64,000 bases of DNA from Planctomycetes bacterium MalM25 (lineage in GTDB: Bacteria; Planctomycetota; Planctomycetia; Pirellulales; Lacipirellulaceae): NCBI GenBank assembly GCA_007745835.1, contig CP036424.1:2069001-2133000 (forward strand). The letters are read 5' to 3'. Below, in pieces: positions 1 through 64,000 of this stretch; within the stretch, counting starts at the first letter, position 1, and each line of letters opens with the position of its first letter. The notes beneath the pieces were generated by a model, which was not told the DNA's origin, did no database searches, and saw only the letters and a program-made list of their open reading frames with translations. The position numbers were made by a program, and so were the translations under genes.

Positions 1-2
1 AA

Positions 3-1043
3 TTCCGCTATGGCGCCAAGCTCGATCTGTTCACCGAAGTTAACACCGAAAAGATGGGGCTGTGGAAAGGTGGCAGTTTTTTCCTACACGGCGTCAGTTG
101 GAATTTCGGTCAAAACTCGAATGCCGATGCGACATTCCTGGCTCCTGTCAACGCCAGTCTGACCTACCCGGAGGCCGAACCATCATTTGGGGTCAGTTCC
201 TTTTGGTTTCAACAAGAGTTGGGCGACCAAGGCTACGCCGCGTTGGTCGGCAGGTATGATCTGCTCGACGTGTGGGGGTTGTTTTATCCAGACTACGGCA
301 AGGGTGTCGACGGATTCATGAATGTCTCGTCATTCGTTCCTTTCAATGTCGTTCTCACAGGCCTGCCACCGGTTTCCAACTTGGCAGGCATCGTCAAGGC
401 GGGTGAGCAGGGTGTGGAGGGGGCGTTTCTCGTGTTGGAGAATGCAAACAGTCCCACCACCCTTGGATTGGAATTCCCCAACGGGGTAACTCTTTTATCG
501 GCTCTTCGGAAGTACACGAAATTAGGTGGGCTTCGAGGTACGCACACCTTGGCCGCCTGGTATGCTACCGGTGATTTTACTTCATTCGACACCAACAGTT
601 GGGTCGATTTCCCACCTGGACTCAACGCGACACCAACACGTAGCGGAAGTTGGTCGGCGATGTACATCGGTGAACAACGACTGTGGCAAGATCCCTGCAA
701 TGAAAAAAGGTATACAAACCTGTTGGGGTACCTTGACTTTGCCGACAGTGACACCAACCCGTTCCAAGTGACCGCAGGTGGTTCGATTGAGTCGTTTGGG
801 TTCTTCTTGAGTCGACCAGGCGACCGTATGGGAATCGCTGGCTTTTACAACGGGCTGGGTGAGTTTTCCAATCTACTCAGCGTACTTGAACCGGCTGGCG
901 ACGTGTACGGTTGTGAAATCTATTATAACGCTGAAGTAAATCCCTGGTTTCATGTCACATTTGATCTGCAAGCTGTGAATCCGTCATTGAATTCTCGTGA
1001 TACAGCGATCGTGGCGGGCTTGCGAGCCAAGTTAGATTTCTGA
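3..1043 (+). CDS. OprB-like carbohydrate porin, 5' truncated
   Basis: The reading frame is open from the first bases of the window and runs in frame through the first ATG at 54, so the gene starts upstream and only about 346 C-terminal residues are present. The protein is rich in alternating aromatic/polar segments and ends in LRAKLDF, a terminal Phe typical of outer-membrane beta-barrels. Segments such as RYGAKLDLFTEVNTEK, GRYDLLDVWG and IAGFYNGLG resemble carbohydrate-selective OprB porins, which let sugars diffuse across the outer membrane. Family call is from recognition, not a search. An inverted repeat (TAGATTT/AAATCTA, 1033-1053) overlaps the stop codon and could act as a weak terminator. 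Confidence 0.75.
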   Translation, partial: FRYGAKLDLFTEVNTEKMGLWKGGSFFLHGVSWNFGQNSNADATFLAPVNASLTYPEAEPSFGVSSFWFQQELGDQGYAALVGRYDLLDVWGLFYPDYGKGVDGFMNVSSFVPFNVVLTGLPPVSNLAGIVKAGEQGVEGAFLVLENANSPTTLGLEFPNGVTLLSALRKYTKLGGLRGTHTLAAWYATGDFTSFDTNSWVDFPPGLNATPTRSGSWSAMYIGEQRLWQDPCNEKRYTNLLGYLDFADSDTNPFQVTAGGSIESFGFFLSRPGDRMGIAGFYNGLGEFSNLLSVLEPAGDVYGCEIYYNAEVNPWFHVTFDLQAVNPSLNSRDTAIVAGLRAKLDF

Positions 1044-1082
1044 TTAAAATCTACCACGATCGTGCTATTCAACAAGCGTCCT

Positions 1083-1370
1083 ATTCAACAAGGTTGTCAC
1101 TTCATATCGACCGGCAATCGTTCGGTCGGTATCGGTCGTCGAGCAGCGAACGAAGTCACCCGATTGTCACGAATCATGCACGGTTCATCAACGGCGCATG
1201 GCTTAAAAGCGTGTAGGCACGCAACGACCCGATAGCCAGTTGTCTCTTCGGCTCGTCAGGCCGCTTTCCGTTCGTAGTGCTTCAACACACCGCCGAGCCA
1301 CTGCCGGCAGACGATCTCTTCATCCTCACTTGGCGGATCATCGACCTCGGGCCAGACGCCGAGCAGCGTC
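1083..1370. repeat. Solo IS end fragment (copy A of a ~285-bp direct repeat)
   Basis: This stretch is an imperfect direct copy of 1491-1773, which is the 3' end of the broken transposase gene plus its flank. Shared blocks include GCACGGTTCATCAA, GCGCATGGCTTAAA and the near-identical segment 1279-1370 versus 1683-1773 that encodes the transposase C-terminus on the minus strand. Nothing of the rest of a transposase is attached, so it is a leftover end of a sibling element. The 120 bp between the copies (1371-1490) hold no gene. A short motif TTCAACAAG recurs at about 1069, 1084, 1375 and 1492, suggesting repeated insertion or recombination here. Confidence 0.75.
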
Positions 1371-1490
1371 CTGTTCAACAAGGTTGTCCGAGTAGGCACC
1401 TCGTTGAATGAAGTTTGTTTGTCCGATTTCGAGTGCTTCGCCGATGAGTCGATTGTCGCGAATCAGCCCCGATCTGTCACCGGCCGTCCC

Positions 1491-1773
1491 GTTCAACAAG
1501 GTTGTCACTTGATATCGACCGACACTCGTCGGGCGATATCGCTCTTGAAGCTGTGATCGAAGCTGCCCGATTGTCACGAGTCATGCACGGTTCATCAATG
1601 GCGCATGGCTTAAATGCGTGAAGGCACGCAACGACTCGATGGCCAGTTGTCTCGTCAGCTCGTCAGGCCGCTTTGCGTTCGTAGTGCTTCAAGACACCGC
1701 CGAGCCACTGCCGACAGACGATCTCTTCATCCTCACTTGGCGGATCATCGACCTCGGGCCAGACGCCGAGCAG
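1491..1773. repeat. IS end, copy B of the ~285-bp direct repeat
   Basis: Second copy of the repeat described at 1083-1370. Here it is continuous with the transposase reading frame that runs on to 2731, so it marks the downstream terminal region of that insertion sequence. The repeat begins with GTTCAACAAGGTTGTCAC at 1491. Exact terminal inverted repeats could not be fixed by eye. Confidence 0.7.
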
Positions 1774-2731
1774 AGGCTTGTTCTCCTTCCTCTGGTGAGG
1801 GCGACATGCGTGATAATAATCGCAGTAGGAAGAGACGATATGGTCGAGGTGTGCCAAGCCGAAGACGATGAATCGGTTAAGGCACTCACCCCGAATCGAT
1901 CCGATCCAGCGTTCCACGAACGCGTTCTGATTCAGCGCTCGCGGAGCCGTTGGCTCGACGGAGACACCCGCGTCGGCGAAGACCTTGTCGAAGCGTTTGG
2001 AGTACTTGAAGTCGAGGTCTCGCAGGAGGTAGCGAACCGGCAGGTACATCCCGCGAGCTTGCTGCAGCATGGACTCGGCGTGAGCGGTCACCCAATCGTC
2101 GTCGGCCTTGAGCGTCGCCGGCGAGCAGATGACCCGCTGCGAGTTTACGTGCAGGAATGCCAGCACGTAGGCCTGCCGCAGACCGGTGCTCGTCATGACC
2201 ATCTTGCTGAAAAAAATCGCACTGCCAAAGGGTGTCGGCGTGGATCTTGATGAACTCGTCCCAGGTTCCGGGACCCCGCTTGGGCCCCGGATGAATGCCT
2301 TCCTCTTTGAGGATCGTGCGAACTGTCGTGCGGCCAACGCAGCGGATCCGCAGCTTACGCAGCTCGCCGACGATTCGGGCGTATCCCCACTGGTTCTGCT
2401 TGGCGAGTCGAACCACGATCTGGCGGATCGTCTCGGAGGTTCCTTTGCGGCCCATCTTCTTGGCAGGCGGCTTGCCCTGGCTTCTCCGCTCCAGCCAACG
2501 GCGGTAGGTTCGTGGGTGCACGATGGAGACCAACTTCAAGGCGTCCGAACCCATGCCGTCGCCCAGCTCTAGCAGCCGCTGCCGCTCTTCATCCTTGAGG
2601 AAGATGCGACTCTGCGGGACGCGAGCCCGAGTCAGCTCCAGCTCGGCCTTCAAGAAGAGGATGTGTTGGCGGAGTTGCTCCTCACTTGAGCGGGCGAAGA
2701 GGAAGAAGAGTGGCGAGAACCAGGGCGGCAT
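1663..2731 (-). pseudogene. IS transposase (rve/DDE integrase core), frameshifted
   Basis: Two overlapping minus-strand frames together make one full transposase. The upstream part (start ATG at 2731, sequence [18 protein letters not shown]...) contains the helix-turn-helix region and the first catalytic Asp in WQCDFF. The downstream part has the second Asp in [11 protein letters not shown] and the Glu in [16 protein letters not shown]. The frames meet at a run of seven T (minus strand) at about 2210-2216; reading six T would give [13 protein letters not shown] and restore one ORF. IS3/IS481-type transposases catalyse DDE transposition. The break is more consistent with an inactivating +1 indel than with the -1 programmed frameshift of IS3 elements. 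The related IS at 18836-19915 is encoded in one intact frame. Confidence 0.8.
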
Positions 2732-2831
2732 CGGGATGACATCCTCTCGAATCTCAGGCGTTTTCGGGGTGACAACCTTTCTGAACCCCTGCTGTCGTCC
2801 CGATTCTCTTCGATCGATCTCAGCCGGCAAG

Positions 2832-2909
2832 CATCCCCGCTTGCAAACGCCTACGTTTGATAACGTTTGCTAATACTTGCCGTCGTTTGCAAGCGAATAA
2901 GCGGGGATG
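2832..2909. repeat. Nested inverted repeats upstream of the integrase
   Basis: CATCCCCGCTT (2832-2842) is perfectly inverted at 2899-2909, and CGCTTGCAAACG (2838-2849) is perfectly inverted at 2884-2895; the arms overlap. Between them ACGTTTG occurs at 2853 and 2863, ten bases apart, and the CGTTTGC core returns in the right arm. Clustered short repeats next to a tyrosine recombinase are what arm-type integrase or excisionase sites look like; alternatively they are the outer end of the adjacent IS. The repeats are seen directly; their role is inferred. Confidence 0.6.
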
Positions 2910-2963
2910 TATTCTTTGTAAGTCCTTGTCAGAGAGAGTGTTCGGGATTCCGGCTTCTGGTGC

Positions 2964-2984
2964 CTCATAACCTCGAGGTCGTCG
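2964..2984 (+). other. Candidate attachment site, left copy (CAU-tRNA core)
   Basis: A 21-bp sequence beginning CTCATAACCTCG and ending GGTCGTCG is repeated exactly at 20016-20036. It reads like the anticodon loop (CUCAUAA), 3' anticodon stem and variable loop of a Met-type tRNA; initiator tRNA-Met of E. coli has a closely similar stretch. Neither copy sits in an intact tRNA gene here. It lies 9 bp upstream of the integrase start, the classical position of an att site. Confidence 0.6.
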
Positions 2985-2993
2985 GCTTCCGCC

Positions 2994-4220
2994 GTGCCCA
3001 AACTTCTCAACCGCCCGCCCAAGTACCGCCTCCACAAGAGCACCGGCCAAGCCGTCGTCTCGATTCACGGCAAGGTCATCCAGCTCGGCCCGTTCGGCTC
3101 CCAAAAGAGCCACGCGCGGTACCAAGAGGAGATCGCCAACTGGCGAGCCGCCCGTCAGAAGCAAGAGATTGAAGAAGCGGCTGCTCCCGAGATCTTGCTC
3201 CACGACCTGCAGGCCCGTCGCCAGCGTGATTACCCCGTTTCGATCGACGAGCTGGCCCTAGCCTATCTCGACTTCGCCCGCGGCTACTACCGCAAGAACG
3301 GCCGCGTGACCCGCGAAGCCGAGATCATCGGCGACATGCTCCGCGTCTTGGTCCGCCACCACAGCGGCCAGTCGGCCGACGAGTTCGGGCCGGTGAAGCT
3401 CAAGGAGCTCCGCGAGCGGATGATCGACGAGGCCGACTGGTGCCGCAAGCACATCAACCGCCAGGTCTCGCGGCTGACGCGGATGTTCAAGTGGGCGGTC
3501 GCCAACGAGCTGATCGGGCCAGCGGTCTACCAAGCGCTGACGACGGTCGGTGGTCTCAAACGGGGCCGGACCGAAGCACGCGAGACCGGCCCGGTGACGC
3601 CGGTCGAGGACGCGATTGTCGAGAAGACGCTGCCGTTCTTGCCGCGGATCGTCGCCGACATGGTGCGGTTGCAGCGGCTCACCGGCTGCCGGCCCGGAGA
3701 GGTTTGCACGCTTCGTCCAGGCGACCTCGACCAATCCGAGGAAGTCTGGGTGTACGAGCCGGGCGAGCACAAGATGGAGCACCACGGCACGAGCCGGCTG
3801 ATCATGCTGGGCCCCAAAGCACAGAAGCTGCTCGCTCTCTACCTCGACCGTCACCCCCTATCGCCCTGCTTCTTGGGGGATGAGACCGTCTGGCTCTCTC
3901 GGCGTCGCGGCGAAGAGGCCAGCATGCCTCTCAACGCTGATCTGATGAAGCGGGCCCACCGCTTCGCCATCGGTCGCGGAACTCTGGACCCGTACAACGT
4001 CAACGCTTACCGAATCGCCATCCACCGGGCGTGTGAGAAAGCGGGCCACGCGAAGTGGTCGCCTAACCAGCTGCGGCACACGGCGGCGACGGAGGTCCGC
4101 AAGCAATTCGGCCTCGAAGCGGCCCAGGTCGTATGCGGGCACCAATCGGCCGACGTGACCCAGATCTACGCCGAGCGCGACGTGAGCCTCGCAAAGGAAG
4201 TCGCCCGGAAGGTCGGCTGA
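2994..4220 (+). CDS. Tyrosine-type site-specific recombinase (integrase)
   Basis: A 408-residue protein starting at GTG. The N-terminal 60 residues (KYRLHKSTGQAVVSIHGK...) resemble an AP2-like arm-binding region; residues about 110-180 a core-binding SAM-like domain; the C-terminal half is the catalytic domain. Visible active-site elements are the first Arg in TGCRPGEV, the second Arg in NQLRHTAATEV, GHQSADVT and the Tyr in QIYAERD. The HxxR box has Asn in place of the usual first His (PNQLRHT). Such enzymes integrate and excise genomic islands and phages. The neighbouring 21-bp repeat (2964-2984, 20016-20036) makes it the likely integrase of the 17-kb island. No clear ribosome-binding site precedes the GTG, so the start is uncertain. 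Confidence 0.88.
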   Translation: MPKLLNRPPKYRLHKSTGQAVVSIHGKVIQLGPFGSQKSHARYQEEIANWRAARQKQEIEEAAAPEILLHDLQARRQRDYPVSIDELALAYLDFARGYYRKNGRVTREAEIIGDMLRVLVRHHSGQSADEFGPVKLKELRERMIDEADWCRKHINRQVSRLTRMFKWAVANELIGPAVYQALTTVGGLKRGRTEARETGPVTPVEDAIVEKTLPFLPRIVADMVRLQRLTGCRPGEVCTLRPGDLDQSEEVWVYEPGEHKMEHHGTSRLIMLGPKAQKLLALYLDRHPLSPCFLGDETVWLSRRRGEEASMPLNADLMKRAHRFAIGRGTLDPYNVNAYRIAIHRACEKAGHAKWSPNQLRHTAATEVRKQFGLEAAQVVCGHQSADVTQIYAERDVSLAKEVARKVG

Positions 4221-4326
4221 ACCCGATCGCGTCGCGTGGCCGTCGCGCGAGTCAAAGTTCTTGACTCGCGCCTCCGGTATGCGCTAGGCCAGGAGGATCG
4301 AAACAAGAAATAGAAGGAGTAACTCG

Positions 4327-4599
4327 ATGAGCAACAACAATAAACCGGTCCAAGAGGTCCGCGACGGCGGCCTGCGGGTCGCGATCTTCCGCAACGAACC
4401 GAAGCAAGAAGGCGACCGCCCCCGCTACTCGGGCAAACTGACGCGGAGCTACCGCGACGCTCAAGGCGAATGGCACGACACGGAATACCTCTCCGGGACC
4501 GAGTTTCTCCGGGCGGCCCGGCTGATGGAGAAGGCCTACGACGTCGAACTGGCCCAGAGATCGGCCGACAAAGAAGCGGTGCCAGAACCCAGCAACTAG
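4327..4599 (+). CDS. Small hypothetical protein linked to integrase
   Basis: A 90-residue, charged, soluble protein without signal peptide. A good ribosome-binding site GAAGGAG (4313-4319) lies 7 bp before the ATG. The sequence has the pattern RDGGLRVAIFRNE ... YSGKLTRSYRDAQGEWHDTEYLSGTEFLRAARLMEKAY, a short beta-rich part followed by a helix; I recall similar small proteins next to mobile-element genes but cannot name a family with certainty. Its position directly downstream of, and co-directional with, the integrase (106 bp gap) suggests an accessory role in the element, for example a recombination directionality factor or single-strand binding protein. That role is inference. Confidence 0.65.
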   Translation: MSNNNKPVQEVRDGGLRVAIFRNEPKQEGDRPRYSGKLTRSYRDAQGEWHDTEYLSGTEFLRAARLMEKAYDVELAQRSADKEAVPEPSN

Positions 4600-4703
4600 A
4601 GGCAGACCGGCGTCGCTGTCGAAGGATCAACCGCCCCACGCGCAGCTAATAAGGCGCGTCGGTGGCGATGACCTCGGCAAGATGGCCGCAACGCTAACTC
4701 CGC

Positions 4704-4731
4704 GAAGTTGAGGCAACTTCAGCGAGTTGCC
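4704..4731. other. Two mutually exclusive hairpins
   Basis: GAAGTTG (4704-4710) pairs with CAACTTC (4714-4720), while GGCAACT (4712-4718) pairs with AGTTGCC (4725-4731); the two stems share the same middle arm, so only one can form. The site lies in the 283-bp gap (4600-4882) between the converging small protein gene and the binding-protein gene; nothing else is seen in that gap. There is no U-tract, so a terminator function is uncertain. Confidence 0.4.
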
Positions 4732-4882
4732 ACACGCCGTGAGCGGTCGGTGGCTCGCACCAGATGGCGTCCGATCCTTGCGGCTGCGCCCGTCACGCCT
4801 ATCTCGCCTTCCGATCGCGGCGCCATTAGCCCTAGTCTCGAATCAGTGCGACGGCATCCTCGGTTGGAAAGTCCGTTGGCTT

Positions 4883-5995
4883 CTACTTGCCGACTACCTC
4901 GGTATCGCTGTGCGACGTAGCCGGGTCGCGACCCGGCGACTGGTCCAGGGCCTCCGCGAGTCGGCGAGCGGCGATGGCGCCCACTTCGTAGTTGTTGGTG
5001 GCCACGTAGCTCACTTTGGCGGACTCCCCATCATAGAGGGCCTCGTCGTTCAGGCCGCTGTCGAAGACAACTGTCGGAATTCCCTTGGCTTTCGCTTTGA
5101 TCACAAGCGGTACGAGCTTCTCTGAGTCGATCGGGGAGATGCAGATCCCGCTTACACGCTCGGCGATCAGTCGGCGAAACAGCTCGATTTGGCCCGCGAG
5201 GTCTTGTTCAAGCGTGGGCGCCTCGAAACGGATCGCTACGTCGCCGGCGTCCCGAGCGGCTTTCTCGGCGCCTGCGCGGACCGATTGCCAGAATTCGTGC
5301 GTCAGTCCCTTGGTCACGACGGCGATCGTGAATTTCGGATCGGTTGGCTCGACGGTCTCGCCGCCGAATCGATCTGGGTAGAGCAGCGGGCGGATTCTAT
5401 CGCTTTCCATGTTGTCGGAGGTTGCGAGATGCTGCCCAGTTTGCACGCGAGGAGTGACCTCCTCGCCCCGAAGGTGAGCGAGCATCGTCTCAACCGTCTC
5501 GCGACCCATCTTCACCGGGTCTTGAAGCACAATCCCCGCCATTTTCCCATCCTTCAGGGCAGCGATCATAGCGGCGTTGGCGTCACAACTGACGAAAGGG
5601 ATTTTCCCAGCACGATCGGTCTCTACGAGGACCTGCAGCATCCCATCGCCGTTGGGTTCACAGACGCAGAAGATTCCTCTCACGGAGTCGCCGAAGGTCT
5701 CGAAGAGCTGCCGTGCTCGACGTACGGACGTCTCACGGGTAGTGCCAAGGTATTGAACCGACGCGAGGACGTTGATATGCGGAAACTCATTCTGCATCGT
5801 CTGCAAGAAGCCTTGCTCGCGTTGTTCGGTGCTCTGGCTGAATTGGTTGTAGCGGCAGAGCAGTACGCCAGGTTCCGTTGGCGGCTCAGTCTCGGGCCGC
5901 GAGAGAATCGCATAGGTCGCTCCGGCAGCGACGATCGCAACTAGCGAGGCGACCACTGCGATACGTCCCGGACGAGCACGCTGAGACCGAAGCAT
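4883..5995 (-). CDS. Lobe-swapped sugar-binding protein (RbsB-like, permuted)
   Basis: A 370-residue protein with an N-terminal membrane/signal segment (about residues 12-31). The type I periplasmic binding fold is recognisable but in reversed order. Residues about 43-207 match the C-terminal lobe of RbsB-like proteins (STEQREQGFLQTM, VRGIFCVCEPNGDGML, GKMAGIVLQDPVKMG, then the usual end region ATSDNM). After a linker (about 209-221), residues 222-350 match the N-terminal lobe (FTIAVVTKGLTHEFW, GICISPIDSEKL, IPTVVFDSGLN, YVATNNYEVG). This is the pattern of a circular permutation. It is the last gene of the minus-strand arm of the fructan locus and has no permease or ATPase beside it, so it could serve sensing rather than transport. 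Alternatively it is a relic of a rearranged tandem duplicate. Confidence 0.72.
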   Translation of the reverse strand: MLRSQRARPGRIAVVASLVAIVAAGATYAILSRPETEPPTEPGVLLCRYNQFSQSTEQREQGFLQTMQNEFPHINVLASVQYLGTTRETSVRRARQLFETFGDSVRGIFCVCEPNGDGMLQVLVETDRAGKIPFVSCDANAAMIAALKDGKMAGIVLQDPVKMGRETVETMLAHLRGEEVTPRVQTGQHLATSDNMESDRIRPLLYPDRFGGETVEPTDPKFTIAVVTKGLTHEFWQSVRAGAEKAARDAGDVAIRFEAPTLEQDLAGQIELFRRLIAERVSGICISPIDSEKLVPLVIKAKAKGIPTVVFDSGLNDEALYDGESAKVSYVATNNYEVGAIAARRLAEALDQSPGRDPATSHSDTEVVGK

Positions 5996-6146
5996 GAGAG
6001 AAGTCTCTTTGATTGAAGGGCCGATACGGAGGAGCCTCTGTTTGGAACCGCCATCAAGGCCTACGGCCGGGCCGTCTCACATCGATCTTTGCCAGAGATG
6101 AGTGACTGCGTCGCCACTGATCGGCTCGCTCAGGTGTAGCACACGT

Positions 6147-7184
6147 TCAATTGGTAGGCAGTGCCTCTTCGCCTTGGCTAGACCCTAACGCGCGCCAGAC
6201 GAACTCGTCGATGTCGTCGCTGTAGAACTTGGCTGAGCCGTCGCAGTGCGCGGTGTTCACGCCGCCTGGGTGTTGGCTCCTTGCAGCGGTATAGTAGTTG
6301 TTTGTCGCCACGTAGTACGCGGGGTCGCCTTCCGGCGGAGCGCCGCCAGGAACCGCTAGGCAAGGCACGTCGTCCGTCGATTCGCAGTACTCATCGACGA
6401 GGTCCTTTTCCCACGTTTGTGAGCCGTTGATGTTAGGCGGGAAGAGCGTCGTAAAGGCTTGGCCTCCTCGGCAGATCGTGCAATCGCCGATCGAACCGTG
6501 CCACTGATCCGAAGGACGGGGAGTCTTCGCTGTGATCACTTCCGCGAACATCAGGGTCTTCGATGTCCCGTCGATCAGCTTCCTCATGGGAACGCCTCGA
6601 CCGAATGTGAACGGGGCCCCGCCGAAGAGGTAATCGACGCCACCGATCGATCGGTCACGTTGGGCCTTCGTCGTGTTGCCCCAGTTTGCGGCATAGTTGT
6701 AGTACCAACGAGCATACCGGTTGTCGTCTGGCTGATTGAGGACCTCTTCATCCGAAGGGCAGACATAGAGTTGGATTTTCGCCTGACGGGCAGGCAAGTT
6801 GGCTGGCGCGGTGGCGGCTATGTCGAGGTTGAAGAGGTCTTGGAGCGCCTGCTCTTCGATGTAGGGAAGCATCAGATGCACCCAAGTGAAGTCGTCATAC
6901 CAACGAGCGGTTGCTCCGCCGCTGGCCGAAGTCGAGCGAGGTTGGTCGCCCGGTTTCAGCAGGCATCCGGCCGAAAATCGTCCCAACGCCGCCTCATGAT
7001 TCTGCTGGGCGAGCGCGATCTGACGAATCTGGTTGATGCACGAGTTGCGCCTCGCCGCTTCGCGAGCCGCTTGAACGGCCGGGAGCAGCAAGGCCACTAA
7101 GATGCCAATTATCGCAATCACGACCAGCAGCTCGACGAGCGTGAAGCCACGCTCAGCTGTGTGCTCTGGTTTCGTCCTCTCCAT
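6147..7184 (-). CDS. DUF1559 prepilin-like secreted protein
   Basis: A 345-residue protein with a class III (type IV pilin-like) N-terminus: basic leader, then [19 protein letters not shown] and [12 protein letters not shown]. The body is the DUF1559 domain, ending in the family's H-x9-DG signature (HPGGVNTAHC-DG, about residue 310). These proteins are greatly expanded in Planctomycetota; their function is not established, though the N-terminus implies processing by a prepilin peptidase and assembly into or near a pseudopilus. It lies between the PEP-CTERM genes and the permuted binding protein on the same strand, with a 36-bp gap upstream and 151 bp downstream, so co-transcription within the fructan locus is plausible. 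Confidence 0.88.
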   Translation of the reverse strand: MERTKPEHTAERGFTLVELLVVIAIIGILVALLLPAVQAAREAARRNSCINQIRQIALAQQNHEAALGRFSAGCLLKPGDQPRSTSASGGATARWYDDFTWVHLMLPYIEEQALQDLFNLDIAATAPANLPARQAKIQLYVCPSDEEVLNQPDDNRYARWYYNYAANWGNTTKAQRDRSIGGVDYLFGGAPFTFGRGVPMRKLIDGTSKTLMFAEVITAKTPRPSDQWHGSIGDCTICRGGQAFTTLFPPNINGSQTWEKDLVDEYCESTDDVPCLAVPGGAPPEGDPAYYVATNNYYTAARSQHPGGVNTAHCDGSAKFYSDDIDEFVWRALGSSQGEEALPTN

Positions 7185-7220
7185 CGCCTTCGTCCTCTGA
7201 AGTCCGTGGGATTGGTCTGA

Positions 7221-9383
7221 TCAGCGTCCGCTACGGGCGAGAAACGAAACCGTCGTAAGCGCCAACAGAAGCAGGGCGGCTGGCTCAGGCACCGCATTCG
7301 TCGATGACGGGCCGAAGACGCGGCCGTAGTTCGCGGCCCAAAGTTCGTAGCCGAGCTGACCGGGAACGGCGCCGGCGCCGCCGTCACGCCAAACTGTGTA
7401 GTCCGCCGCATCGACCCGCCCGTCGCCGTTGTAGTCGCCCTCGGCAACAGCTCCGAGCAGGTTCCCGGCGGTGACGACGCCGGCCGAGAACTGGATCTCG
7501 TCCAGCAGCCCATCGAAGCGGCGCGGTCCGTCGCCGCCGACGTCGAGGCCGAAGTTCTCGGTTCCGATGAAGAGGTTGCCGTCGTTGCCGACCGGCAAAC
7601 CCCCGAAGGTCTCTGGCAGGTCGCGAGTAACCAGGGCGGTTGTCCCGTCTTCGTCGGCGATCGCGAGGGTGAGCAGCCCGGTGCTGTTCGCCCCTGCGCC
7701 TACCTCAAAGCTAGCCACGAGGTAGTGCCACTCGCCGTCTGCGTAGTTCGCGGCGCCCTCGCCGGTTGTCCCGCCGATGTCAATCGTCTCGATCGTGGTC
7801 CCGTCGTTGACGAAGAAGCGGAGACCACCGGCGTCCTCGTTCATCGTCAGTCCGAAGCGAGCGAAAGCTTCGCCCTGGATCAGGATCTGCTGGACGTCGA
7901 GCCCCTCGCTGGTCTTGAAGAAGGTCTCGACGGTGAACGATTCGGTAAACGCCAACTCGTTGCCGTAGACATCTTGCGGGAAGAAGAGCGCGCCCTCGCT
8001 CGCCACGGCGGGAAGTGTGGTCCCCGCGTCGTACGATGCGGCGCCCGCGTTGTTTCCATTGATGAACATCCCCGTCGGAGGCACGTCCGAGCTGGTGGTC
8101 ACGGTGTGACCGTTGTCGGCGGAGAAGAAGAACAGGTTTTCGACCTCCGCGGGAGTATCGGCTCTCACGCTGATCGTCCCTTCGTCGGTGCCCAGACGCA
8201 CGTCGAGCACCTTAGGATTGCCTTCGGCGAACGGCCCAGGTGCGTTAGGGTTGAGGTCCATGCTCCACCGAGCGACCGCCGCATTGGGTCGCGTCGGGTC
8301 GGGGTTGGGCGGCACGTACTGGTCAGCGGGAACGAGGCTGATGTCGAAACCGTCGCCGCCCCGGTAGGTGATCACCCGACCCGCGGCGCCGGGCACGGTC
8401 GAGCCTTCCGCCAGACTGTCAAACTGTCCGGCCGGGATGCTGAAGCCATCGATAAGCGTCAGCGTGTCGTCCGTCGGAGTGTAGCTGGATAGATCGACAG
8501 ACAGTCCCGGGAAGGCGCCACCGGCGCCCGCGATCTCGAAGAGGCCACCGGTGTGGACGATCGGGCTAATGCCACCGGCGTCGGCAGTGAAGTTGAGGTT
8601 TCCCTTCTCACGTACGATGAGTCCATTCGTCTGGAGCGAGACGTTGCTTCCCGTCAGGTTCAGGTTAGCGCTGATGGCGTTGGGGAACTGGCTTGATGCG
8701 TCGGCCAACAAGAGCCCGTCGCTGAGAGCCCAGGTCGCGGCACCCGAGAGGCTGACGGTCGCCGTAGGGCTTTGGAACACGCCGATGTCCACCTTGTTGG
8801 CGTTGAAGACGCCGCCCGATTGGGTCCACGTCGCGTCGGCATCGAGTCCGATGATCGTGCCGCCGAGATTGGTCATGTTGACCGTGCCCGAGTTGAAGAC
8901 GAACTCCCCTGGGCCGCCGCGGCCGATCTGCAGTCCGTCGGGTGTGATCGAGCCGTCGGGCGTTGTGTCGAGCACTTCGATTGCGCCGCCGTCGAGGGTG
9001 TAGCTCGAAAGCGTGGGGCCAAACTCACCGATCCAAAGCCCGACGTCCGCTCCAACGGCGTTGCTGATCGTGAGGGTCCCGGACGTGTGGGCTACAGACC
9101 CGCCATTGCTCAAACGGAGCGAATCGACCGTGGCATTGGAGGTCAGGTTGATCGCTGGAGCAGGCGAGCCCAGCGGCCCGGTGTGGTCCTCGTTGTTGAA
9201 GACAGCCAGATCACCGGCGCCCGGAATCGTTCGAGATCCACCGAAGATCTGGCTGTTGAACGTCTGCCAACTGCTATCGGAGAAATCAGAGCCGTTGTCG
9301 CCGACCCAGAGGTGGAGCTCGGCTGAGACAGGCGCGGCTGCAAGCGTCGCAGCAGCTGCGACTACATGGAGGAGGGTACGCAT
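7221..9383 (-). CDS. PEP-CTERM protein: repeat module, LamG, dockerin pair
   Basis: A 720-residue secreted protein. After a signal peptide (residues 1-21, ending VSAEL) comes a Gly/Asn/Thr-rich beta-repeat region (about 25-350; LRLSNGGSVAHTSGTLTIS), then a LamG/concanavalin-like module (about 370-650; FTVETFFKT, DGEWHYLVASFE, RFDGLLDEIQFS), a dockerin-like pair (GDYNGDGRVDAADYTVWRD and YELWAANYG) and a PEP-CTERM tail (VPEPAALLLLAL...R). PEP-CTERM tails are processed by exosortases for surface anchoring or release. The repeat region is paralogous to the neighbour at 9519-10565, and the LamG part to the C-terminus of the GH32 protein at 15933-18635. Together they suggest surface binding of fructan; the ligand is inferred from context. 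Confidence 0.85.
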   Translation of the reverse strand: MRTLLHVVAAAATLAAAPVSAELHLWVGDNGSDFSDSSWQTFNSQIFGGSRTIPGAGDLAVFNNEDHTGPLGSPAPAINLTSNATVDSLRLSNGGSVAHTSGTLTISNAVGADVGLWIGEFGPTLSSYTLDGGAIEVLDTTPDGSITPDGLQIGRGGPGEFVFNSGTVNMTNLGGTIIGLDADATWTQSGGVFNANKVDIGVFQSPTATVSLSGAATWALSDGLLLADASSQFPNAISANLNLTGSNVSLQTNGLIVREKGNLNFTADAGGISPIVHTGGLFEIAGAGGAFPGLSVDLSSYTPTDDTLTLIDGFSIPAGQFDSLAEGSTVPGAAGRVITYRGGDGFDISLVPADQYVPPNPDPTRPNAAVARWSMDLNPNAPGPFAEGNPKVLDVRLGTDEGTISVRADTPAEVENLFFFSADNGHTVTTSSDVPPTGMFINGNNAGAASYDAGTTLPAVASEGALFFPQDVYGNELAFTESFTVETFFKTSEGLDVQQILIQGEAFARFGLTMNEDAGGLRFFVNDGTTIETIDIGGTTGEGAANYADGEWHYLVASFEVGAGANSTGLLTLAIADEDGTTALVTRDLPETFGGLPVGNDGNLFIGTENFGLDVGGDGPRRFDGLLDEIQFSAGVVTAGNLLGAVAEGDYNGDGRVDAADYTVWRDGGAGAVPGQLGYELWAANYGRVFGPSSTNAVPEPAALLLLALTTVSFLARSGR

Positions 9384-9518
9384 GGCGAAGTCCTGTCAGG
9401 CCGAGATAAGACGCTGTGAAATGGGTCGAAAACTGAGAGCGAAAGAGAGTCCTGCGCGACCGGCGACACGGGGGCGGGCGATCTGCCCACCCCCGCAGCC
9501 GGATTCGCTAGGCGTCGC

Positions 9519-10565
9519 CTACCGCCTACGGGCGGCGATCATCCCCACCCCGGAGATCATCAGCAGCATGGCGGTCGGTTCGGGAATCGCGACCAGTCGC
9601 ACTTGGCTGGCGACCGAGTAGTCGATCGTCCAGTCGCCGAAAGCGGTCCCTTGCGGTGCGTTGTCGAACTGCATGTCCGAGCCGGTGTAGGAACCGATGT
9701 TGTCGATCAGCACGAGTGAGTCACCGAAGCCGGTCGGAGCGGGCAGGTTTTCAAGGAACAGTTCGCCGTTATTGAGCAGGAACTGGTCCCCGCCGATATC
9801 GACGGTGCTGATGCCACCGCCCGCACCGTTGAACATCAAGTTGCCTTCGTCCTGCATGACGAGGCCGACCGACGAGAAGCTGACGTTCGGGCCGTTGAGG
9901 TTCAGATTGACCGGCGCGGGGTTCCTAGGGGTGAACACGCCGTGCCCATCGGCCAAGAGAACCAGACCGACATTCCACTCCGCAGACCCGCCAAGGTTCA
10001 CGGTGGAGTTCGGGCTGGCGAAGAGACCGATTTGCACGCCGGCGCCGTTGAATGTTCCGCCTGCTTGGTTCCAGGTAGCGGTCCCGTCGAGACCGATGAC
10101 AGTGTCGCCAGCGGTGTTGTTGACGGTCCCGGAGAGCAGCGTGAACGTGCCGTTCGACCCTCCCGCCCGACCAACCTGAAAACCGTCGCCCGGATCGTCG
10201 ATCTGGAGGGTTCCGCCGTTGAGCGTGTAAGTCGAGGTGCCGGGGCCGAACTCCCCGACCCAGAGGCCCGCATCGGGGCCCGTGCCGTTCGCGATAGTCA
10301 GCGTGCCGGCCGTGTGACTGACTTTGCCGCCGTCGCTGAGACGTAGCGAGTCGGGGCTGACGTTGGAATCCACGATGATGGCAGGCAAGCTGCCGTTGTT
10401 GGCTACAGCAAGGTCAGCCGGTCCCGGGTTCCCATCGGGATCCCAGTTCGCGGCGTTGCTGAAGAGAGCGTCGCCCCCGCCATTGTCGTAGAAGAACAGC
10501 GCCGCTTGCGACGAGGCCGCCGTTCCAAGCGTCAAGGCTAAGGTTGCCAGCCACCTGACAGACAT
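9519..10565 (-). CDS. PEP-CTERM beta-repeat protein
   Basis: A 348-residue secreted protein with signal peptide (1-21, ending SSQAAL), a beta-repeat region and a C-terminal PEP-CTERM tail (IPEPTAMLLMISGVG...RRR). Segments such as LRLSDGGKVSHTAGTLTIA and GLWVGEFGPGTSTYTLNGG closely match the repeat module of the downstream gene at 7221-9383, so it is a shorter paralog without LamG and dockerin. It is the first gene of the minus-strand arm of the fructan locus, divergent from the regulator at 10847 across a roughly 280-bp control region. A binding or structural role at the cell surface is likely; no catalytic motif is visible. Confidence 0.85.
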   Translation of the reverse strand: MSVRWLATLALTLGTAASSQAALFFYDNGGGDALFSNAANWDPDGNPGPADLAVANNGSLPAIIVDSNVSPDSLRLSDGGKVSHTAGTLTIANGTGPDAGLWVGEFGPGTSTYTLNGGTLQIDDPGDGFQVGRAGGSNGTFTLLSGTVNNTAGDTVIGLDGTATWNQAGGTFNGAGVQIGLFASPNSTVNLGGSAEWNVGLVLLADGHGVFTPRNPAPVNLNLNGPNVSFSSVGLVMQDEGNLMFNGAGGGISTVDIGGDQFLLNNGELFLENLPAPTGFGDSLVLIDNIGSYTGSDMQFDNAPQGTAFGDWTIDYSVASQVRLVAIPEPTAMLLMISGVGMIAARRR

Positions 10566-10736
10566 GAGTCAACTCCGTAGTTGCTGATCAGAAGGTGCCA
10601 AAACTCCTCAAAGAGAAGGTTGGCGGAAAAGTAGGACGAAAAGGCACCGCAGTCCGCAATGTCAGTCGCACCAATCGTGATCTAAGATAACAACGTGGTA
10701 AGTAGAGTCAACACACCTGTGAGATATTTTGGGAAT

Positions 10737-10754
10737 AACCTGGTATCAACCTGG
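10737..10754. promoter_or_regulatory. Direct repeat, possible operator
   Basis: AACCTGG occurs at 10737-10743 and again at 10748-10754, 11 bp apart, about one helical turn, in the divergent control region between the PEP-CTERM gene and the regulator. The spacing suits a protein binding one face of DNA. Function is inferred from position only. Confidence 0.35.
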
Positions 10755-10790
10755 AAATTATCGTCGGGCCTGATAGATTGGCTTTTGCAG

Positions 10791-10804
10791 CGACATCGAT
10801 GTCG
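10791..10804. promoter_or_regulatory. Perfect 14-bp palindrome, candidate operator
   Basis: CGACATCGATGTCG is a perfect palindrome with a central CG, 43 bp upstream of the likely GTG start (10847) of the GntR/LacI-type regulator. CG-centred palindromes are typical LacI-family operators and palindromes also serve GntR proteins, so autoregulation or control of the divergent fructan arms is a reasonable inference. Confidence 0.45.
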
Positions 10805-10846
10805 GCAGAAGGACCCCTGTCCGTCAGAACGCATAAGGAATGGCTT

Positions 10847-11959
10847 GTGAGCGTAAACAACACCAAGCAGCGGCACGTCTACGAGACCGTCCGTCGCCGT
10901 ATCGAGGCGGGCGACTTCCAACCCGGGGACCGCATCCCTTCGGACTCGGAGTTGGTCCGAGAGTTTGGGGTCAGCCGGCCGACAGTCGCCAAGGCTTTAC
11001 GCGAACTCGAACGCGCCGGCATGGTGCGACGGAAGACCGGTTCGGGGACCTACGTCCTGGATGTGGCCGGCGCCGAAGGGCAGCAATTCGGCTTGCTCAT
11101 CCCGGGGCTGGGTGAAACCGAGATCTTCGAACCGATTTGCGCGTCCATGGCGAGGGTCGCCCAGCTGATGGGCCACGGACTGGTGTGGGGCGCCAACGCC
11201 ACACACGCTCCCTCCTTCGAGAAGGGGCGGCAAGCGATCGCCCTCTGCGAGCGCTACTTGCAAGATGGCGTCGGCGGCATTTTCTTCGCCCCGTTAGAAC
11301 ACGTCGATGACAAGGACCAAGTCAACGCCCGAATCATCTCGCTCTGCGAGTCGGCCGATGTCCCGGTGGTGCTGCTCGACCGCGACTTGGTGCCCTACCC
11401 AGAACGTAGCGACCACGACTTGGTGGGCATCGACAACCGCCGGGTCGGATACGCCGTGACGCACCACCTTTTCCAGCAGGGATGCGAGCGCGTGATGTTC
11501 TTTGCCCGCCCCGGCTCAGCCGCGACGATCGACGCCCGCATCGCTGGCTTTATGGAAGCGGTCGTCAAGGACGCCGGCTCGTTCGATGCCAAGCTCGTCC
11601 AGCGGTGCGACCCGAAGGACCGTGAAGCGATCGGCGCGTTCTTCGCATCGCAACGCCCCGACGGCATCGTCTGTGGCAACGACGTCACCGCGGGCCACTT
11701 GATGCACACGCTCGACCAGATGGGCCTTGATGTGCCGGACGACGTGCTCGTCGCTGGGATCGACGACGTGAAGTACGCCGAGTTGCTACGTGTTCCCCTG
11801 ACGACGGTGAGGCAACCGTGCGAGGCGCTTGGCGAGGCGGCTTTCAGGACGATGATCGACCGGATCGATGTCCCCAACGCCCCGGCGCGAGACGTGTTGC
11901 TTGGTTGTGAGCTGATCGAGCGTGAATCCACGAAGCGAATCAAGGAAACGGCCCGGTGA
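10847..11959 (+). CDS. GntR-type DNA-binding regulator with LacI-like sugar sensor
   Basis: A 370-residue regulator. Residues about 5-75 form a GntR winged helix (YETVRRRIEAGDFQPGDRIPSDSELVREFGVSRPTVAKAL, shown here only as the family hallmark region), and residues about 80-360 a type I periplasmic-binding-like sensor (VPVVLLDRDLVPYP, DLVGIDNRRVGYAV, DGIVCGNDVTAG, VAGIDDVKYAELL). This AraR-like architecture binds a sugar and releases DNA. I prefer the GTG at 10847, which has AAGGAA six bases upstream; the frame is open further to a TTG at 10778, but that would place the 14-bp palindrome inside the gene. Its stop overlaps the fructokinase start (GTGA), so the two are translationally coupled. 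It is the evident local regulator of the fructan locus. Confidence 0.88.
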   Translation: MSVNNTKQRHVYETVRRRIEAGDFQPGDRIPSDSELVREFGVSRPTVAKALRELERAGMVRRKTGSGTYVLDVAGAEGQQFGLLIPGLGETEIFEPICASMARVAQLMGHGLVWGANATHAPSFEKGRQAIALCERYLQDGVGGIFFAPLEHVDDKDQVNARIISLCESADVPVVLLDRDLVPYPERSDHDLVGIDNRRVGYAVTHHLFQQGCERVMFFARPGSAATIDARIAGFMEAVVKDAGSFDAKLVQRCDPKDREAIGAFFASQRPDGIVCGNDVTAGHLMHTLDQMGLDVPDDVLVAGIDDVKYAELLRVPLTTVRQPCEALGEAAFRTMIDRIDVPNAPARDVLLGCELIERESTKRIKETAR

Positions 11960-12930
11960 GCTTGTTCAACAACCATCAGACGGCGTGCCGGCCCCTCGTC
12001 GTTGGCCTCGGCGAAGCCTTGTTCGACTGTTTTCCCGACCGGGTTGTCCTGGGCGGGGCGCCGATGAACGTGACCGTCCACGCCGATGCGATCCTAGGCC
12101 CGCTCGGTGGGGCAGGCGTACCGGTCACGCGAGTCGGAGGCGACGAACTTGGCGAGCGGTTTGTCTCGGAGGCAAGGCAGCGTGGGTTATCGACCCAATA
12201 CGTCCAGACCGACGAATCGCGACCGACTGGCCGCGTCGTGGTCACGTTGGACGATGGAGGCCACGCCTCCTACCGATTCGATACCGAGAGCGCCTGGGAT
12301 GCCCTGGAGTACGACGCGAGCCTTGCGACGCTCGCCGGGCGATGTGATGGCGTCGCTTTTGGAACACTGGCCCAGCGCAACACAGCGAGCAGAGAAGCCA
12401 TCACCGACTTCGTCGCTAATGCGACGCAGGCCGTCCGGCTCTTCGACGTGAACTTGCGCCAGCAGTACTACTCTGCCGATCTGCTTGATGCGTCGCTGCA
12501 GCTTGCTTCCGCGGCGAAGTTGAACGAAGAGGAACTCCGCGAGGTCTGCGAGCTGCTTGAGCTTCGTGATGCCGGCAGCGGCGACATCGACCAAGCCGCC
12601 ACGCTCTTGTCGGCAGCCTACCGACTGGACTGGCTCGCCATCACACGCGGAGCCGAGGGCACTGCCCTGTACGCCGACGGAGTCAAGCACACCGGGGCGC
12701 CGGCGTCTTTCTCGTGCGAGCCGAACGCTGACACCGTCGGTGCGGGCGACGCTTGCTGCGCCGGGCTGCTATGCGGGACGCTGCTTGGATACACGAGGCA
12801 AGCGACCCTCGGGTTGGCGAATCGCCTTGGCGCTTACGTCGCCACTCGACCCGGCGCGACGCCTGAGCTACCGCGTAGCTTGTTGGCGATGGCTCCATCA
12901 GAGTCCACGGCGGCGACCGACCAAGCGTAA
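11956..12930 (+). CDS. PfkB-family carbohydrate kinase, probable fructokinase
   Basis: A 324-residue kinase of the ribokinase/PfkB family, starting at GTG inside the stop of the regulator gene. Visible signatures are the N-terminal GLGEALFD and LGGAPMNVTVHA sugar-binding region, the central FDVNLRQQYY, and near the C-terminus DTVGAGDACCAGLL with the catalytic Asp of GAGD. GLGEALFD..P..LGGAP is characteristic of fructokinases, which phosphorylate free fructose to fructose 6-phosphate in the cytoplasm. This fits the two GH32 fructanases and sugar porter downstream. A 49-bp gap separates it from the next gene. Confidence 0.85.
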   Translation: MSLFNNHQTACRPLVVGLGEALFDCFPDRVVLGGAPMNVTVHADAILGPLGGAGVPVTRVGGDELGERFVSEARQRGLSTQYVQTDESRPTGRVVVTLDDGGHASYRFDTESAWDALEYDASLATLAGRCDGVAFGTLAQRNTASREAITDFVANATQAVRLFDVNLRQQYYSADLLDASLQLASAAKLNEEELREVCELLELRDAGSGDIDQAATLLSAAYRLDWLAITRGAEGTALYADGVKHTGAPASFSCEPNADTVGAGDACCAGLLCGTLLGYTRQATLGLANRLGAYVATRPGATPELPRSLLAMAPSESTAATDQA

Positions 12931-12979
12931 GCCCATCGAAGCCTTTTCTACCAGCCTTATCAGAAAGTTCCGGCACGGC

Positions 12980-14542
12980 ATGATACGCCTCTTGCTCTCT
13001 CTCACGATACTCGCGTGCTTAGCGAACGAAGCCGCTGCACGTGGACCGTTCGCAGCTGGCGAGATCGAGGCGGCTCGTATCGAGTTAGCACGCTATCGGG
13101 AGTCGGCAAGATACCTACGTGAGCCGCTACGGCCGCAGTTCCACTTCACGCCCGAGCGGAACTGGATGAACGACCCGAACGGGCTCGTCTTCCACCGGGG
13201 AGAGTACCACCTCTTCTACCAGCACAACCCGGTCGGGAACGCCTGGGGGCATATGAGCTGGGGCCACGCCGTTAGCCCTGATCTCGTGCGTTGGGAGCAC
13301 CTGCCAATCGCCATCCTGGAAGAGCAGGACGAGATGATCTTCTCAGGCAGCTGCGTGATCGACCACAACAACACATCCGGGTTCGGCACGGCTGACAACC
13401 CGCCAATGGTTGCGATCTACACGGCCCATCGGTCCGGCAATCAAGCTCAGTCGCTGGCGTACTCCACCGACAACGGCCGCACTTGGACGAAGCACGCGGG
13501 CAATCCGGTGCTCGACCTCGGTGAGGCCGACTTCCGCGACCCGAAGGTGTTCTGGCACGAACCTACGGAGCGATGGGTGATGGTCGTCTCGCTGGCGATC
13601 GCCAAGCGGTTGCAGATCTACGGTTCAGACGACCTCAAGCAGTGGACTCTCCTCAGCGAGTTCGGCCCCGCCGGCGTCGATCCGAAGCCCAACTGGGAGT
13701 GTCCCGATCTGTTCGAGCTGACGATCGAAGACGCTGCTGGCAAACCGACGGGCGAAACCCGTTGGGTGCTCGAAGTCGACATGGGCGACGGGGCGATCGC
13801 AGGCGGCTCGGGCGGCGAGTACTTCGTCGGTTCATTTGATGGCGAGCGGTTCGTCTGCGACGATCCAAACAACGCTGCCCATTGGGTCGATTTCGGCCGC
13901 GACTTCTACGCCCCGGTGAGCTGGTCCGATGTACCTAGCGAAGACGGTCGAAGAATTTGGATCGGCTGGATGAACAACTGGCAAACGCACCTGCTCCCCA
14001 CTTCGCCGTGGCGTAGCGCGATGTCGGTTCCGCGCTCGCTCGCACTCCGAAAGACGTCCGACGGGCTGCAGCTTGTCCAGAAGCCCGTGGAAGAGCTGAA
14101 AACTCTTCGACGCGATCAAACGAACCTACTGGAAGACGACTTCGTCGGACGCCAGCTCGAACTCGAACTCGTCGCCCAGCCGGTCGACGATCAACCGATC
14201 CGCCTAAGCGTCCTCAAGGGCGAGGAAGAGGCAACCGTCATCGGCTATGATCCGAGGGCTCAGCAGCTCTACGTCGATCGCACCCACTCCGGTCAAGTCG
14301 ATTTCCACGAAGCTTTCGCCGGCGTGCATCGGGCCCCGCTCAAGCTCAACGGCAAACCGCTGCGGCTCCGGGTGCTTGTCGATCGCTCGTCCGTCGAGGT
14401 GTTCGCTCAGGACGGGCTGGTGGTCATCACCGATCGGGTCTTCCCCGCCGAGTCGAGCGTCGGCATCACGCTGGACGCTCCTGGCGCCGACGTGAAGAGC
14501 TTCCAAGGTTGGCGAATGGCCTCCTCGTGGCGTGACGACTGA
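12980..14542 (+). CDS. GH32 fructan/sucrose hydrolase, secreted
   Basis: A 520-residue protein with a signal peptide (residues 1-20, ending ANEAAA). The GH32 five-bladed propeller holds the nucleophile Asp65 in WMNDPNG, the transition-state stabiliser in RDPKVFWHEP (about 188) and the acid/base Glu in ECPDLFEL (about 246); the C-terminal beta-sandwich includes DRSSVEVFAQDG. Such enzymes release fructose from levan, inulin or sucrose in the periplasm or outside. The open frame extends upstream to 12557 through the fructokinase gene, but the ATG at 12980 is followed by a proper signal peptide. It belongs to the regulator-kinase-GH32-MFS-GH32 run. Exact linkage specificity cannot be read from the sequence. 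Confidence 0.9.
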   Translation: MIRLLLSLTILACLANEAAARGPFAAGEIEAARIELARYRESARYLREPLRPQFHFTPERNWMNDPNGLVFHRGEYHLFYQHNPVGNAWGHMSWGHAVSPDLVRWEHLPIAILEEQDEMIFSGSCVIDHNNTSGFGTADNPPMVAIYTAHRSGNQAQSLAYSTDNGRTWTKHAGNPVLDLGEADFRDPKVFWHEPTERWVMVVSLAIAKRLQIYGSDDLKQWTLLSEFGPAGVDPKPNWECPDLFELTIEDAAGKPTGETRWVLEVDMGDGAIAGGSGGEYFVGSFDGERFVCDDPNNAAHWVDFGRDFYAPVSWSDVPSEDGRRIWIGWMNNWQTHLLPTSPWRSAMSVPRSLALRKTSDGLQLVQKPVEELKTLRRDQTNLLEDDFVGRQLELELVAQPVDDQPIRLSVLKGEEEATVIGYDPRAQQLYVDRTHSGQVDFHEAFAGVHRAPLKLNGKPLRLRVLVDRSSVEVFAQDGLVVITDRVFPAESSVGITLDAPGADVKSFQGWRMASSWRDD

Positions 14543-14604
14543 TCGAACGCGAACCTCGGCTCTTACTCATCTATTCATCCCCTTCGCACTCCGCGAACGT
14601 TCGC

Positions 14605-15936
14605 ATGCTATTGAATCGGACTCTGCTCACCAGCGCCGTGATTGCTGCCCTTGGGGGCTTCCTCTTCGGCTTCGACACGGTCGTGATCTCGGGCGCCGAG
14701 CAGACGATCGAATCGATCTGGAGCCTGGGCTCGGGGATGCATGGCCTCGCGATGAGCGCCGCTCTCTGGGGTACGGTACTCGGCTCGCTCACCGGTGGTT
14801 ACCCAACCGACCGGTTCGGCCGCAAGCGAACGCTACTCTCAATCGGCCTACTCTACTTCGTATCGGCGGTTTGGTCGGGCCTCGCGGGCGACGTCTACTC
14901 TTTCATGATTGCGAGATTCCTTGGCGGGATAGGCGTTGGGGTTTCAACGGTCGCCGCGCCGCTCTACATCGCCGAGATCTCGCCGCCCGCCCTCCGTGGC
15001 CGGCTAACCGGGATGTTTCAGTTCAACATCGTCTTCGGCATTCTGATCGCTTTCCTGTCGAACTACCTGCTAAGCGGTATTGGCGAGGACGCGTGGCGAT
15101 GGATGCTCGGGGTCGAGGCCTTCCCGGCGTTGATCTACACGCTCGCCTGCTTCGCGATCCCCGAGAGCCCACGATGGCTGCTAGCCGTGAAGGGGGACCG
15201 CCCGCAAGCCGCCGCCGTCTTGCAACGCATCGGCCTGGCGGATGACGAACAAGACGCCGCCACGCAGCTCGATGAGATCGCCGCCGCGGCCAAAGCCGAA
15301 CCGGCGACGCACAGCCTCTGGACGGCCGGACTCGGCAAGCCGATCCTGCTCGCCTTCCTGGTCGCGTTCTTTAACCAGCTGTCGGGCATCAACGCGATCC
15401 TCTACTTCGCTCCGCGGATTTTTGAGCAGGCCGGCCTCGGTACTCAAGCCGCCTTCCTGCAGTCGATCGGGATCGGGATCACGAATTTGGTGTTCACGTT
15501 CGTCGGCCTCTGGCTCATTGATCGGCTGGGCAGGCGGACGCTGCTGTACATCGGGTCGCTTGGCTACATTGCGTCGCTCGGGCTGTGCTCTTGGGCGTTC
15601 GCGTCGGAGAACTTCAAGATCGTACCGGCGTGCATCTTCGCCTTCATCGCGGCTCACGCCGTCGGTCAAGGCGCGGTGATCTGGGTGTTCATTTCGGAGA
15701 TCTTCCCCAACCGCCACCGCGCGGCGGGCACATCGCTTGGGTCGGCGACGCACTGGGTCTTCGCCGCGCTGCTAACGCTCTTTTTTCCGACGATGGTCGA
15801 GTGGTTCGCCCCTTCGATGGTGTTCGCGTTCTTCGCGGGGATGATGGTCCTGCAGCTGCTCTGGGTCTGGCGGATGGTCCCCGAGACGAAAGGCGTGCCA
15901 TTGGAAGAGCTGCAGCGCAAACTGGGAGTAGCATGA
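14605..15936 (+). CDS. MFS sugar porter
   Basis: A 443-residue integral membrane protein with twelve predicted hydrophobic segments. Sugar-porter signatures are visible: GGFLFGFDTVVISGA in TM1, DRFGRKRTLL between TM2 and TM3, RFLGGIGVGVST in TM4, PESPRWLL before the central loop, FFNQLSGINAILYF in TM7 and PETKGVPLEEL after TM12. These are proton-coupled uptake transporters for hexoses or disaccharides in the inner membrane. In this context it most likely imports fructose released by the two GH32 enzymes. Its TGA stop overlaps the ATG of the next gene (ATGA at 15933-15936), indicating translational coupling. Confidence 0.9.
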   Translation: MLLNRTLLTSAVIAALGGFLFGFDTVVISGAEQTIESIWSLGSGMHGLAMSAALWGTVLGSLTGGYPTDRFGRKRTLLSIGLLYFVSAVWSGLAGDVYSFMIARFLGGIGVGVSTVAAPLYIAEISPPALRGRLTGMFQFNIVFGILIAFLSNYLLSGIGEDAWRWMLGVEAFPALIYTLACFAIPESPRWLLAVKGDRPQAAAVLQRIGLADDEQDAATQLDEIAAAAKAEPATHSLWTAGLGKPILLAFLVAFFNQLSGINAILYFAPRIFEQAGLGTQAAFLQSIGIGITNLVFTFVGLWLIDRLGRRTLLYIGSLGYIASLGLCSWAFASENFKIVPACIFAFIAAHAVGQGAVIWVFISEIFPNRHRAAGTSLGSATHWVFAALLTLFFPTMVEWFAPSMVFAFFAGMMVLQLLWVWRMVPETKGVPLEELQRKLGVA

Positions 15937-18635
15937 CTCCCAATCGCTACCACGTGATCGCCTTGCTCTTGCTTGCCTTCGGGGCGACGGTGACTCGCGC
16001 CCAGTTCGCACAGTACGAGGAGCCCTACCGCGGGTCCTTTCACTTTTCGCCGGCAGAGAACTGGACCAACGAGCCGAACGGGTTGGTCTTTCACGATGGA
16101 AAGTACCACCTCTTCTACCAAGAGAATGCGTTCAACAACCAGTTCGGTAACCAGAGCTGGGGACACGCCACGAGTCCCGATCTGGTCAGCTGGACGCAGC
16201 AACCAACCGCCATCGCGCCGGGGGAAGGCCGGCTGATCTATTCCGGTTCGGCGGTCGTCGATGAGGACAACACCGCGGGCTTCGGCGCCGGGGCCCTCGT
16301 GGCCGCCTACACCGGCTTCGACCCGATCACGGGAGTTCAAGACCAGAGGCTGGCCTACAGCCTCGATGGTGAGACGTTTACGAAGCGACCCGGTACGGTG
16401 CTCCCACGTTTGCCGGGCGTCGAAGGGATAGAGACCCGTGATCCCAAGGTCTTCTGGCATGAGCCGACCAACGCCTGGAAGATGGTGCTAACGCACGGAG
16501 GTCAGAAGAAGGCAAGCCTGTGGACCTCTCCGAACCTCCAGAACTGGAGTCGCACGCAAGACTTCTTCGCCCCCGAGATAGCCGGACAAGTCGGTGGCTG
16601 GGAGGTACCGGACCTATTTGACCTACCCCTCGATGGCGATCCGGACAACAAGAAGTGGGTTCTTTCAATCACCCCTTCCGACGGATCACCGGCGGGTGGC
16701 AACGGCGTGGCCTACTTCGTCGGTGACTATGACGGACAGACCTTTACCCGCGACGCATCGGTCGCCCCGCTCAACCAGCCGCTGTGGGCCGACTACGGGC
16801 GAGACTTCGACGGCCAGCAGTCTTGGTCCAACACGCCCGACGGCCGGACCATCTGGACATCGGTCATGCAGAGCTACGGCGAGTCGGTCCCGACGACCCC
16901 CTGGCGAGGGCAGATGGCGTTTCCACGCGAGGTGGGGTTAGAGACAACGCCCCTCGGCGTTCGCTTAGTCCAACAGCCGATCGACGAGATCGCTTCTCTT
17001 CGCATTCCTGGTTCCGAGACCATTCTCTCGAATGTGGCGATCTCGCCTGGGTTCGACCCGCTCGACGCGCTCGATCTCCAGCACGATGCATTCGAGTTGA
17101 TTGCTACGATCGACCCGCAGCAAGCGGCGAGCGTCGGTCTTCAGGTACGGCAGGGAGCCGGAGGTGAAGAGACAACGATCCTCTATAACCGGCTGATTGA
17201 ACGCTTGATAGTCGATCGCACCGACTCGGGAGAGCGCGCGTTCAACAGTGGCGCTGGCGGGGTCCATCTGGCGCCGCTGACGCCTGGTGCCGATGGGCGG
17301 GTCACAATCCGCGCTCTGATCGATCGAGGTTCGGTCGAAGTCTTCGGTGGCGCCGGCGAAGCCGTTATTTCGAATCTGATCTTTCCCGACCCCAGTAGCC
17401 GCGGAATCTCGCTACTCACCAACGGTGGCTCGGCAGTCTTCGAGTCACTTGAGATCTACCCTCTACGTAGCATCTGGCCCGATCAGCCAGCACCCCTCGC
17501 CGCGACACCGGCGGTCGCCCGCTGGAGCATGGACGCGACCCCCACCTCCACGATCTTGGATGGCTCGTACCCCGCCGTAGTCGATCGGCGCGTCGCCTTT
17601 GGTGAAGGAAGCGGACTCGGTACAACGAATGCCCTGTACGAGCCCTCAGCCGCCGTGGACCACCTTTGGCTCAGCCGCTCGGGCCAAGGCGGGATGCCAA
17701 CCAGTCCCGAAACGCCACCGCCGGCAATGTTCGCCAACGGCGCCGATGGCGGAACCGCCTCTTTCAACGCCGCCGCTCTGGCCAACGAGAACGGCGCTCT
17801 TTTTCTTCCTGCAGATCGCTATGGGGAAGAAGCGGCGTTCGAGGGCTCCTTCACGGTCGAATTGTTCTTCCGCACCGATGGCGACCGCAGTGGTGCCGGT
17901 CTGATGCAGCTCATGCTCGCCGGCGAAGACGACTTCCGCTTCGGATTGATCGTCAACGAAGGAGGCCAAGGGAATATCCGCTTCGCGTTGAACGATCGGA
18001 CGGGGACGATCCCCATCCTCGACACACGCTCGGTCAGCCCACGCAACTTTGCCGATGGGCAGTGGCACTACCTAACCGCCTCATTCGACGCAGACGCCGG
18101 GGCAAGCGGTGAGTTGCAACTTGTGGTGGTCAGCGAGGACGGACAAGTCACGGTCGCCGATGGCTTCGCCCCCTCCGGGTTCGATGGCCTGCCAACCGAT
18201 GGTGGGGACGGGGACCTTTTGATAGGGCGTCACAACAGGTCAGCCGCGGCTGACGATCGCACGTTCCTTGGCCTGATTGACGAAGTCCAGCTCACTGGGG
18301 CGTTGGTTCCCGCCGGTCTGCGTTTAGGCGCTGTCCCGGGTTTTCCTCTTGGCGGTGATTTCAACGGAGACGGGCGCGTCGATGCTGCCGATTACACCGT
18401 GTGGCGAGACGAGCAGGGCCAAGCAGGCGAAACGCTTCTGGCCGACGCCGACGGTAGCGGAACCATCGATACCGCCGACTACGCGATTTGGCGAGCCAAC
18501 TACGGCCAGCAAGTGTCCTCGGCATCCCAGCCTGTCCCCGAGCCGGGCGCTCTCGGCTTGTTCGCCTTGGCAGGTCTCTTCTGCCTACTGCAGAACGGTC
18601 GACCGGGGCGGTCGCTGAGTCATTTGTCTAATTGA
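15933..18635 (+). CDS. GH32-LamG-dockerin-PEP-CTERM surface fructanase
   Basis: A 900-residue secreted protein. Signal peptide 1-23 (TRAQ); GH32 propeller about 35-350; beta-sandwich to about 515; LamG-like module about 525-800 (FTVELFFRTDG, DGQWHYLTASFD, FLGLIDEVQLTG); dockerin-like pair (GDFNGDGRVDAADYTVWRD, GSGTIDTADYAIWRANYG); PEP-CTERM tail (VPEPGALGLFALAGL). The catalytic motifs are altered: WTNEPNG (residues 44-50) has Glu47 where GH32 has the Asp nucleophile, and the acid/base box is EVPDLF instead of ECPDLF; RDPKVFWHEP is intact. It could be a fructan-binding or low-activity surface protein rather than a normal hydrolase. The ATG at 15933 overlaps the MFS stop; the open frame extends upstream to 15585 only by chance. 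Confidence 0.88.
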   Translation: MTPNRYHVIALLLLAFGATVTRAQFAQYEEPYRGSFHFSPAENWTNEPNGLVFHDGKYHLFYQENAFNNQFGNQSWGHATSPDLVSWTQQPTAIAPGEGRLIYSGSAVVDEDNTAGFGAGALVAAYTGFDPITGVQDQRLAYSLDGETFTKRPGTVLPRLPGVEGIETRDPKVFWHEPTNAWKMVLTHGGQKKASLWTSPNLQNWSRTQDFFAPEIAGQVGGWEVPDLFDLPLDGDPDNKKWVLSITPSDGSPAGGNGVAYFVGDYDGQTFTRDASVAPLNQPLWADYGRDFDGQQSWSNTPDGRTIWTSVMQSYGESVPTTPWRGQMAFPREVGLETTPLGVRLVQQPIDEIASLRIPGSETILSNVAISPGFDPLDALDLQHDAFELIATIDPQQAASVGLQVRQGAGGEETTILYNRLIERLIVDRTDSGERAFNSGAGGVHLAPLTPGADGRVTIRALIDRGSVEVFGGAGEAVISNLIFPDPSSRGISLLTNGGSAVFESLEIYPLRSIWPDQPAPLAATPAVARWSMDATPTSTILDGSYPAVVDRRVAFGEGSGLGTTNALYEPSAAVDHLWLSRSGQGGMPTSPETPPPAMFANGADGGTASFNAAALANENGALFLPADRYGEEAAFEGSFTVELFFRTDGDRSGAGLMQLMLAGEDDFRFGLIVNEGGQGNIRFALNDRTGTIPILDTRSVSPRNFADGQWHYLTASFDADAGASGELQLVVVSEDGQVTVADGFAPSGFDGLPTDGGDGDLLIGRHNRSAAADDRTFLGLIDEVQLTGALVPAGLRLGAVPGFPLGGDFNGDGRVDAADYTVWRDEQGQAGETLLADADGSGTIDTADYAIWRANYGQQVSSASQPVPEPGALGLFALAGLFCLLQNGRPGRSLSHLSN

Positions 18636-18835
18636 AGTCGGGTGGACCAGCTTCGCTCAATTCGAGGCGCGTCGAACGTGCGTCGGTCTTCCCCGTATGG
18701 TCCAAAAACTCAGCCGACGCGAATCGCCATGATTTGTAGGCTCTGTGGACCGTGGAGTCCAGCAATCTCGGCCGAGAATCAGAGGGTCGATGCCGGTAAA
18801 CTGGGTGGCTTTGGCGAAGCCCGGGAGGGTGCCCG

Positions 18836-19915
18836 ATGAAGACTCAGCTGCAACCTTGGCACATCGCTTTCGCGTGGGCGGTCGGCTTCGTGAACCGGCA
18901 GCAGCAGCTGGTGATCGAGTACCTGTGCGCTGAGAACCGAGTCCTGCGTGAGCAGGTTGGTAGGAAGCGGATCCTGCTGAGCGACGACCAGCGAAGGAGG
19001 CTGGCGGTGAAGGGCAAGGAGCTGGGCCGTAAGGGCCTGGAGTCGATCGAGACGCTGTTCACGCCCGATACGATTCTTCGTTGGCATCGGAAGCTGGTCG
19101 CTCAGAAATGGGATTACTCGAAGCGTCGGAAGCAAGTCGGGCGACCGTCGGTATCGGAAGAGGTGACGAAGCTGATCGTCCGCTTCGCGAAGGAGAACCG
19201 GTCGTGGGGCTACGGGCGGATTCAGGGAGCGTTGGCGAATCTGGGTCACGAAGTCTCGGAGTCCACGGTCGCGAACGTCCTGAAAGCCAACGGCTTAGAA
19301 CCGGCTCCGATACGCAGGAAACAGACGCCCTGGAAGGAGTTTCTGAAGGCGCATTGGGACCAGCTCTCGGCGGTCGATTTCACGAGCGTCGAAGTCTGGA
19401 CGCCGCGAGGCCTGATCACGTACTACCTGTTGTTCGTGATCCAGCCGAAGAGCCGAAAGGTCCACTATGCCGGGATGACAACTTCGCCGAACGATGCGTT
19501 TATGCAGCAGATCGCGAGAAACTTAATCGACGACGAGGACGGCTTCCTCAAGGACTCGAGGTTGCTCCTGATGGACCGAGACACCAAGTTCTCGGCAGCA
19601 TTTCGACACACGCTGAGCTTGGGGGGAGTGCATGCGTTGCGGCTGCCGCCGAAGACGCCCAACCTGAACGCCTACGTCGAGCGGTTCATGCGTAGCATCA
19701 AGGAAGAGTGCCTCAATCGGATGATCTTCTTCGGCGAGAAGACCGTCGAGAACGCGGTGAAGGAGTACCTGACGCACTACCACACCGAACGCAACCATCA
19801 AGGCATCGACAACCGACTCATTGAGCCAAAGGAGGAATCGCCGCCCGATGGGATCATCTCATGCCGCGAGCGGCTTGGCGGGATGCTCAAGCACTACCAC
19901 CGAATGGCCGCATGA
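18836..19915 (+). mobile_element. Intact IS transposase (rve/DDE integrase core)
   Basis: A 359-residue transposase in a single frame. It has an N-terminal helical region with heptad-like ENRVLREQVG, a helix-turn-helix part (VTKLIVRFAKENRSWGYGRIQGAL region) and the DDE core: Asp in LSAVDFTSVEV, Asp in LLMDRDTKFSAAF, Glu in NAYVERFMRSIKEECL. It ends GGMLKHYHRMAA, like the GGVLKHYERKAA of the broken IS at 1663-2731, so the two belong to one family but are diverged. It sits between the fructan operon and the right 21-bp repeat. The flanks 18636-18835 and 19916-20015 contain no gene; terminal inverted repeats were not identifiable by eye. Confidence 0.88.
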
Positions 19916-20015
19916 GCCGCGAAATCAAGGTCGTTCGATTTTCTAGACCTTACGGCGTAGTAAGATCCCGAAATCACTTCAAATGCAGTGGTTTTTGCAA
20001 GACGGCGGGGCCTCT

Positions 20016-20036
20016 CTCATAACCTCGAGGTCGTCG
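20016..20036 (+). other. Candidate attachment site, right copy (CAU-tRNA core)
   Basis: Exact 21-bp copy of 2964-2984, in the same orientation, 17.05 kb away. Sequence similarity between the two ends stops at both borders (TGC before and GCTTCC after on the left; TCT before and AACACT after on the right). This is the pattern expected of attL/attR cores flanking an integrated element. Confidence 0.6.
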
Positions 20037-20043
20037 AACACTG

Positions 20044-20328
20044 ATGAAGAAGCGTGGGCAGCACTCACCATCTGGACGCATCTATCAGGTAGCGAAAGGG
20101 GTGGGGAGGTTTGCTGCAGCACGCCTTGCTAGCTCCCTGCTCGTGGAGACCAAGCAGAAGGGAGAGAAGCAAGGGGTATCCGCCTTGCTTGACTGGGGCA
20201 GCTTCAGTGAAGACAGCTATCTAGATGAGATAGTGATCGATTACCAAGTTGGGGAGATTGAGAGTGTAAAGAGTGGCACCTCACTTAGCACGGTCAGCCT
20301 TTGGGCAAGACTTTTTGCACTGCTATGA
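20044..20328 (+). pseudogene. Fragment of a GHKL-type ATPase
   Basis: A 94-residue frame starting 7 bp after the right att-like repeat. KGVGRFAAARLASSLLVETKQ resembles the ATP-lid region (K-G-x-G-R-F/L-A-x-x-R-L-G) of Hsp90/gyrase-type (GHKL) ATPases, and LLDWGSFSEDSYLDEIVIDYQV followed by SGTS resembles what comes next in the predicted ATP-binding proteins of that group. The N-terminal ATP-binding half and everything after the GTS are missing; the end is antisense to the permease gene (20294-20328). I read it as a gene remnant cut by integration or deletion. A short real gene is possible but less likely. Confidence 0.55.
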
Positions 20329-21244
20329 ACGCCAGGAGAAGACCGCCGATGCTGATGGTGACCAGGGAGCTTGGCAGATTTGAGAAGTAGGTGATTTGGT
20401 AGATCGTGCTGTAGATGAGTACGCCGAGCACGGTGCCCGTCAACGAGCCGGCGCCGCCAGTCAAGAGTGTCCCGCCGATCACGACCACCGCGATGACATC
20501 GAGTTCCAGACCGTTGGCGTTGGTGGGGTTGCCTGAGTCCATGTAGAGCGTCATCGCGAGTCCGCCCAACGCCGAGCAGAAGCCGCTTAGGGCGTAAACG
20601 CCGATCCGAGTTCTTGCGACGGGCAGGCCGATCAAGAGCGCCGATTCCTCGCTGCCGCCCAGCGCGTACAGATTGCGACCAAACCGAGTCAGGTTGGCGA
20701 TCGTGAGAGTCACGACGAACATGCTCAAGAAGATTAGCGCGCCGAAGCTCAATTCTGCGCCGCCACCGATCGGGAGTGTTAGGTCCCCTAGTGTGTCGTA
20801 GAAGGGGTGCTCGATCTGGATGGATTCACGCTTCACGACAAACGCCATGCCGCGTGCGAAGAATAGCCCACCTAGGGTGATCAGGAACGCGGGCAACTTG
20901 AACGCATGGATCACCCCCCCCATCAAGGCGCCGTAGCCGGTACCGATTGTCAGGGCGATTACCCACACGAGGATCGGGGGCATGCCGTAGTCAGTGATCA
21001 GAGCCGCAGTGAAGATCGTTGTGAAGCCGATGACCGATCCGACAGAGAGGTCGATTCCACCGGAGAGGATGACCAGCGTCATGCCGAGGGCCGCGATCCC
21101 CAGAAAGGCGTTTTCGGAGACGAGGTCTGCGATCACGTAGCGGGAGCAGAACCCCTCCAGGCTAAGCGAGGCCGTTGTGAACAGAGCGACCAGGACCCCC
21201 GCGGTGGCCAGGATCGACGAATGCTTCCGCAGCCAACGTTTCAT
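20294..21244 (-). CDS. yjfF: Sugar ABC transporter permease (YjfF-like)
   Basis: A 316-residue permease of the BPD_transp_2 (ribose/galactose type) family with about nine membrane segments. The conserved stretch LGIAALGMTLVILSGGIDLSVGSVIGF and VVIGGTLLTGGAGSL are typical. It is the last gene of a four-gene operon and its start overlaps the stop of the preceding permease gene (ATGA at 21241-21244). Order binding protein-ATPase-permease-permease matches ytfQ-ytfR-ytfT-yjfF, a galactofuranose transporter in E. coli; the substrate here is not established. Its 3' end overlaps the antisense GHKL fragment. Confidence 0.85.
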   Translation of the reverse strand: MKRWLRKHSSILATAGVLVALFTTASLSLEGFCSRYVIADLVSENAFLGIAALGMTLVILSGGIDLSVGSVIGFTTIFTAALITDYGMPPILVWVIALTIGTGYGALMGGVIHAFKLPAFLITLGGLFFARGMAFVVKRESIQIEHPFYDTLGDLTLPIGGGAELSFGALIFLSMFVVTLTIANLTRFGRNLYALGGSEESALLIGLPVARTRIGVYALSGFCSALGGLAMTLYMDSGNPTNANGLELDVIAVVVIGGTLLTGGAGSLTGTVLGVLIYSTIYQITYFSNLPSSLVTISIGGLLLAFIAVQKVLPKG

Positions 21245-22257
21245 TCGACGCCTCCCCTGAACCTCTTCCGGAAGGCGTCCGATTGCAGCAGGCAGACCCC
21301 CAAGATCACAAGCGACTTCGGGACCGGAGCGGTGTCGGGGGCGACGCCGAAGGTGTACATCGTGGTCAGCAGGGTTTGTAGGAGCAGCGCGCCGAGCACC
21401 GATCCCGCTAGGGAGAATCGCCCCCCGGTCAAAGCCGTCCCGCCGACGACCACGGCGAAAATGGCGTCTAGCTCAGTGTACAACCCCGCATTCACCGTGT
21501 CGGCGGCTTTGATGTTTGAGGTGTCAATCAAGCCGGCCACCGCGGCACAGAAGCCCGAGAAAGCGTACACCGCCACTCGGATCACGGTGGTGTTGACGCC
21601 GGCGCACCGGCTAGCGAGTTCGTTAGCACCAACGGACTCAACAAGTAGACCCAGGACGGTCCGACGCGTAGCAACGGCGGTCACGACAAACAGACTCAGC
21701 GTTATGGTGATGGGCGTGGGGAGGCCTAAGAAATGACCATTCGCTAAGTAGTCGAACCAGGCGCCGGCGCCCTGGTCCGCAAGCGAGATCACTTTCTCGC
21801 CGGTGATGTACCGGGCGATGCCGCGGCCGCACACCATCAGGATCAGTGTCGCAATGATCGGCTGGATTCGTAGAAGCGACACCAGCGCCCCATTCGCCAC
21901 GCCGGCGAGCACGCCGGAGCCTAGCGCCAGGGCCAAAGCGACCATGAGGCCTGCTTCCGACTCGGTGAGTGCCAGCGCGGCCACGGCGCCGGAGATCGCC
22001 ATGATTGAGCCGACCGATAGATCGACGCCGCCGGTGGCGACGACGAGCGTCATCCCCAAGGCGACGATCGCCCCGATGGACCCACGGTTGAGTACGTCGA
22101 CCAAGCTTCCGTAGAGACGTCCGTCCCGGACCTCTAGGGAGTAGAAGCTAGGCACGAAGACCGCGTTAAAGAGCAGGATCAGTGCGAGTCCCGCCAGGGG
22201 CCAAGTCAAGCGGCACTGGGCGATTCTTGTCAGCATACTAAGGGGTTCACGTGTCAT
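21241..22257 (-). CDS. ytfT: Sugar ABC transporter permease (YtfT-like)
   Basis: About 338 residues, with TM segments and the permease signature IGAIVALGMTLVVATGGVDLSVGSIMAISG and VVVGGTALTGGRFSLAGSV. It pairs with the YjfF-like permease to form the membrane channel of a ribose-type ABC importer. Two starts are possible: ATG 22269 (overlap 23 bp with the ATPase gene) and ATG 22257 (overlap 11 bp, MTREPLSMLTRIAQ); I give the shorter overlap. Either way the gene is tightly coupled to the ATPase gene upstream. Confidence 0.84.
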   Translation of the reverse strand: MTREPLSMLTRIAQCRLTWPLAGLALILLFNAVFVPSFYSLEVRDGRLYGSLVDVLNRGSIGAIVALGMTLVVATGGVDLSVGSIMAISGAVAALALTESEAGLMVALALALGSGVLAGVANGALVSLLRIQPIIATLILMVCGRGIARYITGEKVISLADQGAGAWFDYLANGHFLGLPTPITITLSLFVVTAVATRRTVLGLLVESVGANELASRCAGVNTTVIRVAVYAFSGFCAAVAGLIDTSNIKAADTVNAGLYTELDAIFAVVVGGTALTGGRFSLAGSVLGALLLQTLLTTMYTFGVAPDTAPVPKSLVILGVCLLQSDAFRKRFRGGVE

Positions 22258-23779
22258 GGCTGCCGGCAATAAGGTCCATGATTGCTGTCTCTTGGACCCC
22301 GTCGTCCTCGAGCTCGCCGATCACCTGTCGGTCACGGAGAACCGCGACTCGCTCGCACGTACGAACAACCTCTTCAAGCTCGGATGAGATGAAGAGGATC
22401 GCCATGCCTTCCTCACGAAGAGAAGCCACCAAGGACTCGATCTCCGCTTTCGCGCCGACGTCGATGCCGCGAGTCGGTTCGTCGAGGATGATCAGCTTGG
22501 GCTGCATCGCCAGCCAACGAGCCAGCAGAACTTTCTGTTGATTGCCCCCAGAGAGGTTTCCCACGGGGGTCTCAGGGCTTGGGGTCTTGATGCGGAGTTT
22601 GCTGATGTAGTGATTGGCGATCTCGGACTGCTTTCCACGGGGCAACGCCCTTGCGAGCCCTCGGTGAGCCTGCATGGCGAGCAGGATGTTCTCACGCACC
22701 GAGAGGTCAAGCAGAACACCTTCCCGCTTGCGGTCCTCTGGGCAGAAGGCGAGACCCGCGCGAATGGCGCGGGCGGGCGTGGGGCTGGTGAGCCGCTCAC
22801 CGCTCACGTGGAGCTCGCCGTGGTTGGCGTGGTCGAGCCCGAACAGCAGCCGTGCGGCTTCGGTCCTCCCCGACCCGAGCAAGCCGGCGAAGCCGAGCAC
22901 TTCCCCTTTGCCAATCCTTAAATCGTAAGGTTTAATCTGTCCGTCACGCCCAAGGTGCTTCGCTTCGAGGACCCATTCGTTGTCGCTCGATTCATCCTGC
23001 ATGGCGGTGCGGCTGGGGGGGGCGATTGCCGATGCCTCGGGCTGTCTGCCGAGCATCTTGGCGATTAGCTCTCTTCGAGGTAGGTCTTGGGTCGATTGCG
23101 TTTCAACGTGCCGGCCATTCCTAAGCACTGTGATCCGGTCTGCGATCGCGTACACCTGGTCTAGGAAGTGGGTGACGAAGACCATCCCCAAGCCCTGGTT
23201 CTTGAGGCCGCGCATGACTCGCAGCAGTTCCTCGACTTCGTTTTCATCAAGGCTCGACGTCGGCTCGTCCAGAACGAGCACCTTCGCCTTCATGTCGAGG
23301 GCGCGCGCTATGGCGACCATCTGCTGAATGGCGGTTGAGTAGGAGCCCAGCTCTCGATGGAGGTCGATTCGCAGGTCGATGCGGCCGATCGCCTTTTTCG
23401 CGCTTGCGTAGAGGGACTTCCACGAGAGCAAGCCCATGCGGGTCGCCTGGCGCCCGAGCATGATGTTCTCGGCGACGGATAGCTGAGGGATGAGGGGCAC
23501 CTCTTGGAAGACGGTGCTGATCCCGGCGGCCTGCGCGTCGAGTGGGCTGTGTGGAGAGATGGGGTCGCCCTCCATCAAGATGCGACCTTGGTCGGCGCGG
23601 TGCACGCCGGTTAGCACCTTGATGAGCGTCGACTTGCCAGCGCCGTTCTCGCCCATCAGCGCATGGACTTCTCCTGAGCGCAGCTCGAAGTCAACGCGAT
23701 CGAGCGCTTTGACTCCCGGGAATGTCTTAGAGACCCCTTCCATGCGGAGGAGGGAGCCGGTTCCATCGAGCGACGGCAT
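22247..23779 (-). CDS. ytfR: Sugar ABC transporter ATPase (YtfR-like), two NBDs
   Basis: A 510-residue protein with two fused nucleotide-binding domains, as in RbsA/MglA/YtfR. NBD1 has Walker A GENGAGKST (about 42) and VLVLDEPTSSLD; NBD2 has the degenerate Walker A GLLGSGRTE normal for this family, signature LSGGNQQKV and Walker B LIILDEPTRGID. It energises import through the two downstream permeases. The gene lies 14 bp downstream of the binding-protein gene, in one operon. Confidence 0.92.
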   Translation of the reverse strand: MPSLDGTGSLLRMEGVSKTFPGVKALDRVDFELRSGEVHALMGENGAGKSTLIKVLTGVHRADQGRILMEGDPISPHSPLDAQAAGISTVFQEVPLIPQLSVAENIMLGRQATRMGLLSWKSLYASAKKAIGRIDLRIDLHRELGSYSTAIQQMVAIARALDMKAKVLVLDEPTSSLDENEVEELLRVMRGLKNQGLGMVFVTHFLDQVYAIADRITVLRNGRHVETQSTQDLPRRELIAKMLGRQPEASAIAPPSRTAMQDESSDNEWVLEAKHLGRDGQIKPYDLRIGKGEVLGFAGLLGSGRTEAARLLFGLDHANHGELHVSGERLTSPTPARAIRAGLAFCPEDRKREGVLLDLSVRENILLAMQAHRGLARALPRGKQSEIANHYISKLRIKTPSPETPVGNLSGGNQQKVLLARWLAMQPKLIILDEPTRGIDVGAKAEIESLVASLREEGMAILFISSELEEVVRTCERVAVLRDRQVIGELEDDGVQETAIMDLIAGSHDT

Positions 23780-23793
23780 CGCGGTTTTGCCAA

Positions 23794-24762
23794 TCAGTAC
23801 TTGCGTGAGCCGATAAGCCCTTCGGCGTCGTCCATCTCGAACACGGCGTCTTCGATCAGCGTCTTCTTTTCGAGCTGCTCTCCGTCACCGGACAGGATCT
23901 TCTCGACCGCGTCCATGGCAAGAGGTCCCTGCAACGGATTGCACTCGACGGTGCAGTTGAGCTTGCCCGCCACCATCGCCTCGAACGCGGCGCGGATCGC
24001 ATCGACGGAAACAATGACGATGTCTTCCGCGGGCCGGAGGCCGGCGTCCTCGATCGCCTGGATGGCGCCGATCGCCATGTCGTCGTTGTGAGCGTAGACC
24101 GCTTGGATCTCTTCGCCGTGCTTCTTGAGCAGCGCCTCCATGACCTCCTTGCCCTTGGATCGCCGGAACTCGCCGGTCTGAGTCGAGATGATCTCGATGC
24201 CCGGGTGATCCTTGATCACGTCGCGGAAGCCGTTGAAGCGATTGATCGTGGGGGAGGCGCCGGGGTTGCCCTGCAGCTCTACAACTTTGGCCTCGCCATC
24301 CATCTTCTTGACCAGCCATTCGGCCGCCTTGCGCCCTTCGGTGTAGGTGTCGGCCCCGATGTACGTCTCGTACAGGGACTCGTCGCTCGTGTCGATCTGC
24401 CGGTCGAGGATGACGACAGGGATGTTGCGCTTCTGGGCTTTCTCTAAGACGTTGTCCCAGCCGGTCTCGACAATGGGGGCGAGCACCAGCACATCGACGC
24501 CCTGGTTGATGAACGAGCTCATCGCCTTGATCTGGTTCTCTTGCTTCGACTGGCCTTCGGCGAACCTGAGGTCGTAGCCCTTTTCGGCGGCGGCTTCCTT
24601 GACGGAGACGGTGTGCGCGTTGCGCCAGTCGTTGTCGGCTCCTGTTTGAACAAAGGCGACAACGGGCTTCTTGGTGGTCGGTCCGTCGGATGACTTGGTG
24701 CATCCGCCCGACAACAAGATGAGGACGCCAAAGAGGAGTACGAGATTCTTGCCGATAGCCAT
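23794..24762 (-). CDS. ytfQ: Sugar-binding lipoprotein of ABC importer (YtfQ-like)
   Basis: A 322-residue type I periplasmic-binding protein in the normal lobe order. The signal peptide ends in a lipobox-like LLSGGC (Cys about residue 21), so it is probably a lipoprotein. N-lobe: VVAFVQTGADNDWRNAH, VLVLAPIVETGWDN, IPVVILDRQID, YIGADTYTEGRKAA; C-lobe: VVELQGNPGASPTINRFNGF, VYAHNDDMAIGA, CTVECNPLQG. FVQTGADNDWR and LAPIVETGWD match YtfQ-type galactofuranose binders, but the substrate here is inferred. It is the first gene of the ytfQRT-yjfF operon and serves as a normal-order contrast to the swapped protein at 4883-5995. Confidence 0.88.
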   Translation of the reverse strand: MAIGKNLVLLFGVLILLSGGCTKSSDGPTTKKPVVAFVQTGADNDWRNAHTVSVKEAAAEKGYDLRFAEGQSKQENQIKAMSSFINQGVDVLVLAPIVETGWDNVLEKAQKRNIPVVILDRQIDTSDESLYETYIGADTYTEGRKAAEWLVKKMDGEAKVVELQGNPGASPTINRFNGFRDVIKDHPGIEIISTQTGEFRRSKGKEVMEALLKKHGEEIQAVYAHNDDMAIGAIQAIEDAGLRPAEDIVIVSVDAIRAAFEAMVAGKLNCTVECNPLQGPLAMDAVEKILSGDGEQLEKKTLIEDAVFEMDDAEGLIGSRKY

Positions 24763-25077
24763 ATGACTAGCCTAGTTTTCCCGGGTTTAGCAGCGAAAGA
24801 CCGCTCACGCACGAACTGTCACCAAAGAGAGCCGAGGACTAGGCAACTCAGGTAAGTTGGTTGCCACGATACGGCCCTTGCCCTCGCGAGCACTGATTGT
24901 CGCAGAAGGAGGCTGGTCTGTCACCAGCGTGGGGCGGGCGGAGGACGATCTGCCGAGCATCTAGCGATAGGCGGCGATGATGCGAGCGTTGCCTTGTCGC
25001 CGTGCGCTACTGAGGATGGGCATTCGTTACTCAACGAGGGTATCGCGGTCCTCTGCTATTGTCATAAAGCCGCGCGC
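24763..25077. other. Intergenic region, no gene seen
   Basis: This 315-bp stretch lies between the ytfQ-like gene (reading away from it) and the end of the small membrane-protein pair. It should contain the promoter of the transporter operon near 24763-24900, but no clear -35/-10 pair, operator palindrome or RNA gene could be picked out by eye. The short open frames here have no recognisable features. Confidence 0.5.
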
Positions 25078-25659
25078 TCAATCCGGCTCTGTCGTGAACG
25101 CGGATCGGCATTCGATCCGGAGCAAGTCCGCGATCGCTCGGCCGAGCTCGGCCGCCTTGGCGTCGTTGTCGATGAGTCCGACGACCACTCGGTCGGTCGC
25201 GTCGCCCAGCAGGGAGATCTGATTCGAGACAAGTGTCCGGTAACCGCCGCTCTCGCCGTGACGGTACTTGATCTCTTCTAGTCCGATCTCAACCCGGTTG
25301 AAATCGTTGGATTGGTGTCGATTGACCCATCTGTAGATGAGGAAGTCACGCACCTCCCTGACCTCGTCACGAGCCGCGTCGAGTTCGGTTCGCACTCGTG
25401 TGAACGTCAGCAGCCAGCCGGGCGTTAGGAAGGTAAGCACCAGCAGAGCCAGGATCAAGAGCCCCGGTGTGGCGGTGAGCCATTCTGCCACGCTGGCTTG
25501 GAGAGCGTACTCGTAGATGGCATCGACGAACAAATGAAAGAGATAGCCGGCGAACAGGATGAACGGCACGCCGAGGCAGCGGAACAGCCACCCAGCCGAC
25601 GAGGCGACGTGGATCTCTTCCGGCGACACTCGGCGCCAAGTCGTGACTTCCTTAGACAC
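25078..25659 (-). CDS. Hypothetical two-TM membrane protein
   Basis: A 193-residue protein. I chose the GTG at 25659, whose sequence GTGTCTAA overlaps the stop of the upstream gene by 8 bp; the frame stays open to 25881 only as antisense/overlap. Two hydrophobic segments (CLGVPFILFAGYLFHLFV and LLILALLVLTFLTPGWLL) are followed by a charged, probably cytoplasmic C-terminal half (RTELDAARDEVREVRDFLIYRWV...). No family is recognised. Tight overlap with the preceding small TM protein suggests that the two act together. Confidence 0.6.
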   Translation of the reverse strand: MSKEVTTWRRVSPEEIHVASSAGWLFRCLGVPFILFAGYLFHLFVDAIYEYALQASVAEWLTATPGLLILALLVLTFLTPGWLLTFTRVRTELDAARDEVREVRDFLIYRWVNRHQSNDFNRVEIGLEEIKYRHGESGGYRTLVSNQISLLGDATDRVVVGLIDNDAKAAELGRAIADLLRIECRSAFTTEPD

Positions 25660-25975
25660 TTGACGCCTCTTGGTTTTGGGCCGCGCTCGGTTTGGGCTTT
25701 GGCGTTTCCTCAGGTTGATTCCAGGCATAGGTGATGCCGATCGGGATCGCGATCGCAAAGAACAGATAGAACGCGAACAAGCACCAGAAGGTCTTAGGCT
25801 CTCGATCGCGTTGACAGTACTTGGCGAGACGGTCGTGTCCGCACTCGGTATAGTCCCTACGCAGGTACTCACGCATCTCACCCCGCTTGAGGCCGCGGCG
25901 GAGTTCCACGACCGTCATACCCCATGGCAAAGCCATGAGCAGGGTTGGCATGATCATTTCAGGAGAGGCGGGCAT
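25652..25975 (-). CDS. Hypothetical small one-TM protein
   Basis: A 107-residue protein with one strong membrane segment (FWCLFAFYLFFAIAIPIGITYAW, about residues 63-85) and a Pro/Lys-rich tail (PEETPKPKPSAAQNQ). Internal starts MIMPTLL and MPTLLMALPWGM are also possible. Its stop overlaps the start of the next membrane-protein gene by 8 bp. No family or catalytic motif recognised. Confidence 0.55.
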   Translation of the reverse strand: MPASPEMIMPTLLMALPWGMTVVELRRGLKRGEMREYLRRDYTECGHDRLAKYCQRDREPKTFWCLFAFYLFFAIAIPIGITYAWNQPEETPKPKPSAAQNQEASSV

Positions 25976-26051
25976 GAACGGTGAAGGGGGGGCTGAGGGA
26001 CAAGAATGCGATCAGCAATCGTGGCGTCTTCCCGACAGCCCGTTTGGGCGG

Positions 26052-26951
26052 TCAGGGTGGGTCCAAGGTCCGTCGTCCCGGCTCATGGGGCCAGGGGGGT
26101 TGCGTCGCCTTGTTGATTAGCTCGCTCACGTCGGGGAGTTGCTCGAGCGACGTATTGACTAGCACTGGGGCAATCGTTCGGTACCGTGCGGCGAGCTCCG
26201 CTCGGTTGGTTGTCTTCGATCGCTTGTAGAGGCGTCTCACGTGCTCCTGGACGGTGTGCGTGCTGACCCCGATCAGCTCAGCGGTCTCCTTAGCGGTGTA
26301 GCCGGTAAGCAGGCAGGCGAGCACTTGGAGCATGCGTTTGGGTAGGTCCATGAAGGCCGAGCCCTCGACACTGGAGAGTTGAACGGGTTGGAATTGACGG
26401 AGTTCCCCCCACAGGCCCCTGACCAGTTCGGCCGAACTGCGTGGAAAAGTGGGCGCACCGATAGCCCGTTGAAGGAATAATGACTGCACCGTGTCACCCG
26501 GTCCCCTTGAGTAGCTGATGAGGCAGTCGTCCAGGCCCATCGGCACGGAATGCTCAATAAAGTGGGCGCTGCCGTACCACGACCGATCGTCGATCACATC
26601 GCTTCGTAAGGCGACGCAGAAAGTCTCACAAGCCTCGGCTAATCGCGAGTAGGGCAGCCGTTCGTGTCGATCCCGAACAAAGTGTTCCCAGAACGTCGGG
26701 CGATGCTCGACGCCTCCCCAGTCATCGAGCAGGGAGATGGGGCGGAGCCAACCCTCGGGCGACTCGGGGGAGCCCACCCTCTTGTAGTCCGCGAAGAAGG
26801 CCAATTCGGCCCCCAGCAATCGACGGATCGCCTTGGTCAGTCGCCAGCGCCATGCTACTCCGTCGCCCCCCACAGCGAGGCATTCCCCGACCAGCGAGTA
26901 GAGGCGTCGCGCTTCGCGAAGCCGTACGAAGTGTTGGGCGTCAGGGGGCAT
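26052..26951 (-). CDS. LuxR-type transcriptional regulator (pair member 1)
   Basis: A 299-residue protein. The C-terminal 65 residues are a LuxR helix-turn-helix (LPKRMLQVLACLLTGYTAKETAELIGVSTHTVQEHV..RLYKRSKTTNRAEL). The N-terminal about 215 residues are a domain I cannot name, with WRWRLTKAIRRLLGAELAFF, EGWLRPISLLDDW and FWEHFVRDRHE. I place the start at ATG 26951, not 27005, because it then aligns residue by residue with the paralog at 26989-27924 and leaves a 37-bp gap. No receiver domain is present, so activation is likely by ligand or protein contact rather than phosphorylation. Confidence 0.8.
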   Translation of the reverse strand: MPPDAQHFVRLREARRLYSLVGECLAVGGDGVAWRWRLTKAIRRLLGAELAFFADYKRVGSPESPEGWLRPISLLDDWGGVEHRPTFWEHFVRDRHERLPYSRLAEACETFCVALRSDVIDDRSWYGSAHFIEHSVPMGLDDCLISYSRGPGDTVQSLFLQRAIGAPTFPRSSAELVRGLWGELRQFQPVQLSSVEGSAFMDLPKRMLQVLACLLTGYTAKETAELIGVSTHTVQEHVRRLYKRSKTTNRAELAARYRTIAPVLVNTSLEQLPDVSELINKATQPPWPHEPGRRTLDPP

Positions 26952-26988
26952 CGCTTCAAGCCGTAGGCTTTGCCAGTTCGAAGGAAGG

Positions 26989-27924
26989 CTACAGCCCGAG
27001 ATCAAATCTGCAGTCCGTGACTGGCATCTCGGGGAGCAGCACTCCCGGTTGGCGTGGCCAGGGCGCTTGGGTCGCGTGCTTGAGTCGTTCCAGGTGCTCG
27101 CAGAGATCGTCGGCGGGCATCTCTTGGAGAAGCGGGCCGAGGTCGTAGTAGCGTGCGATGAGTTCGGCTCGGTTCGAGGCCCCGGAACGTTTGTAGAGGC
27201 GTTTAGTGTGTTCGTGTACGGTGTGCTCGCTGATCCCCAAGAGTTCGGCGGTCTGTTTGACTGTGCGACCTTGCATTAGGCAGCTCAAGACCTCGAGCAT
27301 CCGCTTGGGGAGTAGCATGAGCGCCGACTCGGAGACGGGCCGCAGAGTGTCAGGCTGCAGCCTGCGGAGCTCGACCCAGAGCGCACGGATCAGGTGGACG
27401 TAGCGGCGCGGCAGCGACGGTCGCCCCGCTTTACGCTGAATGTTGAGCATCTGCACTCCCCCGTCGGGCGTGCAGCTAACGCTGTGGATGAAGTCGTCCA
27501 GGCCCGAGGGGACCAGGTAACGCCGGAAGAAATAGCTCTCGTAGTAGGCCTCGTCCGTTGGGATCACGTCCCGGCGAGACGAGACACGGACGCCCGAGTG
27601 GCCTTTGATCAGGTAGGCCATTGGGGTGTGCTCGTGACGACCGTCTCGCACGAACTCTTCCCAGAAGAAACGGCGGTGCGCCTCGCTCGGCCAGTGATCG
27701 ATGATCGAGAGCGGGCGGAGCCAACCGCCGGGGTCGCCCGGTGAACCGACGATCTGGTGGTCGGCGAAGAAGGTCATGTCGACGTCGAGCCACTCGGGCA
27801 AACGTTGCACCAGATGCCGACGCCACACCAGGCCGTCGCCACCGCGCTCGACGCACTCGCTGATCAGCAGGTAGAGCTCGCGGGCGTCCTCTCTTCGGAT
27901 ACGGCGGTCGCTGGTGCTCGACAT
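26989..27924 (-). CDS. LuxR-type transcriptional regulator (pair member 2)
   Basis: A 311-residue paralog of the downstream gene. Shared landmarks: REDARELYLLISECVERGGDGLVWR, VGSPGDPGGWLRPLSIIDHW, RRFFWEEFVRDGRHE, then the LuxR HTH (LPKRMLEVLSCLMQGRTVKQTAELLGISEHTVHEHTKRLYKRSGASNRAEL region). The unnamed N-terminal domain is conserved between the two, so it is a real sensor or dimer module. The gene is divergent from the 1503-residue PEP-CTERM protein at 28299, with 374 bp between them containing inverted repeats, which makes that gene a plausible target. Confidence 0.82.
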   Translation of the reverse strand: MSSTSDRRIRREDARELYLLISECVERGGDGLVWRRHLVQRLPEWLDVDMTFFADHQIVGSPGDPGGWLRPLSIIDHWPSEAHRRFFWEEFVRDGRHEHTPMAYLIKGHSGVRVSSRRDVIPTDEAYYESYFFRRYLVPSGLDDFIHSVSCTPDGGVQMLNIQRKAGRPSLPRRYVHLIRALWVELRRLQPDTLRPVSESALMLLPKRMLEVLSCLMQGRTVKQTAELLGISEHTVHEHTKRLYKRSGASNRAELIARYYDLGPLLQEMPADDLCEHLERLKHATQAPWPRQPGVLLPEMPVTDCRFDLGL

Positions 27925-28298
27925 GAGGTGGGATTTCCTAGGAGGCGTCTCTAGACCGCGGGGCCCTTTCGTAGGGGGGGATCAAGCACCCATCCGATGA
28001 CCCGACAGACGAGACGGTCCCCTGTTTTGGGGGCTCCTACGGTCGAGCCTGGGGGGGCGATCTCTTCGTCCGCACGGCTGGACTCACTGTAGGTGAGTGC
28101 AGGGCGAGTGGGCGTGTCCCCAGAACAGGGGGCATCCGCCTCTGTCGGCTTGGAGGCTCTCTTGCTGGTTGTCTCCTTAGGAGGGGGCGCCGCTCCCCCC
28201 AAATCTAGGTAATGGCTGCCCCGGCGGTCGGTGAACACGATGAAATCGGAGCACGTGACAGACGGCTCCCCATGCCCCACGAACATCCGAAGCACAGC
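27925..28298. promoter_or_regulatory. Divergent control region with inverted repeats
   Basis: This 374-bp region between the LuxR-type gene and the large PEP-CTERM gene holds CCCCTGTTTTGGGG (28019-28032) and its inverted copy CCCCAGAACAGGGG (28118-28131), one mismatch in 14, 85 bp apart. Between them ACTCAC-TGTAG-GTGAGT (28082-28098) is a perfect 6-bp hairpin. A minus-strand open frame at 27951-28295 is Pro/Ser/Thr-rich and featureless and was not accepted as a gene. A role in regulating the flanking genes is inferred from position. Confidence 0.45.
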
Positions 28299-31200
28299 AT
28301 GTCAAAGCGATACTCTCATTGGCGCACCGTAGCCCTGGCATTCGCGACCGTCATGGCTCCGCCGCTCGCTGCTCACGGCGACCTCGCCGCGTGGATTGGC
28401 GGGGACGGCGTTTGGGACGCATCCGATGCGAACTGGTCGAACAACGACGAGCCCGACCCCGATGACCAGGTCTACATCGGCAGTGAAAGTGAAGTCACCA
28501 TGGGCATCGATAACTCGGTCGAAGACATCCACGTGAACAGTGAGTCCATGCTGCTGACGAGCGACTACTCGCTGAATGTCGCGGACCTGCTGTATCTTTC
28601 CGGGTTCGGATTAGGAGACGGCGGCATTCTTCAACTAGCTTCGAATTCGCCGGGCGCCTCGCCGCCGCTGGTTTCGCTGTCCGCCGGCCGTGTTGAGATC
28701 GGCCAGAACGCCGAGCTTCGCATGGCGGGCAACGCCATCATTCAGAACGCGAGCGGTGTGGGCGACTTGAAGGTTTTCGGTGGGGGAGTGCTTCGTGGCA
28801 ACGGCTTGCTCGCCTTCACCGACAGTCACAACGGGGCCGCGATACCCGCCCTGATGAACGATGGGAAGATCATCGTTGGAGCCACCGCGTCCTCCATGCT
28901 CCCGGCCGGATCCCCGCCGGCCCGAACGCTTCAGCTTGCCATCTACGACGAGGACCTCTTCTTTGATCTCGGCGGGGCGGGGGGAGGGCAGGTGACCGTC
29001 ACGCGTAACGCCACGCTCGATGTCGATGGCTGGATCGCGGATTTCGATGGCGCGCTCAATCTCTACCACAACTCGACTTTCGATTCGTCGAACAACTGGA
29101 AGCTCGGTTCCGCCGCGGCTGGCCCCGGCGTCATCACGGTGGACAACGGGGAGGTGCCCGGGGTGCCAGGGTTGCTGATCCCTGCCACGCCGGCCGATGT
29201 CGCGTACATCAAGGGCGGCCTGGTAATCATCGACCACGCCGATTCGGTCATCGACATCGTGGACCTCGACGGCGCGCTGACCTTCGACGCGCCGGTGATC
29301 GCAAACGAGGGCTCGATCTACCACAGCGGCACGATGACCTTCAACGCGAACACAATCATCGGACACGGGTTCAACCTGCTGAACACCAACCATTCCCACC
29401 TGATTGTGAACGCCACGACGACCGTGAACGACGCGAACTGGGACTGGGACTCGACCGGCAACGTTCGCAAGCTGACAATCGGCGCTGACGGCTCGCTGGT
29501 GGCGAACCTGCTCGACCCCACGGCGGACGACCAATGGGGCGCCCAGATGACGCTCGACGGCGGCAGGCTCGAGGTCAACACGGCGAACGGCTTCTGGGGG
29601 CAGAACACCGGCTCGATCACGGTCACAGATTCCAGTCAAACCGGCATTGGCGTCGATCCCCCGCCGAACGCCAGCCGCATCACGGGCGATCACTTCGTGC
29701 AGACCAACGGTACTTTCCACGTGGAGAACCTCGGTCATTTGAAGTTTAACTCGAAGAGCACTTGGGGGGCATCGCTCGAAGTGAACGGTCACCTGGAACT
29801 CTTGAACTCCATCAATTGGGCGGGCGCCAATGTCACCGGTCAAAACTTCAGCGGGCTGTTGGATCAGAAGGCCAACGCGGTCGTCACCGCGAACACGACG
29901 ATCGGTGTGCACACATTCGATTGGGGGGGAGGTGACACCACGATCAATCCGGGAGTGACCTTCACCGTAGACGTTGATAGCGTCAGCAAGGACAGCGGTT
30001 CGGATTGGTACGACAACGGGTCGATCAACGTGAATGGCGGTGTGCTCGACGTGACGGTCGGCTCAGACCAGTGGGTGCTCGCCGGCACGAGCTCCTCGAA
30101 CGCGGGCGTCCTCAACCTCACCAACAACGGCGCGGGAATCCCGGTTCTGCAGGGCTCCGAGGTTGCGACGGTAGGGAGTGGGCAGATCCGCGTCGACGGC
30201 GGGGCGTCGATCGGGTCCCCTCTGCTCCTCTCCCTCGGAGTTAACTCCACGCCGGCGACGGGTCTCTTGATCACAGGCAGCGGCGGGGTGGTCAACGCCT
30301 ACGGCAAGCTGACCCTCGCCGGCGGAGACCTCCGCGACGACATCGATCGATCCCTGTTCAACGCGACCTACAACCTCTTGGACGAGCTGGAGGTCACCGG
30401 CGACTCGACGGTCGATGTCGAAACTTTCTTGTGGAGCAGCAGCGACGGCACGAAGATCACGCCCGGCGGTTTCCTCCGCATGAAGGCCGCCGCGATCAAC
30501 CTGGGCCCCAACCCTCACGAGTACGATCGAGGAGCCTTCCGCATCGAAGGCGGAACCGCCGAGTTCGATCTGGCGGGGACCAACTCTTGGACGATGGACG
30601 GCTCGCTCTTCATGCAGCACAAGAGCGGGAGCGGGGCCTCGCTGAGGGGCGACTTTGTCTACTTCGGTGACGACGACTCCTCGCCCGCCGACCGCAATGC
30701 CAAGCTCACCGTCACGGGGGGCGGGCAGTCGGTCGTCTACGCCGACGCGATGTACTACTCAGACGCGTCGGTGAGTGTGGCCAGCGACTCCACGCTCGTC
30801 CACGCGGGGAGCGTGACCTTCAACGGGGTAGACGGTGGAATCTTTGCGGAGTTCGAGGGCCCCGGCAACCTCATCCTCGCCGGCACAAACACGTTCAACG
30901 AAACGACCTTCCTGGAGTTTTCGGGCGGGACCGTGGCGCTCGATAAAGGACTGTTCAGCGGGGGCGGGGGCGGAGGGGTCTTGCCGTCGAGCGACACCTA
31001 TATTCACGCGCCGGTCACCATCGAGGCGGCCAGCATCGACAGCTACGGGTTCTCGACAACCTACGGCGAGACCACAACAAGCGACCTCTACCTCTCACCC
31101 GGGGGCAAACTGACGATCAACCTGGATTCCCCCTCGACGGGTTGGCAGATCAACTCGTACGGCAGCATCAACTACGCGGGGGGGTCTTCGAGTCTCCATA

Positions 31201-32810
31201 CTTTCCTAGCGGGCAGCGACCTCGAGTTGTGGGGCGAGATGACGGTCTCTGGAAAGGGGCGCTCGGGGGCTCGGATCGATATCCACGGCGCCATCAACAT
31301 CTTCTCGACCCCCAGCGTCTTCCAGTTAGGAGGCAATCTCGGCGGTGGCCCGAACCGACTTGAGGGGGGCAGTATCTACGGTCCGGGCACGCTGAGGGCC
31401 GGCGGGGCCACCGATCTGGTCGGCTACGGGGACATTGATTCGACCATCGATTTTGACGGCACGACATCCGATCTGCTGGCCGACGACGGCACATTAGTAA
31501 TCAACGGCGACCTGCTCGATGTCGGGACCTTCGGCACCGCCGACGCCGACGGGGTTCTGGAGGTAACCAACCCCTGGAACACGCTGATCGCCCATCAGGT
31601 GGTGCTCAACGGTGGGCAGATTCAAGGAGCCAAGATCACTAACGCGGGCGCCAACGGCATCGTGGGCCACGGCCAGGTTAGCGCGCAGGTCGTGAACAAC
31701 ACCAAGATCGAGGCCCTCGGCGGCACGCTGACGCTCTTCAACGCTGGCGATCAGCTCGACGGGCTGAACAACGCCGGCTTCCTGCACGCCAACACCGGTG
31801 ACTTCGTCGTTCAGTACCCCTACACCTACCCGGTTGATTTCTTCGGGACGGTCCGCGTAGAGACCGGCCGCGAGTTCTTCGCCGAGAACGCCGAGATGGC
31901 GTTCGGCTTCGGCGCGGCGCTCGAACTGAATGAGGGCGCCTTCCGCTCAAATGTCGCCACATCGTTTGGCGGGGCCCTCGAAGTGGCCAGTGGGCAGCCG
32001 TCCAGCCTCGATAGCGACACGGAGTTCGTCTTCGAGGCCTTAAGCAGCAGCGTTCTGAACGCCGACTTGCATCTTGCCGGGAGCACGGACGTTTTGGCTT
32101 CTGCGGGATTCAGCGGCGCTGGGGACTTAGTGAACACTTCCGCCGGCCTGCTCCGGCTCGCGAACGGCGCCGTCTTGGGGGTCGACCTTGTTAACGAGGG
32201 GCTGATGCACATCGGCAACTCGCCCGGCCAAGCGTCAGCGGTCTCGTTCGCTCAGTCCGCGTCCGGCGCCTGGCAGGTCGAGCTCGACGATTCAAACCAT
32301 GACGACTACGACAGCCTAGAAGTCTTCGATTCCGCCCAGCTTGCAGGCACGCTGAGCGTGGTGCTCGGCTACTCCGCGCAGCTCGGCGAGACTTTTGAGG
32401 TTCTCACAGCGGTCAACGGGGTCAGCGGGGCCTTCGATCAGGTCGATTTCTCGCTGGCCCAACTCGATCCGGGCTTGGGTTGGCAGATCTCCTACCTCCC
32501 TAACGCCGTCGAGCTGGCGGTGGTCGCCCCGATCTCCACGGTGCCAGGCGACTACAACAACGATGGCGTTGTTGATGCCGTGGACTACAGCGTCTGGCGA
32601 GACCACTTCAACACGTCCACCTTGCTTCCAAACGACCCGACCGCCGGCTCGGTCACAAACGAGGACTACGAGGTTTGGAAAGCCAACTATGGTCAGACAG
32701 CCAGCGCGATGCCTATGCCAACGAGCCCGACCGCGGTGCCGGAGCCCACGGCGTGGTTGCTGGTCATCCTAGGGGCGACTGGCGGGGCTGTCACAGTTCG
32801 CCGTCGGTAG
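28299..32810 (+). CDS. Giant secreted beta-repeat protein, dockerin pair, PEP-CTERM
   Basis: About 1503 residues. The start MSKRYSHWRTVALAF at 28299 gives a signal peptide ending AAHGDL; the frame is open further upstream to 28212. The body (about 30-1400) is Gly/Asn/Asp/Thr-rich and looks like a long parallel beta-helix of autotransporter-associated type (repeated x-G-G-x-L-x-V and N-x-G-x-I). Near the end are a dockerin-like pair (GDYNNDGVVDAVDYSVWRD, DYEVWKANYG) and a PEP-CTERM tail (VPEPTAWLLVILGATGG...RRR). It is predicted to be exosortase-processed and surface exposed, acting in adhesion, matrix or polysaccharide binding; no enzyme motif is visible. Confidence 0.85.
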   Translation: MSKRYSHWRTVALAFATVMAPPLAAHGDLAAWIGGDGVWDASDANWSNNDEPDPDDQVYIGSESEVTMGIDNSVEDIHVNSESMLLTSDYSLNVADLLYLSGFGLGDGGILQLASNSPGASPPLVSLSAGRVEIGQNAELRMAGNAIIQNASGVGDLKVFGGGVLRGNGLLAFTDSHNGAAIPALMNDGKIIVGATASSMLPAGSPPARTLQLAIYDEDLFFDLGGAGGGQVTVTRNATLDVDGWIADFDGALNLYHNSTFDSSNNWKLGSAAAGPGVITVDNGEVPGVPGLLIPATPADVAYIKGGLVIIDHADSVIDIVDLDGALTFDAPVIANEGSIYHSGTMTFNANTIIGHGFNLLNTNHSHLIVNATTTVNDANWDWDSTGNVRKLTIGADGSLVANLLDPTADDQWGAQMTLDGGRLEVNTANGFWGQNTGSITVTDSSQTGIGVDPPPNASRITGDHFVQTNGTFHVENLGHLKFNSKSTWGASLEVNGHLELLNSINWAGANVTGQNFSGLLDQKANAVVTANTTIGVHTFDWGGGDTTINPGVTFTVDVDSVSKDSGSDWYDNGSINVNGGVLDVTVGSDQWVLAGTSSSNAGVLNLTNNGAGIPVLQGSEVATVGSGQIRVDGGASIGSPLLLSLGVNSTPATGLLITGSGGVVNAYGKLTLAGGDLRDDIDRSLFNATYNLLDELEVTGDSTVDVETFLWSSSDGTKITPGGFLRMKAAAINLGPNPHEYDRGAFRIEGGTAEFDLAGTNSWTMDGSLFMQHKSGSGASLRGDFVYFGDDDSSPADRNAKLTVTGGGQSVVYADAMYYSDASVSVASDSTLVHAGSVTFNGVDGGIFAEFEGPGNLILAGTNTFNETTFLEFSGGTVALDKGLFSGGGGGGVLPSSDTYIHAPVTIEAASIDSYGFSTTYGETTTSDLYLSPGGKLTINLDSPSTGWQINSYGSINYAGGSSSLHTFLAGSDLELWGEMTVSGKGRSGARIDIHGAINIFSTPSVFQLGGNLGGGPNRLEGGSIYGPGTLRAGGATDLVGYGDIDSTIDFDGTTSDLLADDGTLVINGDLLDVGTFGTADADGVLEVTNPWNTLIAHQVVLNGGQIQGAKITNAGANGIVGHGQVSAQVVNNTKIEALGGTLTLFNAGDQLDGLNNAGFLHANTGDFVVQYPYTYPVDFFGTVRVETGREFFAENAEMAFGFGAALELNEGAFRSNVATSFGGALEVASGQPSSLDSDTEFVFEALSSSVLNADLHLAGSTDVLASAGFSGAGDLVNTSAGLLRLANGAVLGVDLVNEGLMHIGNSPGQASAVSFAQSASGAWQVELDDSNHDDYDSLEVFDSAQLAGTLSVVLGYSAQLGETFEVLTAVNGVSGAFDQVDFSLAQLDPGLGWQISYLPNAVELAVVAPISTVPGDYNNDGVVDAVDYSVWRDHFNTSTLLPNDPTAGSVTNEDYEVWKANYGQTASAMPMPTSPTAVPEPTAWLLVILGATGGAVTVRRR

Positions 32811-33602
32811 CTGCAATCCACTGGCATGGCATACGGCGTTTTCGAGGTGATCGCTTCCGAAGGAGCGTTCGAGCAGGCCGAAACGACTTAGTTGGCAGAC
32901 TGGTACGGCCATGACAATCGTTTCGTCGAGGTAGCGGGTCGGTCGGGGTGGGGGATCGAGGGGCGGCCAGCACTCGATGCTGCGGAGGGCTCCCCGGACG
33001 GGCGGGCGATAGCGCTCTGTGCGTGATACGGTCCAATCGATAAGGCAAGAGCATTCTAGGAAAAGTGACTTCGAAACGGTCCTCTCTCATCCCTCTCTTA
33101 GCTTGCTACTTTTGCAAGATTCTCCAGGATTGCCTGAGAAACCCGTACAGCGAAGAACGTTGTATCGGTAGACAACTGTCGTTTTGACGGTCTCATCCCT
33201 CCGGCTGCGACGCCTTTGGTGTTCTTCATGACGGCAGGAGTTGGGGGGGCTGTTAGATCGGAGCGGTTGCCTTCCTTCTCTTCAGGCAGTTCGTTTCCGG
33301 CCTATTGCCGAAGCCAGCTGCCACCACATCTCTGGACGGCGGGTTCTTGTGCTAACGAGGGGCTGTTGAAGTCGCCATCCAGAGCGGCATGGTGACTCAA
33401 TCGATGGAAACACCCAGACGTACCGATCGTCCACGCCTACGGCAGCGTGCGTCAACTAGACCACCGGGGCCGCTCCGTCCCGGACGGACGTCCCCCGGAA
33501 TCACCTCTCTGCCAATGTGCGAGATCTGAAACTGAGCCAATCGCCTGAGAACGCTCACGGATCCCTGCGCTGTTCTCGTTCGTCATTCTCATAGCAATAG
33601 AA
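32811..33602. other. Intergenic region, 792 bp, no gene seen
   Basis: No credible reading frame lies here. A weak inverted repeat CGCCGT (32799-32804)/ACGGCG (32833-32838) followed by four T overlaps the end of the preceding gene and may terminate it. CCGTCC-C-GGACGG (33475-33487) is a near-perfect 13-bp palindrome upstream of the sulfatase. No tRNA, IS remnant or clear promoter was recognised. Confidence 0.5.
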
Positions 33603-35405
33603 ATGCCTGAAAGAGCCAACACCTTGAAGCGAGCGGTCAGCGTCTTTCACGCGGCCAAGATGGCAAACAGCGTTCTGCGGCGAGCGGCGAGCGCTCTTGC
33701 GACGGGGCTGCTGTGTGCAGTCACGTTGGGAATGCTGGCCACTGGCAAGTGCGCCTTCGCCGCTGAGAAGCTGAACGTGATCGTCATTATGGCGGACGAC
33801 ATCAGCGCGAACGAATTCCCAATCCACGGCGTCCCCGAGGGGGGCGTTGGGAACAGCGCCTCATCAACCCCCACCCGCACACCGAACCTCGATCGGATCG
33901 CTTCTGAGGGAGCCTGGATCAAGACCGCTTGGTCGGCCCCGGTCTGTGGGCCGACTCGCGCTATGATCATGACGGGCCGATACGCTCACCAGCATGGTTG
34001 GTATGCCAACAACATGAAAGCGAGTGGCAGCTTCTACCAGACCTCGACCGACTCCAGCGGGCAGCGCCAGATCATCGGTCATGTCGCTAAGCAAGCGGGA
34101 TACGCGACCGTCTGGGCGGGCAAGTCGCAGATGCCCGAGCTCGACCAGTACGGCTTCGACGAGGGGATTTTCTATACCGGCTACGACGAGACCATTGACG
34201 GGCAGGTCAGCCCCTACAGCGATTTTCAGGCTTCGGACCCTTACAAGCAGGGTTCGTGGTACTGGAAGCCGAAGCTGAAGCGGATGAACCACCCAGACGA
34301 TTCGACAACCTTCGCTTGGGCGCCCGCTAACCAGAACGGCGAGTTGGACTACGGCCAGGATCTCTATATCGACACCATCTTCGACTTCGTCAACCGACAC
34401 ACCGACGACCCGACGACGAGCGCCGATGACGGCGAAGCCACCAAGCCCTTCTTCGCCTACTACACCCCGAATCTCGGGCACCGTGCGGTCGATTACCTGA
34501 ACGCGGAGCAGCTTCCCAACGGGGACTACCTGGGCGAGCAAGACTGGGCGGGCACGCCCGCTTTGGTGCTCAACGAAGAGACGGGACGTTGGAGCCGTCA
34601 GGTCGAGACCTACCAGCAGCAACAGAACTCGGGCGATCCGGTCGTTGGCGTCACCGAGAACCACATCGACCGGCATGTCGAATACCTGGACTATCAAGTC
34701 CAGCAGATCACCGATGAGCTTGAGCGGCTGGAGATTGCCGACAACACGGTCCTAATCTTCACCACGGACAACGGCACCTGGGGCTACGGCAAGAACCAGA
34801 TAACGAAGCAACGCGGCACGCACGTCCCCTTCATCGTCTACGCTCCGGGTCAGCTCGCTGTGCAGGGTGAGCAGGATATCCTCGTTGAGCTGACCGACGT
34901 GTGGCCCACGCTGGCCGACATCACCGGCTTCGAGCCCCCCACGGACTATGACGTTGATGGCGAGAGCCTCTGGGGGTACCTCACGGGCGAGACGAGCGAA
35001 CACCGCGAGTGGATCTCCTCGTACTATGCAGACGATCAGCTGATCCGGGGCAAGAACGTGCTCCGTGACGGGCGAGGAGATTGGTACGACACTCGGGGCG
35101 CAAGCGATGGTGACTCGTTCATCCCACTGACCGAGGATTCCGATCCGGAGCTCCTCGCCGAAAAGCGGATGCTGGAGCTGGCCCTCGAAGGCATCCCCAG
35201 CCTCGAGGAGTCGCAGTACGCCGGCGCCTTTGCGTCGACATCCGCCTCACTCTACGAGTCAACAGCGGCGATCCCCGAACCGACTGCGGCGGGGCTGACG
35301 TTCGCCGCGGCCCTGCTGGGGTTGCGGTACGTGAGAGCGATCGAGGGAGGGCGAGCTGAGCCCGCCTGCCACCCGTCCTCATCGAGCAACCGTCCCGCAC
35401 CTTGA
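33603..35405 (+). CDS. Sulfatase with PEP-CTERM tail
   Basis: A 600-residue secreted sulfatase of the alkaline-phosphatase superfamily. After a signal peptide (ending about KCAFAAEKL) comes NVIVIMADDIS with the metal-binding Asp pair; the formylglycine site is CGPTR in WSAPVCGPTRAMIMTGRY; further metal/catalytic motifs are AGKSQMPE and FTTDNGTWG. The Cys needs maturation by an FGE or anSME, not seen in this window. The C-terminus has IPEPTAAGLTFAAALLGLRYVR and then about 22 further residues, longer than usual after a PEP-CTERM arginine cluster. The substrate is probably a sulfated polysaccharide. The start could also be ATG 33660 (MANSVLRRAAS), which gives a more normal signal peptide. Confidence 0.88.
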   Translation: MPERANTLKRAVSVFHAAKMANSVLRRAASALATGLLCAVTLGMLATGKCAFAAEKLNVIVIMADDISANEFPIHGVPEGGVGNSASSTPTRTPNLDRIASEGAWIKTAWSAPVCGPTRAMIMTGRYAHQHGWYANNMKASGSFYQTSTDSSGQRQIIGHVAKQAGYATVWAGKSQMPELDQYGFDEGIFYTGYDETIDGQVSPYSDFQASDPYKQGSWYWKPKLKRMNHPDDSTTFAWAPANQNGELDYGQDLYIDTIFDFVNRHTDDPTTSADDGEATKPFFAYYTPNLGHRAVDYLNAEQLPNGDYLGEQDWAGTPALVLNEETGRWSRQVETYQQQQNSGDPVVGVTENHIDRHVEYLDYQVQQITDELERLEIADNTVLIFTTDNGTWGYGKNQITKQRGTHVPFIVYAPGQLAVQGEQDILVELTDVWPTLADITGFEPPTDYDVDGESLWGYLTGETSEHREWISSYYADDQLIRGKNVLRDGRGDWYDTRGASDGDSFIPLTEDSDPELLAEKRMLELALEGIPSLEESQYAGAFASTSASLYESTAAIPEPTAAGLTFAAALLGLRYVRAIEGGRAEPACHPSSSSNRPAP

Positions 35406-35502
35406 GTCGAACCGCCCAACGTGTGATTGGCTGACCCGAATCACGCTCCTCTGACGGAAGAAACCTCCCCCGCTACGACTTGCTCATCTTAGGAATCTAA
35501 TC

Positions 35503-37296
35503 ATGAAGAAGTTGCACCTCGCCGCGACCATGGCCCTGAGCGTGCTGTTGTCGCACGCCGCCTATGGCCAACAGACGGTCATCGACTGGGCGCCCTCACA
35601 GCACCTGGATGGGAACACACAGCAGCTCAACCTCACTGCGACAGGAACGGTGGAGAGTGGTGCGGAACGAGTTAGTAACTACAACTTCGACGTCACGCCG
35701 ATGATCGCGGGGGGCGTCGGCAACTACAGCCAGAACAGCCCTCCCGATCTGTTCGGCATCTTGCAGGTCTCCTCGCCGATCTCAGAGGCCGCTGCTCCGG
35801 AGATGGACATCAACTTCATGCGCAAGGATGTCAGCGAGCTCCGCCTGGGCGCCAATACGGATCAAACCCGATCGGCGAATGGTTTGGTCTGGGTCGACCA
35901 AAGCAGCTTTGCGAACCCGCTAAGCTCGATGTCTGATGTTATCAACGCGAGCTTGACCTCCATCCTGCGTGGTTCGGGCGCGACGGCGGGCGAAGCCCGC
36001 TTCGCGGTCCGCGATAGCGGCCAGTGGTACTTGAGCAATTCGAGCGTTCAGCAGTCCGGCGGCTTCTTCTCCACGGATACGCTGGCGATCACCGACATGT
36101 CCGCTGAAATGTGGGGCGCCTACAGCCCTGCGACAAGCACTTCGGACGCCTTCGTCTCGTCGGCCGGCTCCGTCTACAACACCGCCAGCTCGTCGCTCAA
36201 CAACATCGAAGCTCTGGGGTACTACCTCCAGGTCGAAGGCGACACCAGCACTGCCAACACCCGACTGTACTCTCGCGGGTTCTCCTTCCTGGTCGATGCG
36301 CCGGCGACCGAGTTCGTCTCGGACATCTCGCTCGGCAGCGACGGTTTGCTCGGCGAAGGGGGCGTCTCCATCAACGGCATCACGTCGCCGGCTCCCGTGT
36401 TGACCCGAAACTCCGGGACCGACGCCAACGCCGCCAACCTGTCCTCGAGTGACACTTGGAGCTACACGCTTAGCAACATCGCGCTCGACAATGACGGCGC
36501 CCCCAACGACACCATCAGCTTCGACGTAAGCCTCGCCTCGACCTTCGCCAACGGTGTCGGCGAGGAGTTTGAGGGCGAGGCGGACCGCTACCTCCACGAC
36601 CGCATCAACCTCCTGGGCGATTCCAATGCGGATTACAACAACGACCAGACCGTCGACGCCGCCGACTACACCGTGTGGCGCGACAACCTGGGCGCGACGG
36701 GTGAGCCAGGCGCTGTCCCGGGCGACGGCACGGGGGTCGACGGCGAACCCGACGGGACCGTCGATCAGCTCGATTACGACCTGTGGAACGCCGACTACGG
36801 TCAGATCGAGACGCAAGAAGCCGGCGGTGGTTTTGGGGTTGAGCCTGCCGATGTGGGCGTGGGTGAAGGGGGCATGGATGGAGGCGAGACGCTTCAGTTT
36901 ACCGCCTCGAACCTCACTTACAGTCGGGACGGTGGATCAGCTGAGACCGACGGCACGATCGACGGATTCATCGATCTCCACTTCGCGAACGTCCTGAACC
37001 GTGACCTAGTTGGGGTCAACGGCGAAGAGTTCGAATTCATTGGCCAGGGGGGCGACATCTCACTCGGAGAGACGGCTAGTGCCGACATCACGGTCGCCCA
37101 CACGGAGAACACGCTGTCGATCGGTGACATGAACATCCATGGCACCAAGACGCAGTCTTACAACGTCGCCGACTTGACACTCCGTGTGACGATCCCGGTC
37201 GCTGCGGCGGGTCTCGCCGTTCCCGAACCCACCGCCGTTGGCCTCGCCGCGGTCGGCCTGCTGGCGTGCCTCGTACGCCGTCGAGCCGGGGCTTGA
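35503..37296 (+). CDS. Secreted dockerin-pair PEP-CTERM protein
   Basis: A 597-residue protein with signal peptide (1-22, AAYGQ), a beta-rich body of unknown fold, a dockerin-like pair around residues 380-430 (DYNNDQTVDAADYTVWRDNLG, DYDLWNADYGQ), another beta domain and a PEP-CTERM tail (VPEPTAVGLAAVGLLACLVRRRAG). Here the dockerin pair is internal, not next to the tail as in the other proteins. No enzyme motif is seen. It lies downstream of the sulfatase on the same strand with a 97-bp gap that contains a small inverted repeat (GTGATT/AATCAC, 35423-35444). Confidence 0.8.
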   Translation: MKKLHLAATMALSVLLSHAAYGQQTVIDWAPSQHLDGNTQQLNLTATGTVESGAERVSNYNFDVTPMIAGGVGNYSQNSPPDLFGILQVSSPISEAAAPEMDINFMRKDVSELRLGANTDQTRSANGLVWVDQSSFANPLSSMSDVINASLTSILRGSGATAGEARFAVRDSGQWYLSNSSVQQSGGFFSTDTLAITDMSAEMWGAYSPATSTSDAFVSSAGSVYNTASSSLNNIEALGYYLQVEGDTSTANTRLYSRGFSFLVDAPATEFVSDISLGSDGLLGEGGVSINGITSPAPVLTRNSGTDANAANLSSSDTWSYTLSNIALDNDGAPNDTISFDVSLASTFANGVGEEFEGEADRYLHDRINLLGDSNADYNNDQTVDAADYTVWRDNLGATGEPGAVPGDGTGVDGEPDGTVDQLDYDLWNADYGQIETQEAGGGFGVEPADVGVGEGGMDGGETLQFTASNLTYSRDGGSAETDGTIDGFIDLHFANVLNRDLVGVNGEEFEFIGQGGDISLGETASADITVAHTENTLSIGDMNIHGTKTQSYNVADLTLRVTIPVAAAGLAVPEPTAVGLAAVGLLACLVRRRAGA

Positions 37297-37345
37297 GACT
37301 CGGAGTTGGACCCGCGGTGCTTGCAACTTGGAATCTGGTGTGAAG

Positions 37346-39880
37346 ATGCGTTCTTTCAGGCTCGATAGCTTCTCAGCCTTAGCCACGGTGGCCGCCGTGT
37401 GCTCCTTGTTCTTCGCCGCCAAAGCGATGGGCAAGGAGTACCGCACGGTTGCTTTGACGGGCCAAGCCGCCCCCGGTGCTGTGGGGGACTTCGACGGTTT
37501 TCAGGCTCCACAGCTGAGGGAATCGGGCCTGGCCTCCTTTGCCAGTTCAGCCCAGGGCGTACCCGGCATCTGGGCCGAAAGCGGGGGTGGACTCGGGTTG
37601 GTGGCCCTTGCGGGGGCCACCGACCCGGGGGCAGGGGGCGGGGTCGACTTCACCTTCTTCGAGGCCCCGGTCACGAACGAGGCGGGGACGACTGCCTTTG
37701 TTGGTTTCCTAAACGGTTCCGGAGTGAACCTCAATAACAACACCGGACTCTGGTCCAACGCGGGCGGCTCGCTCAACCTCCTGGCGCGGGCAGGTGCTGC
37801 GGCGCCGGGCACCGCCGGCGGCGCAGGGGGAAGCGGTGGGGGTGTCCCCGGCACGCTCACCACAAGTCAGTTCCAGCCGATCGTCGACTTGGACAACCTC
37901 GATGAGCTCGATGTCGGCGGAGGCTCGTCGGACACGATCCGACCCCTCCAGCGGACCGCCTCGTCGAACCGGGTTCTGGGCCAGAGCTTCACGCCCAGCT
38001 CCACGAAGACGCTCGATTCAATCGTCCTCCTGGCGGATACCGCGGAATCCTTCGATAGCAACACGCACGTTCTCCAGCTCGCGATCTTCGAGCAGACCAC
38101 GCCCGACGACGATGGGAACCAACAAACGGACCCCGGGGGAGACACCCAGATCACCTCGGTTGAGACGTTCGATCTGGCGGGTCTCTCTTGGGGAGAGGAC
38201 ACCTTCCTAACGCTCAATCTCAACAGCCCGGTCGAAATCACGGGAGGTCAGGAGCATCACTTTGAGTTCTGGTTCACAACCGAAGACAACTCGCACAACA
38301 TCAGCTTCGATCGGAGTCAGAACGTTGGCAGCAGCGTGGCAACAAACGGCATCATGGTCGTCTCGCAAATCAGTGCGACCGACCCTCCCCCCAGTTTCCC
38401 GATTGGTGATGCGATCTCCGTTGATGGCGGAGGCGGTAACCGAGACCTCGATTACGGCTTCATCTACTCCTCAGGTGGTGGGGGTGTGCTGGACAGCTTC
38501 GCAGTTCTCGGCTCCCCGGTCATCAACCAGCAGGGACGCACCGCCTTCTTCGCCACGTTGAATGGTGGCGACGTGATCGAAGGCGCCGACGATAACGGGA
38601 TCTGGGCCCAGGACACGAACGGCGACTTGCAGCTCGTAGTGCGTGCCGGGGACGACGCCCCCGGCGTCTCGGACGGCTCGAAGTTTTCGCTGCTGAGCAG
38701 CCGCCCCGCGTTATCCGACGATGGGCGCCTCACTTTTCAGAGCACGCTCGCTGGGTCCGCCATCACCCAGAGCAACGCCAGCGGCATCTGGTCTGAGGAC
38801 GCTAGCGGAGACATCCAGCTCGTCGCCCGGGCGGGCGAATCAGCGCCGGGAACCCCGGCCGATTTTGCGGCGATCACAGAGGCCCCCTCCGTCAACAGTC
38901 AGGCCCAGATCGCCTTCATCGCCGGACTCTCAGGCACGGGGGTAGCTGCGGAGAACAACTACGGTCTGTGGTCGAACAGGAACGGTGTGGTCACCCTGAT
39001 CGCCCGAGAGGGCGATCCTGCCCCCGGACTCGATGGTGAGACGTTCGCTGAACTCTCGAACTCGCTCCCGGTGCTTGGCGACGGGGGTGAACTCGCTTTC
39101 CGCGCACTACTGGCTGGAGACGGTGTTGGAACGACAAACAACGCCAGCCTTTGGAAAGATTCCGGCGCCGGTCCGTTGCTGCTAGCCCGTGAGGGGGATG
39201 AGGCGGAGGGTGTCTCGGACGGGGCCTCGTACCTCAGGTTCGAGGACGACCTGCTGGTCAACGCCGAAGGCCAGGCGGCCTTCATGGCCGCCTTGAAAGG
39301 GGCAGGCGTGAATTCTGCGAACAACCTCGGCCTGTGGGCGGAGGATACGAGCGGCGCGCTCCACCTGGTCGTGCGTCTAGGTGATTCGCTAGACGTCGAC
39401 GGCTCGTCCGCGATCGACGAACGCACCATCACGGAGATTGCCCTGTTGTCCCGTGATAACGCCCTCGCCGGCAGCTCGCCCGCATTCAACTCCGATGGTG
39501 GCGTCGCCTTCTACGCCGCGTTTGACGACGACTCTAGCGGCGTCTTCATCGCCGACCTCTCCACCTTCTCGTTGAACGGCGACTACAACCAAGACGGTGT
39601 CGTCGACGCCGCTGACTACACCGTGTGGCGCGACAACAACGGCGCCGCCGGGCCGGTGGGTGACGGGACCGGGCCCGGGCTGGATGGCGTGCCCGATGGG
39701 ATCGTTGACCAGCATGACTACGAGCTATGGAAGGCGAACTACGGTGCGCCGAGCATCTCGGTCGTGTCACTAAGCGAAGGGCGTCAGGTTCCCGAGCCGC
39801 TCGGATCGCAGCTGCTCATCGTCGTGTTCTGTTGGCTTCAAGCCGGGCTCCGACCGCCAAGCCTTGGACCGTTCCGATAG
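37346..39880 (+). CDS. Tandem-repeat (DUF7453-like) secreted protein with inserted domain
   Basis: An 844-residue protein; start ATG 37346 (MRSFRLDSFSALATV) gives a signal peptide. The body is a series of about 60-residue repeats of the form GLWS...LVARAGDxAPG...F..L..P.LN..G..AF.A.L.G.GV...NN, which I associate with the DUF7453 family, probably a propeller. Between repeats, about residues 175-375, sits an unrelated domain (VDLDNLDELDVGG ... DTIRPLQRT ... GNRDLDYGFIY) that also occurs alone in the next gene. A dockerin-like pair (GDYNQDGVVDAADYTVWRDNNG, YELWKANYG) and an unusual PEP tail (VPEPLGSQLLIVVFCWLQ) end the protein. Function unknown. Confidence 0.82.
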   Translation: MRSFRLDSFSALATVAAVCSLFFAAKAMGKEYRTVALTGQAAPGAVGDFDGFQAPQLRESGLASFASSAQGVPGIWAESGGGLGLVALAGATDPGAGGGVDFTFFEAPVTNEAGTTAFVGFLNGSGVNLNNNTGLWSNAGGSLNLLARAGAAAPGTAGGAGGSGGGVPGTLTTSQFQPIVDLDNLDELDVGGGSSDTIRPLQRTASSNRVLGQSFTPSSTKTLDSIVLLADTAESFDSNTHVLQLAIFEQTTPDDDGNQQTDPGGDTQITSVETFDLAGLSWGEDTFLTLNLNSPVEITGGQEHHFEFWFTTEDNSHNISFDRSQNVGSSVATNGIMVVSQISATDPPPSFPIGDAISVDGGGGNRDLDYGFIYSSGGGGVLDSFAVLGSPVINQQGRTAFFATLNGGDVIEGADDNGIWAQDTNGDLQLVVRAGDDAPGVSDGSKFSLLSSRPALSDDGRLTFQSTLAGSAITQSNASGIWSEDASGDIQLVARAGESAPGTPADFAAITEAPSVNSQAQIAFIAGLSGTGVAAENNYGLWSNRNGVVTLIAREGDPAPGLDGETFAELSNSLPVLGDGGELAFRALLAGDGVGTTNNASLWKDSGAGPLLLAREGDEAEGVSDGASYLRFEDDLLVNAEGQAAFMAALKGAGVNSANNLGLWAEDTSGALHLVVRLGDSLDVDGSSAIDERTITEIALLSRDNALAGSSPAFNSDGGVAFYAAFDDDSSGVFIADLSTFSLNGDYNQDGVVDAADYTVWRDNNGAAGPVGDGTGPGLDGVPDGIVDQHDYELWKANYGAPSISVVSLSEGRQVPEPLGSQLLIVVFCWLQAGLRPPSLGPFR

Positions 39881-39963
39881 GCATTCCCTTCCATAAGGCG
39901 CCTGGCTGCCCCTCGAGCTCCACCCCTTGTTCAGCAACCTCGTACTACCGAAAGGCAGGTCTA

Positions 39964-40728
39964 ATGATGAGACGTTCACTCCTCCTCGCGGCGATGGCGT
40001 CGCTGCTCTTACCATCCGCCGGCCTAGCGGGGGCAATCTCGATCAGCGCAACCGAGCCAACGGTTGATCTCGACAATCTCAACGAGCTCGACGCCGATAA
40101 CAACAGCACTGACACGGTCCGGCCGTTGCAGCGGACCGGGGCGAACAACCGCGCGATCGGCCAGAGCTTCAACCTGGCTACGACCAAGACGCTGGAATCG
40201 ATCGTCTTGCTGGCGGACTCTTCTGAGACCTTCGATGCCTCAACGCATGAGCTGCAGCTTGCGATCTTCAAGCAGACCACGCCCGACGGGGATATGGACC
40301 AATTGACCGACCCGGGCGGTGACACACAGGTCGGATCGACCGAGGTCTTTGATCTCGCGAACCTGTCGTGGGGGGAGGATACCTACCTAACGCTAACCCT
40401 CGACACCGCCGTCGAACTCTTGGGTGGCGTTGAGCATCACTTTGAACTCTGGTTCACGTCCGACGACAGCTCGCACAATATCAACTTCGACCGCAGCCAG
40501 AACACTGGCAGTATCGTTGCGACAGACGGCGTGCTGGTTGTTTCTCAGATCAGCGCGGGCGGGGCGGTGAACACCTTCCCGATCGGTGACGGCATCGTCA
40601 TCGATGGGGGCGGAGGCAATCGCGACCTGGACTACGGTTTCAATTTCTCCCCAATCCCCGAGCCCGCCTCGGTGGTGCTTGCCGCGGCGCTGGCGATCCT
40701 CATCCCGACTACGCGTGGAAGGTCCTAG
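39964..40728 (+). CDS. Stand-alone copy of the inserted domain, PEP-CTERM
   Basis: A 254-residue protein starting at ATG 39964 (MMRRSLLLAAMASLLLPSAG), signal peptide ending GLAGA, and a PEP-CTERM tail (IPEPASVVLAAALAILIP). The roughly 200 residues between match the domain inserted in the upstream protein: VDLDNLNELD, DTVRPLQRTGANNRAIGQSF, LQLAIFKQTTPDGD, LSWGEDTYLTL, EHHFELWFT, GGGNRDLDYGF. The nucleotide sequences have diverged, so the copying is not recent. The fold looks like a jelly-roll of choice-of-anchor type; no function is known to me. Confidence 0.82.
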   Translation: MMRRSLLLAAMASLLLPSAGLAGAISISATEPTVDLDNLNELDADNNSTDTVRPLQRTGANNRAIGQSFNLATTKTLESIVLLADSSETFDASTHELQLAIFKQTTPDGDMDQLTDPGGDTQVGSTEVFDLANLSWGEDTYLTLTLDTAVELLGGVEHHFELWFTSDDSSHNINFDRSQNTGSIVATDGVLVVSQISAGGAVNTFPIGDGIVIDGGGGNRDLDYGFNFSPIPEPASVVLAAALAILIPTTRGRS

Positions 40729-40835
40729 CCAAGTCGGTCCGCAAAAGCGGGACTCGGTTGAATGAGCATCGAGCCGGTTGATCGCAGCGGCCTGCGGTCG
40801 GCCGGCTTGTCTTTTCTAGGATCGTTCAGATCGCT

Positions 40836-41795
40836 TCAGCCTTTGCTCTTACTCTTACCTTTCTTCTCGGAGCGTTCGGCGCCGCTCCGCTTGATGTCTT
40901 CGATCAGGTCGAGAACGCCCTGCGACAAGATGCGGCCGGCCTTCCAGATGAAGACTATCCGCGCGTTCCCAAGCTGGTTGCGCAGCGAGAGCCCAACTAG
41001 GTCTTTCGTGATGGGCCCACCCCCACGCCCGGCGACGATCCCCACACCCAGCCCGGCGCGTACGCATGCCGCTGTGAAGGCGCTGTTGTCGGTCTCGACG
41101 GCGATCTGCGCTTTCTCAAGAAGCTCCTCGCGGTGCAACGCCTCTTCGAGAACACGCCGGCTGTTCGTGCCGTGGTGACCGACTATCAAGGGGTACTTGA
41201 TGAGGTCGTTGAGCCGCAAACGCGCCCGGCCGGCTAGCGGGTGGTCCGGGGGCGCTAGCGCCAGGAACTCGACCGAGTACGCCTTCTCATAGACGAAGCC
41301 GGTTTGATCGGTCTGAGGGGGGGGCGCTAGGGTGAGCCCGAGGTCGGCTTCGTCCGCGGCGATCAGCTCTTCGGCGGTCACGTTGTCGCCATGCAGCAGC
41401 TGCAACGAGACCCCCGGGTGGCTCTCGAGGAAACTGCGGAAGTGATCGCCCAACTCCTCTAGCAGCATCCTCATGCCGGTCACCAGTCGGAGCTGACTTG
41501 GTGAGCGACGTTCGTCCAGCACCTCGAATGATGAGTCGAGCCCCGTGAGCACCGGCCTAAGCGCGTCGTAGAGCATCTGTGCTTCATCGTTCGGACGGAT
41601 GTTGCGTCCGTGTCGCGTGAAGAGCGTGGTCTCGTAGCAGCGCTCCACGCCGCGCACTTGCTCCCAAACGGTCGCGGTCGCCAAGAACTGTTGCTTCGCT
41701 GCGGCAGAGTAGCTGCCTTGCTCGAAGACTGCGCAGAAGGAGCGTAGCTGCTGCACACTCAGGTCATTGCTGCGAAGGCTGGCGGCATCAATCAT
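40836..41795 (-). CDS. LysR-family transcriptional regulator
   Basis: A 319-residue regulator: N-terminal winged HTH (LSVQQLRSFCAVFEQGSYSAAAKQQF, TATVWEQVRGVE) and a LysR substrate-binding domain from about residue 95 (LRLVTGMRMLLEELGDHF, LIVGHHGTNSRRVLEEAL, VRAGLGVGIVAG). A Lys/Ser-rich tail (SEKKGKSKSKG) follows. It is divergent from the DUF1559 gene at 42010 across about 214 bp and convergent with the PEP-CTERM gene at 40728. LysR regulators often control the divergent neighbour; the effector is unknown. Confidence 0.88.
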   Translation of the reverse strand: MIDAASLRSNDLSVQQLRSFCAVFEQGSYSAAAKQQFLATATVWEQVRGVERCYETTLFTRHGRNIRPNDEAQMLYDALRPVLTGLDSSFEVLDERRSPSQLRLVTGMRMLLEELGDHFRSFLESHPGVSLQLLHGDNVTAEELIAADEADLGLTLAPPPQTDQTGFVYEKAYSVEFLALAPPDHPLAGRARLRLNDLIKYPLIVGHHGTNSRRVLEEALHREELLEKAQIAVETDNSAFTAACVRAGLGVGIVAGRGGGPITKDLVGLSLRNQLGNARIVFIWKAGRILSQGVLDLIEDIKRSGAERSEKKGKSKSKG

Positions 41796-41838
41796 TCGCG
41801 GGCTCCTGATGATGTTTCATCCATTTTTGATTTCCCTG

Positions 41839-41911
41839 AAAGGCCTGTGATTGTAAGTTCTCGGCTGTGCGATGGCGACTGCCACGCCAGGCCTTTTCGT
41901 TTTTTCTTTTC
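41839..41911 (+). promoter_or_regulatory. Leader hairpin with T-rich tail, possible attenuator
   Basis: AAAGGCCTG (41839-41847) is perfectly inverted as CAGGCCTTT (41888-41896), followed by a T-rich run to 41911 (TCGTTTTTTCTTTTC). This intrinsic-terminator-like structure lies about 100 bp upstream of the DUF1559 start. The 40-base loop is large, so it may instead be a protein-binding dyad for the divergent LysR regulator. Confidence 0.4.
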
Positions 41912-42009
41912 TCGGCAACGACGACGGCGCGATGGAGAGCGCGGAACGACGGTCCCCCCGTGGGTCGGTCGAGTCGCATCCCTCGTGCGTCCCCAGCCAA
42001 GGAGAGCTT

Positions 42010-42966
42010 ATGCACCTCTTCGCAATCAGCGCCATGTCACGAAGACAACAGCCGGGTTCGCCCCCCCAAAAGCCAGGTAAAGGATTCACTCTCGTGGAGC
42101 TACTGGTCGTGATTGCGATCATTGGCATCCTGGTCGCTCTGCTGCTGCCAGCGGTGCAGGCGGCCCGCGAGGCGGCTCGTCGTACGAGTTGCACGAACAA
42201 CATGCGTCAGATCTCTTTGGCGATTCAGAATTACGTCGATACCAAGGAGAACTTCCCCAACAACCGCACGCACAACGCGAACACGGGGATCACTTGGGTC
42301 GTTCAAGTGATGCCCTACATGGAAGAGCAGAACACCTTCGACCTTTGGGAGCAGGCGAAGTTCAATTTCCGCTCAGCCCCGGATGAAGTGCGACAGTATC
42401 ACGTAGTCGCAATGTCCTGCCCTTCACGGCGAGATTCCATGCTTGCTACCGGAGAGAAACAGCCGCCTGCTGCCGGGAATCAGGGGGGCGGCACAGGTCC
42501 AATCGATTCCAAGATTGGCGCCTGCGGAGATTACGCCAACAACGGCGGTTCAAACATGAATGGCAGCAGTTTTTGGTCTAACAACAACGGCCCGTTCCTG
42601 CCCCGCCAGAACATCAAAGACCCGCAATCGAAGAAAACCTTCGCTCACGTGACCGACGGCACGAGCCAGACATTCTTGATTGGCGAGAAGCACGTGATGC
42701 TGGAGACCATGGGGCGCCACTTCTATGACCGGTCCATGTACGACAGCAAAGACGCCGACACCGTGACCCGTGTCGCCAGTCGAAACAGCCTGCTCGCGAA
42801 GAGCCCAAACGAATCCTATAAGCGTCAATTCGGATCGACGCACCCAGGGGTGGTGCAGTTCGGGTTCATCGACGGCCACGTCGACCCGATCGCCACGGAC
42901 ATCGACGGCAGGACGTTGCAGCTTTTCTCGGAGATCGCCGACGGTGAGGTGATCACAGAGCGATGA
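42010..42966 (+). CDS. DUF1559 prepilin-like secreted protein
   Basis: About 318 residues from the ATG at 42010, which is preceded by AAGGAGA; the frame is open back to 41872 but that N-terminus has no pilin-like form. The class III leader ends [25 protein letters not shown], followed by the DUF1559 domain with [17 protein letters not shown] and the H-x9-DG motif ([12 protein letters not shown]). It is translationally coupled to the next gene (ATGA at 42963-42966), the usual planctomycete pairing of DUF1559 with a small regulatory-like lipoprotein. Confidence 0.88.
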
Positions 42967-43406
42967 GCAAAAACTTTCCTCTTGATTGGTCCTGCGTGCA
43001 TGCCTGCGTCACTCTCGTTGTCGCCCTATCGACCGGGTGCAACGACGGGCTCAGGCTGCATCCCGTTCAGGGCCGTGTGCTTCTTGAAAACGACACCCCC
43101 CTGGACGGCGGCACGGTCATCGCCGAAACGCTCGACGGGGAGATACGACGCAGCGCCAACGGTGACATCGGCTCCGATGGCACGTTCTCTCTGGGAACCC
43201 TCGCCGCTGGTGATGGGGCCGTCGAGGGCGACTACATCGTTGCGGTGATGCCCAGGGCGCTCTCCGAAGGCGATCGCGCCCAAGCCGGGCCCGCATTTCA
43301 TCCGAGGTACAGCGATCCCATGACGTCGGGGATTACCTTCCGTGTGGACCCGGGGGAGAACGAGGTGGTGCTCCGGGTCTCGAAATCTGGCAAGCGCCAA
43401 CTTTGA
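42963..43406 (+). CDS. Small lipoprotein-like protein, carboxypeptidase-regulatory-like fold
   Basis: A 147-residue protein. The N-terminal hydrophobic stretch ends in a lipobox-like ALSTGC (Cys about residue 26). The rest is one transthyretin/carboxypeptidase-regulatory-like beta-sandwich: [43 protein letters not shown] and [14 protein letters not shown]. Proteins of this sort commonly follow DUF1559 genes in Planctomycetota. The ATG lies in the stop of the DUF1559 gene. Function unknown. Confidence 0.75.
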
Positions 43407-43600
43407 TCAGCTGAAGGGCAGGCGCCGTCGTTCGCGGGGGGCGTCGCGATGCTTCCGGAGCCGAGTGGAGGTGCAATGCTACCGCGCGACACCGATCGGC
43501 CGGGCGTGCCTCAGGGGTGGCGGGACGCACGGCCGCATCGGCCGCTCTCAAGCCGCCGGCACGAAGCCCGGTGTCTCTATCACCTTTAGGTAGTTCTGTT

Positions 43601-44484
43601 ATGAGTCGTTTGCTCTCTGGACCGAGCCGATTTGTCACACGATGTGCGACGTTGATGCTTACCCTTACTCCGGTTCTCACGGTCAGTCAGCCCCCCATTT
43701 TCTCGGAAGGCTACAACGACCAGGACAGCCTCGGCGCCCAGATTGAGGGGCAATTCATCCGTAACACGGCGGTGATTTGGGGCCCGATCCCCGGCTTCCA
43801 GGCCGGGCTGCCGACGATCGCCTACTTGGAGCAGTGCGATCTGATGTTCGAAGGCGGCACCCCCTTCCCGAACAAGCACGCCGCCTTCTTCGCGGAGAGT
43901 CAGGCAGGGGATCAGACTCCTCCGCTGAACCCCTTCCTAAGCGCCGTTATCAATGACTATGGTAGAAATAGGAATTGCGATTTCATCGACGTCCTGATCG
44001 ACGACGGGGTGTTCGATACGCTCGCCAGCTTTCAACCCTACACCGACTGCGGCCTGCTGGAGTTCGATCCGGATTTCAAGAAGCTGGCTTGGGTGATCGA
44101 TCTTGAGGCCCAGGATTTTGGCCCGGCCTTAGGCGCCGAGTTCCATGGGTTCGAGTTCAACCTCCCGTCAACATCGACCCTCGACGTGAGGATCCAAGTC
44201 CGCAACCAAGGTGGCGAAGAACGCTTTGCGATCGATAATCTTCGGATCATTGCGGATGGCGATGCTGGCTTGGCCGTAGACTACAACCATGATGGCACGG
44301 CTAACGCCGCGGTCTACACGGTGTGCGTGATGGGGGATCGCCCGACTCGTCGCAGGCTGGTTACGACTTGCGTGCGGGCAACTACGTGTCGATGGTCGCA
44401 GCTGCTGCCGTCCCGGAGCCGACCTCGGCGGGGTTTGCCGTTGTGGCCTTGGGCCTCGCCGCAGTCGCGAGGAGGTGGAGCTGA
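43601..44484 (+). pseudogene. PEP-CTERM/dockerin protein, one-base frameshift
   Basis: From ATG 43601 a secreted protein (signal peptide ending TVSQPP) with a beta-rich body runs to an incomplete dockerin-like motif DYNHDGTANAAVYTV at about 44320. The frame then departs into Arg-rich sequence to 44551. In the neighbouring frame the expected continuation appears: GSPDSSQAGYDLRAGNY, then a complete PEP-CTERM tail VPEPTSAGFAVVALGLAAVARRWS with stop at 44484. Sister genes read TVWRD here; this one has TGTGCGTGAT where TGTGGCGTGAT is expected, so a single G is missing from the Trp codon. The gene is either a recent pseudogene or carries a sequencing error. Confidence 0.75.
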
Positions 44485-44499
44485 TTTCGTAGGGGCTGG

Positions 44500-44545
44500 G
44501 GACGACGCCCCGTCCGGTGATTCCTTCGCCGGGCGGGGCGTGTCC
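44500..44545. terminator. Strong GC-rich hairpin
   Basis: GGAC-GACGCCCCG-TCCGG (from 44500) pairs with CCGGGCGGGGCGTGTCC (to 44545), about 17 bp with two mismatches and an 11-base loop. It lies just after the PEP-CTERM pseudogene and before the DUF5060 gene. There is no clear U-tract, so it may block transcription or protect an RNA end. Confidence 0.45.
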
Positions 44546-44698
44546 TGTTGAGTACGATTCGCTGGCCGGTTGTCGGCGGCATCGTCATGACTTAACGTCG
44601 CGAGCACTGCGGGCAGGGGATGTGGTCGGTCGCCGAAGCTGGCCATCACAACGTGACGAACACGAGCAAACTGAACAGGCATTAGGAGAGGTGGTGTG

Positions 44699-47254
44699 AT
44701 GAGGCTTACGACAGGCGGGAGTGTGGTGTTGCTTGGGCTCCTTGGGTTGGTGGCCGCGACGGCAGCCGTTGCCGGCAGCGCCGAAGTGACCGGGGAGCTA
44801 AAGGAGTGGCACAAGGTTACGCTCACCCTCAACGGCCCCCAGGCGTCCGAAGATGGTGAGCCGAATCCTTTCCTCGACTACCGGATGCAGGTCACCTTCC
44901 GGCACCCGGAGACCGGCCTCACGTACAGCGTTCCTGGGTACTTCGCCGCGGACGGGAATGCGGCTAACACCTCCGCGACAGCGGGTAACAAGTGGCGAGC
45001 CCACCTCTCGCCCGACCACGCGGGGGAATGGACTTACCGTGTGTCGTTCCGTGAAGGTTCCAACGTTGCAATCTCTGACGATCCCGAGGCGGGCGCGCCG
45101 GTGGCGGGAGTCGAGGGGTTGGGTGGCTCGTTTGTTGTGGCGGAGACCGACAAGATCGGGCGTGACATGCGAGCGAAGGGGCGCCTTGGGTACGTCGGCA
45201 AGCATCACCTTCGCTTCGCTGGCTCGGGCGAGTATTTCCTGAAGGCGGGCGCCGACGCCCCCGAGAACTTCCTCGCCTACCGCGGTTTCGACGGTGATTT
45301 CAAGGCCGACGGTCATAAGGACCGGCTCGTCAAGGAATGGGCTGCTCACGTTCAGGATTGGCGCGAGGGCGACTCCGTTTGGCAAGATGAGAAAGGGAAG
45401 GGCATCCTTGGGGCGATCAACTACCTGGCTTCCCAGGGGATGAACGTCTTCTCCTTTATCACGCTGAACATCGAGGGAGACGATCGCAACGTCTTCCCGT
45501 ACACCTCATATGAGGTTCGCGACCGCATCGACTGCTCTCGCATGGATCAGTGGGAGGTCGTCTTCGCGCACGGCACAAACCAGGGGATGTACCTGCACTT
45601 CAAGACGCAAGAAGCCGAGAACGTCAACCTACTCGACAACGGCGAAATGGGCCCGCAGCGCAAACTCTACTACCGAGAGCTGATCGCCCGCTTCGCCCAC
45701 CACCTCGCACTCAATTGGAACTTAGGCGAAGAGGTCGGGCTCGGCCACAAAGTCAGCACGAAGAAGAAGAAAGCTTGGGCCAAGTACTTTTGGACACACG
45801 ACCCGTACCAGCACCACATTGTCATCCACAATGGCAACCATCATTATGACCTGCTGGGACCGGGATCCGATCTGACCGGCTTCTCCTTGCAAACCAGCCA
45901 GGTGGATTTTCGCAATGTCCACAACCGGACCCGCGAGTACCTCCGCCGCAGCGCCGAAGCGGGCAAGCCGTGGGTGGTCGCCTGCGACGAGCCGGGCGAC
46001 GCGCAACATTCGTTGATCACCGACGCCGAAGACCCCACCCACGACAACGCCCGAATGAACGCCCTGTGGGGGAACCTGCTCGCGGGCGGGGCGGGAGTGG
46101 AGTGGTACTTCGGGTACAAGCACCCGCACAGTGACCTCTCGTGCCAAGACCACCGCGTCCGCGAGAACATGTGGAAGCAGAGCAAAATCGCTCTGGACTT
46201 CTTTTCCGACAACGACATCCCCTTCTGGGAGATGGGCAACACGAACGGCCTGGTGGACGCCAAGGACTCGTTCTGCCTAAGCAAGTCGGGCCAGCTTTAC
46301 TTGGTCTATCTAAAGAAGGGGGGCTCGGCTTCGCTCGATCTGTCGGGCGTGGACGGTCTCTTTGAGATTCTGTGGTTCAACCCACGGGAGGGCGGCTCGC
46401 CCGAGCCGGGCTCGGTGCAGGCGGTGCTTGCCGGCGGCAAGGTGCAGCTCGGCACGCCGCCACGAGACACGGACAGAGATTGGCTGGCGATGGTGCGACC
46501 CGGGGACGCGACGCGTACTTACCCGCCTGCCGTTTCGGTGGCTGCGGTCAAAAAGCTGATGCTGCCCCAGGGTAGCGACACCGTAAGCGTTGAGCTGGAT
46601 GGGGGCGTCCAACGCGTCTCACCCTCGGAGGATGAGGTCGTGACAAAGTGGTCGCTGGTCAGCGGCTCGGGCGACGCCGAGTTTCAGGACGCCTCCAATG
46701 CCCAGACAACCGTGACCCTCAAGGGCGCGGGTGAGTACGCCTTGAGGCTGACCGCAAACGAAGGTGGCCGTGAGTCGCACACCGAAATAGAGGTCGTCGT
46801 CGAGCCCTTCCGTTCCACGCTCTCGGCACTGGAGGACTTTGAGTTCGTGGTGTCGGGTTCCTTGGTGCCGGGCTACAAGGACGGGGCTCGCAAAGCGATG
46901 GCGATCAACGCCGCCCAGTACCGCGATCGGTACGCCGCCGCCGAGGCGGAGTACGTGGGCGCGCTGGGCCGATACGATCTGGTGCTCACCACCCTGACCG
47001 AAACCGACGGTGAGTCATCCTATCGACTGTACGTTGCCGATAAGCAGATCGGCGAGGTGCGGAACCCTGAAGCGCGTCGCGATTACGAGCAGGTCAAGCA
47101 CCGCTTCGAGGGCGTTACGCTCAGGCCCGGCGACAAGGTCCGTGTCGAATTCAACTCCGCTTCCAACGGAAAGGTTCCCGAAGGGGACGGGTTCGCCTAT
47201 TCGCGAGGTCGATGGCGGACGGTTGAGTTCGTCGAGGCCGGTAACGCGCGGTAG
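44699..47254 (+). CDS. Secreted DUF5060 glycoside-hydrolase-like protein
   Basis: About 851 residues with a signal peptide (ending AVAGSAE). Residues about 30-125 form a DUF5060 domain (ELKEWHKVTLTLNGPQ, VPGYFAADG, KWRAHLSPDHAGEWTY); about 140-560 a (beta/alpha)8-like GH region (NYLASQGMNVFSFITLN, LALNWNLGEE, WVVACDEPGDAQHS), where NLGEE and CDEPG look like the two carboxylate motifs; then a collagen-binding-like beta domain and C-terminal Ig/PKD-like and beta domains. Related proteins are putative polysaccharide hydrolases; the substrate is unknown. It is a close paralog of the next gene but has neither anchor nor dockerin. A GTG three bases upstream (44696) could also start it. Confidence 0.83.
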   Translation: MRLTTGGSVVLLGLLGLVAATAAVAGSAEVTGELKEWHKVTLTLNGPQASEDGEPNPFLDYRMQVTFRHPETGLTYSVPGYFAADGNAANTSATAGNKWRAHLSPDHAGEWTYRVSFREGSNVAISDDPEAGAPVAGVEGLGGSFVVAETDKIGRDMRAKGRLGYVGKHHLRFAGSGEYFLKAGADAPENFLAYRGFDGDFKADGHKDRLVKEWAAHVQDWREGDSVWQDEKGKGILGAINYLASQGMNVFSFITLNIEGDDRNVFPYTSYEVRDRIDCSRMDQWEVVFAHGTNQGMYLHFKTQEAENVNLLDNGEMGPQRKLYYRELIARFAHHLALNWNLGEEVGLGHKVSTKKKKAWAKYFWTHDPYQHHIVIHNGNHHYDLLGPGSDLTGFSLQTSQVDFRNVHNRTREYLRRSAEAGKPWVVACDEPGDAQHSLITDAEDPTHDNARMNALWGNLLAGGAGVEWYFGYKHPHSDLSCQDHRVRENMWKQSKIALDFFSDNDIPFWEMGNTNGLVDAKDSFCLSKSGQLYLVYLKKGGSASLDLSGVDGLFEILWFNPREGGSPEPGSVQAVLAGGKVQLGTPPRDTDRDWLAMVRPGDATRTYPPAVSVAAVKKLMLPQGSDTVSVELDGGVQRVSPSEDEVVTKWSLVSGSGDAEFQDASNAQTTVTLKGAGEYALRLTANEGGRESHTEIEVVVEPFRSTLSALEDFEFVVSGSLVPGYKDGARKAMAINAAQYRDRYAAAEAEYVGALGRYDLVLTTLTETDGESSYRLYVADKQIGEVRNPEARRDYEQVKHRFEGVTLRPGDKVRVEFNSASNGKVPEGDGFAYSRGRWRTVEFVEAGNAR

Positions 47255-47435
47255 CGCAGCGTCTCGAAGACGCGGCTTCCGAAGAGGCTATTCCGCGGGT
47301 GAAAAGCACGCGCAAGAGGCCGAGAAGCCAGCCGGCTGGCGGCTACGGGGCAATATGCGCCAGTAGCTCTTGGGAACGTTCGTAAATTCCGAAAGCATGT
47401 TCCCGACTTTCAAACGAGCGCGGCGTTCGTTCGCT

Positions 47436-47464
47436 TTGAACGCTGTTCGTACAGCCATTATAGT
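47436..47464 (+). promoter_or_regulatory. Sigma70-like promoter
   Basis: TTGAAC (47436-47441) and TATAGT (47459-47464) are separated by exactly 17 bp, about 100 bp upstream of the LEPR-containing DUF5060 gene. GGGAAC/GTTCCC (about 47371-47405) forms a spaced inverted repeat just upstream. This is the clearest promoter-like match I found in the window. Confidence 0.55.
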
Positions 47465-47567
47465 GTGCTGAACCGGAACAGACTGAGTGACGCGTCTTCT
47501 CTAGCGCCTCCCATCAGTCCTCTTTTTGCATTTCTTATCGTGCAACCTCAGGAAGACAGGCGTCGCT

Positions 47568-50500
47568 ATGTCCAAACGGTCGCGTTACTCGAAGCTGCGC
47601 AAATCACCTTCTAGCAAACGCAAGAGCGATCAGAAGCGGGAACGTCTGGGACGATACGAGCCTCTAGAGCCGCGGCAGATGCTGGCGGGGGACGCGGCCT
47701 ATACGGAGGCTCCGCTCGACAATACCGAGACGGTTTACGCCTCAGAGCCGGAGGGCGCGCAAGCTTCTCAAGCCGGCGAGAACGCCGCTACGGTATCGGG
47801 TGAGCTGCGGAAGTGGCACAAGCTGACCCTCGACTTCGAGGGGCCGCAGACGAGCGAAAGCGCCTCGAACAACCCGTTCATGAACTACCGCCTGGACGTG
47901 ACTTTCACGCACCAGCTGTCGGGCGAGACGTACGTCGTGCCGGGGTACTTCGCCGCGGACGGCGACGCCGGCAACAGCCACGCGACGAGCGGCAACATCT
48001 GGCGGGTTCATTTCGCGCCTGATGCGATCGGCCAGTGGAACTACACCGCCTCGTTCCGTGCCGGCACGAACGTCGCAGTGAACAGCAACCCACTGGCGGG
48101 CTCTTCGGCGGGCTTCTTCGATGGCGACAACGGCAGCTTCATGGTCATCGAGAGCGATAAGAGCGGCATCGATCTTCGCGGCAAGGGGCGTCTGGAGTAC
48201 GTGGGCGAGCACTACTTGCAGTTCGCTGAAACGGGCGAGTACTTCTTGAAGCAGGGACCGGACGCGCCCGAGAACCTATTTGCCTACCAAGACTTTGACG
48301 GCAACTTCAAGACCGACGGGCAGGGCGACCAGTACATCAAGACGCTCCAGCCGCACGTGCAGGATTGGAACCCGGGCGACCCGACCTGGGACAGCGAAGA
48401 CGCCGGCTCGACGCAAGACAACGGCAAGGGGTTGATCGGCGCGGTCAACTACCTCGCGTCCGAAGGGCTCAACGCCTTCTCCTTCTTGACGATGAACATC
48501 ACAGGGGATGATAAGAACGTCTTCCCGTACACGAGCTACAGCGAACGCGTCCGGATGGACATCTCGAAGCTGGACCAGTGGGAGAAGGTCCTCGAGCACG
48601 CCGATCACAAGGGGATGTACCTGCACTTCAAGACGCAGGAGACCGAAAACGATCAGCTGCTAGACGGCGGAGCCTTGGGCAACCAGCGAAAGCTCTACTA
48701 CCGCGAGCTGATCGCCCGCTTCAGTCACCATCTCGCCCTGAACTGGAACCTGGGCGAGGAGAACACCAACACGACCCAGCAGCAGAAAGACTTCGCCCAG
48801 TTCTTCTACGATAACGATCCGTACCGCCACAACATCGTTATCCACACTTACCCCGGCCAGCAGGACCAGGTTTATGACCCGCTGCTGGGCAACCAGTCGA
48901 AGCTGACCGGTGCGTCGGTGCAGACCGGCCAAGCCGACTTCCGCAACGTGCACGGTGATGCGTTGCAGTGGGTCACCGATTCGGCGGCGGCGGGGAAGAA
49001 GTGGGTCGTTGCGGTCGACGAGCCGGGCGACGCGCAGCACGCGCTGCGACCCGACAACGACGCGGGCAATTCGCACGTCGATGGTCGCAAGAACGCCCTG
49101 TGGGGCACCCTCATGGCGGGTGGCGCCGGCAACGAGTGGTACTTCGGCTACGGCCACGCCCACTCGGACCTCACGCTGAACGACTTCCGCAGCCGCGACG
49201 ACTGGTGGGACTACACCCGCTACGCCTTGGAGTTCTTCAACGACAACGACATCCCGTTCTGGGAGATGCAGAACGACAACAACATCTCCGCGGCGAGCAA
49301 CGACTACGGGTTCTACAAGCCGGGGGAGGTCTATGTCGCGTATCTGAAGAGCGGCGGCACGACCAACATCAATCTTTCGGCTGCCGCCGCGAATGAAACG
49401 TTCGAGGTCAGTTGGTACGACCCACGCAACGGGGGCGCCCTGCAGCAGGGCTCCGTCGCTCAAGTCACCGGCGGCGGCACGCGTGCCATCGGCCAGGCGC
49501 CGAACAACACCGGCCAGGATTGGGTGGTGCTGTTGCGGGAGCCGTTGATCGTCGATCAGGGCCCCTTTGGCGAAGAGGCCATCGAGCTGACTGACGGGAC
49601 CGTTATCCCGTTCGAGAACTACGACGTTGGCGGGGAGGGCAAGGCTTACCACGACACCGACGCGATCTCGCAAGGGGACCATTCCCGTGCCGGTGGCGTC
49701 GACGGCGGCCCCGAGGAGGGCGCCCTCGGCGAACGCATCGGGTGGACGGCCGACGGCGAGTGGCTGGAGTACACGGTCGATGCCACCGCGGGCACGTACT
49801 ACGCCTCGCTCCGCTACTCGGCTGGCGCCGCTACGGTTGGCAGTGTGCGGCTTCTGATCGGCGGCGGCCCTGACGGCGAAAACTTCACCGAGTTGGGCGT
49901 GTTCGATCTTCAGAACACGGGCAGCTGGACGGACTGGGGTTACCTGACGCTGCCGGGGGTGACGATCCCGGCCGGGGACGGCCAGGTGCTCCGGGCCGAG
50001 ATTGTCGGCGGGGGATTTGACCTGGATCAGATCGAGTTCACCACCGACGCGCCGGTAAATGCGCCCCCCGTTGTGACGATCGACGACGTGACCCAGGTCG
50101 TGGAAGAGGCCAGTGGAGAGGGCGTCTTCCAGGAGCAGAACGGTCTGGTCGTGATGGAGATGGAAAACACGGAGACAACCAATCTCGGCCTCTGGAACGA
50201 GGAGACCGAGTACGCCAACTACACGGGCGACGGATACCTTCAGTTCACGGGCAACGGCACCGCGAGCGGCCCCGCGACTTCGCCTTTGGTCTACAAGTTC
50301 AAGATCAATCAAGCGGGCTTGTACTACCTTCACCTTCGAGCGGCCCGTGATACCACGAACGGGCAGCCGGGTGACCACAGCAACGACGCCTACGTTCGCG
50401 TTGAAGGCGATTACGGGGCTGGTCCCAACGCGGGCAACAATCACGGCGACGACGCACCGCTCAGCATGCTCAAGAGCAACACGAAGTTCTACGGCGGCAA

Positions 50501-52211
50501 CGCGAATAGCTTCTCGTGGAACTCGGGCAACCGTCTCGACCCGGGCGGCCACGACAACAAACGGGTCGCGGTCTACGATTTCAAAGCGGGTGAGGAGTAC
50601 ACGCTGGTGATGTCGGGCCGCTCCAAGTGGTTCAGCGTCGACCGCATCGTCTTCCGCCACGCGAGCGTCGGCACGGGTACGGCCCAGAGTCTGAGCCAGC
50701 CCGAGTCCGATCGGTCGGGCGGCGGCCCCACCGGCGTATTGGGGTACCAGATCGACGCCACGGTCACCGACGACGGCCGCAACTTCTCCCCACCAGAGTT
50801 GCAGTGGGCGATGCTCTCTGGGCCTTCTGGTGGGGTGGTCGGATTCGATGACCCGAACGCTGAGGACGTGTTTGCGACTTTCTCGGTGGACGGCACTTAC
50901 ACGCTCATCCTCATCGCCGACGACGGTGAGCACACGACATGGCAGACCGTTGAAATCAACGCGAGCAGCACTCCCAACTCCGCCCCCGAGGTGGAAGCGG
51001 GAGATGATCTTTCGATCAAGCTCCCGAACGACACCGTAAATCTCAGTGGAGTGGTGACTGATGACGGCCTCCCCGGCACGGGGCTGACGAACACTTGGTC
51101 CGTGGTCTCCTCTCCGGCTGGATCCAATGTCTCGTTCGGCGATGACTCGTCCGCCAGCACCACCGCGACTTTCGACGTGGCGGGCGATTACGTGCTGCGT
51201 CTGACGGCCGATGACGGTGGCAAGGAGTCCTCTGACGAGGTCACGGTCACGGTCCGCAGCGAGCTGGAGCCGATCGTCCTGACCCCAACCGATGACGCTT
51301 ACCTTGAGAACAGCACGACTTTCAACAACGAGCATTTGAAGGTCGAAGACGCTTCCCGCTCACGCGTGAGCTACCTCAAGTTTGACATCGATGGGCTTGA
51401 GGGCTTCAACGTCGCCAACGCGACCCTCCGCCTAAACGTGAACGGTGACCCCGGCAACGGCACGGTCACCGCCTACACGGGTAGCCACAGCAGCTGGACG
51501 GAGTCCGGTCTCACGACGGGCAACAGGCCCTCGGCGGGGGCGGCCTTGGGGAGCGTCGGGGGCAACCACGCCGAGGGGCAGTGGAAGGAGTTCGACGTAA
51601 CCAACGCGGTGGTTGCCGAGGGGCAGGTCACGTTCGTCGTCGAGATCGCTGCCGGCAACGACGTGTGGTTCAGTTCGAGCGAGGGAGCCGCTTCGCCCGA
51701 ATTGGTCATCGAGGTCGCTGCGGTCCCCACGCTGACTGGCGACTACGACGGCAACGGAGTCGTTGAGCAGGCGGACTACGATGTCTGGAAGGCCTCTTAT
51801 GGCAGTACGAGCCTGCTTGATGCGGACGGCAACGAAGACGGTGTCGTCGATGCCGCTGACTACTCCATCTGGCGAGACAACCTGGGTCAGTCGCTCCCGG
51901 CTAGTGAGCCGCTGATTCAGACGATCGTCTCGTCCGAACCAGTCGTCGAGCCCGAAGTCGTCGGTCCTTTTGCGTTGGCTCCGGCCGTCATCGCCAAGGA
52001 CGCTTCGTACGCCCTGCTGTCAGTCGCACAGGAAGCTCAGGACGCAAACTCGAAGGAGTCGCAACTTCTGCTCCTCTTGGGGGTCGCGGGTCCTTCCACC
52101 GAAGAGTCGGCGGTCGCGGAGGTTGAAGCACTTGAAGAGGCTTTGGCTGACGGGAACGAAGGCGACGCCACGAGTGTCGCTCTGATCGATAGGGTCTCCA
52201 GGGCCTTCTGA
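47568..52211 (+). CDS. LEPR-motif multidomain DUF5060 protein with dockerin
   Basis: About 1547 residues from ATG 47568. Instead of a normal signal peptide it starts with a Lys/Arg/Ser-rich segment and the planctomycete N-terminal motif EPLEPRQMLAGD (residues 31-42). Then: DUF5060 (about 80-175), GH-like domain (about 200-640; LALNWNLGEE, VAVDEPGDAQHA), a CBM6-like module (about 690-830; FENYDVGGEGKAYHD), a second CBM-like module, two PKD/Ig-like domains (about 1050-1235), a DNRLRE-type domain (about 1240-1380; SRVSYLKFDIDG) and a dockerin-like pair (GDYDGNGVVEQADYDVWKASYG, DGVVDAADYSIWRDNLG). There is no PEP-CTERM tail. It is probably a surface polysaccharide-degrading protein. The 313-bp gap upstream holds the promoter at 47436 and no gene. 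Confidence 0.85.
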   Translation: MSKRSRYSKLRKSPSSKRKSDQKRERLGRYEPLEPRQMLAGDAAYTEAPLDNTETVYASEPEGAQASQAGENAATVSGELRKWHKLTLDFEGPQTSESASNNPFMNYRLDVTFTHQLSGETYVVPGYFAADGDAGNSHATSGNIWRVHFAPDAIGQWNYTASFRAGTNVAVNSNPLAGSSAGFFDGDNGSFMVIESDKSGIDLRGKGRLEYVGEHYLQFAETGEYFLKQGPDAPENLFAYQDFDGNFKTDGQGDQYIKTLQPHVQDWNPGDPTWDSEDAGSTQDNGKGLIGAVNYLASEGLNAFSFLTMNITGDDKNVFPYTSYSERVRMDISKLDQWEKVLEHADHKGMYLHFKTQETENDQLLDGGALGNQRKLYYRELIARFSHHLALNWNLGEENTNTTQQQKDFAQFFYDNDPYRHNIVIHTYPGQQDQVYDPLLGNQSKLTGASVQTGQADFRNVHGDALQWVTDSAAAGKKWVVAVDEPGDAQHALRPDNDAGNSHVDGRKNALWGTLMAGGAGNEWYFGYGHAHSDLTLNDFRSRDDWWDYTRYALEFFNDNDIPFWEMQNDNNISAASNDYGFYKPGEVYVAYLKSGGTTNINLSAAAANETFEVSWYDPRNGGALQQGSVAQVTGGGTRAIGQAPNNTGQDWVVLLREPLIVDQGPFGEEAIELTDGTVIPFENYDVGGEGKAYHDTDAISQGDHSRAGGVDGGPEEGALGERIGWTADGEWLEYTVDATAGTYYASLRYSAGAATVGSVRLLIGGGPDGENFTELGVFDLQNTGSWTDWGYLTLPGVTIPAGDGQVLRAEIVGGGFDLDQIEFTTDAPVNAPPVVTIDDVTQVVEEASGEGVFQEQNGLVVMEMENTETTNLGLWNEETEYANYTGDGYLQFTGNGTASGPATSPLVYKFKINQAGLYYLHLRAARDTTNGQPGDHSNDAYVRVEGDYGAGPNAGNNHGDDAPLSMLKSNTKFYGGNANSFSWNSGNRLDPGGHDNKRVAVYDFKAGEEYTLVMSGRSKWFSVDRIVFRHASVGTGTAQSLSQPESDRSGGGPTGVLGYQIDATVTDDGRNFSPPELQWAMLSGPSGGVVGFDDPNAEDVFATFSVDGTYTLILIADDGEHTTWQTVEINASSTPNSAPEVEAGDDLSIKLPNDTVNLSGVVTDDGLPGTGLTNTWSVVSSPAGSNVSFGDDSSASTTATFDVAGDYVLRLTADDGGKESSDEVTVTVRSELEPIVLTPTDDAYLENSTTFNNEHLKVEDASRSRVSYLKFDIDGLEGFNVANATLRLNVNGDPGNGTVTAYTGSHSSWTESGLTTGNRPSAGAALGSVGGNHAEGQWKEFDVTNAVVAEGQVTFVVEIAAGNDVWFSSSEGAASPELVIEVAAVPTLTGDYDGNGVVEQADYDVWKASYGSTSLLDADGNEDGVVDAADYSIWRDNLGQSLPASEPLIQTIVSSEPVVEPEVVGPFALAPAVIAKDASYALLSVAQEAQDANSKESQLLLLLGVAGPSTEESAVAEVEALEEALADGNEGDATSVALIDRVSRAF

Positions 52212-52229
52212 GCCTTCTCAAAGCAGCAC

Positions 52230-52280
52230 GCCTCTCTCGGGCTCAGCGTACCTAGCGACGCTGAGACCCGGGGGAGGCTT
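52230..52280. terminator. Bidirectional terminator hairpin
   Basis: CTCAGCGT (52242-52249) pairs with ACGCTGAG (52258-52265), extended by GCCTCTCTCGGG (52230-52241) against CCCGGGGGAGGC (52267-52278). The long stem lies between the converging DUF5060 gene and the last gene of the Bat operon and touches the latter's stop codon, so it can serve both. Confidence 0.65.
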
Positions 52281-53568
52281 AGCTGGTTGGATTGAGTGGG
52301 GCGAGCTTGTCGAGAGAGGTTCGCCTTGGGGCGAATAGCCGTTTGCGCTGCTCTTTGAAGGCGATGGCGAAGTCTCTGGAGCCCCACGTTGATTTGGGTC
52401 TGCCTCCGTATCGGACGCGCGAGAGGGACTTCCATTGTCTCTCGAAAGCGTCGCTGAGATTCAGCGAGGTGTTCCCTTCGGTGTCGAGCACTTCGACCGC
52501 GCGGAGCCACTCAAGCGTCGATCGATAGGCCTTTCCTGGGTCGGCGTCGCGGCAAGCAGCCAACACGCGTCTTGCAGCTGTTCGTTCAGCGTGTCGAGAT
52601 CCTGTTTCGCTTACGATCCAGCTTCTCCACACGCTGCGTGTGAGCCAGGCCGCTGCTGCGAGCGAGAGCATCGCGAAGGGTAAGTACAAGAACGCCACGG
52701 CGCCGCCGGACGCTGTGCCTGCGCTGTTGGTGGGGGGGGCTGCTACCCGCACAGGCATTCCCGGCACGGAGGATTGCCTCAGTTTCTCTTGGGTCGTGTC
52801 CCACCACCTGACCGTGAGAGGGGGGAGTTCGTACGTGCCGGGGCGTACGAATTGGTACTTGAAGACCTCGAGTCGTTCCGCGGTCGAGGCGCCCCGTTCG
52901 GTTCTGTCTTGGATCTTTGGAGTCCCTTCGTAGACCTTTATCCCGTCTTGGGCGAGGGGCTCCAACGGAGGCAGCATCATGGCCGTGGCTCCCTCAGCTC
53001 GACGAGTGAGCGTGCGCTCGATCACATCTCCAGGCTGTACGCTCTCGACCCGCTCGGGTGACCACGCCTGTGCGAAGGTCAATTCGGTCGTTGGCAGCAC
53101 CTCGTCCCCTGGGGCGACGTCGGGAGGCAGCCGCGACTCGAACCGCAGTTCGCTCGTGGAGGCTTCTGTCGACTCGTCGTCGGCGGTGTAGGAGGGCTTG
53201 CTGCGGAAGCGGACCGTGAAGGGAGGGATAGTCACCTCCCCTTGCCGCCAGGTGTAAACGGCGAATTCGTGGCGTTGGGAGAGCCAAGTCTCCCCCTCGA
53301 TCGATTCGCTGCCGATCAAGGGGCTGCTCAGTTTGACGATCACCGTGCGTGGCAACTCCGGCAGTTCGAACGTAGCGACACCACTGAACGGACCTCGCGA
53401 GTGTAGCGTCACATAAAAAGGCGCCCGCTCACCTACCCACGCATCTTGCACACCCATCTCAGCGCGGACTTTCTCGATCGCCTCGGCGGCTGGCCCACAC
53501 AGCAGTAGGAGCATCGCCGCAAGATGCGTTGTGGCGTTCCGGCTTGTCCGCCGCGGAAGGGGCATCAT
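52279..53568 (-). CDS. BatD-like protein
   Basis: A 429-residue protein with a signal peptide (ending EAIEK), two or three beta domains (VQDAWVGERAPFYVTLHSRG, PRTVIVKLSSPLIG, VQPGDVIERTLTRRAEG), one membrane segment (about 275-300, FLYLPFAMLSLAAAAWL) and a cytoplasmic C-terminal part. This architecture is that of BatD in Bat operons, which associate with MoxR AAA+ ATPases and VWA proteins and are linked to envelope stress tolerance. It is the last gene of the operon; its ATG overlaps the stop of the TPR gene by 4 bp. Confidence 0.82.
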   Translation of the reverse strand: MMPLPRRTSRNATTHLAAMLLLLCGPAAEAIEKVRAEMGVQDAWVGERAPFYVTLHSRGPFSGVATFELPELPRTVIVKLSSPLIGSESIEGETWLSQRHEFAVYTWRQGEVTIPPFTVRFRSKPSYTADDESTEASTSELRFESRLPPDVAPGDEVLPTTELTFAQAWSPERVESVQPGDVIERTLTRRAEGATAMMLPPLEPLAQDGIKVYEGTPKIQDRTERGASTAERLEVFKYQFVRPGTYELPPLTVRWWDTTQEKLRQSSVPGMPVRVAAPPTNSAGTASGGAVAFLYLPFAMLSLAAAAWLTRSVWRSWIVSETGSRHAERTAARRVLAACRDADPGKAYRSTLEWLRAVEVLDTEGNTSLNLSDAFERQWKSLSRVRYGGRPKSTWGSRDFAIAFKEQRKRLFAPRRTSLDKLAPLNPTS

Positions 53569-54158
53569 TGGTCGCTCCCGCCGACAGCCTGTTGGTAAGC
53601 GAATTTAGCCCGCAGGAAATCGGCCGGCTTGGTCGTGACGCGGCGGAGCCACAGGGCTTGCGTCGCGGCATCCGGAGGGCCGTTGTCTGCCTCTGTTTGC
53701 GTCTCCACGCCCTTGGATTTCGCCCCCTTGTCGAAGACGACCTTGTCGGCTCCTACGCGTTGATCACCGTAGTCGCCACCTTGCGATTCGACGAGCTTGG
53801 CGCGAGCCCGGGCCAGCTTGCGGTTGGCTTGCGCGGCCTCCCAGCCCGGGCGGAGCTCAAGAGCCTGTTCAAAGCAGGCGACAGCCTCTTCGTACTTCCC
53901 CTGGAACACTAGGCAATCTCCTCGGTTGAAAATCGCTTCGGGAGTCGCCAGTTGATTGAAGGCCTGTTCTGCTTTCTTGAACTCTCCGGCTCGATACCAC
54001 GCCACGCCACTCCGCATCGGGTCTCGGAACGCTTCGGCCGCCCGAGCGTACTCGCCCCGATCGGCCAAGCGCTGCCCTAACTGATCGGGAGTCAGCCAAA
54101 GCGATGACCACCAACCCGTCGCCGTGATCAGGAGAGTGGGCAAGAACTCCAGCTTCAT
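53565..54158 (-). CDS. TPR protein of the Bat operon
   Basis: A 197-residue protein with an N-terminal signal or membrane segment (LEFLPTLLITATGWWSSLWL) and tetratricopeptide repeats (ADRGEYARAAEAFRDPMRSGVAWYRAGEFKKAEQAFNQ region, GKYEEAVACFEQALELRPGWEAAQANRKLA region). It corresponds to BatC/BatE-type TPR proteins, which probably scaffold the VWA proteins. It overlaps both neighbours by 4 bp. Confidence 0.82.
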   Translation of the reverse strand: MKLEFLPTLLITATGWWSSLWLTPDQLGQRLADRGEYARAAEAFRDPMRSGVAWYRAGEFKKAEQAFNQLATPEAIFNRGDCLVFQGKYEEAVACFEQALELRPGWEAAQANRKLARARAKLVESQGGDYGDQRVGADKVVFDKGAKSKGVETQTEADNGPPDAATQALWLRRVTTKPADFLRAKFAYQQAVGGSDQ

Positions 54159-55087
54159 CGTGACACCTCAAGCGTGGGTCGGTTAACGACGCGACGGAAC
54201 GAGGTGAGGCTCCAGGCTGTGAGGAGTGGGACCAACCACCAGCCCGATTCGGTCCAGCGGACACCACCGTCCGCGTCCGGCCTGCTGAGTGCGGGCCTCG
54301 AGGTGCGGGTGATGAGCGTGTCCACATCATCCTCGTCGGGAGTGAGCATGACGAGCCCGGCGTTGAGATCTGAAGCGGCGGAGCGCAGCGCGTCGGCTTC
54401 CGCAGACTCCTCTTGGGCCACGCCCCACACCTGGATCGACGGACGATTCCCCCCGAGTGGGGTGAATGCCTCCTCGGGGAGGCCGGAGAGCGTGTCGGCG
54501 AGCACCAAGATCGTTCCTCCCGAATCGCCAAGATGCTTGGCGGCGAGACGCAGGGCTTCCGGCAAGGCGTCGCCCGGCTCGGGCATGATTTCGGGACCGA
54601 TCTCGGCCGCCATGGTCGCGACGACTGCGGTGTCACGTGTGGGGGGGAGCACGAGATGCGCCGACCCCGCGTAGGCCATCAGGCCGAGCGGCTGCCCTTC
54701 GCGTCGTTTCGCAAAATCAATCGCTTTGAGCCGAGCCCGTTCCATGCGGCTCGGAGCCAGGTCCGTCAGGTCCATCGTGGTCGCCGCCTTGAGGACGAGC
54801 ATGACGGGCGCGGCGTCGCCGGCGAAGGGGGAAGGCTCCGGGAGCCAGGTCGGCCCCGCCAGCGCAATCAAACCAACCACCCAAGCGGCGAGCGTACCGA
54901 TCTCACGCCGATTGTTCACGCGCGGGTCGCCGACCGTCATCGCTTTCAGGAGCCGCGGGTCGAAGGCGCGCCGCAACCCGCTCAAAGGGTCTTGCGATCG
55001 GCGCCAGAACCACCAGAGCCACACCATCGCCGGCGCCAGCAACAGCCAGGCGGGGCGGAGGAAATGGAAATCGCCAAGCAGGTTCAT
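54155..55087 (-). CDS. BatB-like VWA membrane protein, degenerate MIDAS
   Basis: A 310-residue protein starting at ATG 55087 (MNLLGDFHFLRPAWLLL), which overlaps the stop of the BatA-like gene by 4 bp. Two N-terminal membrane segments precede a von Willebrand A domain (RMERARLKAIDFAKRREGQPLGLMAYAG region, GGTILVLADTLSGL) and a C-terminal TM (GWWLVPLLTAWSL). The metal-ion motif DxSxS expected after the first strand is replaced by VLKAATTMDL, so this copy probably cannot bind the usual divalent ion. It pairs with the BatA-like protein upstream. Confidence 0.82.
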   Translation of the reverse strand: MNLLGDFHFLRPAWLLLAPAMVWLWWFWRRSQDPLSGLRRAFDPRLLKAMTVGDPRVNNRREIGTLAAWVVGLIALAGPTWLPEPSPFAGDAAPVMLVLKAATTMDLTDLAPSRMERARLKAIDFAKRREGQPLGLMAYAGSAHLVLPPTRDTAVVATMAAEIGPEIMPEPGDALPEALRLAAKHLGDSGGTILVLADTLSGLPEEAFTPLGGNRPSIQVWGVAQEESAEADALRSAASDLNAGLVMLTPDEDDVDTLITRTSRPALSRPDADGGVRWTESGWWLVPLLTAWSLTSFRRVVNRPTLEVSR

Positions 55088-56121
55088 GACGAGACCACCT
55101 CCGTCTGGAAGGTTTGACGGTTGACCCGCAGTCGGGAGAGCGATGCCGAGGCGTGCGAAGGCAAACGAGGCCTCAGCAAGTCGCGGAGCCTGTCTGCGGC
55201 AGACAGCAGCAAGGCGATCCCAAGGGGCCAATAGTAGACGTCGCGGCGTGGTCGGTGGCTCGCGGTGGTGAGCTCCCGAGTTTCGATCTGGTCAAGCTGA
55301 TCGTAGATCTCTTGGAGTTCATCGCGGTCCAACGCCAGGAACGATTCTCCGCCCGATTCCTTCGCCACCTGACGCAGGACGTCGAGGTCGATCGCCTCTT
55401 CACCCACGGTTGACGGGTCGCCGATCGCGATCGTGTGGATGGTTACGCCCCGGTCTCGCGCGACTCGGGCCGCTTCCACCGGAGGGACGGCGCTCGCCGT
55501 GTCGTTGCCGTCGGTCAGGGCGATCATCGTCTTGGTGGGCGTGTCGCTGTTCTCGAAAAGTTGCATCCCCAGCCCGAGTGCATCGCCCAACGCGGTGCGC
55601 GGCCCCGCCATGCCGACGACGGTTTCATCGAGCAGCTGACGGCACAGTGCAAGGTCCGTGGTGAACGGCGCTTGCAAGAAAGGAGAGTCGCCGAAAACGA
55701 CCAGGCCGACACGGTCCCCCTCGCGTTCCACAAGAAAGTCGCCCAGCACCTCTTTCACCGCCGCCAAGCGGTTGGTCGTCTGGCCCTCTTCATCCGTGAA
55801 GTCCTCGTGATCCATTGAGCCAGACAGATCGATCACGAGGAGCAAATCGCGCGTCGGGATCACACGCTCGATCGGAGGCTCCAGCCACTGAGGGCGGGCG
55901 AGCGCGGTGAGCATCATCCCCCACACGAGCGTGGCTGAGAGGGCTCGCCAGACTGGCCATGCTGTCGCCGGCTCCGCCGGGGAGTTGGAAGCGACCGCGA
56001 GTCTTCCAAAAAAGGGAACGCGCACTGCCGGCCGCTGGTGCATCGCCGCGGGGACGGCCCACCTCACAAGGAGTGGCAGTGGCAAGAGCCACCACGCCCA
56101 ACTGTGCTCGAAGACAAGCAA
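55084..56121 (-). CDS. BatA-like VWA membrane protein
   Basis: A 345-residue protein with two N-terminal TM segments, a VWA domain with intact MIDAS (LLVIDLSGSMDHEDF, about 95; later TALGDAL and LTDGND) and a C-terminal TM (YYWPLGIALLLSA). It is the canonical metal-binding VWA partner in the Bat operon and, with the BatB-like paralog, forms a membrane complex thought to be remodelled by MoxR. It lies 9 bp downstream of the DUF4381-like gene. Confidence 0.87.
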   Translation of the reverse strand: MLVFEHSWAWWLLPLPLLVRWAVPAAMHQRPAVRVPFFGRLAVASNSPAEPATAWPVWRALSATLVWGMMLTALARPQWLEPPIERVIPTRDLLLVIDLSGSMDHEDFTDEEGQTTNRLAAVKEVLGDFLVEREGDRVGLVVFGDSPFLQAPFTTDLALCRQLLDETVVGMAGPRTALGDALGLGMQLFENSDTPTKTMIALTDGNDTASAVPPVEAARVARDRGVTIHTIAIGDPSTVGEEAIDLDVLRQVAKESGGESFLALDRDELQEIYDQLDQIETRELTTASHRPRRDVYYWPLGIALLLSAADRLRDLLRPRLPSHASASLSRLRVNRQTFQTEVVSS

Positions 56122-56130
56122 CGGTCCCTC

Positions 56131-56595
56131 CTAAGACGGCTTGGCAGGAGGTGGTGGGGCGTGGTCGCGGACCCAGTCGTTGGCAAAGTCCTGTAGCTGC
56201 TCGTCCGGCGTGTGATGGGGGCCGTGGTAAACACCATGCGAGAGTGCTTCGGCGACCGCTGGGGGCGCCGGGATTCCCGACGTTGTTTGCAACCATTCGC
56301 ACCACTTGGCGCCGTAGAGGGAAGCCACCTCTTCGCGCGGGTAAGCCTCCAAAGCGGTGCGCTTAAGCAGGGCGGCGACTTCCGCAACGCATGTGGCTTG
56401 GATGAGTTCTCGCAAGGCAGCCCTTCGGTAAGCGTTTTTGCGCCAACGACGCCACTGGCGAGTGCACCACATCGCCGTTGAGAGGGCGATCAGACCGCCA
56501 ACCACCCACCACCCGAGGGCAGGCGGCCACCAAGAGATGCGCGCAGGCTCAACCAGATCGACGAGGGACTCCAGTTGGGCTGCGTTGTCCCTCAT
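56131..56595 (-). CDS. DUF4381-like membrane protein
   Basis: A 154-residue protein with one TM segment near residues 22-46 (PPALGWWVVGGLIALSTAMW) and a cytoplasmic helical part (RRAALRELIQATCVAEVAALLKRTALEAYP region, ASLYGAKWCEWLQTT). Size, motif order and position between the DUF58 and VWA genes fit the DUF4381 family found in Bat operons. Its ATG overlaps the stop of the DUF58 gene by 4 bp. Confidence 0.78.
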   Translation of the reverse strand: MRDNAAQLESLVDLVEPARISWWPPALGWWVVGGLIALSTAMWCTRQWRRWRKNAYRRAALRELIQATCVAEVAALLKRTALEAYPREEVASLYGAKWCEWLQTTSGIPAPPAVAEALSHGVYHGPHHTPDEQLQDFANDWVRDHAPPPPAKPS

Positions 56596-57518
56596 CGTCC
56601 CCCCAGGGCGGCATGCACTTGCTCGACCACCGAATCGTGCGTGCAGATTGGGAGGATAGGGATTTTAACAGAGCTCAAACGCTGGTGGATCTGCTCGACC
56701 CGCGAGTGGAACTCGGCAGTTGAGCGTCGGGCGAAAGCGGGATCGACACAGACCCGGAGGCTGTCGTTCCCATCGGTCAGATCGCCTTCGGCGCCGACCG
56801 GAAAAGCCACCCCGAGCGGGTCGTACACTAAGGCCGCGAGCACGTCGTTGTGCGCCGAGAGGCGAGAAGCCCAGCGGTTGGTGGTTTCGTCGTCGCCTTC
56901 GTAGTCGGTTACGAGCACGACGAGGTGATCGTGGGCGGCGGCTCGGCAAGCGCGTCGCAACGCCTCGTTCAGCATGCCCGGGTTCGCCCTGGGCCCATCA
57001 GCCGAAAGCGCGGCGTTGGCCAGGGCGAGTTCGTGACAGATCCGGTGGACGTTGGCTCGACTCCGTCGGGGACGCACCTCGTTGATCCTCTCGTCGCCGA
57101 AGAGGAGGGCTCCCACGCGATCTCCTCCGTCGATCGCACGCCACGCCGTCAGAGCGGCGAGTTCCGCGGCGGCTCCCGCCTTCGTCGTTCTGGCGCTGCC
57201 GAAGAACATCGATTGCCGTTGATCGACAACGAGCAGCACCGGCCGCTCGCGCTCTTCGGAGTAGGTCCTCACGTGGGCCTTGCGCAACCGTGCGGTTGCG
57301 CGCCAGTCCATCGTCCGGATGTCGTCGCCGGGGTGGTACTCACGCAACTCCTCAAAGACTAGGCCCCGTCCACGCAGGCGTGACGCGTGTTGACCGCTGA
57401 GGAGGCTGCCTACCGGTTGCTTCGGGAGCAGGGAGAAGCCGCGAGTCTGATGCCGCATCCGCACGAGGTCTTGCAGCGTGGGGTGAACATTCGCATTCTG
57501 GGGGGGCTGGCGTTCCAC
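56592..57518 (-). CDS. DUF58 protein
   Basis: A 308-residue protein. I place the start at GTG 57518, 7 bp after the MoxR stop; the frame remains open into the MoxR gene only by overlap. The DUF58 hallmark is RGLVFEELREYHPGDDIRTMDWRATARLRKAHVR (about 50-85), followed by a VWA-like core (LLVVDQRQSMFFGS, in which the usual DxSxS is DQRQS). DUF58 proteins act with MoxR ATPases as adaptors. The context is MoxR-DUF58-DUF4381-BatA-BatB-TPR-BatD, all tightly packed. Confidence 0.86.
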   Translation of the reverse strand: MERQPPQNANVHPTLQDLVRMRHQTRGFSLLPKQPVGSLLSGQHASRLRGRGLVFEELREYHPGDDIRTMDWRATARLRKAHVRTYSEERERPVLLVVDQRQSMFFGSARTTKAGAAAELAALTAWRAIDGGDRVGALLFGDERINEVRPRRSRANVHRICHELALANAALSADGPRANPGMLNEALRRACRAAAHDHLVVLVTDYEGDDETTNRWASRLSAHNDVLAALVYDPLGVAFPVGAEGDLTDGNDSLRVCVDPAFARRSTAEFHSRVEQIHQRLSSVKIPILPICTHDSVVEQVHAALGGR

Positions 57519-57525
57519 GGCTTCT

Positions 57526-58524
57526 CTAGGCGATCGCCACCCTGTCGAGGATCGCTTCAACAAGCTGTTCGCGCGTCTTGCCGGCGGCTTCGGCCTCGTA
57601 GGAGAGGTGGACGCGGTGGGCGAGGCACGCGGGAGCCACCGCCTGGACGTCTTCGGGGGAAACGAAGTCGTTCCCATACAGCCATGCCCTGGCTCGGCTC
57701 GCGGCGTCGATCGCGAGGGTCGCCCGCGGGCTCGCGCCGATCTGCAGCATCGCCGCCAGCTCGGTGTCGTAGCGTTCGGGCTCGCGAGTCGCGATCACCA
57801 GATCAACGAGGTACTGCTCCACCGCTTCGGCCATGTGCACCGCGTTGACCTCCTCGCGGGCTGCGAAAACGGCGTCTTGAGGGATCGGAGCGGGGGGGGC
57901 TTGGTCCTCGCTGGTGTTCTCGGAGCGGACAAGCCGCAGGATCTCAAGCTCGTTCGCGGCGGCCGGGTAGGGCACCTTCACGTAGACGAGGAAGCGGTCC
58001 ATCTGCGCTTCGGGCAACGGGTAGGTCCCTTCTTGCTCGATAGGATTCTGGGTCGCCAAGACGAGGAAGAGGTCGGGCAGAGAGTGGGTCTTGCCGGCAA
58101 CGGTTACCTGGCGCTCTTCCATCGCCTCCAGCAGGGCGGCTTGCACCTTGGCCGGTGCGCGATTGATCTCGTCGGCGAGCACCAGGTTGCCGAAGATAGG
58201 CCCCGGTTGGAAATCAAACTCGCCGGTCTGCTCGCGGTAGATCTCTGACCCCGTGACGTCCGAAGGCAGCAGATCGGGCGTGAACTGCACGCGGCTGAAG
58301 TCGCTGTCGATCAGAGTCGAGAGGGTCTTGATCGAGCGTGTCTTCGCCGTACCGGGGAGCCCCTCCATGAGGACGTTGCCATTCGCCAGCAACGCGATAA
58401 GAAGCCGTTCGACGACCTCTTGCTGGCCGATGACGGCGGCGTTCATCGCCTCGGAAAGACGCGTGAAGGCTTCGTGCGGGGTCGTCAACGTGGCGTTCCT
58501 GTACGGTGGCATTGCCGCCGGCAT
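57526..58524 (-). CDS. MoxR-family AAA+ ATPase
   Basis: A 332-residue AAA+ ATPase. Walker A GLPGTAKT (about residues 54-61), Walker B LVLADEINRAPAKVQ, sensor 1 LVLATQNPIEQEGTYPLPEAQMDRF region, and sensor 2/C-terminal lid SPRATLAIDAASRARA. MoxR proteins are chaperone-like ATPases acting on VWA-domain partners, here the DUF58, BatA and BatB proteins encoded downstream. It is the first gene of the operon; the ATG at 58512 is an alternative start. A 169-bp gap separates it from the NtrC-like gene upstream. Confidence 0.92.
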   Translation of the reverse strand: MPAAMPPYRNATLTTPHEAFTRLSEAMNAAVIGQQEVVERLLIALLANGNVLMEGLPGTAKTRSIKTLSTLIDSDFSRVQFTPDLLPSDVTGSEIYREQTGEFDFQPGPIFGNLVLADEINRAPAKVQAALLEAMEERQVTVAGKTHSLPDLFLVLATQNPIEQEGTYPLPEAQMDRFLVYVKVPYPAAANELEILRLVRSENTSEDQAPPAPIPQDAVFAAREEVNAVHMAEAVEQYLVDLVIATREPERYDTELAAMLQIGASPRATLAIDAASRARAWLYGNDFVSPEDVQAVAPACLAHRVHLSYEAEAAGKTREQLVEAILDRVAIA

Positions 58525-58693
58525 CGGGAGTCGAGCCCACCGCCGGCTCCGCCTTGCAGTGTAGCGTCTGACTAAGGATTCAGCATCCCGATAAGATCAG
58601 CCCCGGTCTTGAAGCGAGCCCACCGCAATCTCCTTCCGCCGGTGGCACGGTCTCGATGCGGCGCCGCGGGTCGCGCATTACGAGGGCGCCTAA

Positions 58694-60172
58694 TCAATCG
58701 AGCCCATCGACGGGGCGGGGGGCCATGCCGTACATGCGAAGTTTCTTGCGGAGGCTCGCTCGGGTGATCCCGAGCACCCGGGCCGCCTGGGCTTGATTGC
58801 CACGCGTGTGCCGGAGCACCCGCTTGAACACCTTTTGCTCGGTATCAGCGACGGCTTCGGCGTGGAGGGTTCCGGCCCCCCCCTCGACACGCAGGTCGAC
58901 GAAGCTCCGCCAGTCCGTCGATTCACGGTTGGAGGACCCTTCGGTGCCGGCTGCGATCACCGACTCCGCAGCCGCCGGGAACAGCTCGCTTGCGAGAAGG
59001 AGATCCCCGTTCTGCTGGGCCATCGATCGCTTCAGAACGCTCTCGAGTTCGTCGAAGTTGCCCGGCCAAAGGTGATTGCTCAGGGCCTGCATGACCTCAT
59101 CGGAGACCCGTGGCGGCCGCGATTCACAGGCTTCAGAGGCGTGCCCTAAGAGGTGCTCAACGAGTTCGGGGAGGTCGTTACGGCGTTGCCGCAATGGAGG
59201 CAGCTCGATGACGTACGAGGTGAGAGCGTAGTAGAGGCCCGATCGAAACTCCCCCGATCGGGTCTTCGCTTCAAGGTCCTCGTTGGTGGTCGCGATGATC
59301 CGGCAGTCGGCGGATGGCTCACCCGTTACGCTGGTCGGCTTGTAAGTCAAGCCACGGATCGCCTGCAGCACCCGCGTTTGCAATCGCGGAGGCAAGGCGT
59401 CTACCTCTTGAAGCACGAGGGTTCCGCTCGCGGCCTCGGTGACGCTTCCCGATCGACCTTGCTGGTCTCCGAACAGCGCCTCGGTTAAGCCACGCTCGTC
59501 CCAAGACCCGCACGAGACCGTGAGGCAGGGCCCTTCGCTGTCGCGGCTTCGTTTATGGATCTCGCGAGCTACCGCAAGTTCCCCCGTTCCGTGTTCGCCT
59601 CGCACCAGGACCGGCGCGTCTAGCCCCGCAACCTTTCCTAGGGCCTTGAGCACGCTTTGCATCGGGCGGCACCGTCCGATCAGCCCAAGCGGCAGCGTCT
59701 CGGCGCCGAGGTCGGGAATGTGGGGTTGGCTGTCCTCTTGGTGAGGGGGCGAAGGTAGCACGCTTCGCCGTTTCAGCGCCCGAGCGATCGACTCGCGTAA
59801 CGGCACTGGCTCCAGGGGTTTTGGCAGGCAGTCCAACGCCGAAAGCTTCATCGCTTCGATCGCGACTTCGCCCGACCAAGGGGCGGAGACGAACAGCACC
59901 GGCACGCTGGGCGCGAGCTCACGAATCATGGCCAGCGTATGGAGACCGGGCCTATCGGGGAGCAGGTTATCGAGAACGACCAGATCCGGCCGCTTGCTCT
60001 CAACCGCCTCCATGCCGGTGTGGCTGTCAGCGGCCGTGTGCAAGCGGTGTTCGATACCTTCAAGGGCGCGTCGAACGCTCGTTGAAACGAGCGGATCGCT
60101 GTCGATCACCAAGACGGTCGTGCTTGGGCTTTCAGGGTCGATGGAGTTGGCAAGCACGGTTTCGCTAAGCAT
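58694..60172 (-). CDS. NtrC-like response regulator with degenerate AAA+ domain
   Basis: A 492-residue protein with receiver (about 17-130; phospho-acceptor Asp in VVLDNLLP, Lys in CLPKPLE), sigma54-type AAA+ domain (about 160-390) and Fis-type HTH (about 445-485; GNQAQAARVLGITRASLRKKL). Key AAA+ residues are altered: Walker A reads GEHGTGELAVAR (Lys to Glu), the sigma54-contact GAFTGA loop reads GRSGSV, and Walker B reads LVLQEVD (Asp to Gln). The Arg of the FR finger region and LPPLRQRR are kept. It may have lost ATPase and sigma54 activation and act as a DNA-binding response regulator. It is encoded just upstream of, and co-directional with, the MoxR operon. Confidence 0.85.
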   Translation of the reverse strand: MLSETVLANSIDPESPSTTVLVIDSDPLVSTSVRRALEGIEHRLHTAADSHTGMEAVESKRPDLVVLDNLLPDRPGLHTLAMIRELAPSVPVLFVSAPWSGEVAIEAMKLSALDCLPKPLEPVPLRESIARALKRRSVLPSPPHQEDSQPHIPDLGAETLPLGLIGRCRPMQSVLKALGKVAGLDAPVLVRGEHGTGELAVAREIHKRSRDSEGPCLTVSCGSWDERGLTEALFGDQQGRSGSVTEAASGTLVLQEVDALPPRLQTRVLQAIRGLTYKPTSVTGEPSADCRIIATTNEDLEAKTRSGEFRSGLYYALTSYVIELPPLRQRRNDLPELVEHLLGHASEACESRPPRVSDEVMQALSNHLWPGNFDELESVLKRSMAQQNGDLLLASELFPAAAESVIAAGTEGSSNRESTDWRSFVDLRVEGGAGTLHAEAVADTEQKVFKRVLRHTRGNQAQAARVLGITRASLRKKLRMYGMAPRPVDGLD

Positions 60173-60385
60173 GGGCCTTGAAGGTGGTCCCGCCCTGTCG
60201 AGGTGGCTTCATCAAGTTTGCTGTCCGTTAAGCAAAACGCGTGCCTCTTCCGAGGGGGGCGTCCTAAATGGTTTTCAAGTAATGAGTTAGGGCGATTCGC
60301 TGCGCGGCAAGGGCGGCGGTAATGCGCGTTCGTTTAGCGAGCTTCGCGTAGCTACTAGGCTTCTGCAGGCAGGCGGAAGGGCATA

Positions 60386-60442
60386 AAAAGACCTAGTGGT
60401 TACCTTTCGACCGGGACCTAAGTCCTTGTTCTCAGGTCTTTT
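60386..60442. terminator. Inverted repeat AAAAGACCT/AGGTCTTTT
   Basis: AAAAGACCT (60386-60394) is perfectly inverted at 60434-60442, and a smaller stem GACCTAAG/CTCAGGTC (60415-60438) ends in TTTT. Either form could terminate transcription in one direction. It lies in the 484-bp gap 60173-60656 between the divergent NtrC-like and porin genes. Confidence 0.4.
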
Positions 60443-60560
60443 ACGTAAATGTCAAAACATGCTGGCTTCAGCTCTCTTTCGGCGCCCGCTCGACTGGATG
60501 GTCGAATAGGCAAGAGGACGACTCCCGACTTGCACTCAATATGCGGGTAGGGGCTCGCTT

Positions 60561-60618
60561 CTGCCAAGCGGCTTCGCGGGCGGCGAAGTTGGCAGGCAAT
60601 ACGTCTACGGACAGACGT
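60561..60618 (+). promoter_or_regulatory. Structured leader upstream of porin gene
   Basis: CTGCCAA (60561-60567) pairs with TTGGCAG (60589-60595) around an inner CTTCGC/GCGAAG stem, giving a long interrupted hairpin. It is followed by a second perfect hairpin ACGTCT-6-AGACGT (60601-60618), 39 bp before the porin ATG. Two consecutive hairpins in a 5' leader suggest post-transcriptional control; no known riboswitch class was recognised. Confidence 0.4.
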
Positions 60619-60656
60619 CTACTAGCTCACGGACCCCTACCGAGCGAGAAACTGAG

Positions 60657-62231
60657 ATGAGATCCGAATTGCCCGCCTTGATTGCGGCGCTTTCGATTAG
60701 CGTGGTCGCAGGCCTTGCCGAGGCGGACGACCCGTTGCGGTTGCCGCTTTCCGAAGAAACGATTGCTTACGTTACCGACGAGGGGGCCGAAGCCGATCTT
60801 GTCGCCTACTGTGGCGAGCCCGCCTGCGGTTGTCCCGCCTGTGGAGACGAAGCCGGGTGCGGTGATTGCATCGACGGTTGCTGCTCCACCTGTGGCGCCA
60901 AGAAGAAGGCGAAGCCGAACCCGTGCGCGACATCGCACAAGGGGCTCTTCTACGCCAATGACTTCAGCTACCTGAAAGACCCCTGCTACAACGGTTGCTG
61001 CCTGGGCGATTGCATGAAACTCATGCCGGTCGACCGTTGCGGGCGCTGGGGCACGCTCGATGTCGGTGGCCAGGTTCGTCTGCGCTACCACCACGAGGAC
61101 GGCATGGGCCGTCAGGCCGGGTTCTCCGGCTTCGAGGACACTCAGAATGACTTCCTGCTGTCGCGCCTCCGCTTATACGGTAACTGGAAGGCGAGCGACA
61201 ACGTTCGTGTGTTCGTCGAGGGAATCCTCGCTGACGCGGGTGGCAACACGGCGTACCTGCCTCGGGGGATCGATGAGAACTACGGTGATCTGTTGAACGC
61301 GTTCATCGACGTGAAACTGCACGATAGCTTCACCGTGCGAGTCGGCCGCCAAGAACTGCTCTACGGCGCCCAACGCACCGTCTCGCCGCTCGACTGGGCG
61401 AATACCCGACGCACGTTCGAGGGTATCCGCGGCATGTACAAGAGCGGCGACTGGGCGATCGACGGCTTCTACACCAACTTCGTACCGGTCAATAACGACC
61501 AGTTCGACGAAGCCGACTACGACCGCTCGTTCTACGGTCTGTACTCGACTTACTCGGGACTCGATAAATCGACCTGGGACTTCTACTACCTCGGCTTCGA
61601 CGACGAGCGTCAGCTCGCTCCTGTGACCAGTGACTTCTCGCTGCACACCTTCGGCGCCCGTGTCTTCGGCACAGCGTGCGACAAGTGGTTGTACGAAGTC
61701 GAAGCGGCCTACCAGGGCGGTCGCCAGAGCGGCTTGGGCCTCGATCACGACGCTGGCTTCGCGACCGCCGGTATCGGACGCAAGCTGACCAACATGAGGT
61801 GGAACCCGACTCTGTGGCTCTACTTCGACTACGCCTCGGGCAACGCGGGGGGGGGCGACTTCAACCGCTACAACCAACTCTTCCCGTTGGCGCACAAGTA
61901 CCTCGGCTTCATCGATGCGGTTGCTCGCTCGAACGTGATCTCGCCGAACGTGCTGCTCACCATGAAGCCGCACGAAAGATGGAACCTGCTGTTCTGGTAC
62001 TACTACTTCGGCGCCGCCGAAGAGAACGACATCATTCCGGGTGTTGCTGTGCCCTCGAACCAGCTATTGGGCGAGAACAACTTCGGTCAGGAGCTCGACT
62101 TCGTGGCGAAGTACACGATCTCGCCTCGCTCGAACATCCTGTTCGGCTACAGCCACCTGTGGCGTGGGGCGAAGATCATCGGCGACAACGACGCGGACTT
62201 CTTCTACTCGCAGTGGACGCTCAACTTCTGA
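60657..62231 (+). CDS. Alginate-export-type outer membrane porin, Cys-rich N-terminus
   Basis: A 524-residue protein with signal peptide (ending GLAEAD). Residues about 45-130 contain about 15 Cys (AYCGEPACGCPACGDEAGCGDCID ... GCCLGDC), possibly disulfide-rich or metal-binding. From about 135 on it is a beta-barrel with features of alginate-export porins: GGQVRLRYHHED, LSRLRLYGNWKASDNVRVFVEG, RVGRQELLYGAQR, GIRGMYKSGDWAIDGFY, and a terminal Phe (QWTLNF). Such porins move anionic polysaccharides or oligosaccharides. It is flanked by a structured leader and an intrinsic terminator, so it is probably monocistronic. Confidence 0.85.
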   Translation: MRSELPALIAALSISVVAGLAEADDPLRLPLSEETIAYVTDEGAEADLVAYCGEPACGCPACGDEAGCGDCIDGCCSTCGAKKKAKPNPCATSHKGLFYANDFSYLKDPCYNGCCLGDCMKLMPVDRCGRWGTLDVGGQVRLRYHHEDGMGRQAGFSGFEDTQNDFLLSRLRLYGNWKASDNVRVFVEGILADAGGNTAYLPRGIDENYGDLLNAFIDVKLHDSFTVRVGRQELLYGAQRTVSPLDWANTRRTFEGIRGMYKSGDWAIDGFYTNFVPVNNDQFDEADYDRSFYGLYSTYSGLDKSTWDFYYLGFDDERQLAPVTSDFSLHTFGARVFGTACDKWLYEVEAAYQGGRQSGLGLDHDAGFATAGIGRKLTNMRWNPTLWLYFDYASGNAGGGDFNRYNQLFPLAHKYLGFIDAVARSNVISPNVLLTMKPHERWNLLFWYYYFGAAEENDIIPGVAVPSNQLLGENNFGQELDFVAKYTISPRSNILFGYSHLWRGAKIIGDNDADFFYSQWTLNF

Positions 62232-62252
62232 TCGTCTGATTCAGTCTTGATC

Positions 62253-62287
62253 GCCGCGGGTCGCCACAGGGTGGCCCGCGGCTTTTT
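62253..62287. terminator. Rho-independent terminator
   Basis: GCCGCGGG (62253-62260) pairs with CCCGCGGC ending at 62282, with an inner GCCAC/GTGG stem, followed by TTTTT (62283-62287). It ends the porin gene; because the globin gene converges on it, it may also stop transcription from the other side. Confidence 0.85.
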
Positions 62288-62296
62288 CGTGCGCGT

Positions 62297-62668
62297 TCAG
62301 GCGGCGTCTGGGGAAGCGGTTTGCAGGGTTTCTAGGGAGAGGGCCTCGCACGCGGAGGACCACGCCTCCCGGACTTCGTCGGTGAAGTCCTCGGCAAGCC
62401 CTTTCTCGATGGTCCACAGCAACGCGGCGGTCATCTTGTCGTCGCCACTCGACGTGGGCGGCGACGAATCAGCCCGCAGCAGACGAACGCCCTCGGAGAG
62501 CTTCGGCATGAACTGCTTGCCCTGGGCGATCAGATCGTCATCGAGACGTCGTTTCCACTCAGGGGCGATCTCCAGCAGCCGGTCGTAGAAAAGCATCGCG
62601 ACCTGGTCCGCGCTCGGGGCCAGTACGGACCAGGTGCTTTGGACACGCGTGATTTGCGCTTGGTTCAT
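62297..62668 (-). CDS. Globin-like protein lacking F-helix/proximal-His segment
   Basis: A 123-residue protein starting at ATG 62668 (MNQAQITRVQSTWSVL). The N-terminal helices (ADQVAMLFYDRLLEIAPEWK) and the C-terminal helices (TAALLWTIEKGLAEDFTDEVREAWSSA) match bacterial single-domain globins well. The segment between, which in relatives holds the R-R-H-x-x-Y proximal His region, is replaced by the short ADSSPPTSSGDDKM, so no proximal His is visible. It may bind haem differently or not at all. It lies 54 bp downstream of the flavoprotein reductase gene on the same strand, so the two may function together. Confidence 0.72.
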   Translation of the reverse strand: MNQAQITRVQSTWSVLAPSADQVAMLFYDRLLEIAPEWKRRLDDDLIAQGKQFMPKLSEGVRLLRADSSPPTSSGDDKMTAALLWTIEKGLAEDFTDEVREAWSSACEALSLETLQTASPDAA

Positions 62669-62722
62669 GTGAGAAGTGATACGCAGGGATCCGGCTTGCC
62701 TGTTGCAACAACCCAACCAAGA

Positions 62723-64000
62723 CTAGTAGACATCGCGGGCGTAACGCCCCGAATCCTTGAGGCGGGCGACGTAGGCCTTCGCGTCGGCTTCGCTCAGCTC
62801 GCCGTGCTCGGCGATCAGGGTGTGGAGTGCCTTATCGACGTCGTTGGCCATCCGTTTAGCATCGCCGCAGACGTAAAAGCCACCGCCCGCTTCGAGCCAC
62901 GAGAAGAGCTCGGCGCCTTCTTGGAGCATCCGGTCTTGCACATAGACTTTCTCCGCCTGATCGCGGCTGAAAGCCGTGCTCAGCCGTGTGAGTAGGCCGT
63001 TGGCTTGTAGCTTCTCGAGTTCGTTGCGATAGAGGAAGTCGCTCGCCTCGTGCTGGTCACCGAAGAATAGCCAATTCTTGCCCGTCGCCCCGGTCGCAGC
63101 ACGCTCTTCGAGGAAGGCGCGGAACGGCGCGATCCCGGTTCCCGGGCCGACCATGATCATCGGAGCCGCCGGGTCGGCGGGGACGCTGAAGCCGTGCGAC
63201 GGTTGCACGAAGACGCGAACCGCGTCCCCCGTTGCGAGGCGGTCGGAGAACATCGTCGAGGCGACGCCCTTGTGGAGCCGTGCACCGATCCGCGTCGTCG
63301 CCTTACCGACCGTGAGATGGACCTCTCCCGGGTGAGCCTTCAGCGAGCTGGCGATCGAGTAGAGCCGCGGGTTGATCTCCGACAGACACGCAACGAATTC
63401 CTCCATGCCTAGCAACGCCGAGGGCGCACGGCGGAGGACGTCGAGCACGTCCATCTCATCGAGGTCATCCGAGTCGACCAACGCCCGCACGGCGTCCGCC
63501 TCGTTCGGCTTGGTCGCTTTCACGGCCAGCAGGTCGAGCAGCTCGTCGGTCACCTCTCGTAGGCAGTGCTCGGTGATCAGAGACTCGCGGAACGACGCTC
63601 CCTCCTTGGCGCCGAGGTGCTCAAGCACCTCGTCCACCAAATCGGGGCAGTTGGTCGGGTAGACCCCCAGCGAGTCGCCCACTCCGTAGGTCAGGCCGCT
63701 TTCGCCGAGGTCGATCACGGCGTGCGTTGTCTGCTTGGCCGAATCGGCGCCGTTGAGGTTCTCGCAAGAGACGAGGCTCGCCGCGTACGGGTTGGCGCGG
63801 GTGTAGCCACTCTCGGCGGGCTTGGCGGCGCCGTTGGTGGGCGTTGCCGCCGATGCCGGGGCCTCCTTGAGCAGGCGTTTGATCGCCTTGGTCGTCTCTT
63901 TGCCCCCGGGCGAGCAGAGCGTGAGGCTCTTCTCTTCGCCGGCGGCGATCGCCTCGCTGTAGGTCTTGCAGACGTAGCCGCAGGCGCCGCAGTCGAGCTG
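62723..64000 (-). CDS. Sulfite-reductase-type (CysJ-like) flavoprotein, 5' truncated
   Basis: The frame is open to the window edge, about 425 C-terminal residues. The visible N-terminal part has a Cys-rich iron-sulfur-type segment (LDCGACGYVCKTY ... LTLCSPGG), then a low-complexity linker and the FAD/NADPH reductase module of CysJ/CPR type: LTYGVGDSLGVYPTN, PRLYSIASSL (FAD), GPGTGIAPFRAFLEER (NADPH) and FYVCGDAKRMANDVD, ending RDVY. Such proteins pass electrons from NADPH through FAD, here possibly via an Fe-S domain, to a partner such as sulfite or nitrate reductase. The globin gene follows 54 bp downstream. Whether an FMN domain lies upstream is outside the window. Confidence 0.82.
   Translation of the reverse strand, partial: QLDCGACGYVCKTYSEAIAAGEEKSLTLCSPGGKETTKAIKRLLKEAPASAATPTNGAAKPAESGYTRANPYAASLVSCENLNGADSAKQTTHAVIDLGESGLTYGVGDSLGVYPTNCPDLVDEVLEHLGAKEGASFRESLITEHCLREVTDELLDLLAVKATKPNEADAVRALVDSDDLDEMDVLDVLRRAPSALLGMEEFVACLSEINPRLYSIASSLKAHPGEVHLTVGKATTRIGARLHKGVASTMFSDRLATGDAVRVFVQPSHGFSVPADPAAPMIMVGPGTGIAPFRAFLEERAATGATGKNWLFFGDQHEASDFLYRNELEKLQANGLLTRLSTAFSRDQAEKVYVQDRMLQEGAELFSWLEAGGGFYVCGDAKRMANDVDKALHTLIAEHGELSEADAKAYVARLKDSGRYARDVY

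Follow-up and report, generated by a model that had tools for sequence, protein, structure and literature searches.

A sugar-binding protein of type I whose chain is circularly permuted in nature has been described, TpMglB-2 (Tp0684), for which the designation "Type Ic / Cluster Bc" was proposed in the part of the report that was accessible to us (PMC4990184). According to the same part of that report, TpMglB-2 is a lipoprotein whose gene is clustered with ABC transporter genes, and the protein is a glucose-binding monomer that changes shape. In TpMglB-2, the C-terminus has received only the first three strands of the N-lobe, and the chain starts and ends within that lobe (PMC4990184, accessible part). 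In our literature search, whose coverage was partial, the accessible part of PMC4990184 was the only text recognised as describing a natural permuted binding protein, and it is not claimed that others are absent from print.

In the window (the whole stretch of DNA that was analysed, 64,000 nucleotides), a binding protein with a different rearrangement, P0001, is encoded; its parts and surroundings are listed in Table 1. The Pfam profile PF13407 (Peripla_BP_4) matched the whole of P0001 with an E-value of 1.6e-52 (179.1 bits, cut-off 35.1) in two stretches, the better of which placed residues 224–353 on positions 1–121 of the 258 profile positions, i.e., on the N part of the profile. PF13377 (Peripla_BP_3) matched residues 50–185. 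When P0001 was aligned with the solved protein 4rxt, residues 49–207 corresponded to chain positions 140–296 (i-E 3.4e-17) and residues 222–357 to chain positions 5–131 (i-E 1.7e-11); the lobes map in swapped order on 4wut and 3ksm likewise. Pfam, the PDB alignments, and segment HMMs agree that the C-lobe (residues 42–212) precedes the N-lobe (residues 219–353), as the original prediction had proposed. The N-before-C order of the CUT2 / Peripla_BP_4 family is not found in P0001, which is a variant and not an ordinary member of the family because its lobe order is swapped. The other binding protein of the window, which adjoins the window's own CUT2 permeases and ATPase, has the N-first order that had been ascribed to it, with residues 35–292 on positions 1–256 of PF13407.

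Table 1. Features of the window described in the text (positions are those of the window)
Feature	Position	Strand	Basis or remark
Phage-type integrase, downstream of P0001, on the side where most relatives carry the ATPase	2994..4220	+	Context
Circularly permuted CUT2-type sugar-binding protein P0001, order C1a-C1b-C2-N	4883..5995	-	Pfam, PDB matches, segment HMMs; ORF 5995..4883, 370 aa, ATG to TAG
N-lobe, residues 219-353, ending at the old lobe crossing, followed by a 17-residue tail	4937..5341	-	
Joint, residues 213-218, old C-terminus to old N-terminus	5342..5359	-	
C2, residues 127-212, latter half of the C-lobe, to the old C-terminus	5360..5617	-	
C1b, residues 73-126, completing the C-lobe's first half	5618..5779	-	
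C1a, residues 42-72, opening strand and helix of the C-lobe, located at the old lobe crossing; includes STEQREQGF	5780..5872	-	
Hydrophobic N-terminal segment of P0001, residues 11-32, signal peptide or anchor	5900..5965	-	Without cysteine
The window's own CUT2 transporter: SBP 24762-23794 (N-first), ATPase 23779-22247, two permeases	20294..24762	-	

The AlphaFold2 model of P0001, built from 12 swapped proteins, had a pLDDT of 82.6 and a pTM of 0.78; only low pLDDT was assigned to a helix at residues 11–24, within the hydrophobic N-terminal segment. Binding proteins of type I fill the list of structural matches of the model together with LacI-type relatives, and the best match was PDB entry 5er3 (Z 21.5, 267 aligned residues, rmsd 4.5). 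According to the model, P0001 has the two-lobed type I fold, and the pTM value indicates a confident overall arrangement predicted for one chain. The model and the homologues with the same order, described below, both uphold the earlier interpretation as a circular permutation.

Relatives of P0001 were sought in several sets of genomes. In 97 related genomes (own genome included), seven others gave one colinear match running from the C-lobe into the N-lobe with 44–54% identity, of which that of G020 stops at residue 260; in most of the remaining genomes with matches, the alignment fell into two separate ones, arranged N-first. Reading of the ORFs at the first 43 loci revealed the C-then-N order in L001–L008, the N-then-C order in 32 loci, and the N-lobe alone in three cut loci. 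Among 396 genomes of the taxonomic order, 14 passed the threshold of E ≤ 1e-50: 13 swapped (the own genome and the broken G020 included) and one N-first (G099). A family search added six further swapped genomes. In total, the window-type swap was found in 19 genomes, i.e., that of the window and 18 others from the same taxonomic order, with one copy broken (G020) and one cut by a contig end (G077). Segment HMMs recovered the full C1a-C1b-C2-N arrangement in 17 of them, including the window's genome. G077 shows just C1b-C2-N because the start of its gene lies beyond the contig end, and the order in G020 was derived from BLAST pieces instead of segment HMMs. Within family f15 (149 genomes), the type is present in at least 11 genomes, each of the 11 verified by its segments, and both G000 (the genome of the window) and G1025 carry the swapped order within single-contig genomes. 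Homologues with the swapped order were thus found in 18 other genomes, with no sign of a tail-to-tail remnant; together with the PDB and Pfam E-values, this excludes chance. The named relatives found belong to Planctomycetota and Acidobacteriota. P0001 is the sole match in its own genome at E ≤ 0.001, and no match to it was detected in the genus-mates G001–G003 in the searches of 97 and 396 genomes.

The joint between the old termini is 6–8 residues long in 15 of the 16 distinct window-type proteins, the 16th (L140) being a split HMM hit. Among the 16 distinct swapped proteins whose start could be read, a simple pattern found a lipobox-like cysteine in 12, and reading found one in two more (L004, L044); P0001 and L140 have none, and the N-terminal segment of P0001 shows the change C26A in comparison with ten other full-length swapped proteins. 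The copy of G020 (L007 / L055), which is the best match to P0001 by identity (54%), is truncated and contains an in-frame stop; it also has no lipobox cysteine, and no transporter match adjoins it. Sixteen loci with weak N-lobe-only matches (L107–L122) were considered as a further permutation type and rejected, the C2 match (E 0.03 or better) following the N-lobe in ordinary order in 14 and the C2 matches of L107 and L120 being too weak to reveal the order.

The neighbourhoods of the relatives were analysed using the ATPase of the swapped locus L050 and the permease of the swapped locus L063 as queries. A CUT2 ATPase adjoins the swapped gene in 14 of the 19 genomes (9 neighbourhoods and 5 more), with 57–67% identity to the L050 query in the other 13 neighbourhoods, and therefore the swapped lineage looks like a transporter component. 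A permease match is present in 11 of these 14 loci; in L052 the contig ends, and no permease match is listed at L054 and L141. The swapped gene has no adjoining ATPase in the genome of the window, G020, G362, G077, and G1030; in the last of these, an ATPase with 44% identity is encoded on the opposite strand at a distance of about 2 kb. The original prediction that neither permease nor ATPase stands beside the gene is correct for P0001 itself, next to which no CUT2 ATPase or permease was found, but it does not extend to most of the relatives. At E ≤ 1e-150, the ATPase was detected in 78 of 296 genomes of the taxonomic order and in none of G000, G001–G003, and G020. In the best-scoring 30 of the 78 matching genomes, each locus taken with 1.5 kb flanks, the SBP was N-first in 16, swapped in five, and not on the locus in eight, and one locus (G077) was at a contig start. 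The N-first order is thus common beside the cassette ATPase, and the swap probably arose in this setting. In three genomes (L057, L058, L059), N-first SBPs of the P0001 family have no adjoining ATPase and adjoin a gene reading like ispG and a low-complexity protein. The swapped SBP of G362 (L060) is located near the same LOR/SDH-like gene as these three loci.

A second natural order, C2-N-C1, with the cut in the middle of the C-lobe, was found in another family of the class (f22; L067, L087–L090, L092–L096): with a threshold of E ≤ 1e-85, it occurs in 10 genomes out of a sample of 397 from the class. The joint is 12–14 residues long in all ten proteins. A homologous ATPase, 55–62% identical to the query, is encoded directly downstream in seven of the ten genomes; at the remaining loci, an ATPase lies 2–5 kb downstream on the same strand in two, and a permease follows in one. 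The model predicted for this type had a pLDDT of 84.2 and a pTM of 0.79.

A third order, C1b-C2-N-C1a, is present in at least five of the 149 genomes of family f15 (L131–L135), in more distant proteins. In these, the HMMs caught just C2 followed by N; inspection by eye added C1b at the head and, at the tail, the beginning of the C-lobe (such as GGKVMLFVGKMEVLNA). Pfam placed residues 216–356 of L134 on profile positions 10–151. An ATPase match was found at just one of the five loci (L133), with 41% identity. PDB entry 5er3, a solute-binding protein of Rhodopirellula baltica SH 1, is permuted too, judging by its coordinates: residues 40–289 of L094, a C2-N-C1 protein, align with positions 82–330 of its chain, and in the alignments of models, 39..291 of L094 corresponds to 104..357 and 68..357 of P0001 to 49..358. 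By these coordinates its cut, unlike that of P0001, follows the strand-helix unit that opens the C-lobe, giving the order C1b-C2-N-C1a, and it is more distant (21–27% identity). The family of L131–L135, of which 5er3 is an apparent member as judged by the coordinates, is more distant and shows a third permutation that occurs in nature. The title of the 5er3 entry says nothing of chain order.

A phylogenetic tree was constructed for 77 SBPs rearranged to one common order. The C2-N-C1 proteins formed one clade (100/97), and the window type needed four changes (3–4 in bootstraps; starred branches force two). Thirteen window-type proteins, including P0001, formed one starred group (95/99), with the warning from the tree program that long branches, that of P0001 among them, meet in this tree. 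A single clade of all window-type proteins was not rejected (p 0.33). One clade uniting the window type with C2-N-C1 was rejected (p-AU 0.0045), and the joint lengths of the two types, 6–8 versus 12–14 residues, likewise point to separate events. In a quick ATPase tree, C2-N-C1 was again one clade (100) and the window type was scattered, with five changes, one clade of it not being rejected (p 0.329). In separate trees of the N-lobe and C-lobe, quick and weakly resolved, the swapped group needed three and six changes, respectively. A chimera of two paralogues was discarded, since starred branches force just one change per lobe tree and the two trees are in no supported conflict, which does not prove a common history either.

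The simplest route to the swapped order would be tandem gene duplication and fusion, with the first N-lobe and the last C-lobe being trimmed away. Such an origin, a tandem duplicate that lost both ends, had been suggested earlier; the short C-to-N joint is compatible with it, but no fused tandem intermediate was found in 136 ORFs (78 distinct sequences), where the one ORF with a segment matched twice has a single C2 segment split in two.

As for the window copy, its branch in the SBP tree is 1.04 long against a median of 0.15. Of the 89 columns that are invariant in ten other full-length swapped proteins, P0001 keeps 69 and loses 20. The kept columns include R59, D138, Q158, and D312, which we take to correspond to sugar contacts or the pocket lining of RbsB; the lost ones include F137, P139, and Y165, and the changes near the presumed ligand-cleft positions are F137C, P139A, and T231L. 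The comparison of dN/dS was made at dS values that are saturated or near saturation. Given the long branch and the invariant columns lost, P0001 is an orphan that is either repurposed or decaying.

Other features were noted in the window. Two transposases of one kind (rve_3, HTH_32/HTH_21) are encoded at 1663–2830 (minus strand), split over two overlapping ORFs, and at 18836–19915 (plus strand), as one ORF. A fructan-use-like cluster at 10778–18635 (plus strand) opens with a GntR/Peripla_BP_3 regulator; the ORFs that follow read as a fructokinase of the PfkB type, a pair of GH32-like enzymes (WMNDPNG-like motif), and a sugar carrier of the MFS type. At 26052–27924 (minus strand), two adjacent similar ORFs, LuxR-type regulators by eye, apparently represent a tandem duplication.

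Taken as a whole, the data very probably reflect an inherited circular permutation of a CUT2-type (Peripla_BP_4) SBP that would serve as a tethered transporter receptor in most relatives, would be a ligand-binding orphan in the window, and would have originated by tandem duplication. A short linker now connects the former C-terminus with the former N-terminus, and the chain's new termini are where it first crosses between the lobes. Its predicted fold is the usual two-lobed clam, which would close around a small sugar-like ligand, as TpMglB-2 does in spite of its different cut (PMC4990184, accessible part). Most relatives would be lipid-tethered receptors that pass the ligand to the adjoining CUT2 transporter, and since the lipobox-like cysteine precedes the C-lobe, their tether would now sit before this lobe rather than before the N-lobe. 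The window copy, with neither cassette nor lipobox, would most likely be a secreted or membrane-anchored orphan that still binds a small sugar-like ligand.

It is possible, though less likely than not, that the window copy is instead a drifting relic, deprived of its transporter once mobile elements had moved in. An integrase and a transposase do lie downstream, and the best ATPase match in the genome is just 41% identical to the cassette ATPase, with the stricter search empty in this genome, its genus-mates, and G020; the long branch, the 20 lost columns, and the broken state of the best match may indicate decay. Against this, the frame of 370 codons is intact, and the kept columns include the presumed pocket positions. 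G020 also has no lipobox cysteine, so the untethered stage may have lasted.

Supply in trans to another permease, or to the CUT2 permease pair and ATPase at 20294–23779, about 14 kb from P0001, seems rather unlikely. That transporter is of the right type, and at E ≤ 1e-20 its ATPase is the only one in the genome that resembles the cassette ATPase over nearly the full length, the other matches covering about half; however, it has its own adjoining SBP, and its ATPase shares only the above 41% identity with that of the swapped relatives. A role as a membrane-anchored sugar sensor, along the lines of the original prediction, which would suit a gene with no adjoining cassette and a hydrophobic N-terminus free of a lipobox, is also doubtful: no kinase, cyclase, or chemoreceptor was recognised by reading in the neighbouring ORFs, Pfam revealed no signalling domain in P0001, and, judged by reading, the genes upstream encode exported proteins, one of them DUF1559 by Pfam and one with no Pfam match.

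A domain-swapped dimer in place of one closed monomer is very unlikely. Engineered single lobes of ribose-binding protein do dimerise, one of them by segment swapping, as stated in the accessible part of PMC9815098, whereas a confident monomer was modelled here, and TpMglB-2, permuted elsewhere, is monomeric according to the accessible part of PMC4990184. Finally, an assembly error or the remnants of two unrelated tail-to-tail genes, at first sight in keeping with the broken G020 copy and the mobile elements just downstream of the window gene, is exceedingly improbable and, for the swapped family, ruled out by the conserved order, since the same order, open frame, and short joint recur in many genomes, single-contig ones (G000, G1025) included, with a transporter ATPase adjoining in most.

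Beyond the inherited permutation, a broader scenario can be offered tentatively. One Planctomycetota CUT2 cassette may have carried its SBP in three orders (N-C1-C2, C1-C2-N, and C2-N-C1) with independent cuts, and a fourth order may have arisen in the 5er3 family. The recurring driver would be the transfer of the lipid tether from the N-lobe to the C-lobe, altering docking to the permease, and the window protein would have lost the cassette and the lipid anchor and taken a new role.

This family has been cut in several ways, and homologous ATPases stand beside two of the cut forms as well as beside N-first relatives. It provides a natural series for asking how docking and the release of ligand are related to the order of the chain, the tether point, and the mechanics of the hinge. 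Cut points tolerated by evolution may also be useful in biosensor design. In addition, the results contain a warning that domain tools show permuted SBPs as two partial matches.

Natural permuted binding proteins were already known from TpMglB-2, and the cuts at the lobe crossing, in the middle of the C-lobe, and in 5er3 all differ from its cut. P0001 resembles TpMglB-2 in being a circularly permuted type I binding protein (PMC4990184, accessible part), but in P0001 the whole N-lobe segment has moved in one piece, and the ends are at the lobe crossing, near Pfam positions 121/122 of 258. The N-first CUT2 SBPs (4rxt, 4wut, 3ksm, and RbsB, 1dbp) share with P0001 both lobes, the Pfam family, and the transporter type of its relatives, and differ from it in lobe order and anchor point. 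The C2-N-C1 proteins of family f22 belong to the SBP family of P0001, and their ATPase is homologous to that beside its relatives, whereas their cut in the middle of the C-lobe, longer joint, and separate clade set them apart.
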